Shown one piece after another: positions 1 through 64,000 of a stretch of DNA of 64,000 nucleotides (its first letter is position 1; every line of letters begins with the position of its first letter). Below the pieces are notes generated by a model. The model was not told the DNA's origin, did not search any database, and saw only the letters and a list, made by a program, of their open reading frames with translations. The position numbers were made by a program, and so were the translations under genes. The DNA lies in contig JAMCVZ010000035.1 of the NCBI GenBank assembly GCA_023476565.1, positions 1-64,000 on the forward strand, read 5' to 3'. The DNA comes from Nitrospirota bacterium. GTDB lineage: Bacteria > Nitrospirota > Thermodesulfovibrionia > Thermodesulfovibrionales > Dissulfurispiraceae.

Positions 1-2
1 CG

Positions 3-83
3 CCGGTGGGGGTGAACGAGTACCGCTTGTCCGGGCAATTCCAGATGCTGACAAACCATCTGAATCAGGTAAATAGAACATGA
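3..83 (+). CDS. C-terminal tail of an unidentified protein (partial)
   Basis: An open frame enters from the left edge and stops with TGA at 81-83. It gives 26 residues, starting PVGVNEYRLSGQF and ending NQVNRT. The family cannot be named from so short a piece. Another frame is also open to a TAG at 75-77, so the frame choice is tentative. Confidence 0.3.
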   Translation, partial: PVGVNEYRLSGQFQMLTNHLNQVNRT

Positions 84-166
84 TCAAATTATCTTTCAGC
101 ACCAATGCATTTGTACGCTATTCGGTCAGAGCCTTGATTCAGTCCCCTATCCTAAGGTAATTTTGA

Positions 167-172
167 TATAAT
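167..172 (+). promoter_or_regulatory. Possible -10 box upstream of cbiG-cbiH
   Basis: A TATAAT hexamer (in TTTTGATATAATAA) lies about 30 bases upstream of the cbiG-cbiH start. No convincing -35 box is seen at 16-18 bases. The same GATATAAT context occurs just before the polA fragment near 60790. Confidence 0.3.
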
Positions 173-202
173 AAACGGATTGAAGGTGAAGGAAGGAGCT
201 TG

Positions 203-2107
203 ATGTCCGTTGTTATACTTTACATTACCGACAGGGCCTGCACGCTTGCGCAACGGCTCAAGGGACTTTATCCGGATGCCAAAGTTGCGAAGTTCGGACC
301 CGGGGTCATCCCCGGACTCTGGGAGGAGAGCAGAAATCTCATTTTCATCATGGCAGCCGGTATTGTTGCGCGCACGATCGCGCCGCTCATAAAAGACAAG
401 AAAACCGATCCCGCTGTCATTGTTCTGGATGAGGGGGGGAGATTTGCCGTCAGCCTCCTGAGCGGACATATCGGCGGCGCAAATGAGAGGGCACGGGAGA
501 TTGCGAGCTTTTTGGGGGGGGAAGCGGTGATAACAACGGCATCGGATGTCAATAACATGCCCTCGGTAGACCTGTGGGCCCGGGATAATGACCTCGTGAT
601 AGAAGAGTGGGCGCTCGTTCCAAAAATCGGCGCCCGGTTTATCAATAACGGGGCATTAAGGGTATACACGGATACCGGCATCAAACTGCCTGACGCTTTT
701 TTAAAAACAAGCGACCCGGGGTTAGCTGACCTGCTCGTCACAAACAAAAAGGATGCATATTCCGCCCCTGCAGCATGCATGCCCGGAGGGGCAACGCAAT
801 ACCCTGCAAGCGCCTGCCGTGTTAAGGGCCAGCTCTACCTGAGACCCAGGGATCTCGTTGTGGGGATCGGGTGCAACAGCGGAACCCCGGCCGATGAGAT
901 AGAAGGGGCGGTCAGGGGGACACTGGACAAGCACAATTTATCATTCTCATCCATTCACTCCCTTGCTACTATCGATATAAAAATCAGCGAGCAGGGGCTC
1001 GCAGCTTTTGCGGAGAAATACGGTTTTGAGATTGCCGCCTTTACCTCTGACGAACTCAACCGTGTAAAGGGCATCTCGAAATCAAAGGTTGTTTTCAAGG
1101 CAACGGGCGCGCACGCAGTGGCCGAGCCGGCAGCGCTTCTTGCGTCAGGAAATGGAGACTTGCTCGTTCCCAAACAGAAAATAGGCAATGCGACAGTTGC
1201 GGTAACAAAAAGGCTCGGAAGAACAAAGGAGCGGAAGGGCGGAGGCATGAAAGAAAATGACTCAAAAAAAAGAGAGCTCAAGGCCTCCGGAAAAATTTAC
1301 GTTGTCGGCACCGGACCGGGAAGCATTGAACATATAACTCCTTATGCGCAAAACGCCATAAGAAAAGCGGACATAATAATCGGCTACGATACCTATCTGG
1401 ATTTAATAAAGGAACTGCTCGGCGGCAAAGAGGTCTTCTCTACCGGGATGACCAGGGAAATCGACCGCTGCCAAAAGGCCGTAGAACTTGCCTCCGAGGG
1501 GAAAACCGTTGCAGTAATAAGCGGCGGCGACCCTGGAATATATGCCATGGCAGGGCTGGTGTTTGAACTCCTTAAAGACCGTAATGCGTTATCCGTAAAG
1601 CGTGATGAGTTAACGGAGAAAGCCAACGAATCCCTGGACGCATTACGCATCACGCATTACGCATCACGGCCTATAACCGTTGAGGTCATTCCGGGGATAT
1701 CCGCATTAAACGCATGCGCGGCACGCCTCGGCGCACCGCTCATGCACGATTTCGCTTCCATAAGCCTGTCTGACAGGCTCACGCCGTGGGAACTGATCGA
1801 AAAAAGGCTGGAGGCCGCAGCAAGGGCCGACTTTGTCATGATCCTCTACAATCCGAAGAGCAGGGGCCGGGTGGAGCACATCAGCAGGGCGCAGGAAATT
1901 ATCCTGAAACACAGGTCCGGCAATACCCCGGTGGGGATAGTTAAAGGGGCCATGAGAGCTGATGAAAGAGTGGTCATCTCAAACCTCAAAGATATGCTTG
2001 ACCACGATATAGATATGCAGACGGCAGTCATAATAGGCAATTCCAAAACTTTCCTATGGAACAATCTTATGATTACGCCGAGAGGGTATGAAAACAAAAG
2101 ACAGTAA
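203..2107 (+). CDS. cbiG-cbiH: CbiG-CbiH fusion: cobalt-precorrin-5A hydrolase / precorrin-3B C17-methyltransferase
   Basis: This is a bifunctional enzyme of the anaerobic (early cobalt) branch of corrin synthesis. The N-terminal ~340 residues match CbiG: MAAGIVARTIAPLI, LSGHIGGAN and, in the C-terminal part, VVGIGCNSG and FKATGAHAVAEPAALL. After a Lys/Glu-rich linker near residue 345 comes a CbiH/CobJ SAM-dependent methyltransferase: YVVGTGPGS (SAM loop), ISGGDPGIYAMAG, VIPGISALNA and ILYNPKSRGR. CbiG opens the ring lactone and CbiH contracts the ring. The start is ATG at 203, eight bases after GGAAGGAG; a TTG three bases earlier is less likely. Between GLVFELL and TVEVIPGIS there is a ~31-residue insertion encoded by a palindromic repeat (see 1577-1670). 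The gene overlaps the next one by 20 bases. Fusion of these two Cbi activities is known in other bacteria. Confidence 0.92.
   Translation: MSVVILYITDRACTLAQRLKGLYPDAKVAKFGPGVIPGLWEESRNLIFIMAAGIVARTIAPLIKDKKTDPAVIVLDEGGRFAVSLLSGHIGGANERAREIASFLGGEAVITTASDVNNMPSVDLWARDNDLVIEEWALVPKIGARFINNGALRVYTDTGIKLPDAFLKTSDPGLADLLVTNKKDAYSAPAACMPGGATQYPASACRVKGQLYLRPRDLVVGIGCNSGTPADEIEGAVRGTLDKHNLSFSSIHSLATIDIKISEQGLAAFAEKYGFEIAAFTSDELNRVKGISKSKVVFKATGAHAVAEPAALLASGNGDLLVPKQKIGNATVAVTKRLGRTKERKGGGMKENDSKKRELKASGKIYVVGTGPGSIEHITPYAQNAIRKADIIIGYDTYLDLIKELLGGKEVFSTGMTREIDRCQKAVELASEGKTVAVISGGDPGIYAMAGLVFELLKDRNALSVKRDELTEKANESLDALRITHYASRPITVEVIPGISALNACAARLGAPLMHDFASISLSDRLTPWELIEKRLEAAARADFVMILYNPKSRGRVEHISRAQEIILKHRSGNTPVGIVKGAMRADERVVISNLKDMLDHDIDMQTAVIIGNSKTFLWNNLMITPRGYENKRQ
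1577..1670 (+). repeat. In-frame palindromic element inside cbiH domain
   Basis: The left arm runs GTAATGCGTTATCC.. and the right arm is GCATTACGCATCACGCATTACGC. The right arm, reverse complemented, reads GTAATGCGTGATGCG, so the ends can pair. The reading frame stays open and gives DELTEKANESLDALRITHYASR-like sequence in short pieces (DELTEKANESLDAL, then RITHYASR). It sits between two conserved methyltransferase motifs that are normally adjacent. It resembles the peptides encoded by the elements at 2101, 2565, 14199 and 19769. Confidence 0.8.
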
Positions 2108-3503
2108 CGAGTTGAGAGACAATAGTTCAGAAAACCCGCCACTCAATAGGGTTACTCGCCGCTCGTTACCCAAAAGCAATGTTGCCCTGCTCTGGGATGA
2201 ATCGTTCCTCTGGGGATTAATGGCGCTCAAGGCGCTGAGAGCCAATGGGCTTCCCTTTGAGCTCATTAATTCTGAAGATATAAGAGAAGGCAGGCTCCAC
2301 AGCTATTCCATGCTTTTTGTTCCGGGCGGGTGGGCATCGAACAAGCTCAAGACCCTCGGCGGGGATGGGGTCAACGGAATCCGGGAATTTGTCCGGAACG
2401 GAGGCAGCTATCTCGGATTCTGCGGCGGCGCAGGACTTGCGACTCTTGACGGCATGGGTCTTTTGAATATCAAGAGAAAGCCGACAAAAGAACGCGTTCC
2501 GAGCTTCAGCGGCAGGATATATCTCAACATAGACGAACATCCCATCTGGAACGGCTTACTTGAAAGTAGTCACGAGTCACGGGTCACGAGTCACGAGCTA
2601 AAGGATAAGAAAGAACCCGAAAACTTGTCACTCGCCACTCACCGCACGCCACTGATTTTCCATGCGTGGTGGCCGTCTCAATTCCTGGTAGAGGATAGCG
2701 GCACAAAAATGCTTGCCGCATATGGGAATGCGCTGCCGGATTCTTTCAGCTCTGATCTGAATACCGGGGATGTAAGGTCTACCGGCAACTGGTCTGAGTT
2801 CGAAGCGGTCTATCATATTAACCTTAATCCCGAGCGCCTGCTCAATGAGCCGGCAGTAATCGAAGGGACCTTCGGTAACGGCAAAGTAGTTCTTTCCCTT
2901 GTTCATTTCGACACTCCCGGCGATGCGAACGGCACGACTGTTTTAAGAAATTTATGGAACTATCTGTCAGGACAGAAGCCAGAAGTCAGAAGCCAGAAGT
3001 CAGATGAAAAAAGCCCGGGATCTGGCATCTGTCCTCTGAACTCTGAAATTTCCGATCTCGAAGCGGCGGTTTCAGAACTGACTTCCCTCGGCACGCGGAA
3101 CTTCCTCTGGTTCTGGAGAAATCCCATGCTTCTGCAGTGGAGGAGGGGAATCAGGGGGCTTGAATACTGCACCCTGTACATAATGATAAAAGAGATTGCA
3201 GAAATCCTCTGTCAAACTTCCGCGCTTCCGAACTTCCGCGCTTCCGAACCATCCATCAGAGATAATTTGAGCAGGATCAGAGAGCTTCTCCGGCCCTTTA
3301 TTGATAAAGCAAAGCGGCTTTTGGTACTTGAAAGGCTTGCTCTGCAGAATAACCATATTACTTATGAGAAATGCGATGACCCCAAAATACAGAAGCTCAG
3401 GACAGACCTCTTCTCCAATTCAAAAAGCTATGGCGGAATATTCAAAGAGCTCATCGGCGAGATCGATAAGCTCCTCTATTTATTGCTGAAACAGCAGGGC
3501 TGA
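2088..3503 (+). CDS. Class I glutamine amidotransferase-like protein (BPL-N type)
   Basis: A 471-residue protein. The conserved region (about residues 30-310) resembles the class I glutamine amidotransferase-like fold of biotin-protein-ligase N-terminal (BPL_N) proteins: LLWDESFLWG, MLFVPGGWAS and the nucleophile elbow GSYLGFCGGAG, whose Cys is the expected active-site residue. VVLSLVHFDTPGD lies near the end of this domain. The last ~120 residues are helical and not recognised. It overlaps cbiG-cbiH and may share its operon, so a role in cofactor metabolism is possible but unproven. Four repeat elements lie inside the gene (2101-2170, 2565-2654, 2969-3052, 3215-3246), all keeping the frame open. 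The first makes up most of the N-terminus. The true ancestral start is therefore unclear. Confidence 0.7.
   Translation: MKTKDSNELRDNSSENPPLNRVTRRSLPKSNVALLWDESFLWGLMALKALRANGLPFELINSEDIREGRLHSYSMLFVPGGWASNKLKTLGGDGVNGIREFVRNGGSYLGFCGGAGLATLDGMGLLNIKRKPTKERVPSFSGRIYLNIDEHPIWNGLLESSHESRVTSHELKDKKEPENLSLATHRTPLIFHAWWPSQFLVEDSGTKMLAAYGNALPDSFSSDLNTGDVRSTGNWSEFEAVYHINLNPERLLNEPAVIEGTFGNGKVVLSLVHFDTPGDANGTTVLRNLWNYLSGQKPEVRSQKSDEKSPGSGICPLNSEISDLEAAVSELTSLGTRNFLWFWRNPMLLQWRRGIRGLEYCTLYIMIKEIAEILCQTSALPNFRASEPSIRDNLSRIRELLRPFIDKAKRLLVLERLALQNNHITYEKCDDPKIQKLRTDLFSNSKSYGGIFKELIGEIDKLLYLLLKQQG
2101..2170 (+). repeat. Palindromic element at the N-terminus of the amidotransferase-like gene
   Basis: The element begins CAGTAACGAGTTGAGAG and ends CGCTCGTTACC, so the ends are inverted copies of GTAACGAG. 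It is translated as DSNELRDNSSENPPL and following residues, close to the peptides made by other copies (xSNEL-6 to 8 residues-E(N/D)P-x-L). Confidence 0.8.
2565..2654 (+). repeat. In-frame palindromic element, second copy in the amidotransferase-like gene
   Basis: The left arm is made of tandem AGTCACG/GGTCACG heptads (AGTCACGAGTCACGGGTC). The right arm is CTTGTCACTCGCCACTC. The core GAGCTAAAGGATAAGAAAG is shared with the copies at 19769 and 57008. It encodes SRVTSHELKDKKEPENLSLA in frame. Confidence 0.85.
2969..3052 (+). repeat. In-frame repeat of the CAGAAGTCAGAAG variant
   Basis: The left arm holds tandem CAGAAGCCAGAAGTCAGAAG. The right arm GGCATCTGTCCTCTGAACTC is its diverged inverse. 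It is translated as GQKPEVRSQKSDE and following residues. The architecture matches the ACGAGT-type elements but the arm sequence differs. Confidence 0.65.
3215..3246 (+). repeat. Tandem 16-bp repeat inside the amidotransferase-like gene
   Basis: Two exact copies of AACTTCCGCGCTTCCG follow each other in frame and give SALPNFRASEP. This may be one arm of a decayed element of the same general class, since no facing inverted arm is seen. Confidence 0.6.
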
Positions 3504-3531
3504 TTGCTCAATATTTTACAACCTACCTGCA

Positions 3532-3810
3532 CTACAGCGACTCCGCTACCTTAATAATCAGCGCTCTGACCTCTTTATCAAACAAAATCGATACGTGCTT
3601 GACATGAAAATTATAATGTTCATCAGCATACGGCAGGACGGAACTTGCCGCCTATCCCCTTCAGCAGCGACTTGAGCGGGTATGTTCCTCCCAATACCTT
3701 TGTCGCCGAGGGTTTTCCCAGATATTGATATCTACGCCCATTCCGTTGATAAGAACTATCAACGGCCTGTCTCTTTGTCCCTTAATGAGAACTCTTTCAG
3801 GTCTCGACAT
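3532..3810 (-). pseudogene. Degraded small gene with two compensating frameshifts
   Basis: On the minus strand an ATG at 3810 starts MSRPERVLIKGQRDRPL and IVLINGMGVDINIWENP. The protein-like sequence then moves to another frame (ATKVLGGTYPLKSLLKGIGG) and returns to the first frame (YADEHYNFHVKHVSILF, then DKEVRALIIKVAESL), ending at TAG 3532-3534. The first and last parts share a frame, so two opposite indels would explain it. The family is not recognised. It could be a decayed gene or a pair of sequencing errors. Nothing else is seen between it and dsrH except an AT-rich leader. Confidence 0.45.
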
Positions 3811-4005
3811 TATAATCCCAGCTTTATTATACCCGGCATTTTTATATTGACAAGCATAATGCATTATTGTTATAAAGTGAGTTATACTTTGAAAATTCCC
3901 TTTCAAAAAACTTTAATATATCTGTTAAGGATATTATATAGATGTATTATAAGTATTTATTAAAGTCTGCATACCAGACTAAAACACTTAAGAGGAGGTG
4001 TAAGA

Positions 4006-4302
4006 GTGAAACTAGGTGTTTTCATGAGCGATTTCAAGACAGGGTCCGATGTCCTCAACAGATTAAGCGCTGAGAAACTTGGCATTATTCTTGTCGGCAA
4101 CGGTATTTATCACGCTACTGTCAAGGATACCGGGAAAGCTTCTTCCATTCTTGACAAATCCGCCAATTTCTATGTGCTGGCGGAAGATCTCGAGAGCAGG
4201 GGCTTCAATTCCTCAAACGTCGACAGCCGCGTGAAGGTTGTCACGTACGGCGATGTGGTAGATCTCATGTTTAACGATTACGAAAAAGTAATATGGATAT
4301 AG
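4006..4302 (+). CDS. dsrH: DsrH/TusB-family sulfur relay protein
   Basis: A 98-residue protein of the DsrH/TusB family, a small cytoplasmic subunit that works with DsrE and DsrF in persulfide transfer. Family-like features are ILVGNGIYHAT near residue 28, the YVLAEDLESRGF segment in the middle, and the C-terminal DVVDLMFNDYEKVIWI, where the family usually ends in a Trp-containing strand. The start is GTG at 4006, preceded by AAGAGGAGGTG. It is the first gene of a four-gene + strand set (dsrH, dsrE, dsrF-like, tusA) with short gaps, facing the dsrMKJOP operon tail. No Cys is present, whereas oxidisers' DsrH usually carries one, so its exact role may differ. Confidence 0.8.
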   Translation: MKLGVFMSDFKTGSDVLNRLSAEKLGIILVGNGIYHATVKDTGKASSILDKSANFYVLAEDLESRGFNSSNVDSRVKVVTYGDVVDLMFNDYEKVIWI

Positions 4303-4315
4303 GAAGGAGGCAATT

Positions 4316-4678
4316 GTGGGAAAATTGACCATCGGCTGTTTTTCATCATTGGTAGGCTCACTATCCCTTGATTTTGCGGTAAAACTCTCTGAAGCTGCAG
4401 TTAAAAAGGGGCATAGTGTAGATTTCTGGGTATCGAGCAATGCAACAATGCTCTCTAAAAAGGGCCAGAGGGCTTTTAAGGATTATTCCGCCCTTGCAAA
4501 GACCCTTCAGGAGCTCTTTGCCACCGGCAAATTCCAGGCAACAGCCTGCGAGGCTTGCGCTGAGGCAAGAGGCTATGGCAAAGAGGACACCATGGAGGGC
4601 TGGAAGAGGCATAGTATGGACTGGTACCTTGCAAGCACCTTTAGCGCAGACAGGGTGCTGCTCATAGGAGGTGATTAA
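4316..4678 (+). CDS. dsrE: DsrE-family sulfurtransferase with CxxC
   Basis: A 120-residue DsrE-like protein. An N-terminal strand-helix (KLTIGCFSSLVGS) is followed by KLSEAAVKKGHSVDFWVSS. The conserved reactive site is CEAC (Cys78 and Cys81) in ATACEACAEARG, followed by KEDTMEGW and the closing strand SADRVLLIGGD. Cys78 is the expected persulfide carrier. The start is GTG at 4316 after AGGAAGGAGG. The last codons overlap the ribosome binding site of the next gene, implying coupled translation. This protein is the internal Cys-containing reference for the UGA-containing DsrE at 36088-36444, with which it shares length and the KED motif after the active site. Confidence 0.85.
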   Translation: MGKLTIGCFSSLVGSLSLDFAVKLSEAAVKKGHSVDFWVSSNATMLSKKGQRAFKDYSALAKTLQELFATGKFQATACEACAEARGYGKEDTMEGWKRHSMDWYLASTFSADRVLLIGGD

Positions 4679-4679
4679 T

Positions 4680-5093
4680 ATGGCTACCAGAAGACTTGCG
4701 TTTGTCATCAGGTCACTTCCCTACAAGACAGAAGCATCAAGGCTTGCGCTCACTCATGCAATTGCAAGCCAGACCGTTGAGATATACCTGGAAGACGGCG
4801 ATCTGGTTGAGCCGGTCGTATGCTTCATCGGAGACGGCGTAATGAATTGCCTTAAGAACCAGCAGGCAATGAAAAACTACGGGCTCACAAGCATCGAGCA
4901 GCACATGAAGAATTCCCTCCTCCTCGACCTCAAGGTCTTGATATGCAAGGAAGACCTCGACAAATTCGGCATTAAAGAGGACGCTCTCATAATGGATGCC
5001 GAAGACATCGGAGGAGAAACAAAGGCTCAAATAGTTCCCTATAGCGAAATTCAAAAGGAGATGGAGGCAGTCGATCACCTTCAGTTCTTCTAA
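4680..5093 (+). CDS. dsrF: DsrE/DsrF-family protein (DsrF-like)
   Basis: A 137-residue DsrE/DsrF-family protein. It has an N-terminal strand RRLAFVIRSLPYKTEASRL, the segment EPVVCFIGDGVMNC, and a likely reactive Cys89 in LKVLICKEDLDKFGI, in the position where DsrF/DsrE proteins carry theirs. ATG at 4680 is preferred because GGAGGTG lies just upstream; the GTG at 4671 is part of that binding site. It is the third gene of the sulfur-relay set. In oxidisers DsrE2F2H2 passes sulfur to DsrC. Here it probably exchanges sulfur with TusA, encoded next, and with DsrC at 11983. Assignment to DsrF rather than another DsrE paralogue rests mainly on gene order. Confidence 0.75.
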   Translation: MATRRLAFVIRSLPYKTEASRLALTHAIASQTVEIYLEDGDLVEPVVCFIGDGVMNCLKNQQAMKNYGLTSIEQHMKNSLLLDLKVLICKEDLDKFGIKEDALIMDAEDIGGETKAQIVPYSEIQKEMEAVDHLQFF

Positions 5094-5113
5094 AATTCAA
5101 GGAGGATTAAAAA

Positions 5114-5365
5114 ATGGCAGATTTAAAATCGCAGACACCCACAGAGACGCTTGATGTGCTGGGAAGAGTTTGTCCATACCCGTTAGTGCTTACAAAAAAG
5201 CAACTGGAAAAGCTGTCCAGCGGCTCAATTCTCAAGATCGTGTGCGATGCCCCGGCATCCGCAGAGGATTCACTCCCGAGATATGCCGAGAAACAAGGCT
5301 ATGCTATTGAGGTAGTAAAGCTGGAAGACAAAGGGTACTGGGAAATCTACATCCAGAAGAAGTAG
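5114..5365 (+). CDS. tusA: TusA-family sulfur carrier protein
   Basis: An 83-residue TusA/SirA-type carrier. The signature CPYPLV starts at Cys20 in VLGRVCPYPLVLTKK, and this Cys carries the persulfide. The fold is completed by LSSGSILKIVCDAPASAEDS and a C-terminal strand YWEIYIQKK. AAGGAGG precedes the ATG. It is the last gene before the strong terminator at 5379-5412. With the adjacent DsrE, DsrF-like and DsrH proteins it forms a cytoplasmic relay able to deliver sulfane sulfur to or from DsrC. Confidence 0.92.
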   Translation: MADLKSQTPTETLDVLGRVCPYPLVLTKKQLEKLSSGSILKIVCDAPASAEDSLPRYAEKQGYAIEVVKLEDKGYWEIYIQKK

Positions 5366-5378
5366 TTTGCACACAGAC

Positions 5379-5412
5379 AAAAAAGGAGCACAGCGCATGT
5401 GCTCCTTTTTTT
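5379..5412 (+). terminator. Rho-independent terminator after tusA
   Basis: AAAAAGGAGCACAGCGC followed by ATGTGCTCCTTTTTTT: a GGAGCAC/GTGCTCC stem with A and T tracts on both sides. It can end transcription of the + strand relay set and, in the other direction, of the - strand ferredoxin genes. Confidence 0.9.
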
Positions 5413-5434
5413 GACCGATAACCGAGGGGTTTCC

Positions 5435-5620
5435 TTACATTTCAGTTATTGCAATTGCCGTTGCAGGGCAGACGCTCAGGCATGTTTCGCAGAAAACACA
5501 TTCGGACGTCTGATAGGGATCGCTCTTCCCGTCAGCCATTTTGAAAACAGACTGTGGACAGTTATTTACACATTCCTCGCAGCCTTCACATTTTGCCGCA
5601 TTCACTGCTACCATATACAT
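5435..5620 (-). CDS. 2[4Fe-4S] ferredoxin, copy 1
   Basis: A 61-residue bacterial-type ferredoxin with two cluster motifs, KCEGCEECVNNCP and ECVFCETCLSVCP, each CxxCxxCxxxC-P. It carries electrons in the cytoplasm. GGAGGTG precedes the ATG at 5620. It is the last - strand gene of the dsr region and is about 87% identical (8 changes in 61) to the ferredoxin encoded at 5881-6066, so the two arose by tandem duplication. The location suggests electron supply to DsrAB or exchange with DsrMKJOP, which is inference. Confidence 0.92.
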   Translation of the reverse strand: MYMVAVNAAKCEGCEECVNNCPQSVFKMADGKSDPYQTSECVFCETCLSVCPATAIAITEM

Positions 5621-5752
5621 CGCGCATCACCTCCTTGATCGAGTATCTTTGATTTACTGTATCCATTTCTATAAATATCCATTGGGGCTTCAGGGCCGAT
5701 ATAAAATCCTGGGATCGCCGGAATTCCGCTTGCTGACGGGGTTCAAGATAAA

Positions 5753-5780
5753 GGCGGGTAGAGGGACACTCTATCCCGCC
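5753..5780. other. Hairpin between the two ferredoxin genes
   Basis: GGCGGGTAGAG, a five-base loop, then CTCTATCCCGCC forms an almost perfect stem. It lacks a T tract on the minus strand, so it may slow polymerase or protect mRNA rather than fully terminate. Confidence 0.5.
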
Positions 5781-5880
5781 TGCGTTAGTATACCTGCATG
5801 CCCCAAAACCCGCCTTGCGATTGGCCGGACAGGGCTTTACTTTACAGGAGATTATAAACGGGCTGCACCCTTTGAACCGG

Positions 5881-6066
5881 TTACATTTCTGTTATTGTGA
5901 TTACTGTTGTAGGGCAGACGCTCAAGCATGTTTCGCAGAAAACACATTCGGACGTCTGATAGGGGTCACTCTTTCCGTCAACCATTCTGAAGACGGACTG
6001 GGGACAATTGTTTACACACTCTTCACAGCCCTCACACTTCGTTGAATCTACTGCCACCATATACAT
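5881..6066 (-). CDS. 2[4Fe-4S] ferredoxin, copy 2
   Basis: A 61-residue ferredoxin, the tandem paralogue of the one at 5435-5620, with the same two CxxCxxCxxxC-P motifs. AGGAGGTGGCTGCA precedes ATG 6066; a GTG nine bases earlier overlaps the binding site and is unlikely. Differences between the copies are mostly conservative and cluster in the first ten and last ten residues. It lies 141 bases downstream of dsrP on the same strand, separated by a hairpin at 6167-6192, so it may be partly co-transcribed with dsrMKJOP. Confidence 0.92.
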   Translation of the reverse strand: MYMVAVDSTKCEGCEECVNNCPQSVFRMVDGKSDPYQTSECVFCETCLSVCPTTVITITEM

Positions 6067-6166
6067 TGCAGCCACCTCCTGTTATTTCAGTTATTTTAAA
6101 ATTTAGCTTGCTTAAAAATCAATCGCACTTACGCTGCTGCTCGATAATCTCAGGCGCACAAGCAAG

Positions 6167-6192
6167 AGAGCCCATTCAGCGAATGAGCCCTC
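6167..6192 (-). terminator. Hairpin after dsrP
   Basis: On the minus strand GGGCTCATTC-GCT-GAATGGGCTC forms a 10-bp stem followed by TCTTGCTTG. The T content is weak, so this is an attenuator or weak terminator between dsrP and the ferredoxin genes. Confidence 0.5.
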
Positions 6193-6207
6193 AAAATATA
6201 TTCCAGA

Positions 6208-7386
6208 TTAATGCGGTATTTCTACGCCTTCAGTCTCTTCCTTTACCGCTATGGCGACTTTGTAAAGAACAGTGAGTATCAGGAAGCCGATCGCATAGAC
6301 ACCCAGGCTGATCAATAACTCGGGTGCAGTAGGCGTATACTCGACGACTCTCTCAAAGGGGTTCGGCACAAAGCCGCCGACGACCAGCCCCATGCCCTTG
6401 TCAATCCATGTGGAAATAAACACCGCGATCAGGGCCAAAGGCAGAATATTCTCATTCTTGCGCGTATTCGGATAAATCAGCAACGCAAGCCCCACAAATG
6501 CAAGCACAGCGGCAGTCCGCATCCAGGGGACAAGGTTTGTATGCCCTTCAAGCCCGACAAAGAGGTACTTGATCGGATACATGTGGTCCGGTATGTTACT
6601 GTAAAATGCGGTGAACACCTCAAGCAGGAAGAAGAATACATTGATGGTCATGGCATAGGCGACAATCTTTGCCAGCGACTGAATGGCCTCCTTGCCGGGA
6701 TCGAACCTGCTGGTCTTCCTCACTATGAGGGCGAGGAGAATCAGGAGCGCCGGACCAGCGGCAAACGCCGAAGACAGGAAGCGGGCTGCCATAATAGCTG
6801 TCAGCCAGAGGTGTCTTCCCGGGAGACCCGCATACAGGAAAGCAGTTACAGTATGGATGCTGGCTGCCCAGGGTATTGAGAGGTATATGAGGGGCTTCAC
6901 CCATGCCGGAGGCGGCGCCTCTTTACGCTCCGCACCCAGGGTCGTCCACCCGATAAGCAGATTAAGAGTGAGGTAGCCCATAAGAACGATCATGTCCCAG
7001 AACATGACTGAGTTCGGCGTAGGATACAGCATAACATTCATAACCCTCATGGGCTGGCCCAGATCGACAAAGATAAAGAGAATGCACATCATTACCGCAG
7101 AGATGGCCAGAAACTCACCGAGTATGACAATCCTTCCGAACTTCTTATAGTTGTGCAGATAGTAAGGTATGACCAGCATGACCGCAGAAGCCGCCACACC
7201 GACAAGATAAGTAAACTGGGCGATATAAAAGCCCCAGGTAACATCCCTGCTCAGGCCCGTTATTCCCAGGCCGTAGCTGAACTGCCTAAGGTAAGAAATG
7301 AAGCCTACCCCGATGACTGCGAGTAAGAGGAATACCCATCCCCAGTATCTTGGACTTCCGTTTAACGCCTTTTCAAGCATTTTCAT
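6208..7386 (-). CDS. dsrP: DsrP, NrfD-family membrane subunit of DsrMKJOP
   Basis: A 392-residue polytopic membrane protein of the NrfD/PsrC type. It has about ten hydrophobic spans, for example WGWVFLLLAVIGVGFISYL at the N-terminus and a last span near LGVYAIGFLILTVLYKVA. It contains LGQPMRVMNVMLYPTPNS, the usual NrfD loop between helices. DsrP exchanges electrons between menaquinone and the DsrO Fe-S subunit. The first ATG (7386) lies directly on AGGAGGGA, so ATG 7380 (MLEKAL) is the better spaced start. The gene overlaps the end of dsrO by a few codons, indicating translational coupling. It is the last subunit gene of the operon. Confidence 0.93.
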   Translation of the reverse strand: MKMLEKALNGSPRYWGWVFLLLAVIGVGFISYLRQFSYGLGITGLSRDVTWGFYIAQFTYLVGVAASAVMLVIPYYLHNYKKFGRIVILGEFLAISAVMMCILFIFVDLGQPMRVMNVMLYPTPNSVMFWDMIVLMGYLTLNLLIGWTTLGAERKEAPPPAWVKPLIYLSIPWAASIHTVTAFLYAGLPGRHLWLTAIMAARFLSSAFAAGPALLILLALIVRKTSRFDPGKEAIQSLAKIVAYAMTINVFFFLLEVFTAFYSNIPDHMYPIKYLFVGLEGHTNLVPWMRTAAVLAFVGLALLIYPNTRKNENILPLALIAVFISTWIDKGMGLVVGGFVPNPFERVVEYTPTAPELLISLGVYAIGFLILTVLYKVAIAVKEETEGVEIPH

Positions 7387-8191
7387 TCCCTCCTATTATG
7401 TAGTAAATACTGGGCTGTGTCCCGAGTTCCGGTTTGCGCCGTATTGTGTAATGTTTGGCGATAAGTTTCCTGACCTCGGAATGAGGGTCCTCAAGATCGC
7501 CGAACACTATACCGCCGTTGGATGCCTCAACACAAGCGGGCTTAAGGCCCTTTGCAAGCCTCTCGTAGCACCCTGTGCATTTTTCGACGACTCCCTTGGT
7601 CCTTGTCGGGAACTCAGGATTCTCTTTCTTGATGAACGGCCTTCCGTTTTCGTCCGTTCCGCGCGGGTCCCTGAAATTAAAACTCCTCGCCCCGAAAGGA
7701 CAGGCTGCCATACAGAACCTGCATCCGATACAGCGGTGCATGTCCATCATTACAATGCCGTCTTGCCTCTTGAATGTGGCCTTGGTCGGGCACACCCTTA
7801 CGCAAGCGGGCTGGGCACAGTGATTGCAAAATACCATAAAAGGCTTCTCTTTCAACTCCGCTGTCGCGTATTCATTTTCCTGGTTCGGGAAAACGTGCTC
7901 GTAGTCATCTTTCCATATCCATTTTATCTCGTCTTTCGGGTTGCCGTAGTCCGGCACATTATGAATACTGTGGCAGGAATCTATGACCCTTTTGATATCT
8001 TCCCCGGACTTGAATTTGCTCATATCGACAACAAACCCCCATCTCTTCGCTGTCAGGGCCCCCGGACTCACCTCAAACTGTGAGGCCTCCAGGTCGCCCT
8101 TCCTGAGCCCGCTGACGATCGCTGTACTCCCGATGCCGAGCATAGTGGAAATTCCTGCTATTTTCAAAAACTGTCTTCTGTTTATGCTCAT
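7373..8191 (-). CDS. dsrO: DsrO, periplasmic Fe-S subunit of DsrMKJOP
   Basis: A 272-residue iron-sulfur protein with a twin-arginine signal at the N-terminus (SINRRQFLKIAG), so it is exported folded to the periplasm. Ferredoxin-like motifs follow: CNHCAQPACVRVCP, CIGCRFCMAACP and a third set with CTGCYERL and PACVEAS, giving several [4Fe-4S] clusters. It wires the DsrJ haem protein to DsrP. The chosen ATG at 8191 overlaps the dsrJ stop (ATGA) and is preceded by GAAGGAGA. An earlier in-frame start at 8221 would bury the Tat motif and is rejected. Confidence 0.93.
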   Translation of the reverse strand: MSINRRQFLKIAGISTMLGIGSTAIVSGLRKGDLEASQFEVSPGALTAKRWGFVVDMSKFKSGEDIKRVIDSCHSIHNVPDYGNPKDEIKWIWKDDYEHVFPNQENEYATAELKEKPFMVFCNHCAQPACVRVCPTKATFKRQDGIVMMDMHRCIGCRFCMAACPFGARSFNFRDPRGTDENGRPFIKKENPEFPTRTKGVVEKCTGCYERLAKGLKPACVEASNGGIVFGDLEDPHSEVRKLIAKHYTIRRKPELGTQPSIYYIIGGNENA

Positions 8192-8592
8192 GACTCTTTC
8201 TCCTTCGGTGCGATATGGCAATCCCAGCAGTAAGGCTTAACAGCCATATAATTGTGGCATTCATCACAGAATTTCTTCTTGTTCGAATGGCAGCGCATAC
8301 AGGTGTTTTGAAGACTCATGTCGAACTTTTTGCCTTCTGCATTTACATAGACCCTGGTATTGCTGCGGACAACGGAATCTCTCCACTCATTCAGAAGCTG
8401 CATATGCTCGGCCCTCATGAATTCCTTGGATTCCACGCACTTTCTGTCCTGTTTCGCCAGCTTCATAATCTCCGGCGTATCGACCTTCGGCTCAGGCTTG
8501 GCAATTGCCTTGCCCATATTGTAGAAGAAAGGGAATGTGGCCAGGCCGAAGAAGATAATAAGTCCGATTAGTATTTTGCCTGCGTTATACAT
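8188..8592 (-). CDS. dsrJ: DsrJ, triheme cytochrome c of DsrMKJOP
   Basis: A 134-residue membrane-anchored periplasmic cytochrome c. The N-terminal span is KILIGLIIFFGLATFPFF. Three haem-binding motifs are visible: CMRCH (98-102), CDECH (109-113) and CWDCH (122-126). The family's unusual Cys ligand candidate is Cys52 in DRKCVESKEFM, followed by the conserved HMQLLNEWRDSVVR. It overlaps dsrK by one base and dsrO by four, as expected for a tightly coupled operon. It sits between the DsrM/K and DsrO/P halves of the complex. Confidence 0.94.
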   Translation of the reverse strand: MYNAGKILIGLIIFFGLATFPFFYNMGKAIAKPEPKVDTPEIMKLAKQDRKCVESKEFMRAEHMQLLNEWRDSVVRSNTRVYVNAEGKKFDMSLQNTCMRCHSNKKKFCDECHNYMAVKPYCWDCHIAPKEKES

Positions 8593-10205
8593 TACTCGCT
8601 GCCCTCCTTTCCCGGAAGGGGTTCAAGGCGCAAATCCTGTGTCCTCTCTTTCTCCCCCTTCATTATCAGGGCGTTACCCACCAGTTCGTGAACACCGGCA
8701 ACGCCGACGCCCGGGACCCAGTAGTCCATAGAGGCTGAAAGGGTAGCCCTGTCGATAGCGCATACATTGGCCAGCATGTTCACCCCGTGTCTCTCGTGCA
8801 CATACTTGACCGCGTTTGCCCTGGGGAACCCGCCCCTCATTCTCAATTCCATGTTCTCTGATGCATTCAAGCCGGTACCGCTCCCGCAGCAGAAGGTCTT
8901 CTCCCTGATGGTGTTCTCCGGCATCTCGTAGAAGTGGCTGCAGACGCTCTTGATCACGTACCGGGGCTCCTCCAGGAGACCCATTCCCCTTGAAGTATTG
9001 CAGGAATCATGGAATGTCACTTTGAGATGGTCGTTCCGGCGCGGGTCCAGTTTCAATTTATTATGCTTGATAAGATCTGCGGTAAATTCCGCTATATGTA
9101 CCATCTTTGTGGATTTTGCATTATCAAAAACAGTTCCCGTTATCGGGGATTTGGGGACCTCCATGAAATCGGCCGGGCCGTTCCAGGTATCCATGTATTG
9201 GTTGATCACCCTCCACATATGGCCGCATTCTCCTCCGAGCACCCATTTGACCCCCAGCCTTTTTGCTTCGGCATATATCTTGGAGTTCAACCTTTTCGCC
9301 ATCTCGTTCGAGGTAAAGAACCCGAAGTTTCCGCCCTCCGACGCATAGGTGCTCCACGTGTAATCAAGCCCGAGCTCGTGGAAGAGCATGAGATATCCCA
9401 TCGCCGTATACGTGCCCGGGTTGGCGAAGAGGTCGCCTGAAGGCGTAACAAAGAGTATCTCGGCGCCCTTCCTGTTGAAGGTCGGCTCTATCTTGATGCC
9501 CGTTATGCTTTCAATGTCATCCAGAAAGAACTCGATGCTGGATTTGATCGTATGGGGCTCAAGCCCGAGGTGGTTTCCTTTCATGTAACAGTTTGCGACA
9601 GGCCCGCCGATCCAGCCGAGTTGCAGGCCGATCATATTCGTGAGTTCCCGGCCCATCATGGTAATCTCCGCGGTGTCGATGCCGTAAGGGCAGAATACCG
9701 AGCAGCGGCGGCACTCGGTGCACTGGTAAAAGTAGTACCACCACTCTTTCAGCACACTGACTGTAAGTTCCCGGGCCCCGGCCAGCTTTCTTAATATTTT
9801 CCCGGCCAGCGTGAAGTTCCCCCTGTATACCGACCTGAGGAGTTCGGCCCTCAGCACAGGCATGTTCTTCGGGTCCCCCGAGCCGATAAAGAAATGACAC
9901 TTGTCGGCACAGGCGCCGCACCTCACGCAAATATCCATAAAGAGCTGGAAGGAGCGATACTTGCCGAGGAGATCTTTCATGCCCTGGAGAATAGTCTGCT
10001 CCCAATTAGCGGGCAGTTTCCAATCCTCATCCTTTGACGACCATTCATGTGCATTGGGGAATTCTACTGTTTCAAGATCTTTAGGCTTTGCAGCATGGCA
10101 AAACATGTGTTCCCTGAACTCAACAGGGGTCTCCATCCACTCCGTTTCCGGAGGGGCATAGCGTATCTTTGCAAGCTCATCCGGTTTTGCTGAAAATTTT
10201 GCCAT
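8592..10205 (-). CDS. dsrK: DsrK, HdrD-like catalytic subunit of DsrMKJOP
   Basis: A 537-residue cytoplasmic Fe-S protein related to heterodisulfide reductase HdrD. Two ferredoxin-type motifs are present, CVRCGACADKCHFF near residue 90 and CTECRRCSVFCPYG near 165. The C-terminal CCG-type region (HDSCNTSRGM, EKTFCCGSGTG, LANVCAID) binds the noncubane [4Fe-4S] cluster expected to reduce the DsrC trisulfide. It lies two bases downstream of dsrM and overlaps dsrJ. Length and motifs match the family. Confidence 0.94.
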   Translation of the reverse strand: MAKFSAKPDELAKIRYAPPETEWMETPVEFREHMFCHAAKPKDLETVEFPNAHEWSSKDEDWKLPANWEQTILQGMKDLLGKYRSFQLFMDICVRCGACADKCHFFIGSGDPKNMPVLRAELLRSVYRGNFTLAGKILRKLAGARELTVSVLKEWWYYFYQCTECRRCSVFCPYGIDTAEITMMGRELTNMIGLQLGWIGGPVANCYMKGNHLGLEPHTIKSSIEFFLDDIESITGIKIEPTFNRKGAEILFVTPSGDLFANPGTYTAMGYLMLFHELGLDYTWSTYASEGGNFGFFTSNEMAKRLNSKIYAEAKRLGVKWVLGGECGHMWRVINQYMDTWNGPADFMEVPKSPITGTVFDNAKSTKMVHIAEFTADLIKHNKLKLDPRRNDHLKVTFHDSCNTSRGMGLLEEPRYVIKSVCSHFYEMPENTIREKTFCCGSGTGLNASENMELRMRGGFPRANAVKYVHERHGVNMLANVCAIDRATLSASMDYWVPGVGVAGVHELVGNALIMKGEKERTQDLRLEPLPGKEGSE

Positions 10206-10207
10206 AG

Positions 10208-11200
10208 TTACTCCTTCTCGACCGGCAAGCCAGCCGCTTTCATTTTAGCCCTGAAGTCATTCTCGTATTCTTCATAGGTATGGACATGAACAGGGTAGTT
10301 CCATGGATTGATATGCCTGACCATACGGCTGTCGTTCGCCATGTTCCTTGTCGGGCTCATAAAAACACCCGCCATATGCACCAGCTTGCTGAACGGGAAA
10401 TAAGCAAACAGGATGCTGATAAGGAACAGGTGCACATAAAATATGCTGCCGATCCCTTTCGGGATTACGGGACTGAAGCTGACCAATCCCATAGTTAATT
10501 GTTTTACGCTTACAATGTCTACCTTGGCGAAATACCGCATGATAACTCCGGAAGCAGCTATTGCCAGAATCAGGAAAAGCGGGAAGTAATCTGCGGGAAG
10601 TGAAATGTACTTCACAGTCGGGATAGTCATTCTTCTTATGAAGAGATAAGTTACAGCCGCCAGGATTACCGCATCGGTCATATAGAAGAGCGGAACTCCT
10701 ATCTGCAGGAAGCTATCGAGGCCCTCGATCATCCGGATCGGGAAGGGCACGCCCAGAGAGAAAAATCTGAAGTGCCTGACGAGGATAATAAGAAAGGACC
10801 AGTGGAAGGCCAGTCCTGCCAGCCAGAGCCACTTATCAGAGCCGTAAGCAAGTTTAGGGCCGTCCCTCAACTCTGTTTTAATATTTCTGAAAAGAGATCG
10901 GAACAAGAGCACTTCGAGGGCCATCCTTACGATGACCCATCCGGTGCTGGACGGGTTCTCAATCTTGTCCTGCTTTATCCACGGCAGCGACTTCTGCTGG
11001 CCGCACGTTGTGGGGATACAAAACGGCACAGGCGAACGTCCCCACTTCACGACGCGATAAATGACCCCGAGGATGAATGTGGCAAGGGCTGCATAGGGGA
11101 TAGCTACCCCGAAGAGGAACTGCATGTTTGCCATATTCACGCCTGCAAGGGCAAGCACAATCAGGATTACTACTGCGAAGAAGGGAATTAAGGTTTTCAT
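10208..11200 (-). CDS. dsrM: DsrM, cytochrome b-type subunit of DsrMKJOP
   Basis: A 330-residue integral membrane protein of the NarI/DsrM type. The first hydrophobic spans are FFAVVILIVLALAG and PYAALATFILGVIYRVV. A cytoplasmic loop with PFCIPTTCGQQKSLPW is characteristic of DsrM. Histidines in membrane segments (AFHWSFLIILVRHFRFF, IFYVHLFLISILFAY, KLVHMAGVF) are candidate haem b ligands. It oxidises menaquinol and passes electrons to DsrK. It is the first membrane-complex gene and follows the RsbRD-like gene by 52 bases. Confidence 0.93.
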   Translation of the reverse strand: MKTLIPFFAVVILIVLALAGVNMANMQFLFGVAIPYAALATFILGVIYRVVKWGRSPVPFCIPTTCGQQKSLPWIKQDKIENPSSTGWVIVRMALEVLLFRSLFRNIKTELRDGPKLAYGSDKWLWLAGLAFHWSFLIILVRHFRFFSLGVPFPIRMIEGLDSFLQIGVPLFYMTDAVILAAVTYLFIRRMTIPTVKYISLPADYFPLFLILAIAASGVIMRYFAKVDIVSVKQLTMGLVSFSPVIPKGIGSIFYVHLFLISILFAYFPFSKLVHMAGVFMSPTRNMANDSRMVRHINPWNYPVHVHTYEEYENDFRAKMKAAGLPVEKE

Positions 11201-11252
11201 CTATCTACCTCTTTTCGTTTTATATTATCAGTCTTTCCGCTGTGAGCTTCGG

Positions 11253-11768
11253 CTATTGATCCGGCAGCTCACATACCAGATTCGCTCTTTGCAATAACCT
11301 GTACGTCAATCTTTTCGTCTCATTCGCCCTGAGTTCATAAATCTTTTCGCGGCATTGTATATATATATCGAAAGACATAAGGGCCAGGGCATCTATCCTC
11401 TCCTCAAGTCCAGGGAGCTCTCCGGAGGCGGAGTGTTCACGGGTATTGCTCCCCAGTTCTTCTCGAATTATCTTCTTCAGAGACAGGATGAAACCGACAG
11501 CCTGTGAGGGCGTAAGGTCCTGGACTGCCCTGATCCTGATTATATTGTCGAGAGAGGGTGCGATCCTGTCTAAATCCGTCCCTTGGAGAAGTGCCTCGAG
11601 GATATGCTCCATCCCCTGGTGAATCGTGTGCCCAACCGGATTTGCAAATTGATTTTTTTGCTTTTTAAGGAAAGCTGACGTGTCGGCAGGATAAGTATCC
11701 AGTACTGCGTTAAACCACCTGTTCAAAATTGCAGGTCTCTTTTCTGATAAGAGATTCCTCGGGTCCAT
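11253..11768 (-). CDS. RsbRD N-terminal-like sensor protein
   Basis: A 171-residue cytoplasmic, all-helical protein resembling the N-terminal domain of RsbRD (RsbT co-antagonist): EKRPAILNRWFNAVLDTYP at the start, then NPVGHTIHQGMEHILEAL and the RIRAVQDLTPSQAVGFIL segment. Proteins of this type occur just before dsrM in many sulfate reducers. Its function there is unknown, and a sensory or regulatory role for the Dsr membrane complex is only inferred. The lone Cys-containing end (LVCELPDQ) is not diagnostic. It stands between dsrC and dsrM, about 210 bases after dsrC. Confidence 0.8.
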   Translation of the reverse strand: MDPRNLLSEKRPAILNRWFNAVLDTYPADTSAFLKKQKNQFANPVGHTIHQGMEHILEALLQGTDLDRIAPSLDNIIRIRAVQDLTPSQAVGFILSLKKIIREELGSNTREHSASGELPGLEERIDALALMSFDIYIQCREKIYELRANETKRLTYRLLQRANLVCELPDQ

Positions 11769-11929
11769 ATTTAATCCAAGCTGCTCCTTACAGTTTCAGA
11801 AAGGTCATACTTCCCTGCTGAGCGTCTGCCCGGGATCTCCAATACCGCAAGAATGCAACAGCCTGTTATCCGTTGTCCATGGTCCAGCATTGGCAAAGTA
11901 TTAGTCTTCCTTTCAACAATTTTAGCAAA

Positions 11930-11963
11930 GGTGGGGCAAGGGATTGAAATCCCCTGCCCCACC
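11930..11963 (-). terminator. Hairpin after dsrC
   Basis: GGTGGGGCAAGGG..ATCCCCTGCCCCACC forms a strong GC-rich stem about 20 bases past the dsrC stop, followed on the minus strand by TTTGCTAAAATTG. It can partly separate the highly expressed dsrC message from the dsrMKJOP genes downstream. The rest of the 11769-11982 gap shows no gene. Confidence 0.65.
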
Positions 11964-11982
11964 CTTCATATCAGTTCGTTCT

Positions 11983-12318
11983 TTATACGCAACCTGTCGG
12001 CTTCGGCAGTCCTGCATATCTGCATGCCTGCTTTGCCGGCCCGTCCGGGAACAGCTCATAAAGGTATTTTGTGTTACCTTTGTCCGGCCCCATTACCTTG
12101 CCGACCTCTTTTACGAGGATCTTGATCATGGGGGCTATCTGGTATTTCTGGTAGTAGTCCCTAAGGAAGTTGATGATCTCCCAGTGACTGTCTGAAAGTT
12201 CAACTCCATCGCCCTTAGCCATTGCTACAGCGATATCCTTGTTCCAGTCCTCAAGGTTGATCATGTATCCGTCCTCATCCACTTCAACCTGTTTTCCTGC
12301 GATTTCAATGTTTGGCAT
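11983..12318 (-). CDS. dsrC: DsrC sulfur carrier protein
   Basis: A 111-residue DsrC. The flexible C-terminal arm ends CRYAGLPKPTGCV, with Cys99 and the penultimate Cys110, the pair that forms the DsrC trisulfide with sulfite-derived sulfur from DsrAB. Conserved segments are VDEDGYMINLEDWN, SDSHWEIINFLRDYY and ELFPDGPAKQA. Both Cys are present, so this is a true DsrC and not a TusE/RspA variant. AAAGGAGGCACACT precedes the ATG. It has its own upstream region (12319-12493) and a downstream hairpin, consistent with separate, strong expression. Confidence 0.96.
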   Translation of the reverse strand: MPNIEIAGKQVEVDEDGYMINLEDWNKDIAVAMAKGDGVELSDSHWEIINFLRDYYQKYQIAPMIKILVKEVGKVMGPDKGNTKYLYELFPDGPAKQACRYAGLPKPTGCV

Positions 12319-12416
12319 AGTGTGCCTCCTTTCTCAGAATTATTTTTAGAGTATGCTACTATTTACGATTCAGACATATTCTAAACTTAAAGTCAAAAGA
12401 TAAAAGTCTAATGAAA

Positions 12417-12443
12417 ATAATATAGAATTGCAAATCAGGTCAA
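12417..12443 (-). promoter_or_regulatory. Possible dsrC promoter
   Basis: On the minus strand TTGACC (12443-12438) is followed after 15 bases by TATTAT (12422-12417). The spacing is short. The whole 12319-12493 gap is AT-rich and holds no gene, which suits a promoter for dsrC. Confidence 0.3.
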
Positions 12444-12493
12444 ATAAATTAATATTATAATGACATTTGCTTTTTTTATCTATCTTGATTATT

Positions 12494-13519
12494 TTATCTA
12501 TTAGCTCTCTTATACAACACTTCTTTAGCCACTTCACCAACTGCCGTTTTAACCAGCGCCCCATCTTTATAGAAGTTCATCCGGCTCTTATCATCCGACA
12601 GACTTTTGATACTCTCGATGTCCTTTTCATCCCCCAGCATCCCGATTGCCCAGACTGCATATCCCCTGACGGCCGGGTTGTTATCGTCTAACAGTAATTT
12701 TAAATCATTCAAGGCAAATCGCACAAGGTCCGGCCTGACACCGGCAATGCGGCCCACTGCCCAGGCTGTACCTGCCCGGAACATATCTTCCTCTCTGAAC
12801 GACCATAAAATAGGAATAATATCCCTGAATTCATCAGGACCATTTCTTATTATCTCACCCAATATCTCCGCAGCGCTCCAGCCGATCCCCCCCGACTCGT
12901 CCCCCATGGACCATAACAGCCGCCTTATCGTATCCCTTACGACATCCATCCTCTCTCCGGACAGCTCCCGGCTTATGAGCCCCAGGGCCTCCATGGAGCG
13001 CCAGCTGATAGCGTCCTCTTTGTCGTATGAAAGCGAGATAAGCCTGCTGATCACGCTCTTATCCTGCTTCGCCATATTGACAAGCTCATCATACGAGCCT
13101 GCTTCCAGCAAGCGTTTGACGCTTCCTTTCAGATTTGCCTTGCCTGCTTTATCCCTTTCGCTCTTTTTGTCTGTAATAGTCTGAGCGGTGTCCCCGTGCT
13201 TTGACTTTATCAACAGGAGTTTTCCGGCTGCATTGCTGAGACCTTTGGAATAAATCCTTGTGTGGGATTTTAAATCGTAGTCCATCTCAAACATCCGGTA
13301 ATCCGTATCTGAATCCAGAGCGGCTATATCCCAGTCTCCCCTCAGCAGCGCAAGGGCCTCCATGTAAGCTTCGCCTATATTGTGGCCCGTCGGGTCGCAT
13401 ACATAGACTGTTCCACATGCGCATTTCCCGCTCAGGATCTCTCCGAATTCCGTCTGTGTTACAGCCGGGCGTGCAATAGGCCTTCCGCAAAACGGGCATT
13501 CCGGTGTGTATTTATTCAT
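12494..13519 (-). CDS. HEAT-repeat protein of the dsr region (DVU0298-like)
   Basis: A 341-residue protein. The N-terminus has a zinc-ribbon-like pair, CPFCG (9-13) and GKCACGTVYVCDP. The C-terminal half is a helical HEAT-type repeat array: ISWRSMEALGLISREL, GIGWSAAEILGEIIR, FRAGTAWAVGRIAG and AVRGYAVWAIGMLGD are four visible repeat units. Proteins with this layout occur near dsr genes of sulfate reducers, where one is known as the DVU0298 family; I recall this rather than derive it. A scaffolding or assembly role for Fe-S/sirohaem enzymes is possible but speculative. It lies 12 bases after dsrN and is probably co-transcribed with dsrABDN. Confidence 0.7.
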   Translation of the reverse strand: MNKYTPECPFCGRPIARPAVTQTEFGEILSGKCACGTVYVCDPTGHNIGEAYMEALALLRGDWDIAALDSDTDYRMFEMDYDLKSHTRIYSKGLSNAAGKLLLIKSKHGDTAQTITDKKSERDKAGKANLKGSVKRLLEAGSYDELVNMAKQDKSVISRLISLSYDKEDAISWRSMEALGLISRELSGERMDVVRDTIRRLLWSMGDESGGIGWSAAEILGEIIRNGPDEFRDIIPILWSFREEDMFRAGTAWAVGRIAGVRPDLVRFALNDLKLLLDDNNPAVRGYAVWAIGMLGDEKDIESIKSLSDDKSRMNFYKDGALVKTAVGEVAKEVLYKRANR

Positions 13520-13531
13520 CTGCTCCTCGCC

Positions 13532-14995
13532 TCATGAGCGCTTCCAGGAAAAGCGCCCGTGAGGGCCTTCCTTGAATTCCAGCGCCCTGTTTATAAGCCC
13601 GGCCGCCCAGTCACGCGCTCCGAGGACATGGACATGCGTATAGGTGGCAAGGACATTCTTATAGCACATGCCATCCCTCTTACTCCTTATCCCCTGCCCC
13701 CGTTTCATACCAAAGGCCATATGTATGCTCTCCGCCTCCTCCATGCTCACAACAGCCGAATAGTGGAATTCATGGCCGTGCAGAACAGTCCCGACAGGAT
13801 AAAAGGGGTTCTCCCTCTCTATCTCTACAATGGTATAGCCATGCGCCTGCGGCTTCTCTTTCATTTCAAAGGTAATGGGGAATACGCCGACCATCGGATG
13901 TTTTCTTCCTTCCACTATGATCGACTCCCCCAGGAACATGAGACCTCCGCATTCAGCATAAACCGGAAGCCCCCGTTCGACCATCGCGCGCACTGAATTT
14001 CTGAAGCTCGCATTTTCAGCAAGTTTCAGGGCATTCGTTTCAGGGAACCCGCCGCCGATATAAAGGGCGTCAATATCAGGCAAAGCGGTATCCGACAGGG
14101 CATTGATATCTATTATCCCAGCGCCCCTGCTCTCCAGTTCTTCGAGATTTTCCGGGTAGTAGAACTGGAACGCGGTATCCCGGATTACACCTATCTTCAG
14201 TGACGAGTGACGGGTGACATCAGTAACGAGTAAAGGATCACTGCCTTTCTTTTCGTTTAACTCGTTACTTGTTACTGGTGACTTGTTACTGTCTTCTAAT
14301 GGTTCAGCCCCGTTCGCAATGTCGAGGATTCTATCCAGATCGAGATATTCCCCGGCTGTTTGCTCGACAAATGAAATCGCCTGTTCTGTGGCAGGGTGCT
14401 CGTGATACGGTGTCAGGCCCATATGGCGCTCGGGGAACTCGCCATCTTTCAGTCTCGGTATTGCGCCGAGCACGGGCAGCGAACAATATTTCTCTATAGA
14501 TGCCCTCACAACCGACTCATGCCGGCTCCCCGACACCTGGTTGAGAACAATCCCCTTTATGGCAACAGCCCTGTCCATTTCCATGCATCCCAGAACTATG
14601 GCAGCAGTCGTCCTCGTCATCTTTGTGCAATCGACAATCAGGACGACGGGTGACCTGAGGAGCTTGGCAAGCTCCGCCGTGCTGTATGAGCCCTCTGCGT
14701 CCATTCCGTCATAGAGGCCCCTGTTGCCTTCTATAACAGCTATATCCCCGTGAAAATGAGCAATGAACGATTCCAGCACCTTTTCCCTGGAGATAAGGAA
14801 CGGATCGAGGTTATAACAGGGATTGTGCGCTGCAAGGGACATCCAGCCTGCGTCTATGTAATCAGGCCCTTTTTTGAAAGGTATTACCCGCAGCCCCTTC
14901 CGGCGCTTAAATGCGGCCGTCAGCCCGAGCGAAAGGGTGGTCTTTCCACTCCCTCCCTTAATGCCGGCAACAACCAATCGCGGGTAATTGCTCAT
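13532..14995 (-). CDS. dsrN: DsrN / cobyrinate a,c-diamide synthase family
   Basis: A 487-residue two-domain amidase of the CbiA/CobB family. The N-terminal ATP-binding domain has GIKGGSGKTTLSLGL, KKGPDYIDAGW and VIEGNRGLYDG. The C-terminal class I glutaminase domain has IGGGFPE and the nucleophile region PVYAECGGLMFLG. In dsr loci this enzyme is called DsrN and is thought to amidate sirohaem for DsrAB; it could also serve cobalamin synthesis together with the cbiG-cbiH gene. A ~31-residue insertion encoded by a palindromic repeat (14199-14293) lies exactly between the two domains. The stop region is followed 12 bases later by the HEAT-repeat gene. Confidence 0.9.
   Translation of the reverse strand: MSNYPRLVVAGIKGGSGKTTLSLGLTAAFKRRKGLRVIPFKKGPDYIDAGWMSLAAHNPCYNLDPFLISREKVLESFIAHFHGDIAVIEGNRGLYDGMDAEGSYSTAELAKLLRSPVVLIVDCTKMTRTTAAIVLGCMEMDRAVAIKGIVLNQVSGSRHESVVRASIEKYCSLPVLGAIPRLKDGEFPERHMGLTPYHEHPATEQAISFVEQTAGEYLDLDRILDIANGAEPLEDSNKSPVTSNELNEKKGSDPLLVTDVTRHSSLKIGVIRDTAFQFYYPENLEELESRGAGIIDINALSDTALPDIDALYIGGGFPETNALKLAENASFRNSVRAMVERGLPVYAECGGLMFLGESIIVEGRKHPMVGVFPITFEMKEKPQAHGYTIVEIERENPFYPVGTVLHGHEFHYSAVVSMEEAESIHMAFGMKRGQGIRSKRDGMCYKNVLATYTHVHVLGARDWAAGLINRALEFKEGPHGRFSWKRS
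14199..14293 (-). repeat. In-frame palindromic element in the dsrN interdomain linker
   Basis: On the plus strand it reads CAGTGACGAGTGACGGGTG.. to ..CTTGTTACTGGTGACTTG. Read on the gene strand it runs GTAACAAGTAACGAGTT through a short core to TTTACTCGTTACTG. The encoded peptide is SNKSPVTSNELNEKKGSDPL and then TRHSSL, nearly that of the smc copy. Confidence 0.85.
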
Positions 14996-15072
14996 TTTTT
15001 ATTATACCCCATGCGCTCTCAAAACTGTCTGCCTCGACACCCAAATAAGTTTCGCAATAATTGAACCAAAAA

Positions 15073-15113
15073 CAAAAAAAAGGCAGTCCTACCACTTTCG
15101 TGGGCTGCCTTTC
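15073..15113 (-). terminator. Terminator after dsrABD
   Basis: On the minus strand AAAGGCAGCCCACGAAAGTGG..GACTGCC is followed by TTTTTTTGTTTTTGG. The strong stem and T tract end the dsrA-dsrB-dsrD transcript before dsrN. Confidence 0.85.
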
Positions 15114-15135
15114 ATTCGGTATTAGAAAAACTAAA

Positions 15136-15354
15136 TTACTCTTTCGGTGGAATCTCTACGAAGCTGCCGCCAAAGTATGTATATATAAGCGTTCCGTTAT
15201 CGATTAGTTCCCTTAACGCATCCTTAACCTCATCCCTTGAAATGCCAGCTTCTGCAGATACGGCCTTCTGGATATCACTTGATTTCAGCTTTTTCTTGCC
15301 GATAGATTTCTCCACCAGAGCGTATATTTTCTGTTTTACCTCTTCCTTTTCCAT
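15136..15354 (-). CDS. dsrD: DsrD
   Basis: A 72-residue winged-helix-like protein: EKEEVKQKIYALVEKS, KKLKSSDIQKAVSAEAG, EVKDALRELIDNGTLIYTYF. DsrD is associated with the reductive form of the Dsr pathway and has been reported to stimulate DsrAB activity. ATG 15354 is chosen because AAGGAGAGG stands at the right distance; a longer frame to 15411 would run back through the dsrB-dsrD hairpin. It is slightly shorter than the usual ~78 residues. Confidence 0.9.
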   Translation of the reverse strand: MEKEEVKQKIYALVEKSIGKKKLKSSDIQKAVSAEAGISRDEVKDALRELIDNGTLIYTYFGGSFVEIPPKE

Positions 15355-15397
15355 ACTAGCACCTCTCCTTATTGAGCAGTTTAGCGGTTTGCAATCA

Positions 15398-15433
15398 CCA
15401 TCAGGAAACATGCGCTTGCATGTTTCCTGATGG
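15398..15433 (-). other. Perfect 16-bp-stem hairpin between dsrB and dsrD
   Basis: CCATCAGGAAACATGC, four loop bases, GCATGTTTCCTGATGG: every base of the two 16-base arms pairs. It lies 17 bases past the dsrB stop and about 44 bases before the dsrD start, with no T tract. It probably protects the dsrAB message or sets the dsrAB:dsrD ratio. Confidence 0.75.
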
Positions 15434-15449
15434 ACCTGTCTTTATATTT

Positions 15450-16520
15450 TTACCACTTGAACGTAGCTGCTGTTCTGAATGTTTCCCTTGCAATCGTAAA
15501 GTCGTCTATGTGCTGGAAGGTGAACGGCAGTCCTGTAAGAGAGAAGAACTTCTCCCAGCCTATCCTCTCGACCCACTCGCCGACCCTCTCATGTTTTTTG
15601 GCGCCTGCGATGTATGTGTCAAGGATTTTCTTGATCACCGAAGTGACCTCCGGCCATCTCGGCGGGTTGTTCGGTATATAGGGAACGGTAAGCTTCGAGA
15701 ACTTCGGAAAGCTCCTGAGGCTTCCAACTTTACCGCCGACCACGATTGCCACCCCGTCATTCACCGGATCGGATATCGGGAGGGCAGGACATACGGAGTA
15801 GCAGTTACCGCAGTACATACATTTATCATCGTTGATCTTGAGGCTCTTCTTTGCAGGATCAGGGCTGATCGCTCCTGTCGGGCAAGCTGCTATTGTAGAC
15901 GGGACCTCACACATATTCTTGATATTGCCATGGTCGACCCTGGGGACCTTCCTGTGGATGCCGACCAGAGCGATATCTGAGCAGTGTACTGCGCCGCACA
16001 TATTCGTACAGCAGGCGACTGCCAGTCTTACTTTGTTCGGCAGCTCTTTGGTTGTAAAGTAATCTGCGAGGTCATCCATTATCGCCTTGACGAGCCCGGA
16101 AGCATCGGTTGCCGCCGAATGGCAATGCACCCATCCCTGTGTATGGACGATATTGCTTATTCTGGGGCCGATACCACCGGCCAGATAGCCTTTCTGCTTG
16201 AGCTCTTTCTGCAGGGGCTCAATGTTCTTCTCGTCGGATACAAGGAACTCAGCATTGTTTCTTGTTGTAAACCTGATGTATCCGCCGCAATATTTCTCGG
16301 CGATATCAGCCATATCCCTGATGGTATCGGTGCTGAGCAGCCTCGGTGAAGCGACTCTTACGGTCCATATCTTGTCACCGCTGTCGGCTACGTGAACCAT
16401 AACGCCGGGGTTGATAATTTCGTGATACTTCCAGCTCCCGTAGTTTTTCTGGATAACAGGCGGTAAAAAATCCTTATAGTGAGGTGGTCCTATATCTGTT
16501 CTTCTTTGTGGTGCAGCCAT
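15450..16520 (-). CDS. dsrB: DsrB, dissimilatory sulfite reductase beta subunit
   Basis: A 356-residue beta subunit. The sirohaem-[4Fe-4S] site is formed by [15 protein letters not shown]. An inserted ferredoxin domain carries [15 protein letters not shown] after [12 protein letters not shown]. Conserved DsrB segments such as [16 protein letters not shown] and [15 protein letters not shown] are intact. With DsrA it forms the cytoplasmic alpha2beta2 enzyme that reduces sulfite to DsrC-bound sulfur. It follows dsrA by 36 bases, with AGGAGGAAATAT before the ATG. Confidence 0.97.
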
Positions 16521-16556
16521 ATATTTCCTCCTTTATTTATATTTTTAATTTTTAGT

Positions 16557-17741
16557 TTATTTCTGCAAATCTGCTTCGGTCCAGAAGTAAAACGGATCCC
16601 TTCTCGGCTCTTTCACCTGCTGGGGAACAGGCTCAACACCGATGTACTCGAGGAACTCTCTCATTCCACGCCTTATGATAAGCTCTCCGATTCTCTCCCT
16701 GTTCTTTCCGTGCTCGTCCCACCATTCCCACATCTTCCTTATCAGATCCTTGAACTCGTCATAGGGCGGCTCCATCTTTATGAACGGAACGATTACCCAT
16801 GAGAGCGTAGCGCCGATAACGAACGGGGCCTTGCTGCCGATGAGGATTGTTGCGCCTTTCTCGCCGGTCGGTTTCAATGCCTTTGTCATCTTTGCGATAC
16901 AGTGCATGCACCTTACGCAGTTTGCATCGTCGATCTTAAGCTGTTTGCCGTCGTAGCTCATGCACTTGCTGGGGCACATGCCGACGATTTCCTCTGAGAT
17001 GTTCATGCCCTTTTTCTCATAATTGGCGACTTCGGCTTGGTCAATTGCTATATTGCCTTTCCATGTGCCGATGATGGAGCAGTCCGCACGGGCGATGGAA
17101 GCATTACAGTCAACAGCGCAGCCGACTGTTTTAAATTTAAACTTATAGGGGAATGCAGGCCTGTGCATCTCGTCCTGGAATTCCTGGGTAATGCTGTAGT
17201 TGATGTCGAGGGTATCGATGTTTGCCCATTCGCACCGTGCCGGTCCCACGCAGCAGCTTGGGGTTCTCATTGCAGAACCCGAGCCCCCGAGGTCCCAGCC
17301 GCGGGAGGAGAACTCCGCGAAGATCTGCTCAAGCTGATCGGTCTTTGTCCCCAGAAGGACCAGGTCACCGGTGGAGCCGTGCAGGTTGGTAAGGCCGCTT
17401 CCATGCTTGTCCCATATATCGCACATCTCTTTCAGGAATTTGGATGTATAGAAGAACGCAGATGTGGAGTTGATTCTTACAGTGTGGAAATGAGCAACAT
17501 TGGGGAAATCCTCCGGTATATCGGAGTATCTTCCGATAACGCCGCCGCCGTATCCACGCACACCGACGATACCGCCGTGTTTCCAATGGGTTTTCTTGTC
17601 TCTGAAGCACCTTTCGAGCTGCCCGAGAGCGTCAGCCGCCATATCGGTTTTAGCAGCCGCCTTCTTCATTTCAGTAACAAAGCTCGGGAATGGACCTTTT
17701 TCCAGCTCGTCCAACAGGGGGGTGTCATACTTCTTTGGCAT
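16557..17741 (-). CDS. dsrA: DsrA, dissimilatory sulfite reductase alpha subunit
   Basis: A 394-residue alpha subunit. Cysteines for the sirohaem-linked [4Fe-4S] cluster are in TPSCCVGPARCEWAN and VGCAVDCNASIARADC. The ferredoxin domain has MCPSKCM and ANCVRCMHCIAKM. Substrate-channel residues such as GVRGYGGGVIGRYSD and TNLHGSTGDLVLLG match the family. It is the first gene of the dsr operon. AAAGGAGGATTTT precedes the ATG. The 198-base gap to smc is AT-rich and contains the divergent start regions. Confidence 0.97.
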   Translation of the reverse strand: MPKKYDTPLLDELEKGPFPSFVTEMKKAAAKTDMAADALGQLERCFRDKKTHWKHGGIVGVRGYGGGVIGRYSDIPEDFPNVAHFHTVRINSTSAFFYTSKFLKEMCDIWDKHGSGLTNLHGSTGDLVLLGTKTDQLEQIFAEFSSRGWDLGGSGSAMRTPSCCVGPARCEWANIDTLDINYSITQEFQDEMHRPAFPYKFKFKTVGCAVDCNASIARADCSIIGTWKGNIAIDQAEVANYEKKGMNISEEIVGMCPSKCMSYDGKQLKIDDANCVRCMHCIAKMTKALKPTGEKGATILIGSKAPFVIGATLSWVIVPFIKMEPPYDEFKDLIRKMWEWWDEHGKNRERIGELIIRRGMREFLEYIGVEPVPQQVKEPRRDPFYFWTEADLQK

Positions 17742-17837
17742 AAAATCCTCCTTTTATTTGATTTGTGAAAAGTTCAAATTTTTGGCTTTAAACAATAAAG
17801 GCTAATATACTACTAAGAAAATCGTCAAATAAAAAAA

Positions 17838-17900
17838 ATTAATTGCGCTATTAATTGCAATTTATAGCATTGATTATATATTGATTTTGACCTACGCGCT
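17838..17900. promoter_or_regulatory. AT-rich dsrA/smc divergent region with direct repeats
   Basis: Two direct copies of TTAATTGC (in TTAATTGCGCTATTAATTGC) and two TTGAT units (in TTGATTATATATTGAT) lie between dsrA and smc. They may be binding sites for a regulator of dsrAB. No clear pair of -35/-10 boxes with good spacing was found. Confidence 0.35.
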
Positions 17901-17939
17901 TTTTCACTTGACCCTTTCGCCGCATCCGCCGTAAAATTA

Positions 17940-20900
17940 ATGGCTATGAGAGTTAACCAGATAGAATTGAATGGATTTAAATCATTTGCCGACAGGAAGA
18001 CGTTCCAGCTCCACAACGGGATTACCTGTATAGTCGGCCCCAACGGATGCGGAAAGAGCAATGTAGTCGACGCCTTCAGATGGGTGCTCGGCGAACAGAG
18101 CGTGAAGAGCCTGCGCGGCGAAAAAATGGAAGAGGTTATCTTTCAGGGCTCGGCAACAGTCAAACAAAAAGGGATGGCGGAAGTCGCTTTAATACTTTCC
18201 CATACCGGAGGGAAGAGCCCCGAATCCGAAAACGGCAACGGCAACTCCTCCTCCGAAGACAAGATCGTAGTGTCCCGCAGATTGTACCGGTCGGGAGAGA
18301 GCGAATACTATCTCAATAAAAGGCAGTGCAGGCTTAAAGATATAAAGGATATCTTCCTTGATACGGGCCTTGATGTCAAAAGCTATTCCATACTTGACCA
18401 GGGGAGGGTATCGGAAATAATCAATACAAAACCCCTTGACAGGAGGTTCCTGATAGAGGAAATAGCAGGGGTAATGAAGTATAAGGTCAGGAAGACGGAA
18501 GCCCTGTCCAAACTCGAATCCTCGAAGCAAAACCTCCAGCGCATAAACGACATAGTATACGAAGTAAAACGCCAGATAAACAGCCTTGACAGGCAGGTCA
18601 AAAAAGCCGAGAGATACAAGCGGCTGATAGAGGAACTGAAAGCCCTCGAATTGAGGGTTGCGAAAAGAGAGCACATAAAGTTCGGCAGCGCCCTCAGCTC
18701 CTTGTTATCCGGTATCGACAGGATCAGGGAGATCGATTCCTTAAAGAGAAGCGAACTCTCCTCCATGGAGGCTCAGATCGAGACGAAAAGGCTCGAACTT
18801 GCAGACAAGGAAAAAGCGCTTTCCGAATTCGAAAACAACCTTTACTCAAAAGAAAAAAGCATCTCGGAATCTGAAAAAAACAGTGCGGTACTGAAAACCG
18901 ATATAGAAAACAGAAGGACGGACATCTCCCGTCTGGCAAACCAGCAAAAAGAATTTGACGCAAAGAAAGAGGAATTTTCCAGGAAAACCGGGGAGCTTAA
19001 CACCGAGGCAAGCGCTCTTTCATCCAGCATGACCGATCTGACGGAGGAACTGCGCGAAAAGAAAGAGGTCCTTTCCGGCATGGAAATGACGATCGGGGAT
19101 AAAGAGTCGGAAATCGAGGACAAGAGAAAAGATCTTTTCCGGATCGCGGAAAGCCTCAGTCACGCGAAGAACGAAATACACAAATTCCAATCTTCTCATG
19201 AAACGCTCAAATACAGGGAGTCGGCCTCCATAAAGGATATGGAAAGCATCAGGGAGGCCATAGGGGCCCTTGAAAAAACCATAACAGGGGCCGAGGAGGG
19301 CGTCAGGGCTGCAGCCGGCAGGCGTGCGGAACTGCTCTCCGAAAAAGAAACGCTCATAGCAAAAGCCGGGGAATTAAATGCGCTTATTGAAAGCAAAAGA
19401 AACCTCCTTGCCAGGGAGAGGGAAACCCTGGCATCAAATACATCCCGCCTCAACTCATTAAAAGAGCTTATTGTCGACAGGTCCCTGATGGACTTTATGT
19501 CTGAGGCGGCCTGCAGCACCCGGGCGGGACAAACAACCGGACAGCAGGAGGCTGCTCCTGCAGGAGTTGCGCTTCCGGCCGGTTACCTGGTACTTTCCGA
19601 TGTCATAAGCGCAGGCAGCGATTATGAGAAGGCCATCGAGGCCGCATTATCGGAAAAGGTCAATTCAATAATCCTGAGCACTATCGAAGGGATACTGTCA
19701 GCTATAGATATCATCAAAGAGAAGCAACTCGGAAGGACAGCCATCTTCTATACAGGATACAACAAAGACAGTGACGGGTCATCAGTAACGAGTAACGAGT
19801 TGAAAGATAATAATGCTTCCGAAGACCCGTCGCTCGCCACTCGTTACGCGTCACTGATCGGAAGAGCATCCGATTTTATAACCTTTGAGGATACGGATAT
19901 CCAGGGGACTGCGGGCAAGATCCTCGAGAACACCTACATAGTGCGGGACCTCAGGAGCGCCATCGAGCTCAGGGGGTCCGGGCCGTTCAATGGGGCTTCC
20001 CTTGCGACTCTTGACGGAGAGTTTATAGACCGGGACGGCATTATATTTGCCGGACAGGGGAAAGACATCCTTAAAAGAAAGAGAGAGATAAAGGAACTCC
20101 AGAAGACTATCCTGGAACAGCAGTTGCTGATAGAGAATACCGAAAACGAGCTGAATACTGCAAACTCTTCTTTAACCGGGCTGAAAGAATTACTGAGGGG
20201 CATCGAAAATTCGATTGTGGACATCGAAAAAGAGGTATCCCTTATCGATCATTCTCTGGCAAGCCAGAAAGATGACCTTGAAAGGAAAAGGAGAAAGCTC
20301 TCCTTCTTAGATACGGAAATTGCGGCCATAGCTTCAGAAATGGAATCCCTCGAGAGCCTTATGCATGCGAAGGCAGAGGAGATCAGCCGGATAGAAAGGC
20401 AGAGGGACGCCGTCAACGAGGAAATAACAGTCATCCAGAATTCTCTTGCCTCGGTCAAGGCCGAATATGAGGAGGCCCGGACTCACCTTACCGACTTGAG
20501 GCTCACCATCGCCTCTTACAAAGAAAAAACAGAGGCCCTGCAGAGAGAATCGGCAAGCATAGCGCACACTATTGAGGAGCTTGAGAGGAGCAAGGAGTCC
20601 GCTGCACGGGAGATTCAGGAAACAGAGAGAAAGCTTACGGAATCCCTTGCCGAGCTCCAGGACCTTGAGGAAGCCATAAAGACCCTCGTGGTTGCAGTTG
20701 ATTCGATGAGAAGGGAGCGGGCTGAGAGGAAAGAGGCCATTGATTCCGAAAACCAGGCCCTCGTTGAAGAGGCCCATGTCCTCAAGAGAATACGCACGGA
20801 AATAGATGCGAGTTCGCAGGAACTCGCCAATGCTAGTTCAAAGGCCGTGGAATACAGGCTCAGGATAGAGAACATAGAAACCTCAATAATGCAGAAATAC

Positions 20901-21680
20901 GGCCTGGAGATAGGAAAAGAGGAGATCTCGACAGGGGAGCCCGGTCAACAAGAGGGGGCGCAGGACAGCGCCCAGGATGTCCCCCTGGACGAGGCCGCAG
21001 GCGTTACGCAAAGCGACCCCCTGGCAGATGAGACGGGAATCAACCAGTTAAATGAGAAGATAAGAGACCTCGGCCCGGTAAACCTCGGGACCATTGAAGA
21101 ATACGAAGAGCTCAAAGGCCGCTATGACTTTTTAACAAAGCAGCAGCAGGATTTGACCATGTCCATTGCCGAGCTTGAAGAAGCCATCAGCAGGATAAAC
21201 ACCTCAACGAAAAGAAAGCTCCGCGAGGCTTACGATGCCCTCAGGGCAAAATTCATAGAGGTATTTACCACGCTCTTCGGCGGCGGCAAGGCCGATCTTA
21301 TCCTTACCGATGAGGAGAACATCCTGGAATCAGGCGTCGACATCATAGCCCAGCCGCCGGGCAAGAAACTCCAGAATTTAAACCTCCTTTCAGGTGGAGA
21401 GAAGGCGCTCACCTCTCTCACCCTTTTATTTGCCGGGTTCCTGATAAAGCCGAGCCCCCTGTGCATCCTCGATGAGGTGGATGCGCCGCTCGACGAATCT
21501 AATACGGTAAGGTTTGCCCAGATGATAAAAGGGCTCTCAAATGAGACGCAGTTCATCGTGATCACCCATAACAGGACATCAATGGAAGTCGCGGATTATA
21601 TCTACGGGATCACCATGGAAGAACCGGGCTCATCAAAGGCGATTTCATTGCAGTTTTCTGATGTCGAAAACATAAATTAG
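17940..21680 (+). CDS. smc: Chromosome segregation ATPase SMC
   Basis: A 1246-residue SMC. The N-terminal head has Walker A GPNGCGKSN (33-41) and, further on, the Q-loop region. Long coiled coils occupy about residues 170-515 and 680-1000. The hinge near 530-680 includes LSDVISAGSDYEKAIEAAL and FAGQGK. The C-terminal head has the signature LLSGGEKALTSL and Walker B CILDEVDAPLD. It compacts and helps separate sister chromosomes. A palindromic repeat (19769-19857) adds about 28 residues in the hinge. Another low-complexity stretch rich in Gln/Asp/Glu precedes the C-terminal head. No clear ribosome binding site is visible; ATG 17946 (MRVNQIEL) is an alternative start. Confidence 0.96.
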   Translation: MAMRVNQIELNGFKSFADRKTFQLHNGITCIVGPNGCGKSNVVDAFRWVLGEQSVKSLRGEKMEEVIFQGSATVKQKGMAEVALILSHTGGKSPESENGNGNSSSEDKIVVSRRLYRSGESEYYLNKRQCRLKDIKDIFLDTGLDVKSYSILDQGRVSEIINTKPLDRRFLIEEIAGVMKYKVRKTEALSKLESSKQNLQRINDIVYEVKRQINSLDRQVKKAERYKRLIEELKALELRVAKREHIKFGSALSSLLSGIDRIREIDSLKRSELSSMEAQIETKRLELADKEKALSEFENNLYSKEKSISESEKNSAVLKTDIENRRTDISRLANQQKEFDAKKEEFSRKTGELNTEASALSSSMTDLTEELREKKEVLSGMEMTIGDKESEIEDKRKDLFRIAESLSHAKNEIHKFQSSHETLKYRESASIKDMESIREAIGALEKTITGAEEGVRAAAGRRAELLSEKETLIAKAGELNALIESKRNLLARERETLASNTSRLNSLKELIVDRSLMDFMSEAACSTRAGQTTGQQEAAPAGVALPAGYLVLSDVISAGSDYEKAIEAALSEKVNSIILSTIEGILSAIDIIKEKQLGRTAIFYTGYNKDSDGSSVTSNELKDNNASEDPSLATRYASLIGRASDFITFEDTDIQGTAGKILENTYIVRDLRSAIELRGSGPFNGASLATLDGEFIDRDGIIFAGQGKDILKRKREIKELQKTILEQQLLIENTENELNTANSSLTGLKELLRGIENSIVDIEKEVSLIDHSLASQKDDLERKRRKLSFLDTEIAAIASEMESLESLMHAKAEEISRIERQRDAVNEEITVIQNSLASVKAEYEEARTHLTDLRLTIASYKEKTEALQRESASIAHTIEELERSKESAAREIQETERKLTESLAELQDLEEAIKTLVVAVDSMRRERAERKEAIDSENQALVEEAHVLKRIRTEIDASSQELANASSKAVEYRLRIENIETSIMQKYGLEIGKEEISTGEPGQQEGAQDSAQDVPLDEAAGVTQSDPLADETGINQLNEKIRDLGPVNLGTIEEYEELKGRYDFLTKQQQDLTMSIAELEEAISRINTSTKRKLREAYDALRAKFIEVFTTLFGGGKADLILTDEENILESGVDIIAQPPGKKLQNLNLLSGGEKALTSLTLLFAGFLIKPSPLCILDEVDAPLDESNTVRFAQMIKGLSNETQFIVITHNRTSMEVADYIYGITMEEPGSSKAISLQFSDVENIN
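19769..19857 (+). repeat. In-frame palindromic element in the SMC hinge
   Basis: Left arm GTGACGGGTCATCAGTAACG plus AGTAACGAGTT; right arm CGTCGCTCGCCACTCGTTAC. The ends are inverted copies. The encoded peptide SSVTSNELKDNNASEDPSLA and then TRYASL matches those in dsrN and the amidotransferase-like protein. It follows GYNKDSDG within the hinge. Confidence 0.88.
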
Positions 21681-21695
21681 TTTTGTCGCCGCAGT

Positions 21696-21725
21696 CGAAG
21701 CGACCCTTAGCGGAGACCCGCTTCG
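21696..21725. other. Hairpin between smc and glcD-like gene
   Basis: CGAAGCG and CGCTTCG pair across 16 bases just after the smc stop. There is no T tract, so termination is uncertain. Confidence 0.4.
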
Positions 21726-21752
21726 GGAGCACAATGAGTATAATTTCCGGAT

Positions 21753-23108
21753 ATGGATAACCTATTAAACATTCCCGGCATAGAGATAAGCACAGGGAAA
21801 GAAGACCTGCTATGCTACAGTTTCGACGCGTCAAATGCCGAAGCTGCCCTTCCGATGGCTGTTGCATGGCCGAGGAAAACCGATGAAGTCGCCAGGATCA
21901 TAAAGCATGCCTATGAAAATAACCTGGGCATAATCTCGAGAGGCGCAGGCACAGGCATGGCAGGCGCCTCTGTCCCCCGCGGCAGGGGCATCGTCCTGAG
22001 TTTTGAAAAAATGAAAAAGATCCTGGATGTCGACACCAGGAATATGACTGTCGTTGTGGAACCCGGGGTCATCAACGGAAGGCTTCAGAAAGAGCTTGAG
22101 TATTTGGGCTTTTTTTATCCGCCCGATCCGGCCAGCCTTAATACCTGCACGATTGGCGGGAATGTGGCGACAAATGCTGGCGGCCCGAGGGCATTGAAAT
22201 ACGGCGTTACCCGTGATTACGTTATGGGGATCGAGGCTGTCATACCCGACGGCGCCGTCATCAGTACCGGGGGCAAGACGCACAAACGCGTTGTGGGCTA
22301 TGATCTCAAGGGCCTCCTGGTAGGCTCTGAAGGAACCCTTGCCGCTATCACGAAAATACGGCTTAAAATGCTTCCCCTGCCTGAAGACATAATCACGCTT
22401 CTCGTCCTCTTTTCCGACCTTGAGGCGTCGGGGACCGCAGTAGCAAAGATCATATCGTCAAAGGTTATACCGAGGACAATGGAACTGCTTGACAGGTCTT
22501 CCATTGAGGCTATTGAGAATTACAAACCCACAGGGCTCCCTGCAGATGTCGATGCGCTGCTTCTCATAGAGCTCGACGGCTATCCCGCAACGATCAAGAA
22601 GGAGGCTGAACGCGTGGTGGACATCTGTAATACGCTCAGGGGAGAAGTTATTGTCGCAGAAGACACCATGGCCCGGGAGAGACTATGGGAGGCACGGAGA
22701 TCGATCTCACCCGCGCTCTATCACCTCAAGCCGACCAAAATCAACGAGGATATCGTCGTCCCCAGGGATAAGGTCCCTGCCGTTCTCGTCGAATTAAGGA
22801 AACTGTCCGAGAGCAGCGGGATCAAAATCATAAGCTTCGGCCACGCAGGTGACGGGAACATTCATGTCAATATCATGGTCGATGTAAACAACAAAGAGGA
22901 ATACCGCAAAGGCCGGGAGTTGGTTAAAAAGGTATTCGAGATCACTCTCAAACTCGGCGGCTCCATATCGGGGGAGCACGGGATCGGCCTTATGAAAGCG
23001 CCCTATCTGAATATGGAAGTAAAAGAGAAAGAACTCGGTTTGATGAGAGGGATAAAAGGGGTATTCGATCCGAAAGGGATAATGAACCCGGGAAAGATAT
23101 TCGGGTAG
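21753..23108 (+). CDS. glcD: FAD-linked oxidase, GlcD / D-lactate dehydrogenase type
   Basis: A 451-residue flavoprotein of the GlcD/DLD family (VAO-type FAD fold). The FAD-binding part has ISRGAGTGMAGASVP, VVEPGVINGRLQKEL and TIGGNVATNAGGPRALKYG. The C-terminal substrate domain has ISFGHAGDGNIHVN and GSISGEHGIGLMKA. It oxidises a 2-hydroxyacid such as glycolate or D-lactate. No partner (GlcE/GlcF or a CCG protein) is encoded beside it, so the electron acceptor is unknown. It may be co-transcribed with smc, which ends 72 bases upstream. Confidence 0.88.
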   Translation: MDNLLNIPGIEISTGKEDLLCYSFDASNAEAALPMAVAWPRKTDEVARIIKHAYENNLGIISRGAGTGMAGASVPRGRGIVLSFEKMKKILDVDTRNMTVVVEPGVINGRLQKELEYLGFFYPPDPASLNTCTIGGNVATNAGGPRALKYGVTRDYVMGIEAVIPDGAVISTGGKTHKRVVGYDLKGLLVGSEGTLAAITKIRLKMLPLPEDIITLLVLFSDLEASGTAVAKIISSKVIPRTMELLDRSSIEAIENYKPTGLPADVDALLLIELDGYPATIKKEAERVVDICNTLRGEVIVAEDTMARERLWEARRSISPALYHLKPTKINEDIVVPRDKVPAVLVELRKLSESSGIKIISFGHAGDGNIHVNIMVDVNNKEEYRKGRELVKKVFEITLKLGGSISGEHGIGLMKAPYLNMEVKEKELGLMRGIKGVFDPKGIMNPGKIFG

Positions 23109-23244
23109 GTCAGGCATCTTTTTATGACTTTGTCGCATAACGCATCGCGAAAATTACCTACTTTTTGGAATGCCGAAATTTTAAACGACTCCGTGCTCGT
23201 AATGCTGATCTCCTTGAGCCATAGGACACCTTTAAGGGGCGAGG

Positions 23245-23334
23245 ATGGAACTGAAAAGGGGAAAACTGTTTCAAAGATTAAACGTAAAGTTCATCATTCA
23301 AACAGAGAGACTTGTCTATTGGGATGCAAGTATG
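23245..23334 (+). pseudogene. Possible remnant of a membrane-sensor N-terminus
   Basis: A frame begins MELKRGKLFQRLNVKFIIQT, which resembles the start of a membrane histidine kinase. It then loses protein-like character and runs into the end of the oppositely oriented regulator gene. The rest of the 23109-23339 gap shows nothing recognisable. Confidence 0.25.
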
Positions 23335-23339
23335 TGCTC

Positions 23340-24725
23340 TTACTCCTCTAAATCCGAATCAGATACAGGAAAGCCATGCTCTTTTAGTTTCCGCCATAAG
23401 GTTCCCCTGCTGATTCCCAGTTTTTTTGCAGCCTCTTTCTTCTTGCCGCCGGTCTCTTCAAGTACGCGGGCTATCAATTCCCTTTCAAACGCCCTTACCT
23501 TCTCTGTTACGGGAATATCTTCACACGCTGCTGTTTGGAGATTTCGTTCCAATACTTCGCCTCTCATTTCGGCAGGCAGACAGCAAGGCTCCAAGGTGTT
23601 TCCCTTGCAAAAGGTAACCGCCATCTCTATAGCGTGCTTCAGCTCCCTTACATTGCCCGGATAATCGTATGACAGCAGCATATTCATGGCTGCGGGGGAC
23701 ACGGCAAGGCCTGTCTTCCCGACCTTCTTTTCGTATATTTCGAGGAAATGATCAATAAGCAGAGGGATATCCTCTCTTCTTTCACGCAAAGGCGGCACAG
23801 TCATCGGCAGCACATTGAGCCTGTAGTAAAGATCCTCCCTGAACCTGTTTGCTTTCACCTCATCTTTCAGGTTCTTGCTCGTTGCATAGATTGTCCTCAC
23901 ATTTACAGTCAAAGATTCGTTCCCTCCGAGACGCTCAAACGTCCGGTTCTCGAGGACCCTCAGGAGCTTTGCCTGCAGAGGCAGCGGGATGTCCCCTATT
24001 TCATCCAGGAAGACCGTACCATCGTCCGCCGCCTCGAACTTCCCCTTTCTCCTCTGGATTGCACCGGTAAACGCCCCTTTCTCATGGCCGAAGAGCTCTG
24101 ACTCAAGCAGCGCATCAGGGATCGCCGCACAGTTTATCTTAACGAACGGCTTATCCTTTCTCGGGCTCAGGTTATGGATGGCATTAGCGACTAATTCCTT
24201 CCCCGTCCCGCTTTCGCCATAGATCATTACAGCAGAATCCGTATTTGCGACAACGTTTATCTTTTCGAAAATCGACTGCATCGCCGGGCTATTGCCGACT
24301 ATATGTTCAAAGTGTTTGCACGCCCTTATTTCCTCCCGGAGCCTGATATTCTCATTCTCAAGCTCCTTGTGCTTTATGAACCTGCTTATGACGAGAAGCA
24401 GTTCATCGGGGTCAAAAGGTTTTGAGATATAGTCGTAAGCGCCTTCCCTCATTGCTTCAACCGCTGTCTTAACGTCTGCAAAAGCGGTAATTACTATCAC
24501 TCCCGTATCCTGAGCAATGTCCTTTACAGCTTTTAATACCCCGATGCCGTCAGCATCGGGAAGCCTGAGGTCCGTTATGACGATATCAAAGCCCTCGGTC
24601 TCAGCGAGCTTTATCCCCTCTGCTCCGTTTGCCGCTGCTTTGACCCTATAGCCGTCGGCCTTAAGCGAATGGAGAAGTCCGAGGCGCATAGGACGCTCAT
24701 CTTCTATAAGAAGTATCTTGTACAT
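23340..24725 (-). CDS. NtrC-family sigma-54-dependent response regulator
   Basis: A 461-residue regulator. The receiver domain has Asp52 in IVITDLRLPDADG as the phosphorylation site and Lys in YDYISKPFDPDE. The AAA+ domain has Walker A GESGTGKE, the sigma-54 contact loop GAFTGA and Walker B DDGTVFLDEIGD. The C-terminal Fis-type HTH is KKEAAKKLGISRGTLWRKL. It activates sigma-54 promoters after phosphorylation by the kinase encoded directly upstream (six bases apart). The target is unknown; location suggests the outer-membrane and sulfur-transport genes. Confidence 0.93.
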   Translation of the reverse strand: MYKILLIEDERPMRLGLLHSLKADGYRVKAAANGAEGIKLAETEGFDIVITDLRLPDADGIGVLKAVKDIAQDTGVIVITAFADVKTAVEAMREGAYDYISKPFDPDELLLVISRFIKHKELENENIRLREEIRACKHFEHIVGNSPAMQSIFEKINVVANTDSAVMIYGESGTGKELVANAIHNLSPRKDKPFVKINCAAIPDALLESELFGHEKGAFTGAIQRRKGKFEAADDGTVFLDEIGDIPLPLQAKLLRVLENRTFERLGGNESLTVNVRTIYATSKNLKDEVKANRFREDLYYRLNVLPMTVPPLRERREDIPLLIDHFLEIYEKKVGKTGLAVSPAAMNMLLSYDYPGNVRELKHAIEMAVTFCKGNTLEPCCLPAEMRGEVLERNLQTAACEDIPVTEKVRAFERELIARVLEETGGKKKEAAKKLGISRGTLWRKLKEHGFPVSDSDLEE

Positions 24726-24731
24726 ATCCTC

Positions 24732-26222
24732 CTATTCCATCGGCAATTTGATCTTAAATATTGTCCCGGCGCCCAATTCGCTCTTGACCTCAATCGTCCC
24801 CCCATGTTGTTCGACAATGCTTTTGCTGACGGAAAGGCCAAGACCTGTCCCCACTCCTACCGATTTTGTCGTAAAGAACGGATCAAAGATATTCGATATT
24901 ATATCAGGAGGTATGCCTGCCCCGGTATCCTTAATAAAGATTTCGTAAAATCCGTTTCCCTGACCTGTTTTGATTGTCAGCACGCCGCCGCTATCCATTG
25001 CCTGTATGGCGTTTATTATAATATTCATGAAGACCTGCCCCATCTTGCCTTCATCTATCAGTATTTTCTGCATGTATCCCCTGAAGTCTTTGACTACGGT
25101 GATCCTCTTTTCCGCTGTCGCATAGTTCAGCAGCAACAGCAGACGGTCCAGAAGACCGTTCAGGTCCGTCGGGGTCTTTTCTGTAACCGTCATCTTAGAG
25201 AAGTTGAGCAACTGCTCAACAATATTCTTTATTTTCTGGAGACAATCGTTGATTAACTCTATATGCTCCTCTCTTGTAACATCGTCCATCCCGGATTTCA
25301 TCAGGTTCTTGAAGCAGACCGTAATACCGCCGAGGGGATTGTTTATCTCATGTGCGACGCCTGATGCAAGCCTGCCGACGGATACCATCTTCTCCGTCTG
25401 GCTGAGCACCTCCATGGTTTTTTTGCGCTCGCTGTCCGCGTCCCTGAGCCGCTGTATCATCCAGAGAAAACTTTTCTGGAGCTTGCCGAGCTCATCGCGC
25501 CTGTCTTTCAGTTCAAAGGCGTACTGCTCAAGATCTCCGTGGCTTTTTATACCGTCCATTATATGCGAAAGCCTTGTGACCGGCTTTGCGAGCACCTCTG
25601 CGCCGATGCTTATAATTAAGAGAGAGATCGATGAAAATATAATAACAAGGCGAATGACCTCTCTTTTCAGGGCATCTATGGATTTATGCATATCCTCCAT
25701 GGAGAGCCCGATTTGTATAATGCCCCAACGTTTTGTGTTTATATTCAGAGGCGTTGTTATTTTATAAATACTTTCGCCTTGCAGGCTGCTATCCACTATC
25801 TCTGTTTCGTTTAAGTGCAGCGCTGCTTTCCACAGTGATTCATCCTTATAAGTCTTGTTATATTCGGAGATATTACTGTGGGCAAGGACACCTCCGTTAT
25901 CATCAAGAACCATAACGTACCTCACCCTCTTATCCCGATCCATCAGGTTCATTATAAAATAATCAAGGTAGTCGATGAGGTCAAGCTTATCCATCATGCC
26001 GAGCTCATTAAAGACCATAACATTGGTCAGCGTAACCCGGCTTATTTCAGCGATAACCTTGCACTGGTTGACCATATCTTTTCTATACAGGCTCTCTTCC
26101 CTTGAAATGATAATAAAACTTCCTATCAGGCTAAAGATAAAAATACAAAATGATGCGACGAGGATGAACTTCCCCTGGAGGCTGAATACCCATGCCTTGC
26201 TCTTTCGAAGCAATGTGGTCAC
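24732..26222 (-). CDS. Membrane sensor histidine kinase
   Basis: A 496-residue kinase. An N-terminal span (FILVASFCIFIFSLIGSFI) is followed by a periplasmic sensor region and a second span near residue 190 (LVIIFSSISLLIISIGAEVLA). Next are a HAMP segment, the His-box RLASGVAHEINNPLGG and an ATPase domain with an N-box (FMNIIINAIQAM) and G-boxes (DTGAGIPPD, GTGLGLSVSK). It starts with GTG and its start overlaps the stop of the PhnD-like gene (GTGA). The binding protein, kinase and regulator therefore form one sensory unit. Confidence 0.92.
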   Translation of the reverse strand: MTTLLRKSKAWVFSLQGKFILVASFCIFIFSLIGSFIIISREESLYRKDMVNQCKVIAEISRVTLTNVMVFNELGMMDKLDLIDYLDYFIMNLMDRDKRVRYVMVLDDNGGVLAHSNISEYNKTYKDESLWKAALHLNETEIVDSSLQGESIYKITTPLNINTKRWGIIQIGLSMEDMHKSIDALKREVIRLVIIFSSISLLIISIGAEVLAKPVTRLSHIMDGIKSHGDLEQYAFELKDRRDELGKLQKSFLWMIQRLRDADSERKKTMEVLSQTEKMVSVGRLASGVAHEINNPLGGITVCFKNLMKSGMDDVTREEHIELINDCLQKIKNIVEQLLNFSKMTVTEKTPTDLNGLLDRLLLLLNYATAEKRITVVKDFRGYMQKILIDEGKMGQVFMNIIINAIQAMDSGGVLTIKTGQGNGFYEIFIKDTGAGIPPDIISNIFDPFFTTKSVGVGTGLGLSVSKSIVEQHGGTIEVKSELGAGTIFKIKLPME

Positions 26223-27097
26223 GGTATTTTTAAACCCTTTTTGTTCAGGTAGTGTATCATTTTACGTACGGGTTCATAATCAAGGTCCTTTGCCTCGGCA
26301 AACCCATACCTGAACTCTTCATCCCATTGCTCCATTATCTTGCGGTGTTCGGGATTATTGTAGTCTAAAGCAAGGAGGGCCTTTTTTATGGCTTTCATAA
26401 GTTTGGGGGATGCATCCGCCCGCATTACTATGGGCAGCCCTGGTATCGGCCCGGAAACAGCAATAATCTTCAGCCCCCTGTCCTTAAACCTGTTTGCAAC
26501 AGAGTCTATAACAGCGCCTGCGTCAAAGTTCCCCCTCAAGACCTCTCGTGCAACAGAATCGTGGTATCTAAAGTTTGCATACCGTGCAAGATCCTGAAGC
26601 CTTATACCTGCAGTATATAAACGATAAAGGGGTGCAAGGTTACCCGATGTTGACAGTTTAGATGCGAAGGCAACGGATTTCCCTTTAAGATCTGAAAGCG
26701 AGTTGATCTCTTTATTTGCATTGCTGGTGATGAAGACGCATCTGTAAAAGGGCTTGCCGTCTGCACCGAGAGGTTTCAGGATAGGAATCACACCGAATTC
26801 CTTTTTTGCTTCCAAATAGGTAACGCCGCCGAGCAATGCGACCTGAACCTTGTTGCTTTTAAGGAAATTTATTATATCCCGGTAGTTCTGACTGAGTTTC
26901 AGCTCAAACCTATAGGGAGTATTTTTTGTAAGATAATCCATGAGCGGCTGGTATTTCTGGTACATCACGATGGGATGATAAAGGGTTATGGCGCTGAAAT
27001 AAACAGTCTCTGCGGGCTCGGCTAATCCCGGGAAAAATAAAGGAGGAATGATAAGAAATGCAATGATAAAACCGGTTATTTTTCTTCTAAAACACAT
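26219..27097 (-). CDS. PhnD-like periplasmic ligand-binding protein
   Basis: A 292-residue exported protein of the phosphate/phosphonate-binding (PhnD) superfamily. A signal peptide (KITGFIIAFLIIPPLFFPGLA) is followed by VYFSAITLYHPIVMYQKYQPL, VQVALLGGVTYLEAKKEFG, SLSDLKGKSVAFAS and REVLRGNFDAGAVIDSVA, the typical order. No ABC transporter genes are nearby, and it is translationally coupled to a histidine kinase, so it probably presents a ligand to the kinase rather than serving import. ATG 27097 is chosen because the signal peptide starts there; the frame extends upstream to 27190. Confidence 0.82.
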   Translation of the reverse strand: MCFRRKITGFIIAFLIIPPLFFPGLAEPAETVYFSAITLYHPIVMYQKYQPLMDYLTKNTPYRFELKLSQNYRDIINFLKSNKVQVALLGGVTYLEAKKEFGVIPILKPLGADGKPFYRCVFITSNANKEINSLSDLKGKSVAFASKLSTSGNLAPLYRLYTAGIRLQDLARYANFRYHDSVAREVLRGNFDAGAVIDSVANRFKDRGLKIIAVSGPIPGLPIVMRADASPKLMKAIKKALLALDYNNPEHRKIMEQWDEEFRYGFAEAKDLDYEPVRKMIHYLNKKGLKIP

Positions 27098-27179
27098 GAC
27101 TAATGGTAATAAACAGGTCTCATTTTTATCAAGTTGCTTGACATAAAAATTCGTGCTTACACAAATAATTCCCCCATCA

Positions 27180-28427
27180 TCAGAACTCATATCTCACTTG
27201 CAAGTAAACATTATCATCCTTGCTCAGTTGTCCGAACTGGGTCCATGGCTTGCCGCCTCCGAAGACATTCGCTCCGAGCGCCGACCAAATACTGTCGGTG
27301 AAATTGTATTTGACCTCGGGATTCAGCAGGTAGTCTCTGTCCGACGGACCGAAGAAGGCGAAGAAAGAGAGTCTGAGGGTCTGGTTCATGAGGAATTGTG
27401 TAAGCCTCACGGAGGTGAGCTGATGTAATCTCTTCTCCTTCGGGAAACCCGCGGGAAGATTTTTTTCATATGATAAATAATTATTCATGTACTCGCCGTA
27501 ATACTGGAGCCCTACGGTAAAGTCCTCCCACAGCTGCCTCTGGTAGCCGATTAAAAACCTTGTCTGGGAATTCGGGATAAGAGGGTCTATCCCTTTTCTG
27601 TCCTGTCTTGAGTCATAGTAGCCACCCTCGAGGCTCAGCACACCGTCCAATGCCCTCCCCTGGAGGCTTGCTCCGTAGACATTGAGTTCGGGGTACGAGA
27701 GGGTTATCCGTGTCGGTGCTGTGAGACTGTCCGGAAACTGCGAGGGCTGCCTGAAAAAGCCGCGGTAAAAATAAAACGATGCATCAAAACCTGCCACATC
27801 ACGGTATGCCCTTACAGCAACTTCGGTATTTTCGAGGCTTGTCGCCGGTTTTACTTTATTTCTGTCTGTTACTCCCGGCATCGGGTCAAAAAGATGGAAT
27901 CTTTTTGGATCGGGGAACCTATTGGGCTCGAAAAAAGGTATGATGACAAGCTCAAGCGATACAGGCCCGGGGTACAATCCGACCTTTGCGCCGTCAACGC
28001 CTTTCTTCAGGTACTCCAGAGGTCTCCCGGAGAAAAAGGCTTCGTAATCTTTAGGGAAGACATCATTTATGAACAGCAGATCTCCAAGCCCCCAGGTAAT
28101 GATTTGTCTTCCGGCCCTTAAATCCCATGTGCTGGCCGTGTAATCAACATATCCCTCCCGTAATTCCAGGTCCCCCTTAGAATCGATATGTTTGTAAAAT
28201 GCATCGGTCTTCACCATGAGGTGAAAGGGCTCTTGTGAGGCATCTATCTTGAGCTGCAGTCTCTCTTCAGCCCACTTGAAATTGCCGCCATCAGGGTTCC
28301 TTGAGGCGGTATCAAGAGAGTAATCACCCTGGAGAAAGCCGTGGACAGATGTATCGATACCATATGCTATACCCGGCGCCACTATAAATATTAAAAGACA
28401 AGCTATAATACTGGGCTTTATGGGCAT
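27180..28427 (-). CDS. Outer-membrane beta-barrel protein (DUF1302-like)
   Basis: A 415-residue exported protein with a signal peptide (IIACLLIFIVAPGIAYG) and alternating-pattern strands throughout. It ends in YLQVRYEF, with the aromatic C-terminal residue usual for outer-membrane barrels. Segments such as REGYVDYTASTWDLRAGRQIITWG and GVDGAKVGLYPGPVSLELV resemble DUF1302-type porins often paired with RND exporters and LolA-like proteins. GGGAGGCCCCA precedes ATG 28427. It lies directly downstream of the LolA-like gene. Confidence 0.75.
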   Translation of the reverse strand: MPIKPSIIACLLIFIVAPGIAYGIDTSVHGFLQGDYSLDTASRNPDGGNFKWAEERLQLKIDASQEPFHLMVKTDAFYKHIDSKGDLELREGYVDYTASTWDLRAGRQIITWGLGDLLFINDVFPKDYEAFFSGRPLEYLKKGVDGAKVGLYPGPVSLELVIIPFFEPNRFPDPKRFHLFDPMPGVTDRNKVKPATSLENTEVAVRAYRDVAGFDASFYFYRGFFRQPSQFPDSLTAPTRITLSYPELNVYGASLQGRALDGVLSLEGGYYDSRQDRKGIDPLIPNSQTRFLIGYQRQLWEDFTVGLQYYGEYMNNYLSYEKNLPAGFPKEKRLHQLTSVRLTQFLMNQTLRLSFFAFFGPSDRDYLLNPEVKYNFTDSIWSALGANVFGGGKPWTQFGQLSKDDNVYLQVRYEF

Positions 28428-28451
28428 TGGGGCCTCCCTGTACAAGAAATC

Positions 28452-29276
28452 TTACTCGATCCATCTCTTCGGCGGCTGCTTAAGGTATCTCTCTGAAAAG
28501 AGGCTGTCCTCAATGCCGATATTATAATCGACTTTCGTATAGCTGACCTCTGTCCTATGCCCGCTCTGAAGGTTTTTCATCGTCCTTTTGGTGACTGTGG
28601 GGAACCCCTTTACATCCTTTACCTCATCAGCAGAGAATACTTTGGAAAGCTCTCCACGTCTGTCATAGTATTCCTCTTTCAGAGGCAGGAAATTGGCCTT
28701 ATCTATCCAGGAAAGCTTGTAGCTGTAGTCCACGTCCTGCACCTTTGGCGTGCTTTTTACTACATAACTATCTCTCCCTCCGACTTTCTCCTCTTTCACC
28801 AGGGCATGCGTGTCATCCTCAATGTTCCTTCCTGAGACGTCCTCGTAGGTGAAGTCAGAGCCCACAAAGCTGGAGTATTTATCCCTTGCCGCGATCCTCC
28901 TTACCATATTGATTGCAGGAACATAGAGCCATCTGTCGGCATCCTTCCCCGGGTATTTATAAACCATAAAGGTCATATCCTTTACATCAGCAGGCTGGTA
29001 GAAGTAGATGAAATACTTCTGGTTGCCGCCGACTTCACCGAAATTCTTCCTCAGCATGGTGAGTTCCCTTATCCTTTCCTGGCCTCCCTGACTGATGAGC
29101 TTCATCATTACGCGAGCCTTAAAGTCCTTTCCCTGGTAGAGAAAGGCGGCCTGTGACTTTTTCATCACCTCTGCCGGCGACAGGGCAAAAGCGTCAAAAA
29201 CACCCATTGTGAGTAAAAGCAAAAGTGTTATCCCCAGCGGCAGGAAACCTTTTGCTTTGTGCCTTTTTGAGCTCAT
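28452..29276 (-). CDS. Outer-membrane lipoprotein-sorting (LolA-like) protein
   Basis: A 274-residue exported protein. After a signal peptide (FLPLGITLLLLLTMGVFDAFA) come ALSPAEVMKKSQAAF, RIRELTMLRKNFGEVGG, DVKDMTFMVYKYPGKD and RWLYVPAINMVRRIAARD. These are typical of the outer-membrane lipoprotein-sorting family (LolA-like half-barrel) that accompanies MMPL/RND exporters. With the RND gene at 31834 and the barrel at 27180 it likely forms a cell-envelope export route; the substrate is unknown. About 185 bases separate it from the YeeE gene. Confidence 0.82.
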   Translation of the reverse strand: MSSKRHKAKGFLPLGITLLLLLTMGVFDAFALSPAEVMKKSQAAFLYQGKDFKARVMMKLISQGGQERIRELTMLRKNFGEVGGNQKYFIYFYQPADVKDMTFMVYKYPGKDADRWLYVPAINMVRRIAARDKYSSFVGSDFTYEDVSGRNIEDDTHALVKEEKVGGRDSYVVKSTPKVQDVDYSYKLSWIDKANFLPLKEEYYDRRGELSKVFSADEVKDVKGFPTVTKRTMKNLQSGHRTEVSYTKVDYNIGIEDSLFSERYLKQPPKRWIE

Positions 29277-29369
29277 TTAAAACCTCCTTACCTATATTTT
29301 CAGATTTATACTGTTTTATGCAGTTTACTTACTGCACTGATAAACTTCTTGAAAAACAATCTTCATTTT

Positions 29370-29457
29370 TCATGTAGCGCCTTCCTGAGTTCCTCTTCGC
29401 GCTGCCGTGCATCAATAGTCGTATGGGGAACAGAGAAAGCCGGAGCAAGTCTCCTTT
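29370..29457 (-). pseudogene. Possible C-terminal gene remnant
   Basis: Between the YeeE and LolA-like genes an open frame without a start codon reads APAFSVPHTTIDARQREEEL and RKALHEK before a stop. It looks protein-like but is too short to identify. The remainder of the gap is AT-rich. Confidence 0.25.
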
Positions 29458-29461
29458 AGCC

Positions 29462-30853
29462 TTATCCTACGACTCCAATGCTCCTTTCGCTAATCTCCTT
29501 CAAGAATATCTCGTCCGTGGACTGGGATATGTACTCTTTCGGAGTGACCTTTGTTATCCGTGAGCCCTTCTTTATTGCCCATATAAGAAGAAATACCAGG
29601 AGTGCAGTATAAGCAAGCGCAAAGCCATACTGTATGTATGGATTGTCCGGTAAAAGCTCAAGCATGTTCTTCTCCTTCATAAACCCCCGTGAGAAAAAGA
29701 TTTCGTCGATCTGGTCCTTGTAGAGAGAGTAAGGAAGATATCCGAGCAGAAATCCCGGTAACGCAGCGAGGCCGGTAAGATACGACATGCCGAGCCGCGA
29801 GTATGTCCTTATCTCGCAGCCGAGCATCATAACGCTCCCGATGCCGAGCATAGGACCTCCGACCAGGTGTCCCAGGTGAAAGCCGTATTTGTATCTTCCG
29901 GCCTCAACAACTACGGGAACATCCCACCCGAGGACGATCCAGGTGAAGAGTATAGTTAAGTTGAACATGAGGATCGCAACAAGGAGTCCGGCAAACGGCA
30001 TCAATCCCGTAAACATCGTCTGCGTGATCTTCGCAACCTTCATTGCCTCGAAGTGTTTCGGCTTCATGAGAAGCGATTTGGGCGACATGACGGCGCATTC
30101 CGTGCCGAACCCTGACTTGCCGATGCCGATACCGACAAGAAGCCCGACAAGGCTTTTCAGGCCGATCTCCATCCACGGCAGGCTTCCGATGCTGTTGGGA
30201 GATTCCCCTTTCAGGGACGTCCAGAAGGATGACACGATCAGCAGGAGAAAGAAGGCTGTGAGCGCAAGCCGTACCGGGGCCTTGTAAGGCTTGTATTCAG
30301 GGTCATAGCTAAGGGTTTCGGTCAGGTACTCAAGTTCAACGCACTTTTCAACGGTTGCCTTCACCTCATGATGCTTCATGAACCCGCCGGCGTTTAATTT
30401 TGCCATAAGCATAAATGCAAGATATGCGAAGGGGATGCTTACCACTGCAACGATAATAGAGGTCAGGCTCATGGCAGGTATGCCTCCGAGGTAATGCCAT
30501 GCCGTGCACCCCTGGGCAAGCCTGGTGCCGAAACCGAATATCATGGCCCCAAAAAAGGCAAGCAGCAAGACACGCGGCGGGTATTTCACCCAACTCTTTC
30601 GCTCCTTCTCGATAAGCGTCACAAGGCAGCCCCCGGAGATTATACCTATCAGTATCCAGTGGATATCTCCGCTATAGGTCCTCGTGATAAAATCCGTCTT
30701 TGTGATGTTTTCCTCAAGAGTGCCGAACATCTTTGCGAGTCCCGTTGTTATCGGGATGGGCGTTTCGTATTTCAGGAAATAGAGCACCTCCGCAAGCCCG
30801 ACCAGAAAGCCTCCCCATACGAATGACCATGGCTTTGTAAGTATGTCTCTCAT
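29462..30853 (-). CDS. YeeE/YedE-family sulfur-compound transporter
   Basis: A 463-residue membrane protein with about ten spans. Conserved Cys-containing motifs occur in membrane segments: GFGTRLAQGCTAWHYLGG, GKSGFGTECAVMSP and IGSVMMLGCEIRTYSRLG. In this family (TsuA type) such cysteines relay thiosulfate or other sulfane-sulfur compounds inward. Placement directly after a periplasmic rhodanese and in a cluster with SQR- and DsrE-like genes supports sulfur uptake. The gap to the rhodanese gene is two bases, so they are co-translated or closely coupled. Confidence 0.88.
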   Translation of the reverse strand: MRDILTKPWSFVWGGFLVGLAEVLYFLKYETPIPITTGLAKMFGTLEENITKTDFITRTYSGDIHWILIGIISGGCLVTLIEKERKSWVKYPPRVLLLAFFGAMIFGFGTRLAQGCTAWHYLGGIPAMSLTSIIVAVVSIPFAYLAFMLMAKLNAGGFMKHHEVKATVEKCVELEYLTETLSYDPEYKPYKAPVRLALTAFFLLLIVSSFWTSLKGESPNSIGSLPWMEIGLKSLVGLLVGIGIGKSGFGTECAVMSPKSLLMKPKHFEAMKVAKITQTMFTGLMPFAGLLVAILMFNLTILFTWIVLGWDVPVVVEAGRYKYGFHLGHLVGGPMLGIGSVMMLGCEIRTYSRLGMSYLTGLAALPGFLLGYLPYSLYKDQIDEIFFSRGFMKEKNMLELLPDNPYIQYGFALAYTALLVFLLIWAIKKGSRITKVTPKEYISQSTDEIFLKEISERSIGVVG

Positions 30854-30855
30854 GG

Positions 30856-31356
30856 CTACTTTTCCACAGGATAATTTTTTGTTCCGGCCTTATTTATTAC
30901 GGCCTTCATCTGCTCTCCGCTGCGGGAGCCTTTTACCCATGCAGCATAACCGAATGCCAGGGTGTTCGCATCATAGCCAAGCATTCTTAAAGGGACTACC
31001 GGAAGGTTTTCAAGCTGTCCCGTAGCACAGACAAGGACTATCTTTTTATCTTTTGGCAGACTCTTCAGGCTTTCAGGCGTAAGGATTGCGTTATACGGTA
31101 TGTGTATAGCCCCTGGAATATGTCCTTCCCTGTATGCGTCTGCACCCGGCCTGACGTCTACGACAAGGAAGTCCGTCTTTTTAGTCTTCAGCCACATATA
31201 GAGCTCATCGGCATTCACTTGCCAGTGACCTTCCTCAACAGCCTTGAGCAGGATATCATTCATCTTTTTTGCGATATTGTCATCTTCTGCAAACACAGGC
31301 GACACGGCAAAAAGGGCAACAACAGATATAATCAGGTATGTTTTAATCTTTTTCAT
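30856..31356 (-). CDS. Periplasmic rhodanese-like sulfurtransferase
   Basis: A 166-residue protein with a signal peptide (YLIISVVALFAVSPVFA) and a single rhodanese domain: FLVVDVRPGADAYREGHIPG, then the active-site loop VCATGQ, whose Cys would bear the persulfide, and LAFGYAAWVKG. The loop is followed by small residues as in active enzymes. It probably handles sulfane sulfur in the periplasm and passes it to the YeeE transporter encoded two bases downstream. A CAGGGT-CACG-ACCCTG hairpin (31401-31416) lies upstream. Confidence 0.88.
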   Translation of the reverse strand: MKKIKTYLIISVVALFAVSPVFAEDDNIAKKMNDILLKAVEEGHWQVNADELYMWLKTKKTDFLVVDVRPGADAYREGHIPGAIHIPYNAILTPESLKSLPKDKKIVLVCATGQLENLPVVPLRMLGYDANTLAFGYAAWVKGSRSGEQMKAVINKAGTKNYPVEK

Positions 31357-31430
31357 TTCTTTCCTCCCCTGGAATTTTTCTGATTTTCATCCGTTGTATT
31401 CAGGGTCACGACCCTGATCTTCATTTACTC

Positions 31431-31832
31431 TCAACCTATTCCAAGCCGGAAATCCTTGACCTCTTTGACCACGTTTTTAAGCTTTACGCCTGACTTTTCC
31501 GCTATGTCCTGCCATCCCTTGCCGGACTTTTTCATGGCTGCGATCTCTTTGTACGGCTTCCTGGAGAGATTTGACAGGACAAGCACGGTAATTGCCTCTC
31601 CGGGGCGGAATTCTTTAAGCAGGCTTTCAATCGCCTCGGGTTTCTGAGATTCAAAGAAGTATGCTTTGGTCTTCTTCTCAAATACTTTGAGGTTCTTCGA
31701 TTGCCGTTCGTTGATCTTGCTTATTGTCCGGTCCAGTTCCTCAGGCTCTGACAGCCTTCCGGCAAAAGAGGCCAGGGGAAACAGAAAGGTGAAGACAAAA
31801 GATATAATCAAAACTTTTCCGGTTACCGTCAT
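31431..31832 (-). CDS. Exported small protein of unknown function
   Basis: A 133-residue protein with a signal peptide (VLIISFVFTFLFPLASFA) and a charged helical body: EPEELDRTISKINERQSK, YFFESQKPEAIESLLKEF and SGKGWQDIAEKSGVKLKNV. The last segment resembles a small helix-turn-helix-like repeat found in secreted proteins. No Cys is present. It lies two bases from the RND gene on one side and before the rhodanese gene on the other, so it is part of the sulfur/envelope cluster. No function is assigned. Confidence 0.7.
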   Translation of the reverse strand: MTVTGKVLIISFVFTFLFPLASFAGRLSEPEELDRTISKINERQSKNLKVFEKKTKAYFFESQKPEAIESLLKEFRPGEAITVLVLSNLSRKPYKEIAAMKKSGKGWQDIAEKSGVKLKNVVKEVKDFRLGIG

Positions 31833-31833
31833 G

Positions 31834-34161
31834 TTACTTTAACCCTCCTTTAAACAGCCGCCCCTGCATTAACGTTATTAAGGCAGGGAGATAGATGATT
31901 GTCATTATTGAGCTGAGCATCATCATGCTCACGATAAACGCCCCCACGGTGATATAGGGGGTAAGGGGCGCAAAAAGCATCACCGAAAAGGCAGAGGCAA
32001 AAAGCACTGCGTTGCGCATTATCCCCTTGCCCGGCCTGGCGGCAGTCCAGAGCAAGGCGTCATCCAGAAGAGCGGGAGTAAGGGCCTGCCGGCCCGGCTC
32101 CCGGCTTTCTTTCAATCTCTGCCTGAACCTGCTTATGAAATGGATGGAGAAGTCCACCGCCATGCCAAGGGACAGGCACGAGAGCACGGATATGGGCATG
32201 TCGAAATCCTTCCCGATGAAGCCCACAACCCCGTATATGAGCACGATGGTGAAAAGGAGGGGAATGTATCCGATGACCGCCCAGGTGAAAGAGCGGAAAT
32301 TGATAATGAGGATTATAAAAACAACAACCAGTGCAAAGACAAAACCCTTTACCATATCCCACAAGACCTCGTGGTTCCAGACGAGATTGAAATAGGCAAT
32401 GCCCGCGGGTTTGAGCTCCAGGGGGATGGGGTTGGCTTTTTTGTATTCATCTACTGCCTTTATCACACTCTCCATCGCCCGGGCATCCCACGTCTTGAGC
32501 TGCACCCATATGTTTGCCTTCTGGAACGGATAATCGACGACGTTGTCGAGGTCCGAGGGTTTTGCCGACATGCTGAAGAGGAAAAGGTACTGTCCTATCA
32601 TCTCCTTTGTATCAGGCACTTTGTCGTATTTGGGGTCATTATCGTGGAGTACCAGGTTTATCCTCTTCACATAATCGACAACGGAAGTCGTCTTTCCAAC
32701 CACCGGCAGTTTTTCAAGATGCCGCTGGAGCCCCTCTATATACCGCATCGCTTCAGGGGTCTTTATAAAATTCTCTTCTTTTGACAGTGCCACGATATAA
32801 CCGAGCGATGTGCCCCCGAGGGACCGGTTCAATGCCCTGTCCGCAACCCTGATGTCACTGCCGTATTTGAACCACTCTAGCATGTTGTTGTTCACGACGG
32901 TTTTTGTAATGCCGGCTGCGGCAAGCATACACAGCAGCAATCCGGCTGCAACGGTCGCTCTCGGTTTATGTGCGCCGAGGCTGCCGAGTTTTCTCAGGAA
33001 TAAAGAGGTTTTGCTTGTGCCGGCATCCTCTCTCATTGATGCACGCTGGAGTTTTTCATCGCTGATAAACGTCAGAAGCGCGGGAATAAGTGTGAAGCTT
33101 GTAAGCAGCAGCGCCATTGTGCCGAATGCGATGCCGAAGCCGAAAACCTTTACGGGGATTATGTTCGCAAGCATAAGCGATCCGAAACCAACGGCTGTCG
33201 TAATATCCGTATAGATGAGGGGCACTCTGACCGCCCTCATGGTTTCGATAATCGCGATTTTCTTGTCTTTCTTTTCACGGTATCTGAAATAGAATTCATT
33301 GAATATATGGATGCTGTCGGTAGCAATAGCCATCAAAAACACAGGGGCCATTGAACTCATAATATGTACGGGGAATCCCATGCCGATAAGCAGGCCCATG
33401 CTCCAGACGATTATTGCCATTGCGGGTATCATTATCGATACCGAGAGGAAGAGACTCCTGAACATGATGTAAGAGACGATGAACATGATCATCCCCGCAA
33501 TGGGGGAGAATATGCCCATCAACTTGAACATCTCCGCACCGAACGTGTCCCGCGCCACAGGGTCGCCTGCAATGTAATACTTCTCGTCACCCTTTTCCTT
33601 TTTTATTATTTCCCTTATTTTGTCGGCTATTTCCTTGCCGTTTGAGCCCTTCTCAAGGGGGACATATATCGCAGTGGTTTTTCCGTCTTTCGAGATAATG
33701 CGGTTGATGAAAAGCGGATTCTCAAAGAGCATTTCCCGGAGAGTGGCTATCTCCCCGTCGTTTTTCGGCACTTCTGTCATGAGCGGCGCTACTTTGAGCA
33801 CGCCGTTTTCCGCAGTAACATTGGTGATGGTCGGGAAACTGTTGACATCCCGTGCTGCCACGCCTTTGATCCTGAGGATCTCATCAGTTATCCGGTTGAC
33901 CCTGGCGAGGCTCCCTTTATTGAGGATCCCCTTTTCATTCGCAATTCCCACCACGATCATATCTTCGTAAAGGCCGAAGGTCTTATCCACCGAGTCATTC
34001 CATACCCTTACATCCGATGTGGCGGGAAGCATATTTTTGGGATTGGTATCCGTGCGTATCTTGGGGAACTGGCTCATAAACGCGAGGGTAAGGATGACGG
34101 TTAATATTATGATGAGCTTTGGGCGCTCTACTGAAAATTCAACAAGAGAAAACCTTTTCAT
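31834..34161 (-). CDS. RND/MMPL-family exporter
   Basis: A 775-residue membrane protein with duplicated halves. Each half has one N-terminal span, a large periplasmic domain and a five- to six-span sterol-sensing-like bundle. Family signatures are ATDSIHIFNEFYFRYREKKD in the first half and SLGMAVDFSIHFISRFRQRL in the second. It is probably a proton-driven exporter of hydrophobic or sulfur-containing compounds to the outer membrane, with the LolA-like protein and the barrel downstream. It follows the SQR-like gene by 16 bases. Confidence 0.88.
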   Translation of the reverse strand: MKRFSLVEFSVERPKLIIILTVILTLAFMSQFPKIRTDTNPKNMLPATSDVRVWNDSVDKTFGLYEDMIVVGIANEKGILNKGSLARVNRITDEILRIKGVAARDVNSFPTITNVTAENGVLKVAPLMTEVPKNDGEIATLREMLFENPLFINRIISKDGKTTAIYVPLEKGSNGKEIADKIREIIKKEKGDEKYYIAGDPVARDTFGAEMFKLMGIFSPIAGMIMFIVSYIMFRSLFLSVSIMIPAMAIIVWSMGLLIGMGFPVHIMSSMAPVFLMAIATDSIHIFNEFYFRYREKKDKKIAIIETMRAVRVPLIYTDITTAVGFGSLMLANIIPVKVFGFGIAFGTMALLLTSFTLIPALLTFISDEKLQRASMREDAGTSKTSLFLRKLGSLGAHKPRATVAAGLLLCMLAAAGITKTVVNNNMLEWFKYGSDIRVADRALNRSLGGTSLGYIVALSKEENFIKTPEAMRYIEGLQRHLEKLPVVGKTTSVVDYVKRINLVLHDNDPKYDKVPDTKEMIGQYLFLFSMSAKPSDLDNVVDYPFQKANIWVQLKTWDARAMESVIKAVDEYKKANPIPLELKPAGIAYFNLVWNHEVLWDMVKGFVFALVVVFIILIINFRSFTWAVIGYIPLLFTIVLIYGVVGFIGKDFDMPISVLSCLSLGMAVDFSIHFISRFRQRLKESREPGRQALTPALLDDALLWTAARPGKGIMRNAVLFASAFSVMLFAPLTPYITVGAFIVSMMMLSSIMTIIYLPALITLMQGRLFKGGLK

Positions 34162-34177
34162 TAACTCCTCCGTCTCG

Positions 34178-35365
34178 TTACGGCAAATTGCTTATGCCGT
34201 GTTTCATCTTCCATAAGAAATATTTTTCAAAGGACACTTTGAGCCATTTGGCCCAGATGCCTTTTTTCGTGTAGGACTGCTGCCTCGGCGGGAGCACAGG
34301 GGAGGCTTTCATGAGCGCTGCCGAGTTCCCCATATCCATGAGACAGATGACTTCCAATTCGCTCTGGGGGGGCGGGGCGCTTCCTTTGATATCCGAGAAA
34401 ATTGCAGCAGAAGCTGTTTTCGCCATCTTTACGGTCATAAACCCGGTTTTTGGAACGCCGACCGGTACCGGTGTGGGTTCCGGTGGCGCTATTGCCATTG
34501 CAACACCGATCGTAAAGATATTCCGGTATTTTGTATGCCGGTAATTTTTATCAACGGGAATGAATCCCCGTGGGTTCCCGAGGGGGGCGACGGCTGGCAC
34601 GCCTTTGAACGGAGGGGCTATCATGGCAAGTTTGAAGGGTATCTTGGAGCCGTCTTTGAGCCTGATCTCTTCAGGTGTAACCTCCTCAATGGCCTGGTTT
34701 ACGATTGTCTTAATCTCCTTGTCGGCGAACTCATCCTCAAAAAATCTCTTCGAGTTGCCCATGCCGGCGACTCCCATATGCCCGAGATAGGGTTCCGAGG
34801 TAAGATAGATTAGAGGCACTTTGTGCCGCAGCTTTCTCCTTTTCAGCTCTGCATGCATCTCAAATGCAAGCTCATACGAGGGTCCGAAGCAGCTTACCAT
34901 CTGTGCCGAGCCGATAACTACCGGGCCCGGATTTTCGAGGATATGCTTCCATGTCTGCCCTGTCTTTATTGCATGGTCAAGAGTGAAGGTGCAATCAGTA
35001 TGGCCCTTTTCAGGTCCCAGGCCGGGGATCTCGTCAAATGAAAGATAGGGGCCGGTTGAAATGACGAGATAATCATAGGATATCTCCGTGCTTGCTGTAG
35101 TGACTTTCGATTTGTCGGGATCAACACCTCTTGCTGCCTCACGGATAAAGCTGATCCCTTCAGGCTTGAGGATTTCATCAACGCCGAGGGTTATATCATC
35201 AGGTCTCCTCCACCCCATTATCAGCCATGGAAGTGAAGGCAGATAAGTAAACTTGTCGTCATCACTGATAACGGTTACTTCCGCCTCTTTGCCAAGCAGC
35301 CTCCGCAGTTCAAGCGCTGCGGTAAGACCTCCGAATGATCCCCCAAGAACTACAATCCTCGTCAT
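34178..35365 (-). CDS. SQR-like FAD/NAD-binding oxidoreductase
   Basis: A 395-residue two-dinucleotide-binding flavoprotein. The N-terminal FAD site is IVVLGGSFGGLTAALEL. SQR/FCC-like features are YDYLVISTGPYLSF, VSCFGPSYELAFEMHAEL (a Cys in the position of the second catalytic Cys of sulfide:quinone reductases), NIFTIGVAMA and PVPVGVPKTGFMTVKMA. A further Cys is in EVICLMDMG. It probably oxidises sulfide to sulfane sulfur and passes electrons to quinone, though other acceptors cannot be excluded. The C-terminal amphipathic end (WLKVSFEKYFLWKMKH) suits membrane binding. The DsrH/DsrE-like genes are just upstream. Confidence 0.8.
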   Translation of the reverse strand: MTRIVVLGGSFGGLTAALELRRLLGKEAEVTVISDDDKFTYLPSLPWLIMGWRRPDDITLGVDEILKPEGISFIREAARGVDPDKSKVTTASTEISYDYLVISTGPYLSFDEIPGLGPEKGHTDCTFTLDHAIKTGQTWKHILENPGPVVIGSAQMVSCFGPSYELAFEMHAELKRRKLRHKVPLIYLTSEPYLGHMGVAGMGNSKRFFEDEFADKEIKTIVNQAIEEVTPEEIRLKDGSKIPFKLAMIAPPFKGVPAVAPLGNPRGFIPVDKNYRHTKYRNIFTIGVAMAIAPPEPTPVPVGVPKTGFMTVKMAKTASAAIFSDIKGSAPPPQSELEVICLMDMGNSAALMKASPVLPPRQQSYTKKGIWAKWLKVSFEKYFLWKMKHGISNLP

Positions 35366-35396
35366 AATTATCCCCCCTTGCTTTCAAGCTTCCTTG

Positions 35397-35678
35397 TCAA
35401 AACATTCCGATTACCTTATCTCTTTCGGTCATTAAATCAATAAGGCCATCATAATTTATACTTTTTATGCGTTGATTAGCGCTGTAGTCCCGAATACCCC
35501 TTAACCGAATGTCGTCCTCAAGCACATAAGCTGTTTTATGGAATCCCTCAAGCCGGTCCTCCTGCGCAAAATAGACTCCATTTTGCACAAGGACAATATC
35601 GGCATTCATGCTTCTGGCGATTCTCACACCACGCCTGCCTTCAGATGTATCCGGAGCACTTCTTACAATTACGAGCAT
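35397..35678 (-). CDS. DsrH/TusB-like protein, second copy
   Basis: A 93-residue protein resembling DsrH: IVLVQNGVYFAQED, AYVLEDDIRLRGI and YDGLIDLMTERDKVIGMF, the same order as in the protein at 4006. It lacks Cys. It forms a small DsrE-DsrE/F-DsrH group upstream of the SQR-like gene, so it probably works with those two as a second sulfur-relay complex. Confidence 0.7.
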   Translation of the reverse strand: MLVIVRSAPDTSEGRRGVRIARSMNADIVLVQNGVYFAQEDRLEGFHKTAYVLEDDIRLRGIRDYSANQRIKSINYDGLIDLMTERDKVIGMF

Positions 35679-35724
35679 ATTATCCTCCTCTTCTAAACCG
35701 TCAAAACCGCCTACGGTTCGGCAA

Positions 35725-36078
35725 TCAGAATATCATTGTTCTATCTGCCCCTTCGAGCATGGCAGCAATGTCGGATTCATTCACAATTCTTACTCCATCC
35801 ACAAGCTTCTCTTTTTCAAGAGATTGCTCCAGTAAAGACAGACTATCCACAAAAACCTCTATCCCCATTTCACGGCAATTATTTAACGTTGCTTCGAGAT
35901 TGGTGAATCCGGTGCCTTCGTCGTTCTGCCCTTTCCTTGCAAGCAGCACTCCCCCATCGACCATTATGAGCGCGACTTTCAAATTGCCCGACACTCCGCC
36001 GAGTGCGTGTCTTAAAGCCTCAGCCGCATTAGTATCGCCATACGGCGGCTTCCTGAGTATCATCGCTACTTTTTCCAT
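35725..36078 (-). CDS. DsrE/DsrF-like protein without the reactive CxxC
   Basis: A 117-residue DsrE-fold protein: KVAMILRKPPYGDTNAAEAL, LKVALIMVDGGVLLA and MGIEVFVDSLSLLEQ, closing with EGADRTMIF. Where active DsrE proteins have Cys after the second core strand it has Asp-Ser, so it may be a structural partner of the UGA-containing DsrE encoded just upstream. GGAGGGGAT precedes the ATG. Confidence 0.72.
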   Translation of the reverse strand: MEKVAMILRKPPYGDTNAAEALRHALGGVSGNLKVALIMVDGGVLLARKGQNDEGTGFTNLEATLNNCREMGIEVFVDSLSLLEQSLEKEKLVDGVRIVNESDIAAMLEGADRTMIF

Positions 36079-36087
36079 ATCCCCTCC

Positions 36088-36444
36088 CTATGCCCCGATA
36101 TTGAGCCAGACATCACTTTCTCCCATAGTCTTGAAGAGACTCTTGAGAGAGCCCATTTCTGTTCCATCGATAAAGTCCTCTTTTGCCGCACGGCGAAAGT
36201 TCATGCAACCGCCTCAAAGATAGACTCTAATGCCTTTCCGGAGCAGCGAGGAGAATTCCTCTTCGGCATTCGTTATGCCTTTTGCCCTCTGCTTTTGTAA
36301 AAAGCAGTAAATTCCATCAGCCGATGCGATGAGATTGACCGTGTGTCCCTTGTTCAATGCGGACTCTGCAATGCGGACAGTTGTCAACGTGTTCTCATGA
36401 GAATAGGGAGATGTTGATAAAAATAAGGTAATCGCCTTTGCCAT
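36088..36444 (-). CDS. DsrE-family protein with in-frame UGA, probable selenoprotein
   Basis: Read through one TGA (36214-36216), this frame gives a 118-residue DsrE protein ending at TAG 36088-36090. Residues 1-76 (AITLFLSTSPYSHENTL, IAESALNKGHTVNLIAS) and 78-118 (GGCMNFRRAAKEDFIDGTEM, ESDVWLNIGA) match the start and end of the DsrE at 4316. The TGA is codon 77, aligned with that protein's Cys78, so CEAC becomes U-G-G-C. This suggests selenocysteine at the reactive position of a UxxC motif. A candidate hairpin follows at 36185-36209. Without readthrough the product would be a 76-residue protein lacking its active site. A nonsense mutation is the alternative. AAGGAGG precedes the ATG. Confidence 0.75.
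36185..36209 (-). promoter_or_regulatory. Candidate SECIS-like hairpin after the UGA
   Basis: Starting five bases after the TGA, GTTGCATG can pair with CGTGCGGC (8 bp, three of them G-T) around the loop AACTTTCGC. A second weak stem, AAAG-AGGA-CTTT, lies about 31 bases after the TGA. Neither is an ideal bacterial SECIS, so this is only a candidate. Confidence 0.35.
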
Positions 36445-36482
36445 GTTACCCTCCTTTTTGGTTTAATTTGAGTAATTATTAA

Positions 36483-36627
36483 CACGAGTTACGCACTGTA
36501 TGCGGTACATGAGTAAGGGGACTGTCCCTATTTACCAACAGCAGGTGGTTTACCACGGACGAAGCAGCAGCGGAGTCGTAGAATAGGGACTGTCCCCGGA
36601 GCACCCGAGTGATATGCGTAAGTCGTG
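36483..36627. repeat. Outer imperfect palindrome containing a GGGGACTGTCCC element
   Basis: CACGAGTTACGC (36483-36494) pairs with GCGTAAGTCGTG (36616-36627) with one mismatch. The GGGGACTGTCCC element (36517-36597) lies between them, so one element may have inserted in another. This occupies most of the gap between arsR and the UGA-containing dsrE gene. Confidence 0.55.
36517..36597 (+). repeat. GGGGACTGTCCC palindromic element, copy A
   Basis: It begins GGGGACTGTCCCTATT and ends GAATAGGGACTGTCCCC, inverted copies with a single central difference. The core reads TACCAACAGCAGGTGG.. to ..GGAGTCGTAG. The left flank CATGAGTAAG is shared with copy B. Confidence 0.9.
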
Positions 36628-36646
36628 ATAATAATTCCTGTCTTCA

Positions 36647-37012
36647 TCAGCGTATCCTTTCTCCCGTGCAAGTCTCTTTCCTGGTTACCGGACAGCATGC
36701 AGGCGCCGGCAAGTCATATTCATACTCTCTCTTTAATAACTCAAGTATATCCGGGATCATTGGATCTTTAAGAAAATAGCATCTTAGCCTTCCGTCAACA
36801 AAATATTCAATTAACCCATGTCTTCTGAGAATTGATAAATGCTGGGATACATTGGACTGGCTTATCTCAAGGAATTCCTCGAAATCACTCACACATCTTA
36901 TGCCCTTGGTAAGCTCGTCCAGTATCTTCATCCTGACAGGATGAGCAATAACTTTTAGCAGCTCCAATTTCCCCACCCCAAAAAACATCCTCTCTCCCTT
37001 GGATACATTCAT
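36647..37012 (-). CDS. ArsR-family transcriptional repressor
   Basis: A 121-residue winged-helix regulator: VIAHPVRMKILDELTKG, SDFEEFLEISQSNVSQHLSI (recognition helix) and LIEYFVDGRLRCYFLKD. Cysteines that might sense sulfur or metal are in GIRCVSDF (the position of the first Cys of the ArsR CVC motif), in RCYF and in PACCPVTRKETC. Reactive-sulfur sensors of the SqrR/BigR type are ArsR proteins using two Cys, so a persulfide sensor is plausible here, not shown. ATG 36988 (MFFGVGK), preceded by GGGAGAGAGG, is an alternative start. It stands at the head of the sulfur cluster. Confidence 0.85.
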   Translation of the reverse strand: MNVSKGERMFFGVGKLELLKVIAHPVRMKILDELTKGIRCVSDFEEFLEISQSNVSQHLSILRRHGLIEYFVDGRLRCYFLKDPMIPDILELLKREYEYDLPAPACCPVTRKETCTGERIR

Positions 37013-37042
37013 GGATTAAAATATATTAATATTTGAATGTAT
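37003..37042 (-). promoter_or_regulatory. Operator-like inverted repeat upstream of arsR
   Basis: ATACATTCA (37003-37011) and TGAATGTAT (37034-37042) are perfect 9-base inverted arms around an AT-rich centre. They overlap the -10 region and the start codon, a typical position for an autorepressing ArsR protein. Confidence 0.6.
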
Positions 37043-37049
37043 TTGTCAA
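37020..37049 (-). promoter_or_regulatory. Promoter of arsR and possibly the sulfur cluster
   Basis: On the minus strand TTGACA (37049-37044) is followed at 17-18 bases by ATATAT/TATATT (about 37025-37020). The spacing and the perfect -35 box fit a housekeeping sigma factor. The operator-like repeat overlaps it. Confidence 0.7.
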
Positions 37050-37345
37050 GGGGAAAATAAAATTAGGGGAAATTCAATTGCGAATCTCTTTATTCCTCCC
37101 TCCGGATAGTGCACCACAAATGACTTAAGGCTTTGATATATTAGCTTTTTTAATCTATCTAACGATTCCGGACGGGCATCGAGGAATTCCCATGTGAAAA
37201 AGGAAGGCTGCATTGATGAATTATGGCGGGATGGACAATCTTCTTGCCCTGGCGAATGGGCGACCTCAAGCCATAGCAGGCGCTTATTATTAAGCGAACG
37301 GTAACAAATCCAACAGAAGGGTGATGCCTCGCTGGCGATTTTAAA
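37046..37345 (-). pseudogene. Start-less open frame, probable gene remnant
   Basis: A minus-strand frame of about 95 codons has protein-like composition: ASEASPFCWICYRSLNNKR, LLWLEVAHSPGQEDCP, PSFFTWEFLDARPESLDRL and FVVHYPEGGIKRFAIEF. It has no start codon before an upstream stop and ends at TGA 37046-37048, within the arsR promoter. The family is not recognised. It may be the 3' end of a gene whose front was lost. Confidence 0.4.
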
Positions 37346-37373
37346 TAAAGAGGCAGTCTTTCAGAACCGCCTC
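37343..37373 (-). terminator. Terminator after the small exported protein gene
   Basis: On the minus strand GAGGCGGTTCTGAAAGACTG.. closes with CTGCCTC and TTTATTT. It lies about 40 bases past the stop of the gene at 37412. Confidence 0.7.
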
Positions 37374-37411
37374 ATCTCTCTTCTATTCCCTATAAGATTC
37401 CTTATTTGTTT

Positions 37412-37696
37412 TCAGCATCCCTCTATTGTCCTAACATCAGTAGCCACATTTCTGTTGCCTTTTACTTCGTATTTAATCTTTGTCTCATCGCCTACTTTAT
37501 ACTTTTTCAGTTTTTCTTTATTTTCGACTATGATTGTTGTATCTTTACCGCTATTTTTATCGGTAACGACAATAGCGCCTGTACTTGAGTCTATACTTTT
37601 AATGACTCCTCTGATTTTTTCCGCTGCAATTGCGTTCACAAGCATTGCCGAACAAAAAACCACTGCCAGTATGATTGTTATAAACCTTTTTCCCAT
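37412..37696 (-). CDS. Small exported beta-rich protein, paralogue 1
   Basis: A 94-residue protein with a signal peptide (FITIILAVVFCSAMLVNAIA) and a mature part EKIRGVIKSIDSSTGAIVV, VTDKNSGKDTTIIV, KYKVGDETKIKYEV, ending in TIEGC. It is clearly related to the protein at 55914-56195, with the same order and the same final Glu-Gly-Cys. AGGAGGATAAGGGAC precedes ATG 37696. The fold looks like a small OB/SH3-type barrel with a motif of alternating Asp/Lys turns. The function is unknown. Confidence 0.7.
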   Translation of the reverse strand: MGKRFITIILAVVFCSAMLVNAIAAEKIRGVIKSIDSSTGAIVVTDKNSGKDTTIIVENKEKLKKYKVGDETKIKYEVKGNRNVATDVRTIEGC

Positions 37697-37741
37697 GTCC
37701 CTTATCCTCCTCCGTTCTTCCGGATTTATTCTGAACATCAA

Positions 37742-38111
37742 TTATATTATTGCCTCCGGCAATCTTTATAATAGCCAGCTTATTATCTATTAGTTTCGAA
37801 CCTTCTTAATCATACCGGATAAAACAATTTTTGTCAATTTTAGATTGTCTCTTTCTCCTCTTTACAAAGAGGGGGAATACCGATCCAGTGGGCCGGGGAA
37901 GACCCTCGCAAGCCGACCGGGGCGCTAAAAGCGAGGATATACTTCACCTTTTGATTAAAGAAGTTGTATACTATAAAGAATCACAGGGTGGAACCGGTGA
38001 AAGGACCGGTAACATAAAAATGGATCTATGGGAATTACCACCTCTATATTTATTAAATTTGCCGGTAAAAAGTTTTACTGAGAGTCTCACCAGCCACCCC
38101 AAATTTATAAA
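37742..38111. other. Gene-free stretch with several small hairpins
   Basis: No convincing gene is seen in this ~370-base gap before the tRNA. It contains CCTCTTT-AC-AAAGAGG (37857-37872), a GC-rich patch around 37880-37930, and ACCGGT-GAAAGG-ACCGGT (37993-38010) directly after CAGGGTGGA. A 95-codon open frame (37831-38118) lacks recognisable features. It may hold an unrecognised structured RNA or remnants. Confidence 0.3.
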
Positions 38112-38190
38112 ATTCTAAACTCTAAATCCCAAATCCTGAAAGAGCTTTGGAAATTTTATTTTGGCTTGTTTGGAATTTAGGATTTAGCGC
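38112..38190. repeat. AAATCC-type palindromic element before tRNA-Arg
   Basis: CTCTAAATCCCAAATCC on the left faces GGAATTTAGGATTTAG on the right, imperfect inverted copies around a short AT-rich centre. A related copy lies at 57715-57812. Confidence 0.65.
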
Positions 38191-38210
38191 TTCGGATTTA
38201 CTTTTAATCT

Positions 38211-38284
38211 GCGCCTGTAGCTCAGTTGGATAGAGCATCGGCCTCCGAAGCCGAGGGTCGGAGGTTCGAATCCTCTCAGGCGCA
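38211..38284 (+). tRNA. tRNA-Arg (anticodon CCG)
   Basis: A full cloverleaf is visible: acceptor GCGCCTG/CAGGCGC, D-arm GCTCAGTTGGATAGAGC, anticodon stem TCGGC/GCCGA with loop CTCCGAA (anticodon CCG, codon CGG) and T-arm GGAGG-TTCGAAT-CCTCT. The discriminator is A. No CCA is encoded. Confidence 0.95.
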
Positions 38285-38294
38285 CTCTTCAAAG

Positions 38295-38404
38295 ACAGTG
38301 ACAAGTAATAAGTAATCAGCTTAGGCAAAAATCCCATAACATCCGATCCCGACACTGCTCCATTGTCTTCAACTCGTTACTTGTTACTTTTCACTTGTCG
38401 CTGC
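38295..38404. repeat. Intergenic ACGAGT-type palindromic element
   Basis: GACAGTGACAAGTAATAAGT on the left faces AACTCGTTACTTGTTAC and TTTCACTTGTCGCTG on the right. It fills the gap between the tRNA gene and the ribBA stop and could form a long hairpin in the ribBA mRNA end. Confidence 0.75.
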
Positions 38405-38406
38405 CC

Positions 38407-39621
38407 TTAGACGTTCTCGATCATGTGCCCCATTTTTTTCTTCTTGGTCTGGAGATAGATGATGTTCTTGTCGTGAGGTGTTACTTCCGCGGGCACCCGC
38501 TCTACAACTTTCAGCCCGTATCCTTCAAGCCCTACTATCTTTTTGGGGTTATTGGTAATAAGCCGCATCTTCCTCACCCCGAGGTCGACAAGTATCTGTG
38601 CCCCTATCCCGTAATCCCTCAGATCGGGCTTAAATCCGAGCTTGAGATTGGCCTCTACCGTATCGAGCCCCTTGTCCTGAAGCTCGTAGGCCCTGAGCTT
38701 GTTTGCAAGGCCGATACCGCGCCCTTCCTGGCGCATATAGAGAATGACCCCCCTGCCTTCTTTCTTTATTATCTCCATCGCCCTCTGCAACTGGTCTCCA
38801 CAGTCGCAGCGCTTTGATCCGAACACGTCCCCGGTGAGACACTCGGAATGCACTCTTACGAGCACCTTATCATCGGGCTTTAAATCACCTTTAACAAGCG
38901 CTATATGAATATTGGGGTCGACATCGTTGGCATAGGCGATAGCGGTAAAATCACCGCCATGCTTTGTAGGCATCTGGACTGTGGCTATTCTTTTGACAAA
39001 CCTTTCGGTCCGCATACGGTGCTGGATGAGGTCTTTTACCGTTATAATCTTCACCTTGTGCTCTTTGGCGAATTCCATCAACTGCGGCACCCGTGCCATT
39101 GTCCCGTCGTCGTTCATTATTTCGCAAATGACACCTGAGGGATTCATCCCTGCCAGCCTGGCGAGGTCGACAGAGCCCTCGGTCTGGCCCGCCCTTTGCA
39201 AGACTCCGCCGGGTTTCGCCTTCAATGGAAAAACATGCCCGGGTCTTGCAAGGTCTTCCGCCTTGATCTGAGGGTTTATGGCAGCCTGTATGGTAACCGC
39301 CCTGTCATGGGCCGATATGCCTGTCGTGACGCCTTTTTTCGCCTCAATGGATACGGTAAAGGCAGTGCCGAAAGATGATGTATTTTCATCGGACATCATG
39401 TGGAGCTTCAATTCCTCGACCCTTTGGGGTGTCAGGGACAGGCAGATCAGTCCCCTTCCGTATTTCGCCATGAAATTTATGGCTTCCGGGGTGACCTTTT
39501 CCGCTGCCATACAGAGGTCTCCTTCGTTTTCCCTGTCCTCGTCATCCACAAGGATAACCATCTTGCCCTTTGTGATGTCTTCCAGCGCATCCTCTATGGT
39601 ATTGAATTTGTATTTTTCCAT
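38407..39621 (-). CDS. ribBA: RibBA: DHBP synthase / GTP cyclohydrolase II
   Basis: A 404-residue bifunctional enzyme of riboflavin synthesis. The N-terminal RibB domain (1-205) has [12 protein letters not shown], the DHBP metal-binding site, and [20 protein letters not shown]. The C-terminal RibA domain has the zinc site [17 protein letters not shown] and [16 protein letters not shown]. It makes dihydroxybutanone phosphate and the pyrimidine precursor. Riboflavin synthase is encoded separately at 56357. A repeat element lies just beyond its stop. No FMN riboswitch is evident upstream. Confidence 0.96.
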
Positions 39622-39755
39622 GTAAGACCTCCCTATTACGTTTATAGCGCAAATTACTTCCGGCGCTACAACTCCGTGAACGCTCTACACTATTAACGCT
39701 TATTGAGTATAGCAAAAACATACACGGTCTTTCCAATGGCTGTACGGGGAAAAAA

Positions 39756-40664
39756 ATGGGAAGTTCTGATATAATTAACCAATTTTACGAGGAGCCTGAT
39801 ATGCAACAGCTTCAAATTGAGACGGGTAAATTCTTTAATATTCTCGGCGCCATTCTCTCCACCCTCGATATTAATGAAATACTCACAACAGTAGTAAAGG
39901 AGATCCGTTCAATACTTAATGCCGACAGGTGCACGCTCTACCTGATCGACAGGGAGAATAACGAGCTGTACTCGAAGGTCCTCCAGGCAGACAATCTCGT
40001 GGAAATTCGGGTGCCGATCATGAAAAGCAGCCTCGCCGGCTACTCGGCAACCATAGAAAAGATCATAAATATCAAAGATGCCTATGATGATGCGGAACTG
40101 AAGAGCATAGACGGCGATCTGGCGTTCAACAAATCATGGGACGAGAAGAGCGGATACAGAACGCAAAGTGTACTGGTCGTTCCCATACCTATAAAGTCGG
40201 GGAGCGAGATTATAGGCATCTTCCAGGCGCTGAATAAGCCCGGCGGTTTTTCAGACTCGGACGTGAGTACCATGGAGCAGCTTGCCTACCTGCTGGGCAT
40301 CGCGGTAAACAACGCCTTGTTGTACCAGACCATAGAGGAGGAGAAAAAGCTCAGGGAATATATTATAGACGACATCGAGGAGGGCATTTGCATCCTCGAT
40401 ACGAAGGGGCGAATACTGTCCGCCAGCAGGTTCCTTGAGGTCATGAGCGGGATGAGATATACCATAGACTCGATGACCGGAGAAAATCTCTTCGATGTAT
40501 TCCCCAGCTTTATGGGCACCGAGCTTGAGGAGAAGATAAACGATGTCCTGGCGAAAGGATACAAAATGATCGCCCAGTTGTCCGTGCTTGAGATTAAGGT
40601 CATTCCATACCTCGATGAAAAAGGCAAGGCAAGAAAATTAATCCTGATATTCACGAGGATCTGA
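39756..40664 (+). CDS. GAF-PAS domain sensor protein
   Basis: A 302-residue soluble protein. A GAF domain occupies about residues 25-185 (ILTTVVKEIRSILNADRCTL, LVVPIPIKSGSEIIGIFQAL, DVSTMEQLAYLLGIAVNNAL). A PAS-like domain follows (IIDDIEEGICILDTKGRIL, SASRFLEVMSG). There is no output domain, so it probably binds a ligand and acts through a partner. Its stop overlaps the start of the PilB-like gene (TGATG), linking it to pilus or secretion control. Confidence 0.85.
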   Translation: MGSSDIINQFYEEPDMQQLQIETGKFFNILGAILSTLDINEILTTVVKEIRSILNADRCTLYLIDRENNELYSKVLQADNLVEIRVPIMKSSLAGYSATIEKIINIKDAYDDAELKSIDGDLAFNKSWDEKSGYRTQSVLVVPIPIKSGSEIIGIFQALNKPGGFSDSDVSTMEQLAYLLGIAVNNALLYQTIEEEKKLREYIIDDIEEGICILDTKGRILSASRFLEVMSGMRYTIDSMTGENLFDVFPSFMGTELEEKINDVLAKGYKMIAQLSVLEIKVIPYLDEKGKARKLILIFTRI

Positions 40665-42451
40665 TGGAAATCAAAAAACCGATTAACCCCAAAGACCCGC
40701 AGGATATAAAAAAAGCCCCTAAAAAGAGCCTCGAGGAGCTTGCAATAGAAAAGGGCCTCGTTACCACCGAGCAACTGCAGGAGCTCATTTCGAGGGTGAC
40801 TAAAGAGAGAAAAAACCTGGACCAGCTCCTTGTGGAAATGGGGGTGACTGCGGAGAAAGTATCTGCCGCCCTTGCGGAATCCCTCGGCTATGAATTTATC
40901 GACATCAGCGCCATCCCGATACAATCCGAGTTGCTGAAGATATTGAAGCCCGCTTATGCCAAGCATTTACGCGTATTGCCCATTAAATATCAGGACCCCG
41001 TCTTGACCGTAGCGATGGTAGAACCCAGGGACCTTATGGCCCTGGACGAAGTTACCCGTTTCTGCAAGGACGCGCGTTACAATGTCAGGAATGTAAAAGT
41101 TGTCGTAACGACCGCCGACAAGCTCTTCACTGCAATCGACAAGTTTTACGGCCTCAGGGAAAAGGCGAAAGACAAGGATAAAGATAACCTCGGTCTCGGC
41201 AGTCTCTTGGATAACGTGGCCGAATCCATGAGGAGCGAGGTCGAAGTTGCGGAGGTCAAACAGGAAGAGGCCACTGAAAACAGCGCGCCTGTCGTCATGC
41301 TCGGCAACAGGATCGTGGAAGAGGCGCTCCACAAGAGGGCCAGCGATATACATCTTGAGCCTTCCTTATATAACCTGCGCGTCAGGTATCGTATCGACGG
41401 CGATCTCCAGGAAGTCATGCGCGTCCCCAAGTATGCCCAGGATGCCCTTATTGCACGGTACAAAATAATGGCTGATTTGAGGATTGACGAAAGGCGGGTC
41501 CCCCAGGACGGAAGAATAGATTTCACAAAATTCAACCCCTCTTACGAGCTGGACCTTCGTGTCTCTACCGTACCGACCCCGTTTGGAGAGGACGTGGTCA
41601 TGAGGCTGCTGGACAAATCGGGCAACGTATTGACGATCGATATGCTCGGATTCAATGACCACTGCATGAAATTGTATAAAGAGGCCATTCAGGCGCCTTA
41701 CGGGATAATGCTCCATGTGGGACCAACGGGAAGCGGAAAATCAACCGCGCTCTTCGCGGCCCTGAAGACCCTCGATACCCCTGATTTGAAAATAGTGACT
41801 GCCGAGGACCCGGTCGAAACAACCCTGGGAGGGCAGATCATACAGAGCAGCGTCAATCCTGTTACAGGTTACACCTTTGCCAAGGCGCTCAGGGCATTCA
41901 TGAGGCATGATCCGGACATCATCCTGATAGGTGAAATAAGAGACCTGGAAACAGCAAAGGCCGCTGTCGAGGCGTCCCTCACCGGCCACATGGTCTTTTC
42001 CACGCTCCACACAAACGATGCCGTCGGGACTGTAACAAGGCTTATAGAAATGGGGATTGAGCCGTATCTTATAGCGGACTCTCTCGTCCTGGTCTGCGCA
42101 CAGAGACTCGCACGGAGGATATGCTCAAAGTGCAAAGAGTCATATACGGCGACGGCAAATGAAGAAGAGCTCTCAAAGGGCGATATAAAGGCAGGCGCCA
42201 CACTGTACAGGGGGAAAGGATGCGGGGTATGCGACGGCTCAGGAGAAAAAGGGCGCACAGGAATTTATGAAATGCTCCTCGTAAACAGGGATTTCAGGAA
42301 CCTTCTTATTAAAGGGTCCACCATGGAGGAATTGAGAAGGGTGGCAATCGAAACAGGCATGATGACATTAAGGCAGGAGGCCATCGATAAAGCGCTCAAA
42401 GGCATCATATCCCTCGAACAGGTCGTGGAAAACACGCTGGCAGACACATAA
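40664..42451 (+). CDS. pilB: Type IV pilus / type II secretion ATPase (PilB/GspE)
   Basis: A 595-residue ATPase. The N-terminal region is a GspE-type N1E domain (LEELAIEKGLVTTEQLQELI, LAESLGYEFIDISAIPI). The core has the RASDIHLEPSLYNLRVRYRI segment, Walker A GPTGSGKST, Asp box and Walker B DPDIILIGEIRD, and a zinc-binding tetracysteine (CSKCKE and CGVCDG). It powers pilin or pseudopilin assembly at the inner membrane. Whether PilB or GspE cannot be settled, since no pilin genes are in the window. It overlaps the GAF-PAS gene. Confidence 0.9.
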   Translation: MEIKKPINPKDPQDIKKAPKKSLEELAIEKGLVTTEQLQELISRVTKERKNLDQLLVEMGVTAEKVSAALAESLGYEFIDISAIPIQSELLKILKPAYAKHLRVLPIKYQDPVLTVAMVEPRDLMALDEVTRFCKDARYNVRNVKVVVTTADKLFTAIDKFYGLREKAKDKDKDNLGLGSLLDNVAESMRSEVEVAEVKQEEATENSAPVVMLGNRIVEEALHKRASDIHLEPSLYNLRVRYRIDGDLQEVMRVPKYAQDALIARYKIMADLRIDERRVPQDGRIDFTKFNPSYELDLRVSTVPTPFGEDVVMRLLDKSGNVLTIDMLGFNDHCMKLYKEAIQAPYGIMLHVGPTGSGKSTALFAALKTLDTPDLKIVTAEDPVETTLGGQIIQSSVNPVTGYTFAKALRAFMRHDPDIILIGEIRDLETAKAAVEASLTGHMVFSTLHTNDAVGTVTRLIEMGIEPYLIADSLVLVCAQRLARRICSKCKESYTATANEEELSKGDIKAGATLYRGKGCGVCDGSGEKGRTGIYEMLLVNRDFRNLLIKGSTMEELRRVAIETGMMTLRQEAIDKALKGIISLEQVVENTLADT

Positions 42452-42459
42452 CCTTCCTT

Positions 42460-44493
42460 ATGGAAAAACCTGCATTCAGAAAGGGAACGCTCAACTACCT
42501 CGTACGGGAACTGGCATCCAACCTTACCGAAAAATCCAATAAGATCAGGACGGGCATCGTAATCGGCCTTCTTATCACCATCCTGACGACATGCTTGATG
42601 CTCCTCAAATTGCATCCTCTTGAGACTGTTGAAGGCAAACTCCTCGATTACCGTTTTCAAATCAGGGGCACATTAAAAGTCCCGGAAAGCGTAGTCATTG
42701 CCGTCATCGATGAGAAGAGCATCGAGAAACTCGGCAGATGGCCCTGGAACAGGGATGTCATCGCACGGCTGGTAGAGCGGTTAAACAAGGCCGGCGCCGG
42801 AGTAATTGTATTCGATATTATTTACAGCGAGCACGAGAAGAATGACCCGCTGCTCGCAGCCGCCATAAAAGACGCGGGGAACGTGATCCTGCCCATCGTC
42901 TTTGATTTCGACAGGGAATCAAAAACACCTGACAGCGAGCTGCTGGTCAATTCCGCTTTCACGTCGGTTGAAAATCCCGAAATGTTCAAGAAGTACACTC
43001 CGATCCTGGGAAAGAGGGCTCTTATTCCTGTCCCTCAGCTCATAAAGGAAGCCATGCAGCTCGGGCACATCAATATGATCCCCGATGATGACGGCACACT
43101 GAGGTGGGAAACCCTGGTCTTGGGATACAACGGCTATCTTTATCCCTCGCTTACCCTCCAGGCCGCTGCCATATACCTCGGGGTCCCGCCTGAAAAGGTT
43201 GTCCTCAAGGCAACCGAAGGGATACAAGTCGGGAAAAGGTTTATTCCCACCGACAGGTGGGGAAGGACCCTCATCCGCTACTACGGTCCGGAAGGGACTT
43301 TCAGACATATCTCCATATCAGATATTCTGGACGGCACGGTAAAAGATGAGGAGCTGCAGGGGAAGGTTGTCCTCATAGGCGCTACCGCCATCGGCATCTA
43401 TGATTTGAGAGTGACCCCGTTTTCTCCTGCAATGCCGGGGGTAGAAAAGCATGCCAGTGTAATCGCCTCCATCCTGGAAAACAAATTTCTCAGGGCTGTC
43501 CCCCTGGCCGCCAACCTCGGCATACTGCTGCTGTCAGGGCTGTTGCTCTCATTTCTCGCGCCCCGGTATAAGGTGGCAGGCGCTGCAGGCATGGCAGCAC
43601 TGTTCCTTTTACTGGTACTCGTTCCGGGGTACTTTCTGTTTACGCAAAAGGGCCTGTGGGTAAACATTACTTATCCATCGCTCAATATTCTCCTTATCTT
43701 CATTGCCATTACCGCATACAACTATGCGGTCGAGGAGCGGTATGCAAAGAGAATGAGGGCGATGTTTTCGAGCTATGTGACCGAGAGAGTTGTCAATGAA
43801 CTGATAAAGAACCCTGACATGGCGAAACTCGGCGGTGAGCGGAGGGAAGTGACCATCCTCTTTTCCGACGTAAGGGGATTTACCTCGTTCTCGGAAAAGC
43901 ACTCTCCCGAAGAGGTTGTCGCCATACTCAATGAATACCTCGGGGCAATGACCGGGATAGTCTTCAGATGGGAGGGGACCTTAGACAAATTTATCGGGGA
44001 TGCCATCCTCGCCTTCTGGGGCGCACCCATGCCGCAGGAGAACCATGCGGAGCTTGCAGTGAAGTGCGCCCTGGATATGGTTAAAACTCTCAAAGACCTT
44101 CAGCAGAAATGGCAGGCGGAAGGCAAGCCGCTGCTCGACTGCGGCATAGGCTTGAATACCGGGGAGGTCCTTGTCGGCAATATCGGCGCGGAAGGCAAGA
44201 AAATGGATTATACAGTAATAGGGGACAACGTAAACCTGGGTTCGAGGGTGGAATCGCTCACAAGGAAATATGATGCACATATCCTGATGACGGAGTTTAC
44301 GCTTAGTAAAGTCAGGGAATATGTTTCATCCGGGAAGATAGGGCATATCTCCATCACCGGGCTTGAGCGGGTTATCGTCAAAGGCAAGGAAGAGCCCGTG
44401 GGGATTTACGATGTCAAGGCGTTGGAACCGGGGGCAAAATCCGGGATAGTTGACGTTGATGAAGATAAGATTGTAAAGCTGAAAGAGAAATAA
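42460..44493 (+). CDS. CHASE2-domain adenylate/guanylate cyclase
   Basis: A 677-residue membrane cyclase. An N-terminal span (IVIGLLITILTTCLMLLKL) is followed by a periplasmic CHASE2 domain (VIAVIDEKSIEKLGRWPWNR, GAGVIVFDIIYSE). Three spans near residues 340-410 come next, then a class III cyclase domain with VTILFSDVRGFTSFSEKHS (metal-binding Asp), KFIGDAILAFWGAP (second Asp) and TGEVLVGNIGAEGKKMDYTV. It makes cAMP or cGMP in response to an extracellular cue. FecR and TPR genes lie nearby at 45-53 kb; CHASE2 cyclases are often found with FecR proteins. Confidence 0.92.
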   Translation: MEKPAFRKGTLNYLVRELASNLTEKSNKIRTGIVIGLLITILTTCLMLLKLHPLETVEGKLLDYRFQIRGTLKVPESVVIAVIDEKSIEKLGRWPWNRDVIARLVERLNKAGAGVIVFDIIYSEHEKNDPLLAAAIKDAGNVILPIVFDFDRESKTPDSELLVNSAFTSVENPEMFKKYTPILGKRALIPVPQLIKEAMQLGHINMIPDDDGTLRWETLVLGYNGYLYPSLTLQAAAIYLGVPPEKVVLKATEGIQVGKRFIPTDRWGRTLIRYYGPEGTFRHISISDILDGTVKDEELQGKVVLIGATAIGIYDLRVTPFSPAMPGVEKHASVIASILENKFLRAVPLAANLGILLLSGLLLSFLAPRYKVAGAAGMAALFLLLVLVPGYFLFTQKGLWVNITYPSLNILLIFIAITAYNYAVEERYAKRMRAMFSSYVTERVVNELIKNPDMAKLGGERREVTILFSDVRGFTSFSEKHSPEEVVAILNEYLGAMTGIVFRWEGTLDKFIGDAILAFWGAPMPQENHAELAVKCALDMVKTLKDLQQKWQAEGKPLLDCGIGLNTGEVLVGNIGAEGKKMDYTVIGDNVNLGSRVESLTRKYDAHILMTEFTLSKVREYVSSGKIGHISITGLERVIVKGKEEPVGIYDVKALEPGAKSGIVDVDEDKIVKLKEK

Positions 44494-44907
44494 TCAGTTT
44501 TCGAAGCGAATAACCTTTTTTATAACCTTCACAAATCTTTCCGCCATTTCAAAGGCCTCTGCAGAATCTTTTATGCTGAAGCTCGATTCAGGGTAGTAAT
44601 CGGCCTCCTCTCTCAATTTCATAAGCCTGCCGATAATTCTGCTGACATCCTCTTCTCTAATCTCTTTCGTTTTTATGTAATAAAGGCTGAACATCCTTTC
44701 TACTCCCTCATGACTTTTGGGAGCAATGCCTTTAAAAAGAAGAGAAGCTTTCGCGGCATGATAAACAGCATAATATGAAGAAACAACGCTCTTAAAATAA
44801 ATTCCATTGTTTTCGAGTAGCTTTGCTGTTTTAATTTCCTCTAATGCTCTCTTAAGCTCATACTGAGCAAGGAGCTTCCCTTCCTTTTTCCCTAATCTAT
44901 CGACCAT
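44494..44907 (-). CDS. HEPN-domain protein of a HEPN/MNT pair
   Basis: A 137-residue helical HEPN protein (UPF0332-like): AQYELKRALEEIKTAKLL, FKSVVSSYYAVYHAAKASLL and SHEGVERMFSLYYIK. HEPN proteins of this type are the toxin (often RNase) partner of a small nucleotidyltransferase. Its start overlaps the end of the MNT gene by 16 bases, giving coupled translation. The canonical Rx4-6H catalytic motif is not obvious, so activity is uncertain. Confidence 0.82.
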   Translation of the reverse strand: MVDRLGKKEGKLLAQYELKRALEEIKTAKLLENNGIYFKSVVSSYYAVYHAAKASLLFKGIAPKSHEGVERMFSLYYIKTKEIREEDVSRIIGRLMKLREEADYYPESSFSIKDSAEAFEMAERFVKVIKKVIRFEN

Positions 44908-45260
44908 AAGACAATCCCTTCTCTTTTAATGCTTCTTATAAACAGGCTGACTTTCGTTTCAAAATCCGATTCTGACACAAAAATAGCTGATACCACAATA
45001 TCGTTATCTACTTCATATTTATGAATGATATCGTAAATTTTGAATTTTACGGAACGGGGATTCTCTCTGTCTGTCACAAAAAGCAGGTCTATATCGGAGT
45101 CCTCGGTAAAATCACCCCGCGCCTTGGAGCCGTAGAGGATTATCCTCTTGATAAATGCATATCTACGAGTCAAGTCCCCTATAATGCCCTTAAGTCCGAC
45201 CTGCTCGTTGTAATTAAGATTTATTGTATCCAAAGTCCCGGTTGTTTGCATCTTTATCAT
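44892..45260 (-). CDS. MNT-domain nucleotidyltransferase of a HEPN/MNT pair
   Basis: A 122-residue minimal nucleotidyltransferase: the GS-x10-DxD active site appears as LYGSKARGDFTEDSDIDLLF, followed by YDIIHKYEVDNDIVVSAIF. In HEPN/MNT systems this protein usually acts as antitoxin by AMPylating the HEPN partner. ATG 45260 is chosen because it starts a regular protein; a longer frame to 45305 is basic and less likely. The gene pair is isolated between the cyclase and the lipoprotein gene. Confidence 0.85.
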   Translation of the reverse strand: MIKMQTTGTLDTINLNYNEQVGLKGIIGDLTRRYAFIKRIILYGSKARGDFTEDSDIDLLFVTDRENPRSVKFKIYDIIHKYEVDNDIVVSAIFVSESDFETKVSLFIRSIKREGIVLWSID

Positions 45261-45331
45261 CCGCAATTCATTCTGCCTCCGATCCCTCTGCAAAAAGCTT
45301 AGCACAGCATATGGGTAATTGTAACATAATT

Positions 45332-45370
45332 AAAAAAGCGGCCAGTGTTTCTCCACTAACCGCCTTTTTT
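45332..45370 (-). terminator. Terminator after the lipoprotein gene
   Basis: On the minus strand AAAAAAGGCGGTTAGTGG..CACTGGCCGC is followed by TTTTTTAAT. The stem and T tract end the FecR-lipoprotein transcript, and A tracts make it work in both directions. Confidence 0.85.
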
Positions 45371-45385
45371 GTTAGCTATGCCGGC

Positions 45386-47008
45386 TCACTGGAACATCCA
45401 GTGACTGCTAAAACTTCTCCTGTCCGAATCCCGCGCCGTAAGTACCAGATGTCCCTGCGATGGGGTCCAGCCTGAAGGCGCAACAGTCGTTATGCTCCCC
45501 GAGATTGGATCAGGACCGAGCAGCAAATCCTTATCTGTGTAAGAGCTATAGCTGGTGGCCCCGCCACTCCAATAGTTCAGCTCGGCTTTCAGCGACGTTG
45601 GAGTAAAAGCAGCAGGCTTGTTAGAAGAAAAGGTGAGTGTGCCGCCGATATTGGCTGCTGAAATACTATTATCCATCGATGTAGGGGCATGACCATTGAT
45701 ACTTAACAGAGGCGGGAAAGCCCCCATCCCCAAAGCTCCCAACTCTGAATTCTTGTATGGCCGTTTAGGGAGTATTACAGCCCTCTTTTCAACAATATTG
45801 GTAGCTGCGTCCATAATGGTAACTGCATAAGAGGCATTATCAGGAACACCGTCCAGAACGCTATCATTTGCCGGTAGTATTACAAACAGACTCCACTTAT
45901 CTGTAGGGATGCTGGCCTGAGAATCAAGGGCGAGGGAATTATCATTATTCGCGCCCCCTACTTTGGTGAAGGTTACGCCGCCGCCTTGATTTGAAGCATT
46001 CACATATCCCGGCAGCCCGGGGCCGGTCACTCTCGCATACTGAAGCCCCCAGTTACCCTTATCTTTTATTTCAATGTTGAAACCGGTCGCCTGAGTAATT
46101 GAGGGATAGCCAAATGCCGTCCAGCCCAACAGGTCAGTCCATTTATGCGCCTCGGCAGTAATCCGGACCTCTGACTTATATCCATTCCCTTTAAATTTCA
46201 GCGAACCTCCTTCATGGATGACAGTAAAGCCATCCTCTGGAAAATCTTGAGAGCCGTCATCAAAGTAAGCGGCGCCATCTACCCTGTAAGAGCCATCGCT
46301 GTTCGGAGTTAAAGAGAGGACGGTAACACTGGTAATCTTCTTTACATTCGTTGGAGGATCTTTGAGCATATCGTTTATGGCTTGTGTCCTGTTCCATCCA
46401 CTATCTATTCCAAAGGTGGAGTCTGTTGCATAAAACGGCTCGAGATCAGCAGATGATAAAGCAGTACCCTTATTAAAAACAGTGGCGAAGCTGTTAAGAA
46501 AATCCTGCACCACCGTATTTATATTCTTGGAGGTCACCGGCACATCAACAGTCCCGCCGTTCAGATCCATTTTAGTATCCCCGCGGTATACCAGATGACC
46601 TGTATTGTCCTCCTCCTCGATAAGAAAATATCTGCCTTTGCCATTTGGAACATCAAAGGTCGCCACGAGGTCGGCCCCTCCGGGAGTAACGTTGAATGCG
46701 CCCGTAATCGGTGTGGCAAGGTCACTGGCGCTGATGGTGACTTTAATTTTATAGACATTGGAGGGCATTAACGCTATGGCGCTGTCGGGCATCAACTTCC
46801 TGAAAAAGCGCTGTATACCTGCAAGGAAAGCACTTTTATTTGCAGATATCCTCGCTATCCTGACATCCCCGCCTATCGCTATCGTCACTTTCGATGTTCC
46901 TGCGCCTCCTGATGATGAGCCGCCACCGCCGCCGCCACCGCCGCATGAGGCCAAAAGTGTGATAATTGCAATGCTGAAAACAGCTTGTTTTAAAAAATTT
47001 CTTTTCAT
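45386..47008 (-). CDS. Exported lipoprotein of unknown function (paralogue of 49710)
   Basis: A 540-residue lipoprotein. The signal ends at lipobox LLASC, followed by a Gly-rich tail. A ~150-residue N-terminal domain (KVTIAIGGDVRIARISANKS, MPSNVYKIKVTISASDL, PNGKGRYFLIEEEDN) is shared with the protein at 49710. The middle part (DLEPFYATDSTFGIDSGWNR and following) resembles nuclear-transport-factor-2-like folds. The rest is beta-rich. ATG 47008 starts MKRNFLKQAVFSIAIITLLA. It lies 19 bases after fecR. Confidence 0.75.
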   Translation of the reverse strand: MKRNFLKQAVFSIAIITLLASCGGGGGGGGSSSGGAGTSKVTIAIGGDVRIARISANKSAFLAGIQRFFRKLMPDSAIALMPSNVYKIKVTISASDLATPITGAFNVTPGGADLVATFDVPNGKGRYFLIEEEDNTGHLVYRGDTKMDLNGGTVDVPVTSKNINTVVQDFLNSFATVFNKGTALSSADLEPFYATDSTFGIDSGWNRTQAINDMLKDPPTNVKKITSVTVLSLTPNSDGSYRVDGAAYFDDGSQDFPEDGFTVIHEGGSLKFKGNGYKSEVRITAEAHKWTDLLGWTAFGYPSITQATGFNIEIKDKGNWGLQYARVTGPGLPGYVNASNQGGGVTFTKVGGANNDNSLALDSQASIPTDKWSLFVILPANDSVLDGVPDNASYAVTIMDAATNIVEKRAVILPKRPYKNSELGALGMGAFPPLLSINGHAPTSMDNSISAANIGGTLTFSSNKPAAFTPTSLKAELNYWSGGATSYSSYTDKDLLLGPDPISGSITTVAPSGWTPSQGHLVLTARDSDRRSFSSHWMFQ

Positions 47009-47027
47009 TTCACGCAACTCCACTCTT

Positions 47028-47972
47028 TTATTGATGATTAATCTTTATCCTTACGCCGGTACTCGTACTGACAGCGCCGGTAGCCTCGGTAACTGTAAGT
47101 ACATTTCTATTTGTGGGCGTCGCTATAGATGGAGGCATGCCGGCGCTTTGAGCGGCTGTAGTTAAAGCGCTGCTTCCAGCGGACGCAATAGCTGATGCCG
47201 CTGCAGCCCCTGCCTGTGCTGAGATAGCATCCCCTGATGAAGCCGCACCACTATCAGCCTTTGACTGCGGGGCTCCACTGTCGGACTTTGCGGCCGCTTT
47301 CTCTCCCTGCTTCGATTCGCCTTCCGACTTCTTGTCAGACGATTTGGACGGTTTTACCCCCTCTTCCTGCTTTTTGAATTCCTTCTCGCTGTAAGGCCTT
47401 TGGGTCGGGGGCTGTCCATAAACCGCTTCGCCGACCCTGCCGGCGGTAACCGTCACTTTTCCGAGTGGATTGGAAAACTCGACAGCGCCCTCCTTGATAT
47501 ACACCCTTTCAACAGTGCCGGAGAAAAGAATACCCTGTGTGCCTCTCACTCCTGCAATGGCCGTTCTCGTCTTCATCTCGAATTTGCTGCCCTCGGCGGC
47601 ATATACTGGCCTGGGAACATTGAAGCTTGTCCTTCCCCTCTGGAGCTTCACCGAAACCACCCTCTTGTTTTCATCGGGCTTATAAAGGTATTCCTCTATA
47701 CCGAGCCTTGATTTCGGCCCCACGGTCATCACGCTGTTGTCGATAAACGTTATCTCCGCGCTGCCGTCACTCTTTGTCCTTAGGATGTCTCCGATCGAAA
47801 GACTATCGTTGACTTTTGCCGGGATGACGGCAGTTGCTCCTGTCCTGAGAATATCCACATTGCCTGCAACCTTTGTTATCTTGCCCGCCACCTGGGAAAA
47901 AGCCATGGCAGGAAAAATGACGAGGAATGCAAGAAGCGCAATAAATAGAAACTGAAATTTAAATCTCTTCAT
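47028..47972 (-). CDS. FecR-domain exported protein, copy 1
   Basis: A 314-residue exported protein with a signal peptide (FLFIALLAFLVIFPAMAFS) and a FecR domain: GKITKVAGNVDILRTGATAV, GDILRTKSDGSAEITFIDNS, KFEMKTRTAIAGVRGTQGI. The C-terminal third is low complexity (Lys/Ser then Ala-rich), probably an unstructured linker. It closely resembles the FecR protein at 51749, and both precede a related lipoprotein gene. FecR proteins of this sort often accompany TPR/barrel proteins and adenylate cyclases at the cell surface. Confidence 0.82.
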   Translation of the reverse strand: MKRFKFQFLFIALLAFLVIFPAMAFSQVAGKITKVAGNVDILRTGATAVIPAKVNDSLSIGDILRTKSDGSAEITFIDNSVMTVGPKSRLGIEEYLYKPDENKRVVSVKLQRGRTSFNVPRPVYAAEGSKFEMKTRTAIAGVRGTQGILFSGTVERVYIKEGAVEFSNPLGKVTVTAGRVGEAVYGQPPTQRPYSEKEFKKQEEGVKPSKSSDKKSEGESKQGEKAAAKSDSGAPQSKADSGAASSGDAISAQAGAAAASAIASAGSSALTTAAQSAGMPPSIATPTNRNVLTVTEATGAVSTSTGVRIKINHQ

Positions 47973-47984
47973 GATCAAGCCCCT

Positions 47985-49535
47985 TTAAAATCTGAACTCA
48001 ATACTCATGGTATAAAGGTTCTTCTTGAAATCAAAGACCCCTATATTGGAGTCGTCCCTTATATAGGCATATCCCACACTTACATCCAACGGCTTAAGAA
48101 GGGTGTAGGTAAGCGATGCCTGTGCCGTAAGGGTATCGTCCCTCCTCTTTACTCCATAGGTGGTGTGAACATGCTTGAATTGCTGGTGATAATACTCTCC
48201 GAATACGTTCGCCTTCAATCTGTTGTTCAGAAAAGGATACAGGATGCCTGCCGACCCCTTCACTCCGGCATAGTCCCAGTTGGCGCCTTCTGCGTTGTTG
48301 TCATCGAATTCGGCCCTCAGATTAAACAGGCCGTTTCCACCCGCAAGGGTGTAGAAATATCCAGCGCCTCCCCCGAAATTATCCGCATCCCTGTCCTCTT
48401 CCTTGACAGGGAAGCTGCCGAATTTCTTTTGGAAGAAATCAAAGTTCTGATCGTCTTTCCTGTATTTCACAAACACCTGCCCCAGATGGTTGCCTTGTAT
48501 AACAAACGTATAGGAGGGGCTTGCCGTGTATGACTGCATGTATTTGGTGTAATCCACTTCAAGGTAATTGTAGGAAAGCAGAAGGCTGGCAACTCCCCGC
48601 TCCGTATTGTAGGACGGCATCACTGAAACGGTGTGGCTTACGGTATCCTGGCTGAATACCTTATCGCTTGAATTGATCTTCGGATAGTCGCTCTTGTTGT
48701 ACTGGCCGATGCCGAGCGCGTACGACGCCTTGACGTTCCACGGACCCTTTGCATAAAGCGCATACTCCCCGTACAGCGAGTATATCCTTTTCCAGTCCGC
48801 CTGCTTGTTCACGTCCACGAGCCCCTGAACCGTCGGCACGGCAAGGACATTATCATCATACTGGTATCCAAACCCCAGGGTCAGCCTGTAGGGAGGGGGT
48901 ATCTTCTCGAGGGCCTCGAGATAGTCCTTTGAGAACGCGGCCCAATCAGAGGTCGGGTCCTTAGTGATGAGTCCTTTGAAGATATCTTTTGCCTTCTTAT
49001 AATCTTTTTCCTGGACATAGACTGCGGCTATCTGGAAATCAGCCTGCTGCATGAGAGAAGGGTCAAGCTCCTCTGCCTTGTTGAATGCCTGTACCGCCTC
49101 TGCGTTTCTTTTAAGTTTGACAAGGATCATTCCTTTGAGATAGGCCGACTGTGCAGGCTTACTTCCATCCTTTATGGCCTCATCGGTAACGCCCAAGGCC
49201 TCTTCATAGTTGCCCATGCCGTAAAGGACATCTCCCAGAAGGTATTTGACATCCGGGGCCTTTGGGTTGAGGGCAAGGGTCTCTTTAAATGCCTTCACCG
49301 CTTCAGGATAGTCCTGCATCTCCCTGCGGGTAAGACCGATATACAATGTTATATTCGGGTCCTTGGGATCATTTTTATATGCCTGCTCAAAAAAACCGAG
49401 CGCCTCCTCGTAATTCTCAGCCCTGAATTCCGTAATCCCTTTTTCAAAAAGGGTATCGGCATATGAGAGCCCTGCCGAACCGGAAAGGATCAGCAGAACC
49501 AAAAGCAGGAACGACAATTGTCGCCGTATATTCAT
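47985..49535 (-). CDS. TPR protein with C-terminal outer-membrane beta-barrel
   Basis: A 516-residue exported protein. After a signal peptide (LSFLLLVLLILSGSAGLSYA) there are about six TPR units (residues 28-220): FEKGITEFRAENYEEALGFF, LYIGLTRREMQDYPEAVKAF and following. The C-terminal ~290 residues are beta-strands with many aromatic residues and end in LYTMSIEFRF, typical of a barrel of the surface-lipoprotein-assembly-modifier kind. ATG 49535 after GAGGGGGGCG is chosen. It is directly followed by fecR copy 1, suggesting a joint cell-surface function. Confidence 0.82.
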   Translation of the reverse strand: MNIRRQLSFLLLVLLILSGSAGLSYADTLFEKGITEFRAENYEEALGFFEQAYKNDPKDPNITLYIGLTRREMQDYPEAVKAFKETLALNPKAPDVKYLLGDVLYGMGNYEEALGVTDEAIKDGSKPAQSAYLKGMILVKLKRNAEAVQAFNKAEELDPSLMQQADFQIAAVYVQEKDYKKAKDIFKGLITKDPTSDWAAFSKDYLEALEKIPPPYRLTLGFGYQYDDNVLAVPTVQGLVDVNKQADWKRIYSLYGEYALYAKGPWNVKASYALGIGQYNKSDYPKINSSDKVFSQDTVSHTVSVMPSYNTERGVASLLLSYNYLEVDYTKYMQSYTASPSYTFVIQGNHLGQVFVKYRKDDQNFDFFQKKFGSFPVKEEDRDADNFGGGAGYFYTLAGGNGLFNLRAEFDDNNAEGANWDYAGVKGSAGILYPFLNNRLKANVFGEYYHQQFKHVHTTYGVKRRDDTLTAQASLTYTLLKPLDVSVGYAYIRDDSNIGVFDFKKNLYTMSIEFRF

Positions 49536-49624
49536 GAACGCCCCCCTCATAGAGATATATTTCATATTTAAATTACCACATAGATTACATTATCAGCCGA
49601 TTTCATGCAATATATCATGAGTAA

Positions 49625-49699
49625 GGGGACAGTCCCTATTCTACGACTTCGCTTCGTCCGTGGTAAACCACCTACTGTTGGTAAATAGGGACAGTCCCC
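49625..49699 (-). repeat. GGGGACWGTCCC palindromic element, copy B
   Basis: The same ends as copy A (GGGGACAGTCCCTATTC at the left, AAATAGGGACAGTCCCC at the right), but the core is reversed relative to copy A: CTACGACTTCGCTTCG.. to ..CCACCTACTGTTGG. The flanks CATGAGTAAG and GCGCACCC resemble copy A's. It lies between the repeat lipoprotein and TPR-barrel genes. Confidence 0.9.
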
Positions 49700-49709
49700 A
49701 GCGCACCCA

Positions 49710-51740
49710 TCACGGGGCCTGCTGCGTAACGGTTGCGTTTGTATCTGTAACAGTAGCTGATGTATTAGTTGCTGCAACCGATGTATTAGTTACCGCAGCG
49801 GATGTATCCGCTACCGCGGCGGATGTATTCTGGGCTGTAGCGCCCGTATTCACTCCCAGGGGTGGAACTGTTCCATCGCTGTTGAGCTTGAGAACCCACA
49901 TATCAGTATAACCTGCACCAAAAGAGTCGGTATAGCCTGCAACGATGTATCCTCCGTCTGAGGTCTGCTGGATTGCGTAGGCGTAGTCAGAGTTCGAGCC
50001 CCCGTAGGCTTTCTGCCATGCTATTGAACCGTCACTGTTGAGCTTTACAACCCACGCATCGCCGGCTGCTACATTGGAAGACGCGGTATACCCTGCGACA
50101 ATGTATCCCCCGTCAGTGGCCTGCCGGACAGAATAGGCAATCGCGTGATTCAAGCCGTTATAGTAGTTCTTACTCCATGTTATATTTCCGCTTCCATCAA
50201 GCTTGAGAACCCAAAAATTAGCGAGCGAAGCTGAAATATAGGTATCTCCGGCAACAATATACCCGCCATCAGAGGTCTGCCGGATTGAATAGGCATGGTC
50301 GTCATTATCATTGGTATTGCCGTATATCTTCTGCCATGCTATTGTTCCATCGCTGTTGAGCTTGAAAACCCACATATCATAGCCGACAGCGCCAAAAGAT
50401 TTGGTATACCCGGCAACAATATACCCGCCATCAGAGGTCTGCTGGATTGCATAGGCATAGTCGTCATCTCCGGTTTGAATATCACGACCGTAGGTCTTCT
50501 GCCATGCTACCCCGCCGCTGCTGTCAAGCTTTAGAATCCATGCATCATGGCCAAAACTCTTACTTGTATACCCGGCAACGATGTATCCCCCGTCAGAGGT
50601 CTGCTGGATAGAACGGGCGGAATCGGCGCCGGAGCCTCCGTACCTCTTCTGCCATGCTATTGAACCATTGCTGTTGAGCTTGAGGACCCAGGCATCAGAC
50701 TGATAATCAATACCGGGATGAGCCTCTCCTGCCACTATGTATCCCCCGTCAGAGGTCTGCTGGATAGAATAGGCAGAATTCCCATATGTGTCGCCATACC
50801 TCTTCTGCCACGCTATTGTTCCATCGCTGTTGAGCTTGAGGACCCAGACATCATAAGAACTACTTCCTGCCACTATGTATCCGCCGTCGGAGGTCTGCTG
50901 GATTGCATATGCTTTGTCATAGTCCGAGCCCCCGTAAGTCTTTGCCCATAGAGCCGGTATTGTGGTAAAACTCCATGAATAGCTGTTTGCCATCGCATTG
51001 CCGGCAAGGTCTTTTACCCCTGTGGTGATCGTGGCTGTATAGGCGGTGTTGTAAGCAAGATTGGCAGATGGAGTAAATGTAGCTGTCACGCCGCTGTAAG
51101 TAACCGTGCCGCTTACCGGATTATTGCTGCTGTCCTTTATAAAAAATGTTGAGGTGTTGATAGTAGACGGATCCATCGCCTCGCTGAATTTAGCGATGAT
51201 GGATTTGTTCAAGGCAACGCCTGTTGCCCCATTGGCAGGGTCAGTAGCTGATAATACTGTTGGAAGCAGGTCCATATTGATATTCAAAGTCACGGTTGTA
51301 CTGTCAAGGGTTACAGTAGTACTCCCTTTATACAAGACAGTCCCTGAAGTGTTTTTGGCTTCAACAAGGAAATACCTGTTATTGCCGTTTGGAACAGTAA
51401 AACTCTCTGTTATCGAAACCTGCCCTGAAACCGGGACCTCCCTCGTTATCGTGGTCATGTCCGATGCGCTGATAGTGAATGCTATTTTGCTTACGTTGGA
51501 AGGTATGGCTGCTACTGCCGCATCGGTCTTTATCAAACCTCCAAACCACAGCTTGGCTTGTGCAAGGAACGTATTTCTCTCGATCTTGAGTTTTGCCGTC
51601 TGCCCGCTGCCGCCCACGGTTATGGACACGACGGATGAGCCGGCTGATGACGCGCTGCTACCTTTGCCCCCGCCTCCGCACGATGCCAGAAGGGTGAGAG
51701 CCAGAAGGCTGATACTTATATAGAAGAGGCGTTTTCTCAT
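49710..51740 (-). CDS. Lipoprotein with Ig-like domain and seven-blade propeller repeats
   Basis: A 676-residue lipoprotein: lipobox LLASC and a Gly/Ser linker, then the ~150-residue domain shared with the protein at 45386 (PSNVSKIAFTISASDM, PNGNNRYFLVEAKN). A Big_5/Ig-like domain follows (PANGATGVALNKSIIAKFSE, TPSANLAYNTAYTATITTG). Then come seven repeats of about 50 residues, each with the pattern AYxIQQTSDGGYIVAG and WVLKLNSDGTIAWQK, which suggests a seven-bladed propeller. The tail is a low-complexity Thr/Ala/Val run of TNTSA-type units, perhaps a mobile or surface-exposed end. It lies nine bases after fecR copy 2. Confidence 0.8.
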   Translation of the reverse strand: MRKRLFYISISLLALTLLASCGGGGKGSSASSAGSSVVSITVGGSGQTAKLKIERNTFLAQAKLWFGGLIKTDAAVAAIPSNVSKIAFTISASDMTTITREVPVSGQVSITESFTVPNGNNRYFLVEAKNTSGTVLYKGSTTVTLDSTTVTLNINMDLLPTVLSATDPANGATGVALNKSIIAKFSEAMDPSTINTSTFFIKDSSNNPVSGTVTYSGVTATFTPSANLAYNTAYTATITTGVKDLAGNAMANSYSWSFTTIPALWAKTYGGSDYDKAYAIQQTSDGGYIVAGSSSYDVWVLKLNSDGTIAWQKRYGDTYGNSAYSIQQTSDGGYIVAGEAHPGIDYQSDAWVLKLNSNGSIAWQKRYGGSGADSARSIQQTSDGGYIVAGYTSKSFGHDAWILKLDSSGGVAWQKTYGRDIQTGDDDYAYAIQQTSDGGYIVAGYTKSFGAVGYDMWVFKLNSDGTIAWQKIYGNTNDNDDHAYSIRQTSDGGYIVAGDTYISASLANFWVLKLDGSGNITWSKNYYNGLNHAIAYSVRQATDGGYIVAGYTASSNVAAGDAWVVKLNSDGSIAWQKAYGGSNSDYAYAIQQTSDGGYIVAGYTDSFGAGYTDMWVLKLNSDGTVPPLGVNTGATAQNTSAAVADTSAAVTNTSVAATNTSATVTDTNATVTQQAP

Positions 51741-51748
51741 ATTTCCTC

Positions 51749-52675
51749 CTACGGGGTCGGGAAATTAACATTTATATTTACGTTCGAATTAGTTGGAGCA
51801 GGTGTTGGAGCAGGTGCAGGTGGTGGAATAATCTTTGGGTTATTGTTTATAGGAATAGGCGGAATTGCATTCTGTGGGGCGCCTGCACCTGACCCTGTCA
51901 CAACAGCACTCGGGACTGATCCCAAATTTCCACGACCGCCTGTAGCGGCCGGTACAGCCGGCACATCACCCGCTAAAGGCGCACCAGCACCGCCTGCTGA
52001 TTGTCCTCCTGAACCCTGTCCCTGCCCGCCCGAGGGCCTTGGCGTTATGGTCAACGAGGATTGGTGGCTGTTGAATTCACTCGGGCTAAACGGCCTTGTT
52101 GAGGGCGGCCTGCCGGCAAAAGACTCTGCAACCGTGCCCGGCGTGGCAAGGGCCGTACCGTTTCTATTGGTCAATGCCCCCAGACCGTTACTGATATAAA
52201 GCCTGTCTGCCTGTATGCCGGTGATTAGAATTCCCGTTGTACCTCTGATGCCCGCTACCGCCGACCTTGTTTTCATCTCGAACTTGCTGCCTTCCGCGGA
52301 ATATACGGGTTTCGGAACGTTAAAACCCATCTTTCCCCTGTGGAGCTTTACCGACACCGCTCTCTTCTCAGCCTCGGGTTTAAACAGATATTCCTCTATT
52401 CCAAGCCTTGATTTCGGACCGACTGTCATGACGCTATTATCAATAAACGTTATCTCCGCCTTGCCGTCGCTTTTAGTCCGCAGGATATCTCCGATGGAAA
52501 TGCTGTCATTGAGCTTTATCGGCACAGCGGCGGCAGTTCCTGACTTCAGGATGTCCACACTGCCTTCGACCTTTGTTATCTTCCCCGCCACCTGGGCAAG
52601 AGCAACAGATGGGAGTAAAATCATGATACAGAGTAAAATCAAAGGATAAATTATAGGGATTCCTGCCCTTTTCAT
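51749..52675 (-). CDS. FecR-domain exported protein, copy 2
   Basis: A 308-residue exported protein with a signal peptide (YPLILLCIMILLPSVALA) and a FecR domain nearly the same as in copy 1: GKITKVEGSVDILKSGTAAA, GDILRTKSDGKAEITFIDNS, KFEMKTRSAVAGIRGTTGIL. The C-terminal part is Gly/Pro-rich and ends in a Pro-Ala-Pro-Thr run. ATG 52675, preceded by GGGGGCATACA, is chosen; the frame runs open upstream to 52786. Copy 1 and copy 2 with their following lipoproteins look like a duplicated two-gene unit. Confidence 0.82.
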   Translation of the reverse strand: MKRAGIPIIYPLILLCIMILLPSVALAQVAGKITKVEGSVDILKSGTAAAVPIKLNDSISIGDILRTKSDGKAEITFIDNSVMTVGPKSRLGIEEYLFKPEAEKRAVSVKLHRGKMGFNVPKPVYSAEGSKFEMKTRSAVAGIRGTTGILITGIQADRLYISNGLGALTNRNGTALATPGTVAESFAGRPPSTRPFSPSEFNSHQSSLTITPRPSGGQGQGSGGQSAGGAGAPLAGDVPAVPAATGGRGNLGSVPSAVVTGSGAGAPQNAIPPIPINNNPKIIPPPAPAPTPAPTNSNVNINVNFPTP

Positions 52676-52808
52676 TGTATGCCCCCTCTGAACGGCTATA
52701 CTCGAAACTTGATTGCCATGAAAAAGTAGCTGTTTTATAGCATATTCCACGTCGCTTTTACAAGGCATTCTGATTCTCGCCGGCAATTCTCATTTTGAAA
52801 AACATTCA

Positions 52809-52832
52809 TGCGCTGGGGACAGTCCCCTCACT
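52809..52832. repeat. Solo end of the GGGGACWGTCCC element
   Basis: TGCGCTGGGGACAGTCCCCT matches the outer end of the larger element including its GCGCT flank, but no second end or core is attached. It lies in the same gap as copy C. Confidence 0.8.
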
Positions 52833-52986
52833 CCTTCAAAAAACTAATAAAATAATCAGAAAATATGCTAAAATCTCTATCGGTATGAAAACAGGCTCCT
52901 CTAAAAAAATAAAACGTTTAAAAATAACAGCTTCATCATGGCGCACCGGAGACAAGTGCAAGAATAACGTGCGCACGGCACCCCAA

Positions 52987-53066
52987 GGGGACTGTCCCTA
53001 TTTACCAACAGTAGGTGGTTTACCACGGACGAAGCGAAGCTGAGTCGTAGAATAGGGACTGTCCCC
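52987..53066 (+). repeat. GGGGACWGTCCC palindromic element, copy C
   Basis: GGGGACTGTCCCTATTTACC.. to ..AATAGGGACTGTCCCC, in the same core orientation as copies A and D. It lies just before the HD-GYP tail remnant at 53076. Apart from this, the solo end and that remnant, the 52676-53166 gap shows only AT-rich sequence with no gene. Confidence 0.9.
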
Positions 53067-53075
53067 GAGACCAGG

Positions 53076-53126
53076 ACGCAGTTTGATCCTGAAGTAGTCA
53101 AGGCGTTCTTAAATGCCTATATATAA
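53076..53126 (+). pseudogene. Orphan C-terminal tail of an HD-GYP protein
   Basis: The frame TQFDPEVVKAFLNAYI followed by TAA matches the very end of HD-GYP phosphodiesterase domains (GTQFDPEVV motif). No upstream part of such a domain is present; palindromic element copy C stands directly before it. A larger gene was therefore lost or moved here. Confidence 0.6.
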
Positions 53127-53166
53127 TAGATCTAGAAATAAATTTTACACATAACGAGGTGGGAGT

Positions 53167-53934
53167 ATGAGGATAAAAGTTCTTGGCTGTTCGGGTGCGG
53201 AATTCCCGGGGCATAATCCTCCCGGCTTTCTGCTTGACGGCGTAATCCTTTTTGATGCGGGCAGCCTGACGAATGTACTTGATAAACACGGCCAGTCCGC
53301 CATAAAGGATATCTTCATAACTCATGCGCACCTCGATCATATAAGAGACATCTCTTTCCTCGCGGATAACATCATCGTCGAGAAGAGGAAGCAAAGGGTC
53401 AATATCATCAGCATACCTTCTGTCATCAAGACGATACGGAAACACCTCCTGAACGATTCCCTGTGGCCTGACTTCACCATGATCCCCGATTATGAAAACG
53501 CGGTTTTGAAATACGTTGAGCTGGCAATCAATAAGCCGATAGGGATAAACGGCTACAGGATTACGCCGTACAAGGTAACCCATTCCGTACCTGCCGTCGG
53601 GTACCTGGTCGAAGGGAGCAGCGGCAAAAGCCTCTTCTATACAGGGGATACCGGCCCTATCACCGCCACATGGGGAAAGATAGGTGACAAAAGAATCAAT
53701 TGTCTGATTATCGAGACATCGTTTCCCAACAGGATGAGAGAGTTGGCCATAACAACAGGGCACCTGACCCCCCAACTGCTCAAGGAGGAATTGTTAAAGA
53801 TAAGGCACATGCCCGAGAATATCTATATAACACATCCCAAACCCCAGCATTTAAGCACCATCAAGTCAGAACTCGAAAAATTAAAGGTCAGGAATCTCAG
53901 GCTGCTCATAGACGGAGAAACGATAAAGGTCTAA
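53167..53934 (+). CDS. MBL-fold hydrolase, class II cyclic-nucleotide phosphodiesterase-like
   Basis: A 255-residue metallo-beta-lactamase-fold protein. The metal-binding motif is THAHLDHIRD, preceded by LFDAGS. Further His/Asp residues are in HSVPAVGYLVEG, FYTGDTGPI and THPKPQHL. N-terminal KVLGCSGAEFPG is typical of class II 3',5'-cyclic-nucleotide phosphodiesterases of this fold. It may degrade the cyclic nucleotide made by the CHASE2 cyclase, which is inference. The start is preceded by GAGGTGGGAGT. Confidence 0.82.
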   Translation: MRIKVLGCSGAEFPGHNPPGFLLDGVILFDAGSLTNVLDKHGQSAIKDIFITHAHLDHIRDISFLADNIIVEKRKQRVNIISIPSVIKTIRKHLLNDSLWPDFTMIPDYENAVLKYVELAINKPIGINGYRITPYKVTHSVPAVGYLVEGSSGKSLFYTGDTGPITATWGKIGDKRINCLIIETSFPNRMRELAITTGHLTPQLLKEELLKIRHMPENIYITHPKPQHLSTIKSELEKLKVRNLRLLIDGETIKV

Positions 53935-53989
53935 AGAAAAATCCTGAATCCTACCAAATCCATCTCTCATAAACATAGTATCGTGCGCT

Positions 53990-54067
53990 GGGGACTGTCC
54001 CTATTTACCAACAGTAGGTGGTTTATACCACGGACGAAGCAAAGCGGAGTCGAATAGGGACTGTCCC
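53990..54067 (+). repeat. GGGGACWGTCCC palindromic element, copy D
   Basis: GGGGACTGTCCCTATTTACC.. to ..GAATAGGGACTGTCCC. Outside the ends, TATCGTG (53979-53985) and CACGATA (54075-54081) pair, showing that the element has an outer inverted repeat too. It lies in the gap between the MBL gene and the chemoreceptor gene. Confidence 0.9.
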
Positions 54068-54204
54068 AACACTCCACGATATATTGTTTAAAAGTTTAAA
54101 AATCTCTTGACAATCTGAATGTTTCCGCCATAAACTTGTAGCCGGTATCTCTTAAATATAAGCCTGCTGTATAATTAAAAAATATTCCACACGGGGGGTG
54201 TGTA

Positions 54205-55857
54205 ATGTTTCAAGGGTTTAAGGATATGAGCCTTAAAAAAAAGGTGTACATTATTTTCGGTGTTCTTATTGCATCTGCAGTAATCGGGATACTCGTGGGC
54301 CAGATATCCTTTCAAAGGGTGCAGGTGGGAGGAAAGTTTTATGCCCAGATAGAGCGGGACATGGTAATAGCCGATGATATTGCAAAACTCAGGGTTAATC
54401 TTACCCTCGTGAGGGCGCATCTTTTGACAATGATGCTGGAAAAGGACAAAGAAAAGCTGGAAGACCACAAGGATACTATTTCTGATTTAACAGAGAGGAT
54501 AGACGAAATTTTTGCCAAAGTAGAAAAGGCCGTGAAAGAAGGCAATCTTACAGAGGCATCTTCTTTGATAACAAAGGCAAAGGAATCATGGAGCGCCTTC
54601 AGGGATACGAGGGATAAGGAATTAATCCCCCTCATAACGCAAGGCGATATAGAAAGGGCAAGGGATCTCGCCACAGGGATTCAGGCCGAAAGGTATAGCG
54701 ACTTCCTCAGCGCCACAAGCGCTGCCGTTGATAAGGTGAGGGGGGATATTCCCAAAAGGGTTGAGCAGATTAAAAAAGAGTCAGGGATTCTCGGGATCGG
54801 CTTCATAGCAGGAGGAGTTGTCTTTATTGCCTTCCTCATTCTTATTGCCAGGTTTTTGTCTTCATCCGTAATCACCCCTGTAATAATGGTGTCTCAGAAG
54901 TCACAGGCAATGGCAGAGGGCGACTTCAGCGCCACAGATATAGAAATAAAAAGCAATGATGAGATAGGAATGATGCTGAAGGATTTTACGACCATGTCCT
55001 GGAAAATAACCGGGATAATAGGGGGGATAAAAGCGGACATGCAGAATCTCTCATCTTCCTCTGAAGAGCTTTCGGCTACCGCAGAGGACCTGAGCAAATC
55101 TGCAAATGAACAGTCCATGCAGGCACAGCAGGTGGCCGCTGCAGCAACAGAGATGTCCCAGACAATAATGGATGTGGCAAAGAATTCAGCCCAGGCAGCG
55201 GATGCGTCGAGGAACTCGTCAGAGGAAGCCCGGAAGGGGAAAAAGGTGGTAGAAAAGACCACACAGGGCATGTACAACATTGTGGAAAACGTTAAGGATA
55301 CCACGAAGATAATAGAGGAACTCGACGCAAGCTCTGCGCAGATAAGCGGGATAGCCGCAATAATCAGCGACATAGCAGACCAGACCAATCTTTTGGCCTT
55401 GAATGCCGCTATAGAGGCTGCGAGGGCAGGTGAGCAGGGAAGGGGCTTCGCAGTTGTGGCTGATGAGGTGAGAAAACTGGCGGAAAGAACGGGAAAGGCA
55501 ACACAGGACATCACCCAACGGATATCCATGATTCAGGAAGAAGCCAGGAAGTCTGTGGATGCAATGAAGGGCGGAAGCGAAGAGGTGGATAAAGGCCTTG
55601 ATCTTTCAAAAGAAGCAAGCCGGTCGCTGGACTCTATTGTTGCTGCATCTTCCAATGCAATGGATATGGTTCAGAGAATTGCTGCTGCTGCAGAGGAGCA
55701 GTCTGCTGCAGCCGAGGAGATTACACAGAACATAACCAATATCTCATCGGGCGTCGGGCATACCACAGAGGCCATAGGACAGGTTAAAGAGGCTGCAGAC
55801 GGGCTTGCAAGAACAAGCTCTAAGATACGAAAATCCGTAGAATGGTTTAAATTTTAG
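54205..55857 (+). CDS. Methyl-accepting chemotaxis protein
   Basis: A 550-residue chemoreceptor. An N-terminal span ([19 protein letters not shown]) is followed by a four-helix-bundle sensor (about 35-185), a second span ([21 protein letters not shown]) and HAMP. The signalling domain has the hairpin tip [20 protein letters not shown] and [16 protein letters not shown]. It ends in a short FKF-type tail without a CheR-tethering pentapeptide. No other chemotaxis gene is nearby. GGGGGGTGT precedes the ATG. Confidence 0.94.
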
Positions 55858-55913
55858 AAGGGCATTGCCCTTTGGGGTTTGCAAATTAAAACTTGTAGTT
55901 CGGAGGGGAAACA

Positions 55914-56195
55914 ATGAAAAGATTAACAACAGTTCTGGCGGGAGCAACCCTCTGCATTGCAATCCTTATGGGGCTTGCAAGTGCAGCAGAGAAAATCAAG
56001 GGGAAAATCAAAAGCATAGACGCCGGCGCAGGTACGGTTGTTGTCACAGACAGCGCCGGCAAGGATGTAAGCATAACATTAGAAGATAAAGGAAAACTAA
56101 ATAGATACAGCGTAGGAGACAAGGTTAAAAGCAAATACGAAAGCAAAAGCGGCAAGAATGTAGCCACAGACTTTAGAAAGGCAGAAGGGTGTTAA
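55914..56195 (+). CDS. Small exported beta-rich protein, paralogue 2
   Basis: A 93-residue protein with a signal peptide (LAGATLCIAILMGLASA) and a mature part EKIKGKIKSIDAGAGTVVV, TDSAGKDVSITLED, RYSVGDKVKSKYESK and final KAEGC. It is the paralogue of the protein at 37412 in sequence and order. It follows the chemoreceptor gene by 56 bases, with CGGAGGGG before the ATG. The function is unknown. The strong palindrome at 56216 follows. Confidence 0.7.
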   Translation: MKRLTTVLAGATLCIAILMGLASAAEKIKGKIKSIDAGAGTVVVTDSAGKDVSITLEDKGKLNRYSVGDKVKSKYESKSGKNVATDFRKAEGC

Positions 56196-56215
56196 ACCTC
56201 TGATAAACTTACAGG

Positions 56216-56239
56216 GGCGACCGGCCCGGGCCGGTCGCC
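56216..56239. other. Perfect 24-bp GC palindrome
   Basis: GGCGACCGGCCCGGGCCGGTCGCC is its own reverse complement. It lies 21 bases after the stop of the small exported protein gene. It could act as a terminator hairpin with weak T content, or be a widespread GC palindrome of the repeat type. Confidence 0.65.
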
Positions 56240-56356
56240 TTAGCCTTAACTCCCTTTGGCGTTACCATCTTGCCGATCCTCCCCGTTAACCCTCATCAGA
56301 TATATCCCCTGTGAGCCGTCCCTGTCAGAGGCAAACTGATATCAGGATTCAGGATT

Positions 56357-57001
56357 TTAGACGTTATTAATGAATCCTGATTTTTTGAGGGCTGAGAGCA
56401 AAGAAGAGTCTTTATCCGTTTGCAGGAATTTTGCAACGTATTTTGCAAGGATATCCGGTTCGAGGTTGACGGTATCTCCCACACCTTTGAATCCTATGGT
56501 CGTCAGCTTCGCTGTATGCGGGATAATCACCACGCTGAAGGCGTCTTCCAGAACATCAACCACGGTCAGGCTTATACCGTCAACGGCAACCGAACCTTTT
56601 TCAACAAGGTATTTCAGCACAAATCCCGGGGTCTCTATCTCTATTTTTATCGCAGTGCCTTCAGGCCTCTTTGCCCTTATCCTGCCGGTTCCGTCCACGT
56701 GGCCGGTAACAAAATGTCCCCCCAGTTTCGAATCCGGTCTCAGGGACGGTTCGAGATTGACCCTGTCTCCTCTTTTAAGATTTCCAAGATTCGTACTGCG
56801 GAGGGTTTCATGAGAAACATCGAAAGAGGCGGCATCGTTTCCCATACTTGCAACGGTCAGGCACACACCGTTTATGGCTATACTATCCCCGGGGGCGGCA
56901 TCCTTCATAACCTCGCTGCCCCTGACAAACAGCCTTGCGCTCCCGGTACTCCTCTCTATGGAGGCCACTTCACCAAGCTCTATGATCAATCCTGTAAACA
57001 T
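56357..57001 (-). CDS. ribE: Riboflavin synthase, alpha subunit
   Basis: A 214-residue enzyme with two lumazine-binding repeats: MFTGLIIELGEV and GDSIAINGVCLTV in the first, HFVTGHVDGTGRIRAK and VAVDGISLTVVDVLEDAF in the second. It dismutates two molecules of dimethylribityllumazine. ATG 57001 is chosen because MFTGL is the family's usual start. A palindromic repeat (57008-57080) stands directly before it, and no ribosome binding site is visible, so translation may be weak or depend on a leader structure. It follows lepB on the same strand. Confidence 0.93.
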   Translation of the reverse strand: MFTGLIIELGEVASIERSTGSARLFVRGSEVMKDAAPGDSIAINGVCLTVASMGNDAASFDVSHETLRSTNLGNLKRGDRVNLEPSLRPDSKLGGHFVTGHVDGTGRIRAKRPEGTAIKIEIETPGFVLKYLVEKGSVAVDGISLTVVDVLEDAFSVVIIPHTAKLTTIGFKGVGDTVNLEPDILAKYVAKFLQTDKDSSLLSALKKSGFINNV

Positions 57002-57007
57002 AGATAC

Positions 57008-57080
57008 AGTTATTAGTAACAAGTGACAAGTAACGAGTTAAGGAATAAAAAAGATTCCAAAAACTTGTCACTCGTTACTG
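57008..57080. repeat. ACGAGT-type palindromic element before ribE
   Basis: AGTAACAAGTGACAAGTAAC on the left faces CTTGTCACTCGTTACTG on the right, with core GAGTTAAGGAATAAAAAAG. It matches the smc and amidotransferase copies in core and arms. It fills the gap between lepB and ribE and lies where the ribE ribosome binding site should be. Confidence 0.88.
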
Positions 57081-57084
57081 TATT

Positions 57085-57690
57085 TTAATGTATTAAACTT
57101 CCTATCCTTCCGAATCTCGGGAAATTCTTTATGCTGTCCCATGACCAGTATATGACGAACGCCTTGCCCCTCAAATCCTTCATATCCACATAACCCCAGT
57201 ACCTGCTGTCGTAGCTCTGGTCCCTGTTGTCCCCCATGACAAAAAGCTTGTCCTTCGGAACAAGGTAGGGCCCGAAATTATCTCTCGGCTCCATAACGCC
57301 TGTGTGCACGGAATTGTCCGTATGCTGTATAAACGGCTCGTTCACACGCTTCCCGTTGACGAATATCTCCTTGTTCTTTTCTTCAACCACGTCGCCCTCG
57401 ACACCGACGACCCTCTTTATAAAATCCTTGCTCCGGTCTTCAGGGTATTTAAAAACCACAACGTCCCCTCTCTCGGGCCTCTTGATGCTGAGGACCCTTT
57501 TATCACTCAAAGGAAGCTTTGTGCCGAATACGAACTTATTCACAAGGATATGATCCCCTATGAGCAGGGTGGGGATCATGGAGCCGGACGGTATCTTGAA
57601 TGCCTGTACAACGTAAGCCCTGATAACAAGGGCGAGTACCAGCGCAGTGCCGATCGCCTTGATATATTCCCATACTTTGTTCTGCTTCAT
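57085..57690 (-). CDS. lepB: Signal peptidase I
   Basis: A 201-residue membrane serine protease. An N-terminal span (IGTALVLALVIRAYVVQAF) precedes FKIPSGSMIPTLLIGDHILV, holding the catalytic Ser. The catalytic Lys lies in DFIKRVVGVEGDVV. Box E is FVMGDNRDQSYDSRYWG. It cleaves signal peptides of exported proteins. ATG 57690 is preferred after AAGGGAGA. The palindromic element at 57008 lies between it and ribE. Confidence 0.95.
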   Translation of the reverse strand: MKQNKVWEYIKAIGTALVLALVIRAYVVQAFKIPSGSMIPTLLIGDHILVNKFVFGTKLPLSDKRVLSIKRPERGDVVVFKYPEDRSKDFIKRVVGVEGDVVEEKNKEIFVNGKRVNEPFIQHTDNSVHTGVMEPRDNFGPYLVPKDKLFVMGDNRDQSYDSRYWGYVDMKDLRGKAFVIYWSWDSIKNFPRFGRIGSLIH

Positions 57691-57714
57691 CATTCTCCCT
57701 TCTTCAAACACTCA

Positions 57715-57812
57715 ACTCTGATCTCTAAATCCTAAAAAAGACCGGTGTTTAAAACCTTTTACACTTATACAATTTATTTTTGTTTAGGGTTTAGGATTTC
57801 GTATTTAGGATT
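57715..57812. repeat. AAATCC-type palindromic element between lepA and lepB
   Basis: CTCTGATCTCTAAATCCTAA on the left faces TTTAGGGTTTAGGATTTCG and ATTTAGGATTTG on the right. It is similar in arms to the element at 38112-38190. The centre is AT-rich. Confidence 0.65.
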
Positions 57813-57821
57813 TGTACGAGC

Positions 57822-59612
57822 CTATTCCTCGATTTTCAAAACAGACAGGAACGCCTCCTGGGGTATCTCCACTTTCCCGATCTGTTTCATTCTTTTCTTG
57901 CCTTCCTTCTGCTTCTCAAGGAGCTTCCTTTTTCTTGTTATATCGCCGCCGTAGCATTTTGCGAGCACATTTTTTCTCAGCGCTTTGACGCTCTCCCTCG
58001 CAATTATTTTCCCGCCTATGGCAGCCTGTATGGCGATCTCATATAACTGCCTTGGAATAATCCCTCTGAGTTTTTCGGCAATTTGCCTGCCTTTATAATA
58101 AGCCTTGTCTTTATGAACAATCAAGGAGAGCGCGTCAATCGATTCGCCGTTAAGCAGTATATCCAGTTTTACAAGGTCCGATTCCTTATATCCAAGGAAT
58201 TCGTAATCCATCGAGGCATAACCCCTCGAGACGGATTTAAGCTTGTCATAAAAATCCCACAATATCTCGTTGAGCGGCAGTTCATAGGTGACGACAATCC
58301 TGTCTTTGCTGATGTAATTGAACTCGATCTGGATCCCGCGCTTTTCCTGGCACAGCTCCAGTATCTGTCCGACATAGACCTGAGGCACAAAGATGGTCAC
58401 CTTTACATAGGGCTCCTCTATCTTGATATATCTTTCGGGAAGGCTGCTCGGATTGTCGATGTAAATCTCCTTTCCCGACATCTCCGTCACCCTGTAAACA
58501 ACCGTAGGCGCGGTGCTTATGAGTGAAAGCTCGAATTCCCTCTCGAGCCGCTCTTTAATTATCTCCATATGGAGCAGACCGAGGAATCCGCACCTGAACC
58601 CGAAACCCAGCGCGGATGAGGTCTCAGGTTCGAAGCTGAAAGAGGAATCGTTCAACCTGAGCTTATCAAGCGCGGTCTTCAGTTCTCCGTATTGATGGGT
58701 TTCAACAGGATAGAAGCCGCAGAAGACCATCGGCTTGATTTCCTTGTACCCGGGGAGGGCCGCGTCGGCGGGGTTCTTTGCATCGGTGATGGTGTCTCCT
58801 ATTTTTGTATCGCTCACGGTCTTTATCCCCGCGACCACGTATCCCACTTCCCCGGCGGAGAGTTGGGATGTGTCCTCCATTTTGGGCGTAAAAACACCGA
58901 CCTTCACGACCTCGTACTCCTTATTCATGGCCATCATCTTTATTTTCATCCCGGGCCTGATTGTCCCGTCAAAAACCCTGACGAGAACTATAACCCCCTG
59001 GTAATTATCAAACCATGAGTCGAAGATCAGGGCTTTGAGCGGCGCGTCATCGGTCCCCTTCGGGGGCTGTATTTTCCTGACGATCGCCTCAAGTATCTCC
59101 CTGGTGCCTATGCCTTCCTTCGCGCTTGCTAATACGGCCTCGGAGCAATCGATGCCCAGGGCGTCCTCAATCTGCCCCTTGACCTGCTCAGCGTCCGCGC
59201 CGGGGAGGTCTATTTTATTGATAACGGGGATAATCTCGTGGTTATGCTCTATGGCAAGATATGTATTGGCAAGGGTCTGGGCCTCTACGCCCTGCGTGGC
59301 GTCGACAACCAGCAAACTGCCTTCACATGATGCAAGGCTCCTCGATACCTCATAGGAAAAATCGACATGCCCGGGAGTATCGATAAGATTGAGGATATAG
59401 GATTCGCCGTTTTCCGCATTGTAATTGAGCCTTACGGCATGGGCCTTGATGGTGATACCTCTTTCTCTTTCCAACTCCATGGAATCAAGGACCTGCTCCA
59501 TCATCTCTCTTGAGCTTAAAGCGCCGGTAAATTCAAGCAGCCTGTCCGCAAGAGTTGATTTCCCGTGGTCAATGTGTGCGATTATTGAAAAATTCCGTAT
59601 ATTTTTAGACAT
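57822..59612 (-). CDS. lepA: Elongation factor 4 (LepA)
   Basis: A 596-residue translational GTPase. G1 [16 protein letters not shown] and G3 [15 protein letters not shown] are clear, with G4 [11 protein letters not shown]. The C-terminal LepA-specific domain ([20 protein letters not shown] and [19 protein letters not shown]) is complete. It acts on stalled or mistranslocated ribosomes. ATG 59612 (MSKNIRNF) is chosen. The first codons lie inside the 161-bp inverted duplication at 59583-59743. It starts the lepA-lepB-ribE set. Confidence 0.96.
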
Positions 59613-59743
59613 AAATAAATCAGGCAAGAGGTGATAGGCGAGAGGCTATCGGTAACAGAAAAGAAATCAGAGCTTGTTATTCACCGCCTATTGCCATTGC
59701 CTATCCTTTGCATTGTTCGAATATAAGATTTGCAGCCCCGATG
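59583..59743. repeat. Perfect 161-bp inverted repeat, left arm
   Basis: This segment (start of lepA, the intergenic gap and the last codons of the ROK gene) is repeated exactly in reverse at 59886-60046, with a 142-base spacer. The arm contains an AGGTGATAGGCGAGAGGC..CCGCCTATTGCCATTGCC small palindrome of its own (59626-59705). Confidence 0.95.
59626..59705. repeat. GATAGGC-type palindromic element in lepA/ROK gap
   Basis: GAGGTGATAGGCGAGAGGCT on the left faces CCGCCTATTGCCATTGCCTA on the right, imperfect inverted copies. Its exact inverse copy is at 59924-60003 within the second arm. Confidence 0.6.
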
Positions 59744-60635
59744 ATTCCCGCGTCGTCGCATAGCGCGGATGGGATTATCTTGACTTTGCCGTAGAGCTCC
59801 TTAAATGCTCTCTTCGATGCCTCTTTTATCGCGGCTTCGATATAGATGTTCCACGCCCCTATGAGCCCACCTGTCAGCACTACGGCATCGGGGCTGCAAA
59901 TCTTATATTCGAACAATGCAAAGGATAGGCAATGGCAATAGGCGGTGAATAACAAGCTCTGATTTCTTTTCTGTTACCGATAGCCTCTCGCCTATCACCT
60001 CTTGCCTGATTTATTTATGTCTAAAAATATACGGAATTTTTCAATATGCTGCTTTTGCCTTTTTCCAGTTCCGAAACCGCGGTCCCTATGATTGCTGTTG
60101 CAGACGCATACAGTTCAAGGCACCCCACGTTTCCGCACGGGCATTGGGGCCCGTCAATGTTTATACTCATATGCCCGATCTCCGCGGCTACCGGCAGGAG
60201 CTTTTTATCTATTATCACCCCGCCACCGATGCCGGTTCCAAGGGTGAGCATGACGAAATTCTTGAACTCTTTTCCCGCGCCTGCACATTTTTCGCCGCAG
60301 GCGGCCGCATTTGCATCGTTTTCGACCGCAATACACGTTTTATACCGCTTTTTGATTTCCGCCGCCAGGTTTACGCTGTTAAGCTTTGGGATATTGGGAG
60401 ATTTCATGACAACACCGCCTTCCCTGTCAATAAGACCGGCAACGGCAATACCGATGCCGCATACTTCCCTGGCGTGCGGCGCGTAGACAGTGTCAAGCTG
60501 TTTATAAAGCACGGAGAGCGGCTCTTTCCCGGTAGCGTTCTTGACCTTTGATACAATGTCTCCATCAAGATTGATCAGGGCCGTCCTTATATTGGTACCG
60601 CCGATATCCACACCTACAACATACTTCTTTGCCAT
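59701..60635 (-). pseudogene. ROK-family sugar kinase / glucokinase, broken
   Basis: The N-terminal part (60635 down to about 60047) has VGVDIGGTNIRTALINLDGD (phosphate loop), VENDANAAACGEK, LGTGIGGGVI and the zinc motif CPCGNVGCLE. At about residue 197 the frame runs into a reversed copy of the lepA start and gap (59886-60046) and stops. The C-terminal part resumes at about 59885 (SPDAVVLTGGLIGAWNIYIE, ALCDDAGIIGAANLIFEQCK) and ends at 59701. About 40-50 middle residues are missing. So the gene is not functional as read, unless the inverted duplication is an assembly artefact. Confidence 0.85.
59886..60046. repeat. Perfect 161-bp inverted repeat, right arm
   Basis: Exact reverse complement of 59583-59743. 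It interrupts the ROK gene and replaces part of it. Confidence 0.95.
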
Positions 60636-60795
60636 CTGCTCTCTCTTATGAGGAACGCTATAATTAAAAATCGAATTTTATATTAACATATTTGCGGTGT
60701 TTGCGCAATTTTACAGGCCGCCGGCACATGAAATGCCTTTCAAGCCTTTTTGTCTCCGCATGGTTAAGAGACAGGCAATTTTGATATAATCAGGG

Positions 60796-61725
60796 ATGAA
60801 CTTTTATTTGATAGACGGGAACTCCTACTTTTACAGGGCATACCACGCCATAAGGGGACTGAGCAATTCCAAAGGCCTCCCGACCAATGCCATATACGGT
60901 TTTACGAACATGCTCCTCAAGATAATCAGGGAAAAGAAGCCCGATGCGCTGGTTATAGTCTTCGACTCCCCTGTTCCGACCGGGAGGCACAGGATTTATG
61001 AGGAATACAAGGCGCAGAGACCCGGGATGCCCGGCGACCTGGCGCTGCAGGTGCCCAGGATAAAAGAGGTAATTAAGGCGTTCAACATCCCCGTGTTCGA
61101 GATGCCGGGATACGAAGCGGACGACATCATATGCACCCTCGCGAAGAAGGCCGCATCCCGGGGGGCTGAAACGTTCATTGTAAGCGGTGATAAGGATATG
61201 ATGCAGGTGGTGAGCGGCTCTATAAGAATCTACGATCCGATGAAAGAAGCGATTATCGACGAAAATTATATAAGGGACAGATTCGAAATGCCTCCCGGAA
61301 AGATATCGGAAATCATGGCGCTTACCGGAGATGCCGTAGACAATATACCCGGCGTCAAGGGGATCGGCGAAAAAAGGGCAAAGGAGCTGCTTCTCCGGGC
61401 AGGCAGCCTCGACGAACTCCTGAACCATCCTGAAAAAATAGAAAACGAGCGGCTCAGTACCATGATAAGGGAAAACCTGGAAAACATAAAGTTGAGCAAA
61501 ATACTTGCTACTATCGATACGAATATACCTATTGATGTGGATACCGGCGACCTTGCCGTAAAAGAGCCTGATTGGCCGGCGCTCCTCCGGCTTTTTACCG
61601 AGTTCGAATTCAAGAGCCTGATAAAGCTGGTCCCCACCCGGGGATACGGGCCGCGAGGTCGGTACGGAACCATTACGAACAAGGGTCAATTGCTGGCATT
61701 TTTGGGCAAGGGAGAGAAGAAGTAG
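60796..61725 (+). CDS. polA: DNA polymerase I, 5'-3' exonuclease part (split gene)
   Basis: A 309-residue protein that is the N-terminal nuclease domain of polymerase I: FYLIDGNSYFYRAYHAI, VIVFDSPVPTGRHRIYEEYK, YEADDIICTLAKKA, SGDKDMMQVVSG and the helix-hairpin-helix GDAVDNIPGVKGIGEKRA. It removes RNA primers and flaps. In intact PolA a 3'-5' exonuclease-like and a polymerase domain follow. Here the frame ends after about 50 further residues (TNKGQLLAFLGKGEKK), and the rest of polA lies 1.6 kb away at 63293. The end overlaps the convergent methyltransferase gene by 53 bases. A GATATAAT -10-like box precedes it. Confidence 0.92.
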   Translation: MNFYLIDGNSYFYRAYHAIRGLSNSKGLPTNAIYGFTNMLLKIIREKKPDALVIVFDSPVPTGRHRIYEEYKAQRPGMPGDLALQVPRIKEVIKAFNIPVFEMPGYEADDIICTLAKKAASRGAETFIVSGDKDMMQVVSGSIRIYDPMKEAIIDENYIRDRFEMPPGKISEIMALTGDAVDNIPGVKGIGEKRAKELLLRAGSLDELLNHPEKIENERLSTMIRENLENIKLSKILATIDTNIPIDVDTGDLAVKEPDWPALLRLFTEFEFKSLIKLVPTRGYGPRGRYGTITNKGQLLAFLGKGEKK

Positions 61726-62626
61726 GCGCAGCTGAATGTTTGGTTCGATGAACTCTACTATTTCGTTTTTTGTTATTTGCGCCATATTTTTCTATTGTTT
61801 CACAAAGAAGCATTTCTTTTTCTTTTATCTTGCCACGAGCCAATGCAACATATTCCGATGAAATATCTATACCAACAGAGTTGCGTCTAAGTTGCTGTGC
61901 CACTTCGCAGACAGTGCCGCATCCGACAAATGGATCAAGCACCCAATCGTCTTCTTTGGTAAAAAGTTTAATGAACCATTCCGGAAGGTCCTGGGGAAAT
62001 GTCGCGCTATGATTCCTATTACCGGTTTCAGTAGCCAGATGCAATACATTAGAAGGGTATGCTTTGTCGCGGCCAACCCAATTTGCAATGTTTTTTCCGA
62101 AACCGCTGCCGACTTGAGAGTTAAACCTGACAACATCATTTTGGCCAAGATGTTTTAATCGTGTTTTTGCCCAGTTTCCCATGGGCACCATTACGGCTTC
62201 CTGATACATGTGGAACTGTCGAGTTTTATTAAATTGGAGGCAGCGTTCCCATGCGTCACGGAAGCGGTTCGGCCATTTGCCCGGATGACAATTTTTCTTA
62301 TGCCAAACGAATTCTTCTGTCCAAAGCCACCCTTGCCGCCGAAGTTCAAGAATCAACTCGATAACGTAGGTATGTCTCTCTCCGTCAACGACCTTTTCTT
62401 TAATATTGAGGATGAACGTTCCTGCAGGCTTAAGAACTCTGAGAAACTCTTTGCTGCGCGGAAGGAACCATCCAACGTAGTTATCAGGCGAAATCCCCCC
62501 GTATGTTTTGGCTCGACAATCCGCGTAAGGTGGTGATGTGACAATGAGATCGAAAAAATCGTCAGGGTAGTGCTTTAAAACACCCAAGCAATCACCCTGC
62601 TTTATAATGGCTTCAATAGTTTTCAT
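61673..62626 (-). CDS. DNA methyltransferase, beta class (N4-cytosine or N6-adenine)
   Basis: A 317-residue DNA methyltransferase with catalytic motif IV first (LIVTSPPYADC) and SAM-binding motif I last (VLDPFVGCGTVCEVAQQL), the order of beta-class enzymes. TSPPY favours N4-cytosine modification but adenine is possible. No restriction endonuclease is seen beside it. ATG 62626 overlaps the stop of a 37-codon gene (ATGA). The last ~15 residues are read from the antisense of the polA fragment, so the natural end may have been altered by the insertion. It looks like a mobile or recently inserted gene. Confidence 0.88.
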   Translation of the reverse strand: MKTIEAIIKQGDCLGVLKHYPDDFFDLIVTSPPYADCRAKTYGGISPDNYVGWFLPRSKEFLRVLKPAGTFILNIKEKVVDGERHTYVIELILELRRQGWLWTEEFVWHKKNCHPGKWPNRFRDAWERCLQFNKTRQFHMYQEAVMVPMGNWAKTRLKHLGQNDVVRFNSQVGSGFGKNIANWVGRDKAYPSNVLHLATETGNRNHSATFPQDLPEWFIKLFTKEDDWVLDPFVGCGTVCEVAQQLRRNSVGIDISSEYVALARGKIKEKEMLLCETIEKYGANNKKRNSRVHRTKHSAAPTSSLPCPKMPAIDPCS

Positions 62627-62736
62627 TTCGGATATTTTATCACTGTTGAGCCATCAAATGCCACATGCTTAATCGTTATATTTTCGCATCGTTCGCGCCA
62701 AAGGCACGAACATTCTCTTTTAGGCTTATTCTGCAT
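62623..62736 (-). CDS. Cys-rich micro-protein coupled to the methyltransferase
   Basis: A 37-residue frame, MQNKPKRECSCLWRERCENI and TIKHVAFDGSTVIKYPK, ends in TGA overlapping the methyltransferase ATG by four bases (ATGA). The Cys pattern CxCx5C and basic residues suggest a small nucleic-acid-binding or zinc-binding peptide. Translational coupling with the methyltransferase argues for a real gene. A longer frame to 62820 is also open. The family is not recognised. Confidence 0.45.
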   Translation of the reverse strand: MQNKPKRECSCLWRERCENITIKHVAFDGSTVIKYPK

Positions 62737-62750
62737 TGCATAGTATTCTA

Positions 62751-63110
62751 TCAAGCCGACAGCATATCGGCAGAAGAAGGGAGCATCCCTCCGAACTCCG
62801 CCACCACGGTCCGGGCACAATTTTTCAAAGCCACTGCACGGCGGTTATACCCCAACCCCTGCCATACCGCAAGCACTTCGCGGAGCGTCGCCCTGGAGAG
62901 GGACGAGAAATCCGGGAACGCTGCGATGAATTGCGCATACTTCGCCGTAACCCGCTCCACCTGCGTCTGCTGGAGCATGATCTCCGAGACCAGGATATGG
63001 TAAGGATTATCCGTGTTGCGCCATGGAAGATTGTTGCGGCCGTGCTTACGGTAGTATTGATAAACAACCTTTCTGAAATGCCTGATTCCCTCCGGAGTTA
63101 TTTCCTTCAT
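62751..63110 (-). pseudogene. mutY: A/G-specific adenine glycosylase, N-terminal fragment
   Basis: A 119-residue fragment of MutY: LPWRNTDNPYHILVSEIMLQ, QTQVERVTAKYAQFIAAFPD and VWQGLGYNRRAVALKNCART. The frame stops (TGA TAG) shortly before the helix-hairpin-helix with the catalytic Asp. The Fe-S cluster domain and C-terminal domain are absent. It is therefore inactive as read. The sequence that follows is the micro-protein and methyltransferase genes, so the rest of mutY was lost at this junction. Confidence 0.85.
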
Positions 63111-63194
63111 CGTACATCCCGATTATCATCGGTCAAAGCGAATTTATAAATCACATCTTATTTTAACCTAATTTCTGTTAAACTATTATATGCG

Positions 63195-63267
63195 TTCCCT
63201 ATTCTACGACTTCGCTTCGCTTCGTCCGTGGTAAACCACCTACTGTTGGTAAATAGGGACAGTCCCC
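63195..63267 (-). repeat. GGGGACWGTCCC palindromic element, copy E
   Basis: The left end is truncated (begins TTCCCTATTCTACGACTTCG), the right end is AAATAGGGACAGTCCCC followed by AGCGCAC. The core orientation is that of copy B. It lies between the mutY fragment and the rest of polA. The other sequence in 63111-63292 is AT-rich without a gene. Confidence 0.88.
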
Positions 63268-63292
63268 AGCGCACAAAAGAGCTGTTTACCCT

Positions 63293-64000
63293 ATGAAAAC
63301 AAGACAATATTCATTATTTGAAGATAGTCCTGAAAACGAGGCAAACCAGCAGCCGCCAACTGCAAGCCAAAAGCAAAAAAAGCCGGAGAATGACGAACCG
63401 CAGAGCTCTTACAGCGGACGACCGGCGGAATTATCGTTCGATATAGAGGCCACTGGCAGAAGCCCCATCTCGGATTCCGTTGTCGGCATTTCCCTCTGCA
63501 GGGAAACCGGCAAAGCCTTTTATGTGCCCATAAGGCACACCGCGAGCCCCAATGTCAGCGATGCGCTGGCCATCCTGAAAGATACCCTTGAAGACGAATC
63601 CATTCCCAAAATAGGCCACAACCTCAAATACGATATGCTCATAGTAAGACAAGAGGGCATCCATGTCAAAGGCACGCTCTATGATACGATGCTGGCATCG
63701 TATCTGTTGAATCCCAATAAGCCCGGCCATAGCCTTGAAGATGTGGCAATCGAATATTTGATGCACAAGAAAAACCCGTTTGCCAATGTCCTGGGAAAGC
63801 GCAGCTCGTTCTCGGAAGTCCCGCTGGATGAGGCCACAAGGTATGCCGCTGAAGATGCGGAGCTGGCAATGGAATTAAGAAATATTCTCTTTGAAAGGCT
63901 GAAAACGGAAGACCTCGAAAGGTTATATTTCGACATAGAGATGCCGCTCATATACATACTTGCGGATATGGAGGAGGCGGGAGTAAAGGTTGACAGAAAG
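63293..64000 (+). CDS. polA: DNA polymerase I, 3'-5' exonuclease-like and polymerase part (split gene, partial)
   Basis: An open frame from ATG 63293 to the window edge: a linker (QYSLFEDSPENEANQQPPT), then the 3'-5' exonuclease-like domain: LSFDIEATGRSPISDSVVG, PKIGHNLKYDMLIVRQEG, LYDTMLASYLLNPNKPGH, and YAAEDAELAMELRNIL. The start of the polymerase domain (ERLYFDIEMPLIYILADMEE) follows. Asp and Glu of the exonuclease site (FDIEATG) are present. It is the continuation of the protein at 60796, and the break is exactly at the boundary of nuclease and polymerase parts. It may be a separate, Klenow-like polymerase gene. No strong ribosome binding site is visible. Confidence 0.9.
   Translation, partial: MKTRQYSLFEDSPENEANQQPPTASQKQKKPENDEPQSSYSGRPAELSFDIEATGRSPISDSVVGISLCRETGKAFYVPIRHTASPNVSDALAILKDTLEDESIPKIGHNLKYDMLIVRQEGIHVKGTLYDTMLASYLLNPNKPGHSLEDVAIEYLMHKKNPFANVLGKRSSFSEVPLDEATRYAAEDAELAMELRNILFERLKTEDLERLYFDIEMPLIYILADMEEAGVKVDRK

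Follow-up and report, generated by a model that had tools for sequence, protein, structure and literature searches.

Gene organization of the locus

The stretch of DNA analysed, referred to as the window, comprises 64,000 nucleotides of a Nitrospirota genome of 2.67 Mb (73 contigs, 96% complete). Its minus strand carries a putative selenocysteine (Sec)-containing gene of the DsrE family, designated DsrE(U), within the following series of genes and features.

37020-37049, minus strand: sigma-70-like promoter match (TTGACA-18-TATATT, 11/12) before the ArsR gene, a consensus match only
36647-37012, minus strand: ArsR-family regulator; C40, C78, C106 and C107 are (nearly) invariant in 63 homologues
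36088-36444, minus strand: DsrE-family gene predicted to encode Sec; 118 codons starting with ATG, then the stop TAG at 36090-36088
36214-36216, minus strand: TGA (predicted Sec) codon 77, U-G-G-C motif, at the position of DsrE/TusD/YchN Cys78
36180-36199, minus strand: SECIS-like hairpin, 8-bp stem with one C-A mismatch in the window copy, loop GUGC (36191-36188) about 22 nt past the UGA
35725-36078, minus strand: DsrF/TusC-like subunit (PF02635, 6.4e-15; TusC/DsrF model, 47.4 bits, cut-off 94.15; A. vinosum DsrF chain 2hy5_B, 5.8e-07)
35397-35678, minus strand: DsrH/TusB-like subunit (PF04077, 1.2e-10; TusB/DsrH model, 43.6 bits, cut-off 49.2; 2hy5_C, 0.0014), without Cys
34178-35365, minus strand: sulfide:quinone oxidoreductase (SQR)-like flavoprotein with two near-invariant Cys (125 and 159)
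31834-34161, minus strand: MMPL/RND-family transporter, a conserved neighbour
31431-31832, minus strand: 133-aa protein with no family match, a neighbour in some relatives
30856-31356, minus strand: rhodanese-domain protein (PF00581, 2.1e-14)
29462-30853, minus strand: YeeE/YedE-type sulfur transporter (PF04143, 1.6e-21)
28452-29276, minus strand: LolA-like outer-membrane lipoprotein-sorting protein, a member of the conserved neighbourhood

The frame from 36444 to 36088 contains a single in-frame TGA at codon 77, with coordinates and frame as given in the initial annotation of the window. Mechanical ORF calling ends DsrE(U) at 76 residues, an example of a gene cut short by ordinary ORF calling. 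With Cys put at the TGA codon, the product matched the DsrE domain PF02635 (E = 1.7e-16), and this domain together with the UxxC motif fits the DsrE-like UxxC selenoprotein family. U77-G-G-C80 aligned as first proposed with the CEAC motif of the DsrE protein encoded at 4316-4678, U77 falling on the first Cys and KED following in both. The overall likeness claimed for these two proteins proved to be weak, at 26% in the multiple alignment with a BLAST stretch of only 32 residues; much closer are a TGA-containing paralogue elsewhere in the genome (44%, on contig C40) and homologues in other Nitrospirota, at up to 85%. Matches to PPR proteins were discarded as artefacts from summing many very weak repeats.

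The two genes following DsrE(U), unremarked in the initial annotation, are those of the DsrF and DsrH subunits. The place of the gene in a cluster with ArsR, SQR, RND, rhodanese and YeeE had been regarded as the unusual part. The cluster is not peculiar to this genome: the order ArsR, DsrE(U), DsrF, DsrH, SQR, MMPL recurs across Nitrospirota loci, and DsrF and DsrH follow DsrE(U) in nearly all loci read. No terminator-like site was found from ArsR to DsrH within 35300-37200, and a putative operon start lies in front of the ArsR gene. The neighbouring DsrF, DsrH, SQR, MMPL, rhodanese and YeeE genes yielded no further in-frame UGA.

Conservation of the in-frame UGA

Searching 396 genomes of the phylum gave more than 100 homologues, and a scan of named genomes gave 21 loci, all from Nitrospirae/Nitrospirota or Thermodesulfovibrio relatives by title and many of them from the same genomes as the phylum search. 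With L133 (UGTS) and the broken L071 set aside as fitting the motif in neither case, the codon-77 site was TGA in 87, TGC in three and TGT in one of 91 distinct Nitrospirota genes; the alignment of homologues, suggested earlier as a check, thus returned TGA or Cys each time and a random residue never. A TGA shared by 87 of the 91 is not attributable to chance. All 91 genes have a Cys three residues past the site, making Cys80 invariant. In the 56 close, type A homologues pN/pS was 0.19 before the TGA versus 0.20 after it, and this equal purifying selection on both sides suggests that the part downstream of the TGA is translated. The true terminal stop is TGA in 14 of the same 56 genes, indicating that this codon serves as a stop too. 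A second group, type B, has a U-T-G-C motif and contains the paralogue on contig C40.

Four Cys genes (L074, L075, L076 and L077) come from four genomes of one other family and have CGTC for the Sec motif and no SECIS hairpin. In an unrooted tree they form one clade, with the Sec genes on the other side. The idea that such Cys homologues mark the loss of the Sec machinery was dropped, since selA is kept in three of these four genomes; among 40 chosen genomes, nearly all of those with a TGA-containing DsrE have selA. The window gene groups in the tree with genes from a different family and from a different lineage within the class, and the members of its own family with a close homologue, the window genome aside, have type B only, which together suggest that the cluster may have been gained by horizontal transfer. 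A viral or plasmid carrier was considered and rejected, as no viral relative was found and plasmids yielded only distant haloarchaeal DsrE.

A SECIS-like hairpin downstream of UGA-77

The initial annotation had marked a hairpin at 36185-36209 as a weak SECIS candidate. Its best placement is 36199-36180, and the hairpin stretch spans +15 to +42 nt after the TGA. Folded alone, the window copy was indeed weak, no better than shuffles, whereas comparison of homologues, from which the signal arises, revealed an element that is not weak. Apical loops among homologues are GUGC or GGUCUU. When synonymous codons were shuffled, leaving the encoded protein unchanged, the stretch from +15 to +42 had mean z values of -2.6, -2.4 and -1.9 in the Sec genes, taken as three groups, as against -0.6 in the four Cys genes; slid along the gene, the same test gave z of about -2.3 at the hairpin and -1.0 to +0.4 at 13 other offsets. 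In 30 diverse sequences, chosen by hand, the 8-pair stem had 87.5% of cells paired versus 43-55% when slid by one to three columns, and 40 doubly changed cells were counted versus 16 in shuffles. Because the stem lies in coding sequence and was derived from the same sequences, the slid control is to some extent biased in favour of the stem, a weakness from which the synonymous-codon test is free. The presence of a SECIS-like element after UGA-77 is well supported by sequence comparison, with the mismatch in the window stem and its lack of a fold signal alone counted against the explanation favoured below.

Selenocysteine decoding machinery

The sel genes had been named as a further check, and selA, selB and selD were found in the genome. 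selA scored 614 bits, and selD (355 bits) has its own in-frame TGA in a CAGU motif, so that it can serve as a control selenoprotein gene within the same genome. selB is broken at a stretch of C into two adjacent or overlapping frames (L009, contig C47, 7019-8984); either an assembly error, for which such stretches are a typical site, or a real frameshift may be the cause. selC was not found in the 73-contig assembly by covariance model (part of the candidates scored) or by DNA search with a congener tRNA-Sec, and nothing like it was found beside selB in this genome; a selC overlapping selB has been reported in Nitrospirae (PMC13188914). Of 40 relatives, 34 carry the tRNA-Sec gene, the same genus being represented among these 34, and ARAGORN confirmed tRNA-Sec(TCA) in all loci checked but one. 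The missing selC and split selB would fit gaps or errors of assembly, and we count both against the selenoprotein and relay explanation. Nearly all of the checks named in the initial annotation (selA/selB/selD, homologues with TGA or Cys, SECIS support) came out in favour of its selenoprotein call, and the comparative data strongly support DsrE(U) as a putative selenoprotein.

Structural model and comparison with known sulfur relays

An AlphaFold2 model of DsrE(U) (pLDDT 90.6) had as its best PDB matches E. coli YchN, a single-gene protein (TM 0.88), DsrE and DsrF of DsrEFH (0.87) and TusD (0.87). U77 aligned by sequence to YchN Cys78, and the common fold and numbering would lay Sec77 over DsrE Cys78. 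Of the A. vinosum DsrEFH residues, only DsrE-Cys78 has been observed with bound sulfur, which it hands to DsrC, and DsrH Cys20 is needed in vivo in the same organism (PMC3397948). The window cluster resembles that system in its E-F-H gene order, DsrE fold and reactive residue at the Cys78 position, but differs in that Sec replaces Cys, a further Cys lies at +3 and DsrH has no Cys20. Sequence identity is low, at 16% by structural alignment. The absence of Cys20 extends beyond the window DsrH, which lacks any Cys, as its homologues have no conserved Cys near that position. E. coli TusBCD (PDB 2D1P) and YchN (PDB 1JX7) share the fold, and the first Cys of the YchN CxxC aligns with Sec77; however, neither has selenocysteine, and the role of TusBCD is tRNA thiolation.

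DsrE(U) scored 18.5 bits against the TusD/DsrE equivalog model (cut-off 89.25) and missed the DsrE2 cut-off as well. As its subunits fall below the equivalog cut-offs and DsrH lacks Cys20, we do not call the set an orthologue of DsrEFH/TusBCD. Their adjacent E/D, F/C, H/B gene triad is present, and we propose that DsrE(U)FH works like the DsrEFH/TusBCD relay.

A further comparison is offered by the DsrEFH-like complex of YTD clusters in sulfur disproportionators and cable bacteria (PMC13047784), which is likewise divergent, linked to YeeE and equipped with a DsrH-like protein without Cys20; it differs in gene make-up, and the part of the text searched does not mention selenocysteine.

Proposed selenium-based sulfur relay and alternatives

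The explanation that we regard as fairly probable is that DsrE(U) is a Sec form of a DsrE/TusD-type subunit, which in a DsrE-DsrF-DsrH relay would carry sulfane sulfur on a selenol. Decoding of UGA-77 as Sec, strongly supported by comparison, would be carried out by SelB and Sec-tRNA(Sec), aided by the SECIS hairpin, and the protein would thereby contain Sec. Sec77 would then occupy the site of DsrE/TusD Cys78, the sulfur-holding residue of known complexes, and we infer that it turns DsrE(U) into a selenol-based persulfide carrier. A persulfide or polysulfide would donate sulfane sulfur to the selenolate of Sec77 to form a Sec-bound persulfide; the SQR, rhodanese and YeeE encoded alongside provide a context for the source of that sulfur. 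The sulfur could pass on to an acceptor such as the two-Cys DsrC of this genome; alternatively, Cys80 could resolve the Sec-bound persulfide via a Sec77-Cys80 selenenylsulfide. We likewise infer complex formation, the persulfide chemistry and DsrC as acceptor. Expression of the cluster is probably induced by reactive sulfur through the ArsR-type regulator, whose Cys set is near-invariant and which we liken to the sulfur sensors SqrR and BigR. Counted against the relay are the DsrH without Cys20, the missed TusD and DsrE2 cut-offs, and the fact that some relatives have selD in their cluster, which also suits a role in selenium metabolism.

The strongest competing explanation is delivery of selenium to SelD. 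DsrE(U)FH would here carry reduced selenium (perselenide) to an adjacent SelD and so feed selenophosphate synthesis, not sulfur metabolism. In the window's own genome, ArsR, the second TGA-containing DsrE, DsrF, DsrH and a TGA-containing SelD stand in a row (L072, contig C40, 7813-10449). A TGA-containing SelD precedes DsrE(U) in the type A loci L034, L039, L060 and L061, and L033 has a partial SelD; some of these loci may be one genome from two collections. An aminotransferase-V (NifS-like) gene follows the type B triad in L081, and YedF, a SirA/DsrE fusion, has been linked to selenium use (PMC5322559). However, SelD occurs in a minority of loci whereas SQR and MMPL occur in most, some Nitrospirota with SelA have no TGA-containing DsrE, and the cluster has no YedF-type fusion and a YeeE far below the selenium YedE cut-offs. 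We consider selenium delivery unlikely. The link to selD nevertheless leaves one to ask if a single carrier could serve both sulfur and selenium.

A role in thiol-disulfide redox chemistry or detoxification, with UxxC acting as a selenol/thiol reductase or a ligand in polysulfide, arsenic or metal stress and no sulfur relayed to a partner, appears quite unlikely. UxxC is the usual redox motif, DsrE-like proteins were grouped with thiol-based oxidoreductase homologues in surveys (PMC1794560, PMC1088965), the regulator and pump genes next to DsrE(U) are of the ArsR and MMPL families, and Cys80 is invariant; against this, the DsrF and DsrH genes that come after it in nearly all loci point to a hetero-oligomeric relay, and the fold matches DsrE and not thioredoxin.

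A dual chalcogen relay, in which a selenol-based DsrEFH induced through ArsR by reactive sulfur would both carry sulfane sulfur for energy metabolism and pass reduced selenium to a co-encoded SelD, thus supplying selenium for its own Sec, strikes us as very doubtful. A further reading, that there is no selenoprotein here, would make DsrE(U) a pseudogene or a sequencing error, or its TGA an ordinary stop with a 76-aa product or a codon for another residue. It could draw on the selC missing from this assembly and the imperfect SECIS copy, but the 87 homologues with the same TGA, the purifying selection beyond it, the covarying hairpin, the Sec genes and the use of TGA as a real stop make it extremely improbable, and on the basis of conservation, selection and that stop usage we reject a pseudogene, a sequencing error and an alternative code.

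Relation to catalogued DsrE-like selenoproteins

The statement in the initial annotation that DsrE-like selenoproteins had been reported in bacterial surveys was borne out by the literature. The DsrE-like UxxC family was described in 2005 from two sequences of Sargasso Sea data (PMC1088965) and in 2006 from one sequence of Desulfovibrio vulgaris (PMC1794560), and it appears in recent review literature (PMC13188914), catalogued without an assigned function. DsrE(U), likened to this family by domain and motif, shares with it PF02635, UxxC and a bacterial SECIS just past the UGA. It differs in that the earlier reports held one or two sequences each, whereas the present set holds 87 from one phylum, two paralogous groups included, and in that the genes here belong to DsrEFH operons with links to SQR, MMPL or SelD. 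A literature search, with most subscription journals outside its reach, returned no paper joining a selenoprotein with DsrEFH or with TusD. UxxC DsrE-like selenoproteins having been known since 2005, what is new is their setting among DsrEFH genes, the connection to selD and the spread across Nitrospirota.

If the relay reading is right, the single sulfur-moving Cys of DsrEFH/TusBCD became, or stayed, Sec across a large part of a phylum. With a predicted Sec at the reactive site beside two partner subunits, a selenium-based sulfur relay becomes a concrete and testable idea, and a catalogue entry without a function becomes a system in which one may ask whether a selenol would make persulfide transfer faster, reversible or oxidation-proof.

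Other sulfur genes and repeats in the window

A second, Cys-only set lies at 4006-5365 on the plus strand beside dsr genes and comprises DsrH-like, DsrE-like (CEAC), DsrF-like and TusA genes. It looks closer than the DsrE(U) cluster to the YTD-type DsrEFH-like/TusA set of sulfur disproportionators (PMC13047784), but has no adjacent YeeE. The dsr region at 5881-17741 (minus strand) contains dsrA, dsrB, dsrC and dsrMKJOP-like genes, with a weak DsrD match at 15136-15411 (18.3 bits, under the cut-off), and the DsrC of the window has both C-terminal Cys.

The sequence GGGGACWGTCCCTATT is repeated in the window at 36517-36597, 49625-49699, 52987-53066, 53990-54068 and 63252-63267, with nine matches versus 0.04 expected. 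It forms four inverted pairs about 60-80 bases apart, one of which lies between the ArsR and DsrE(U) genes.
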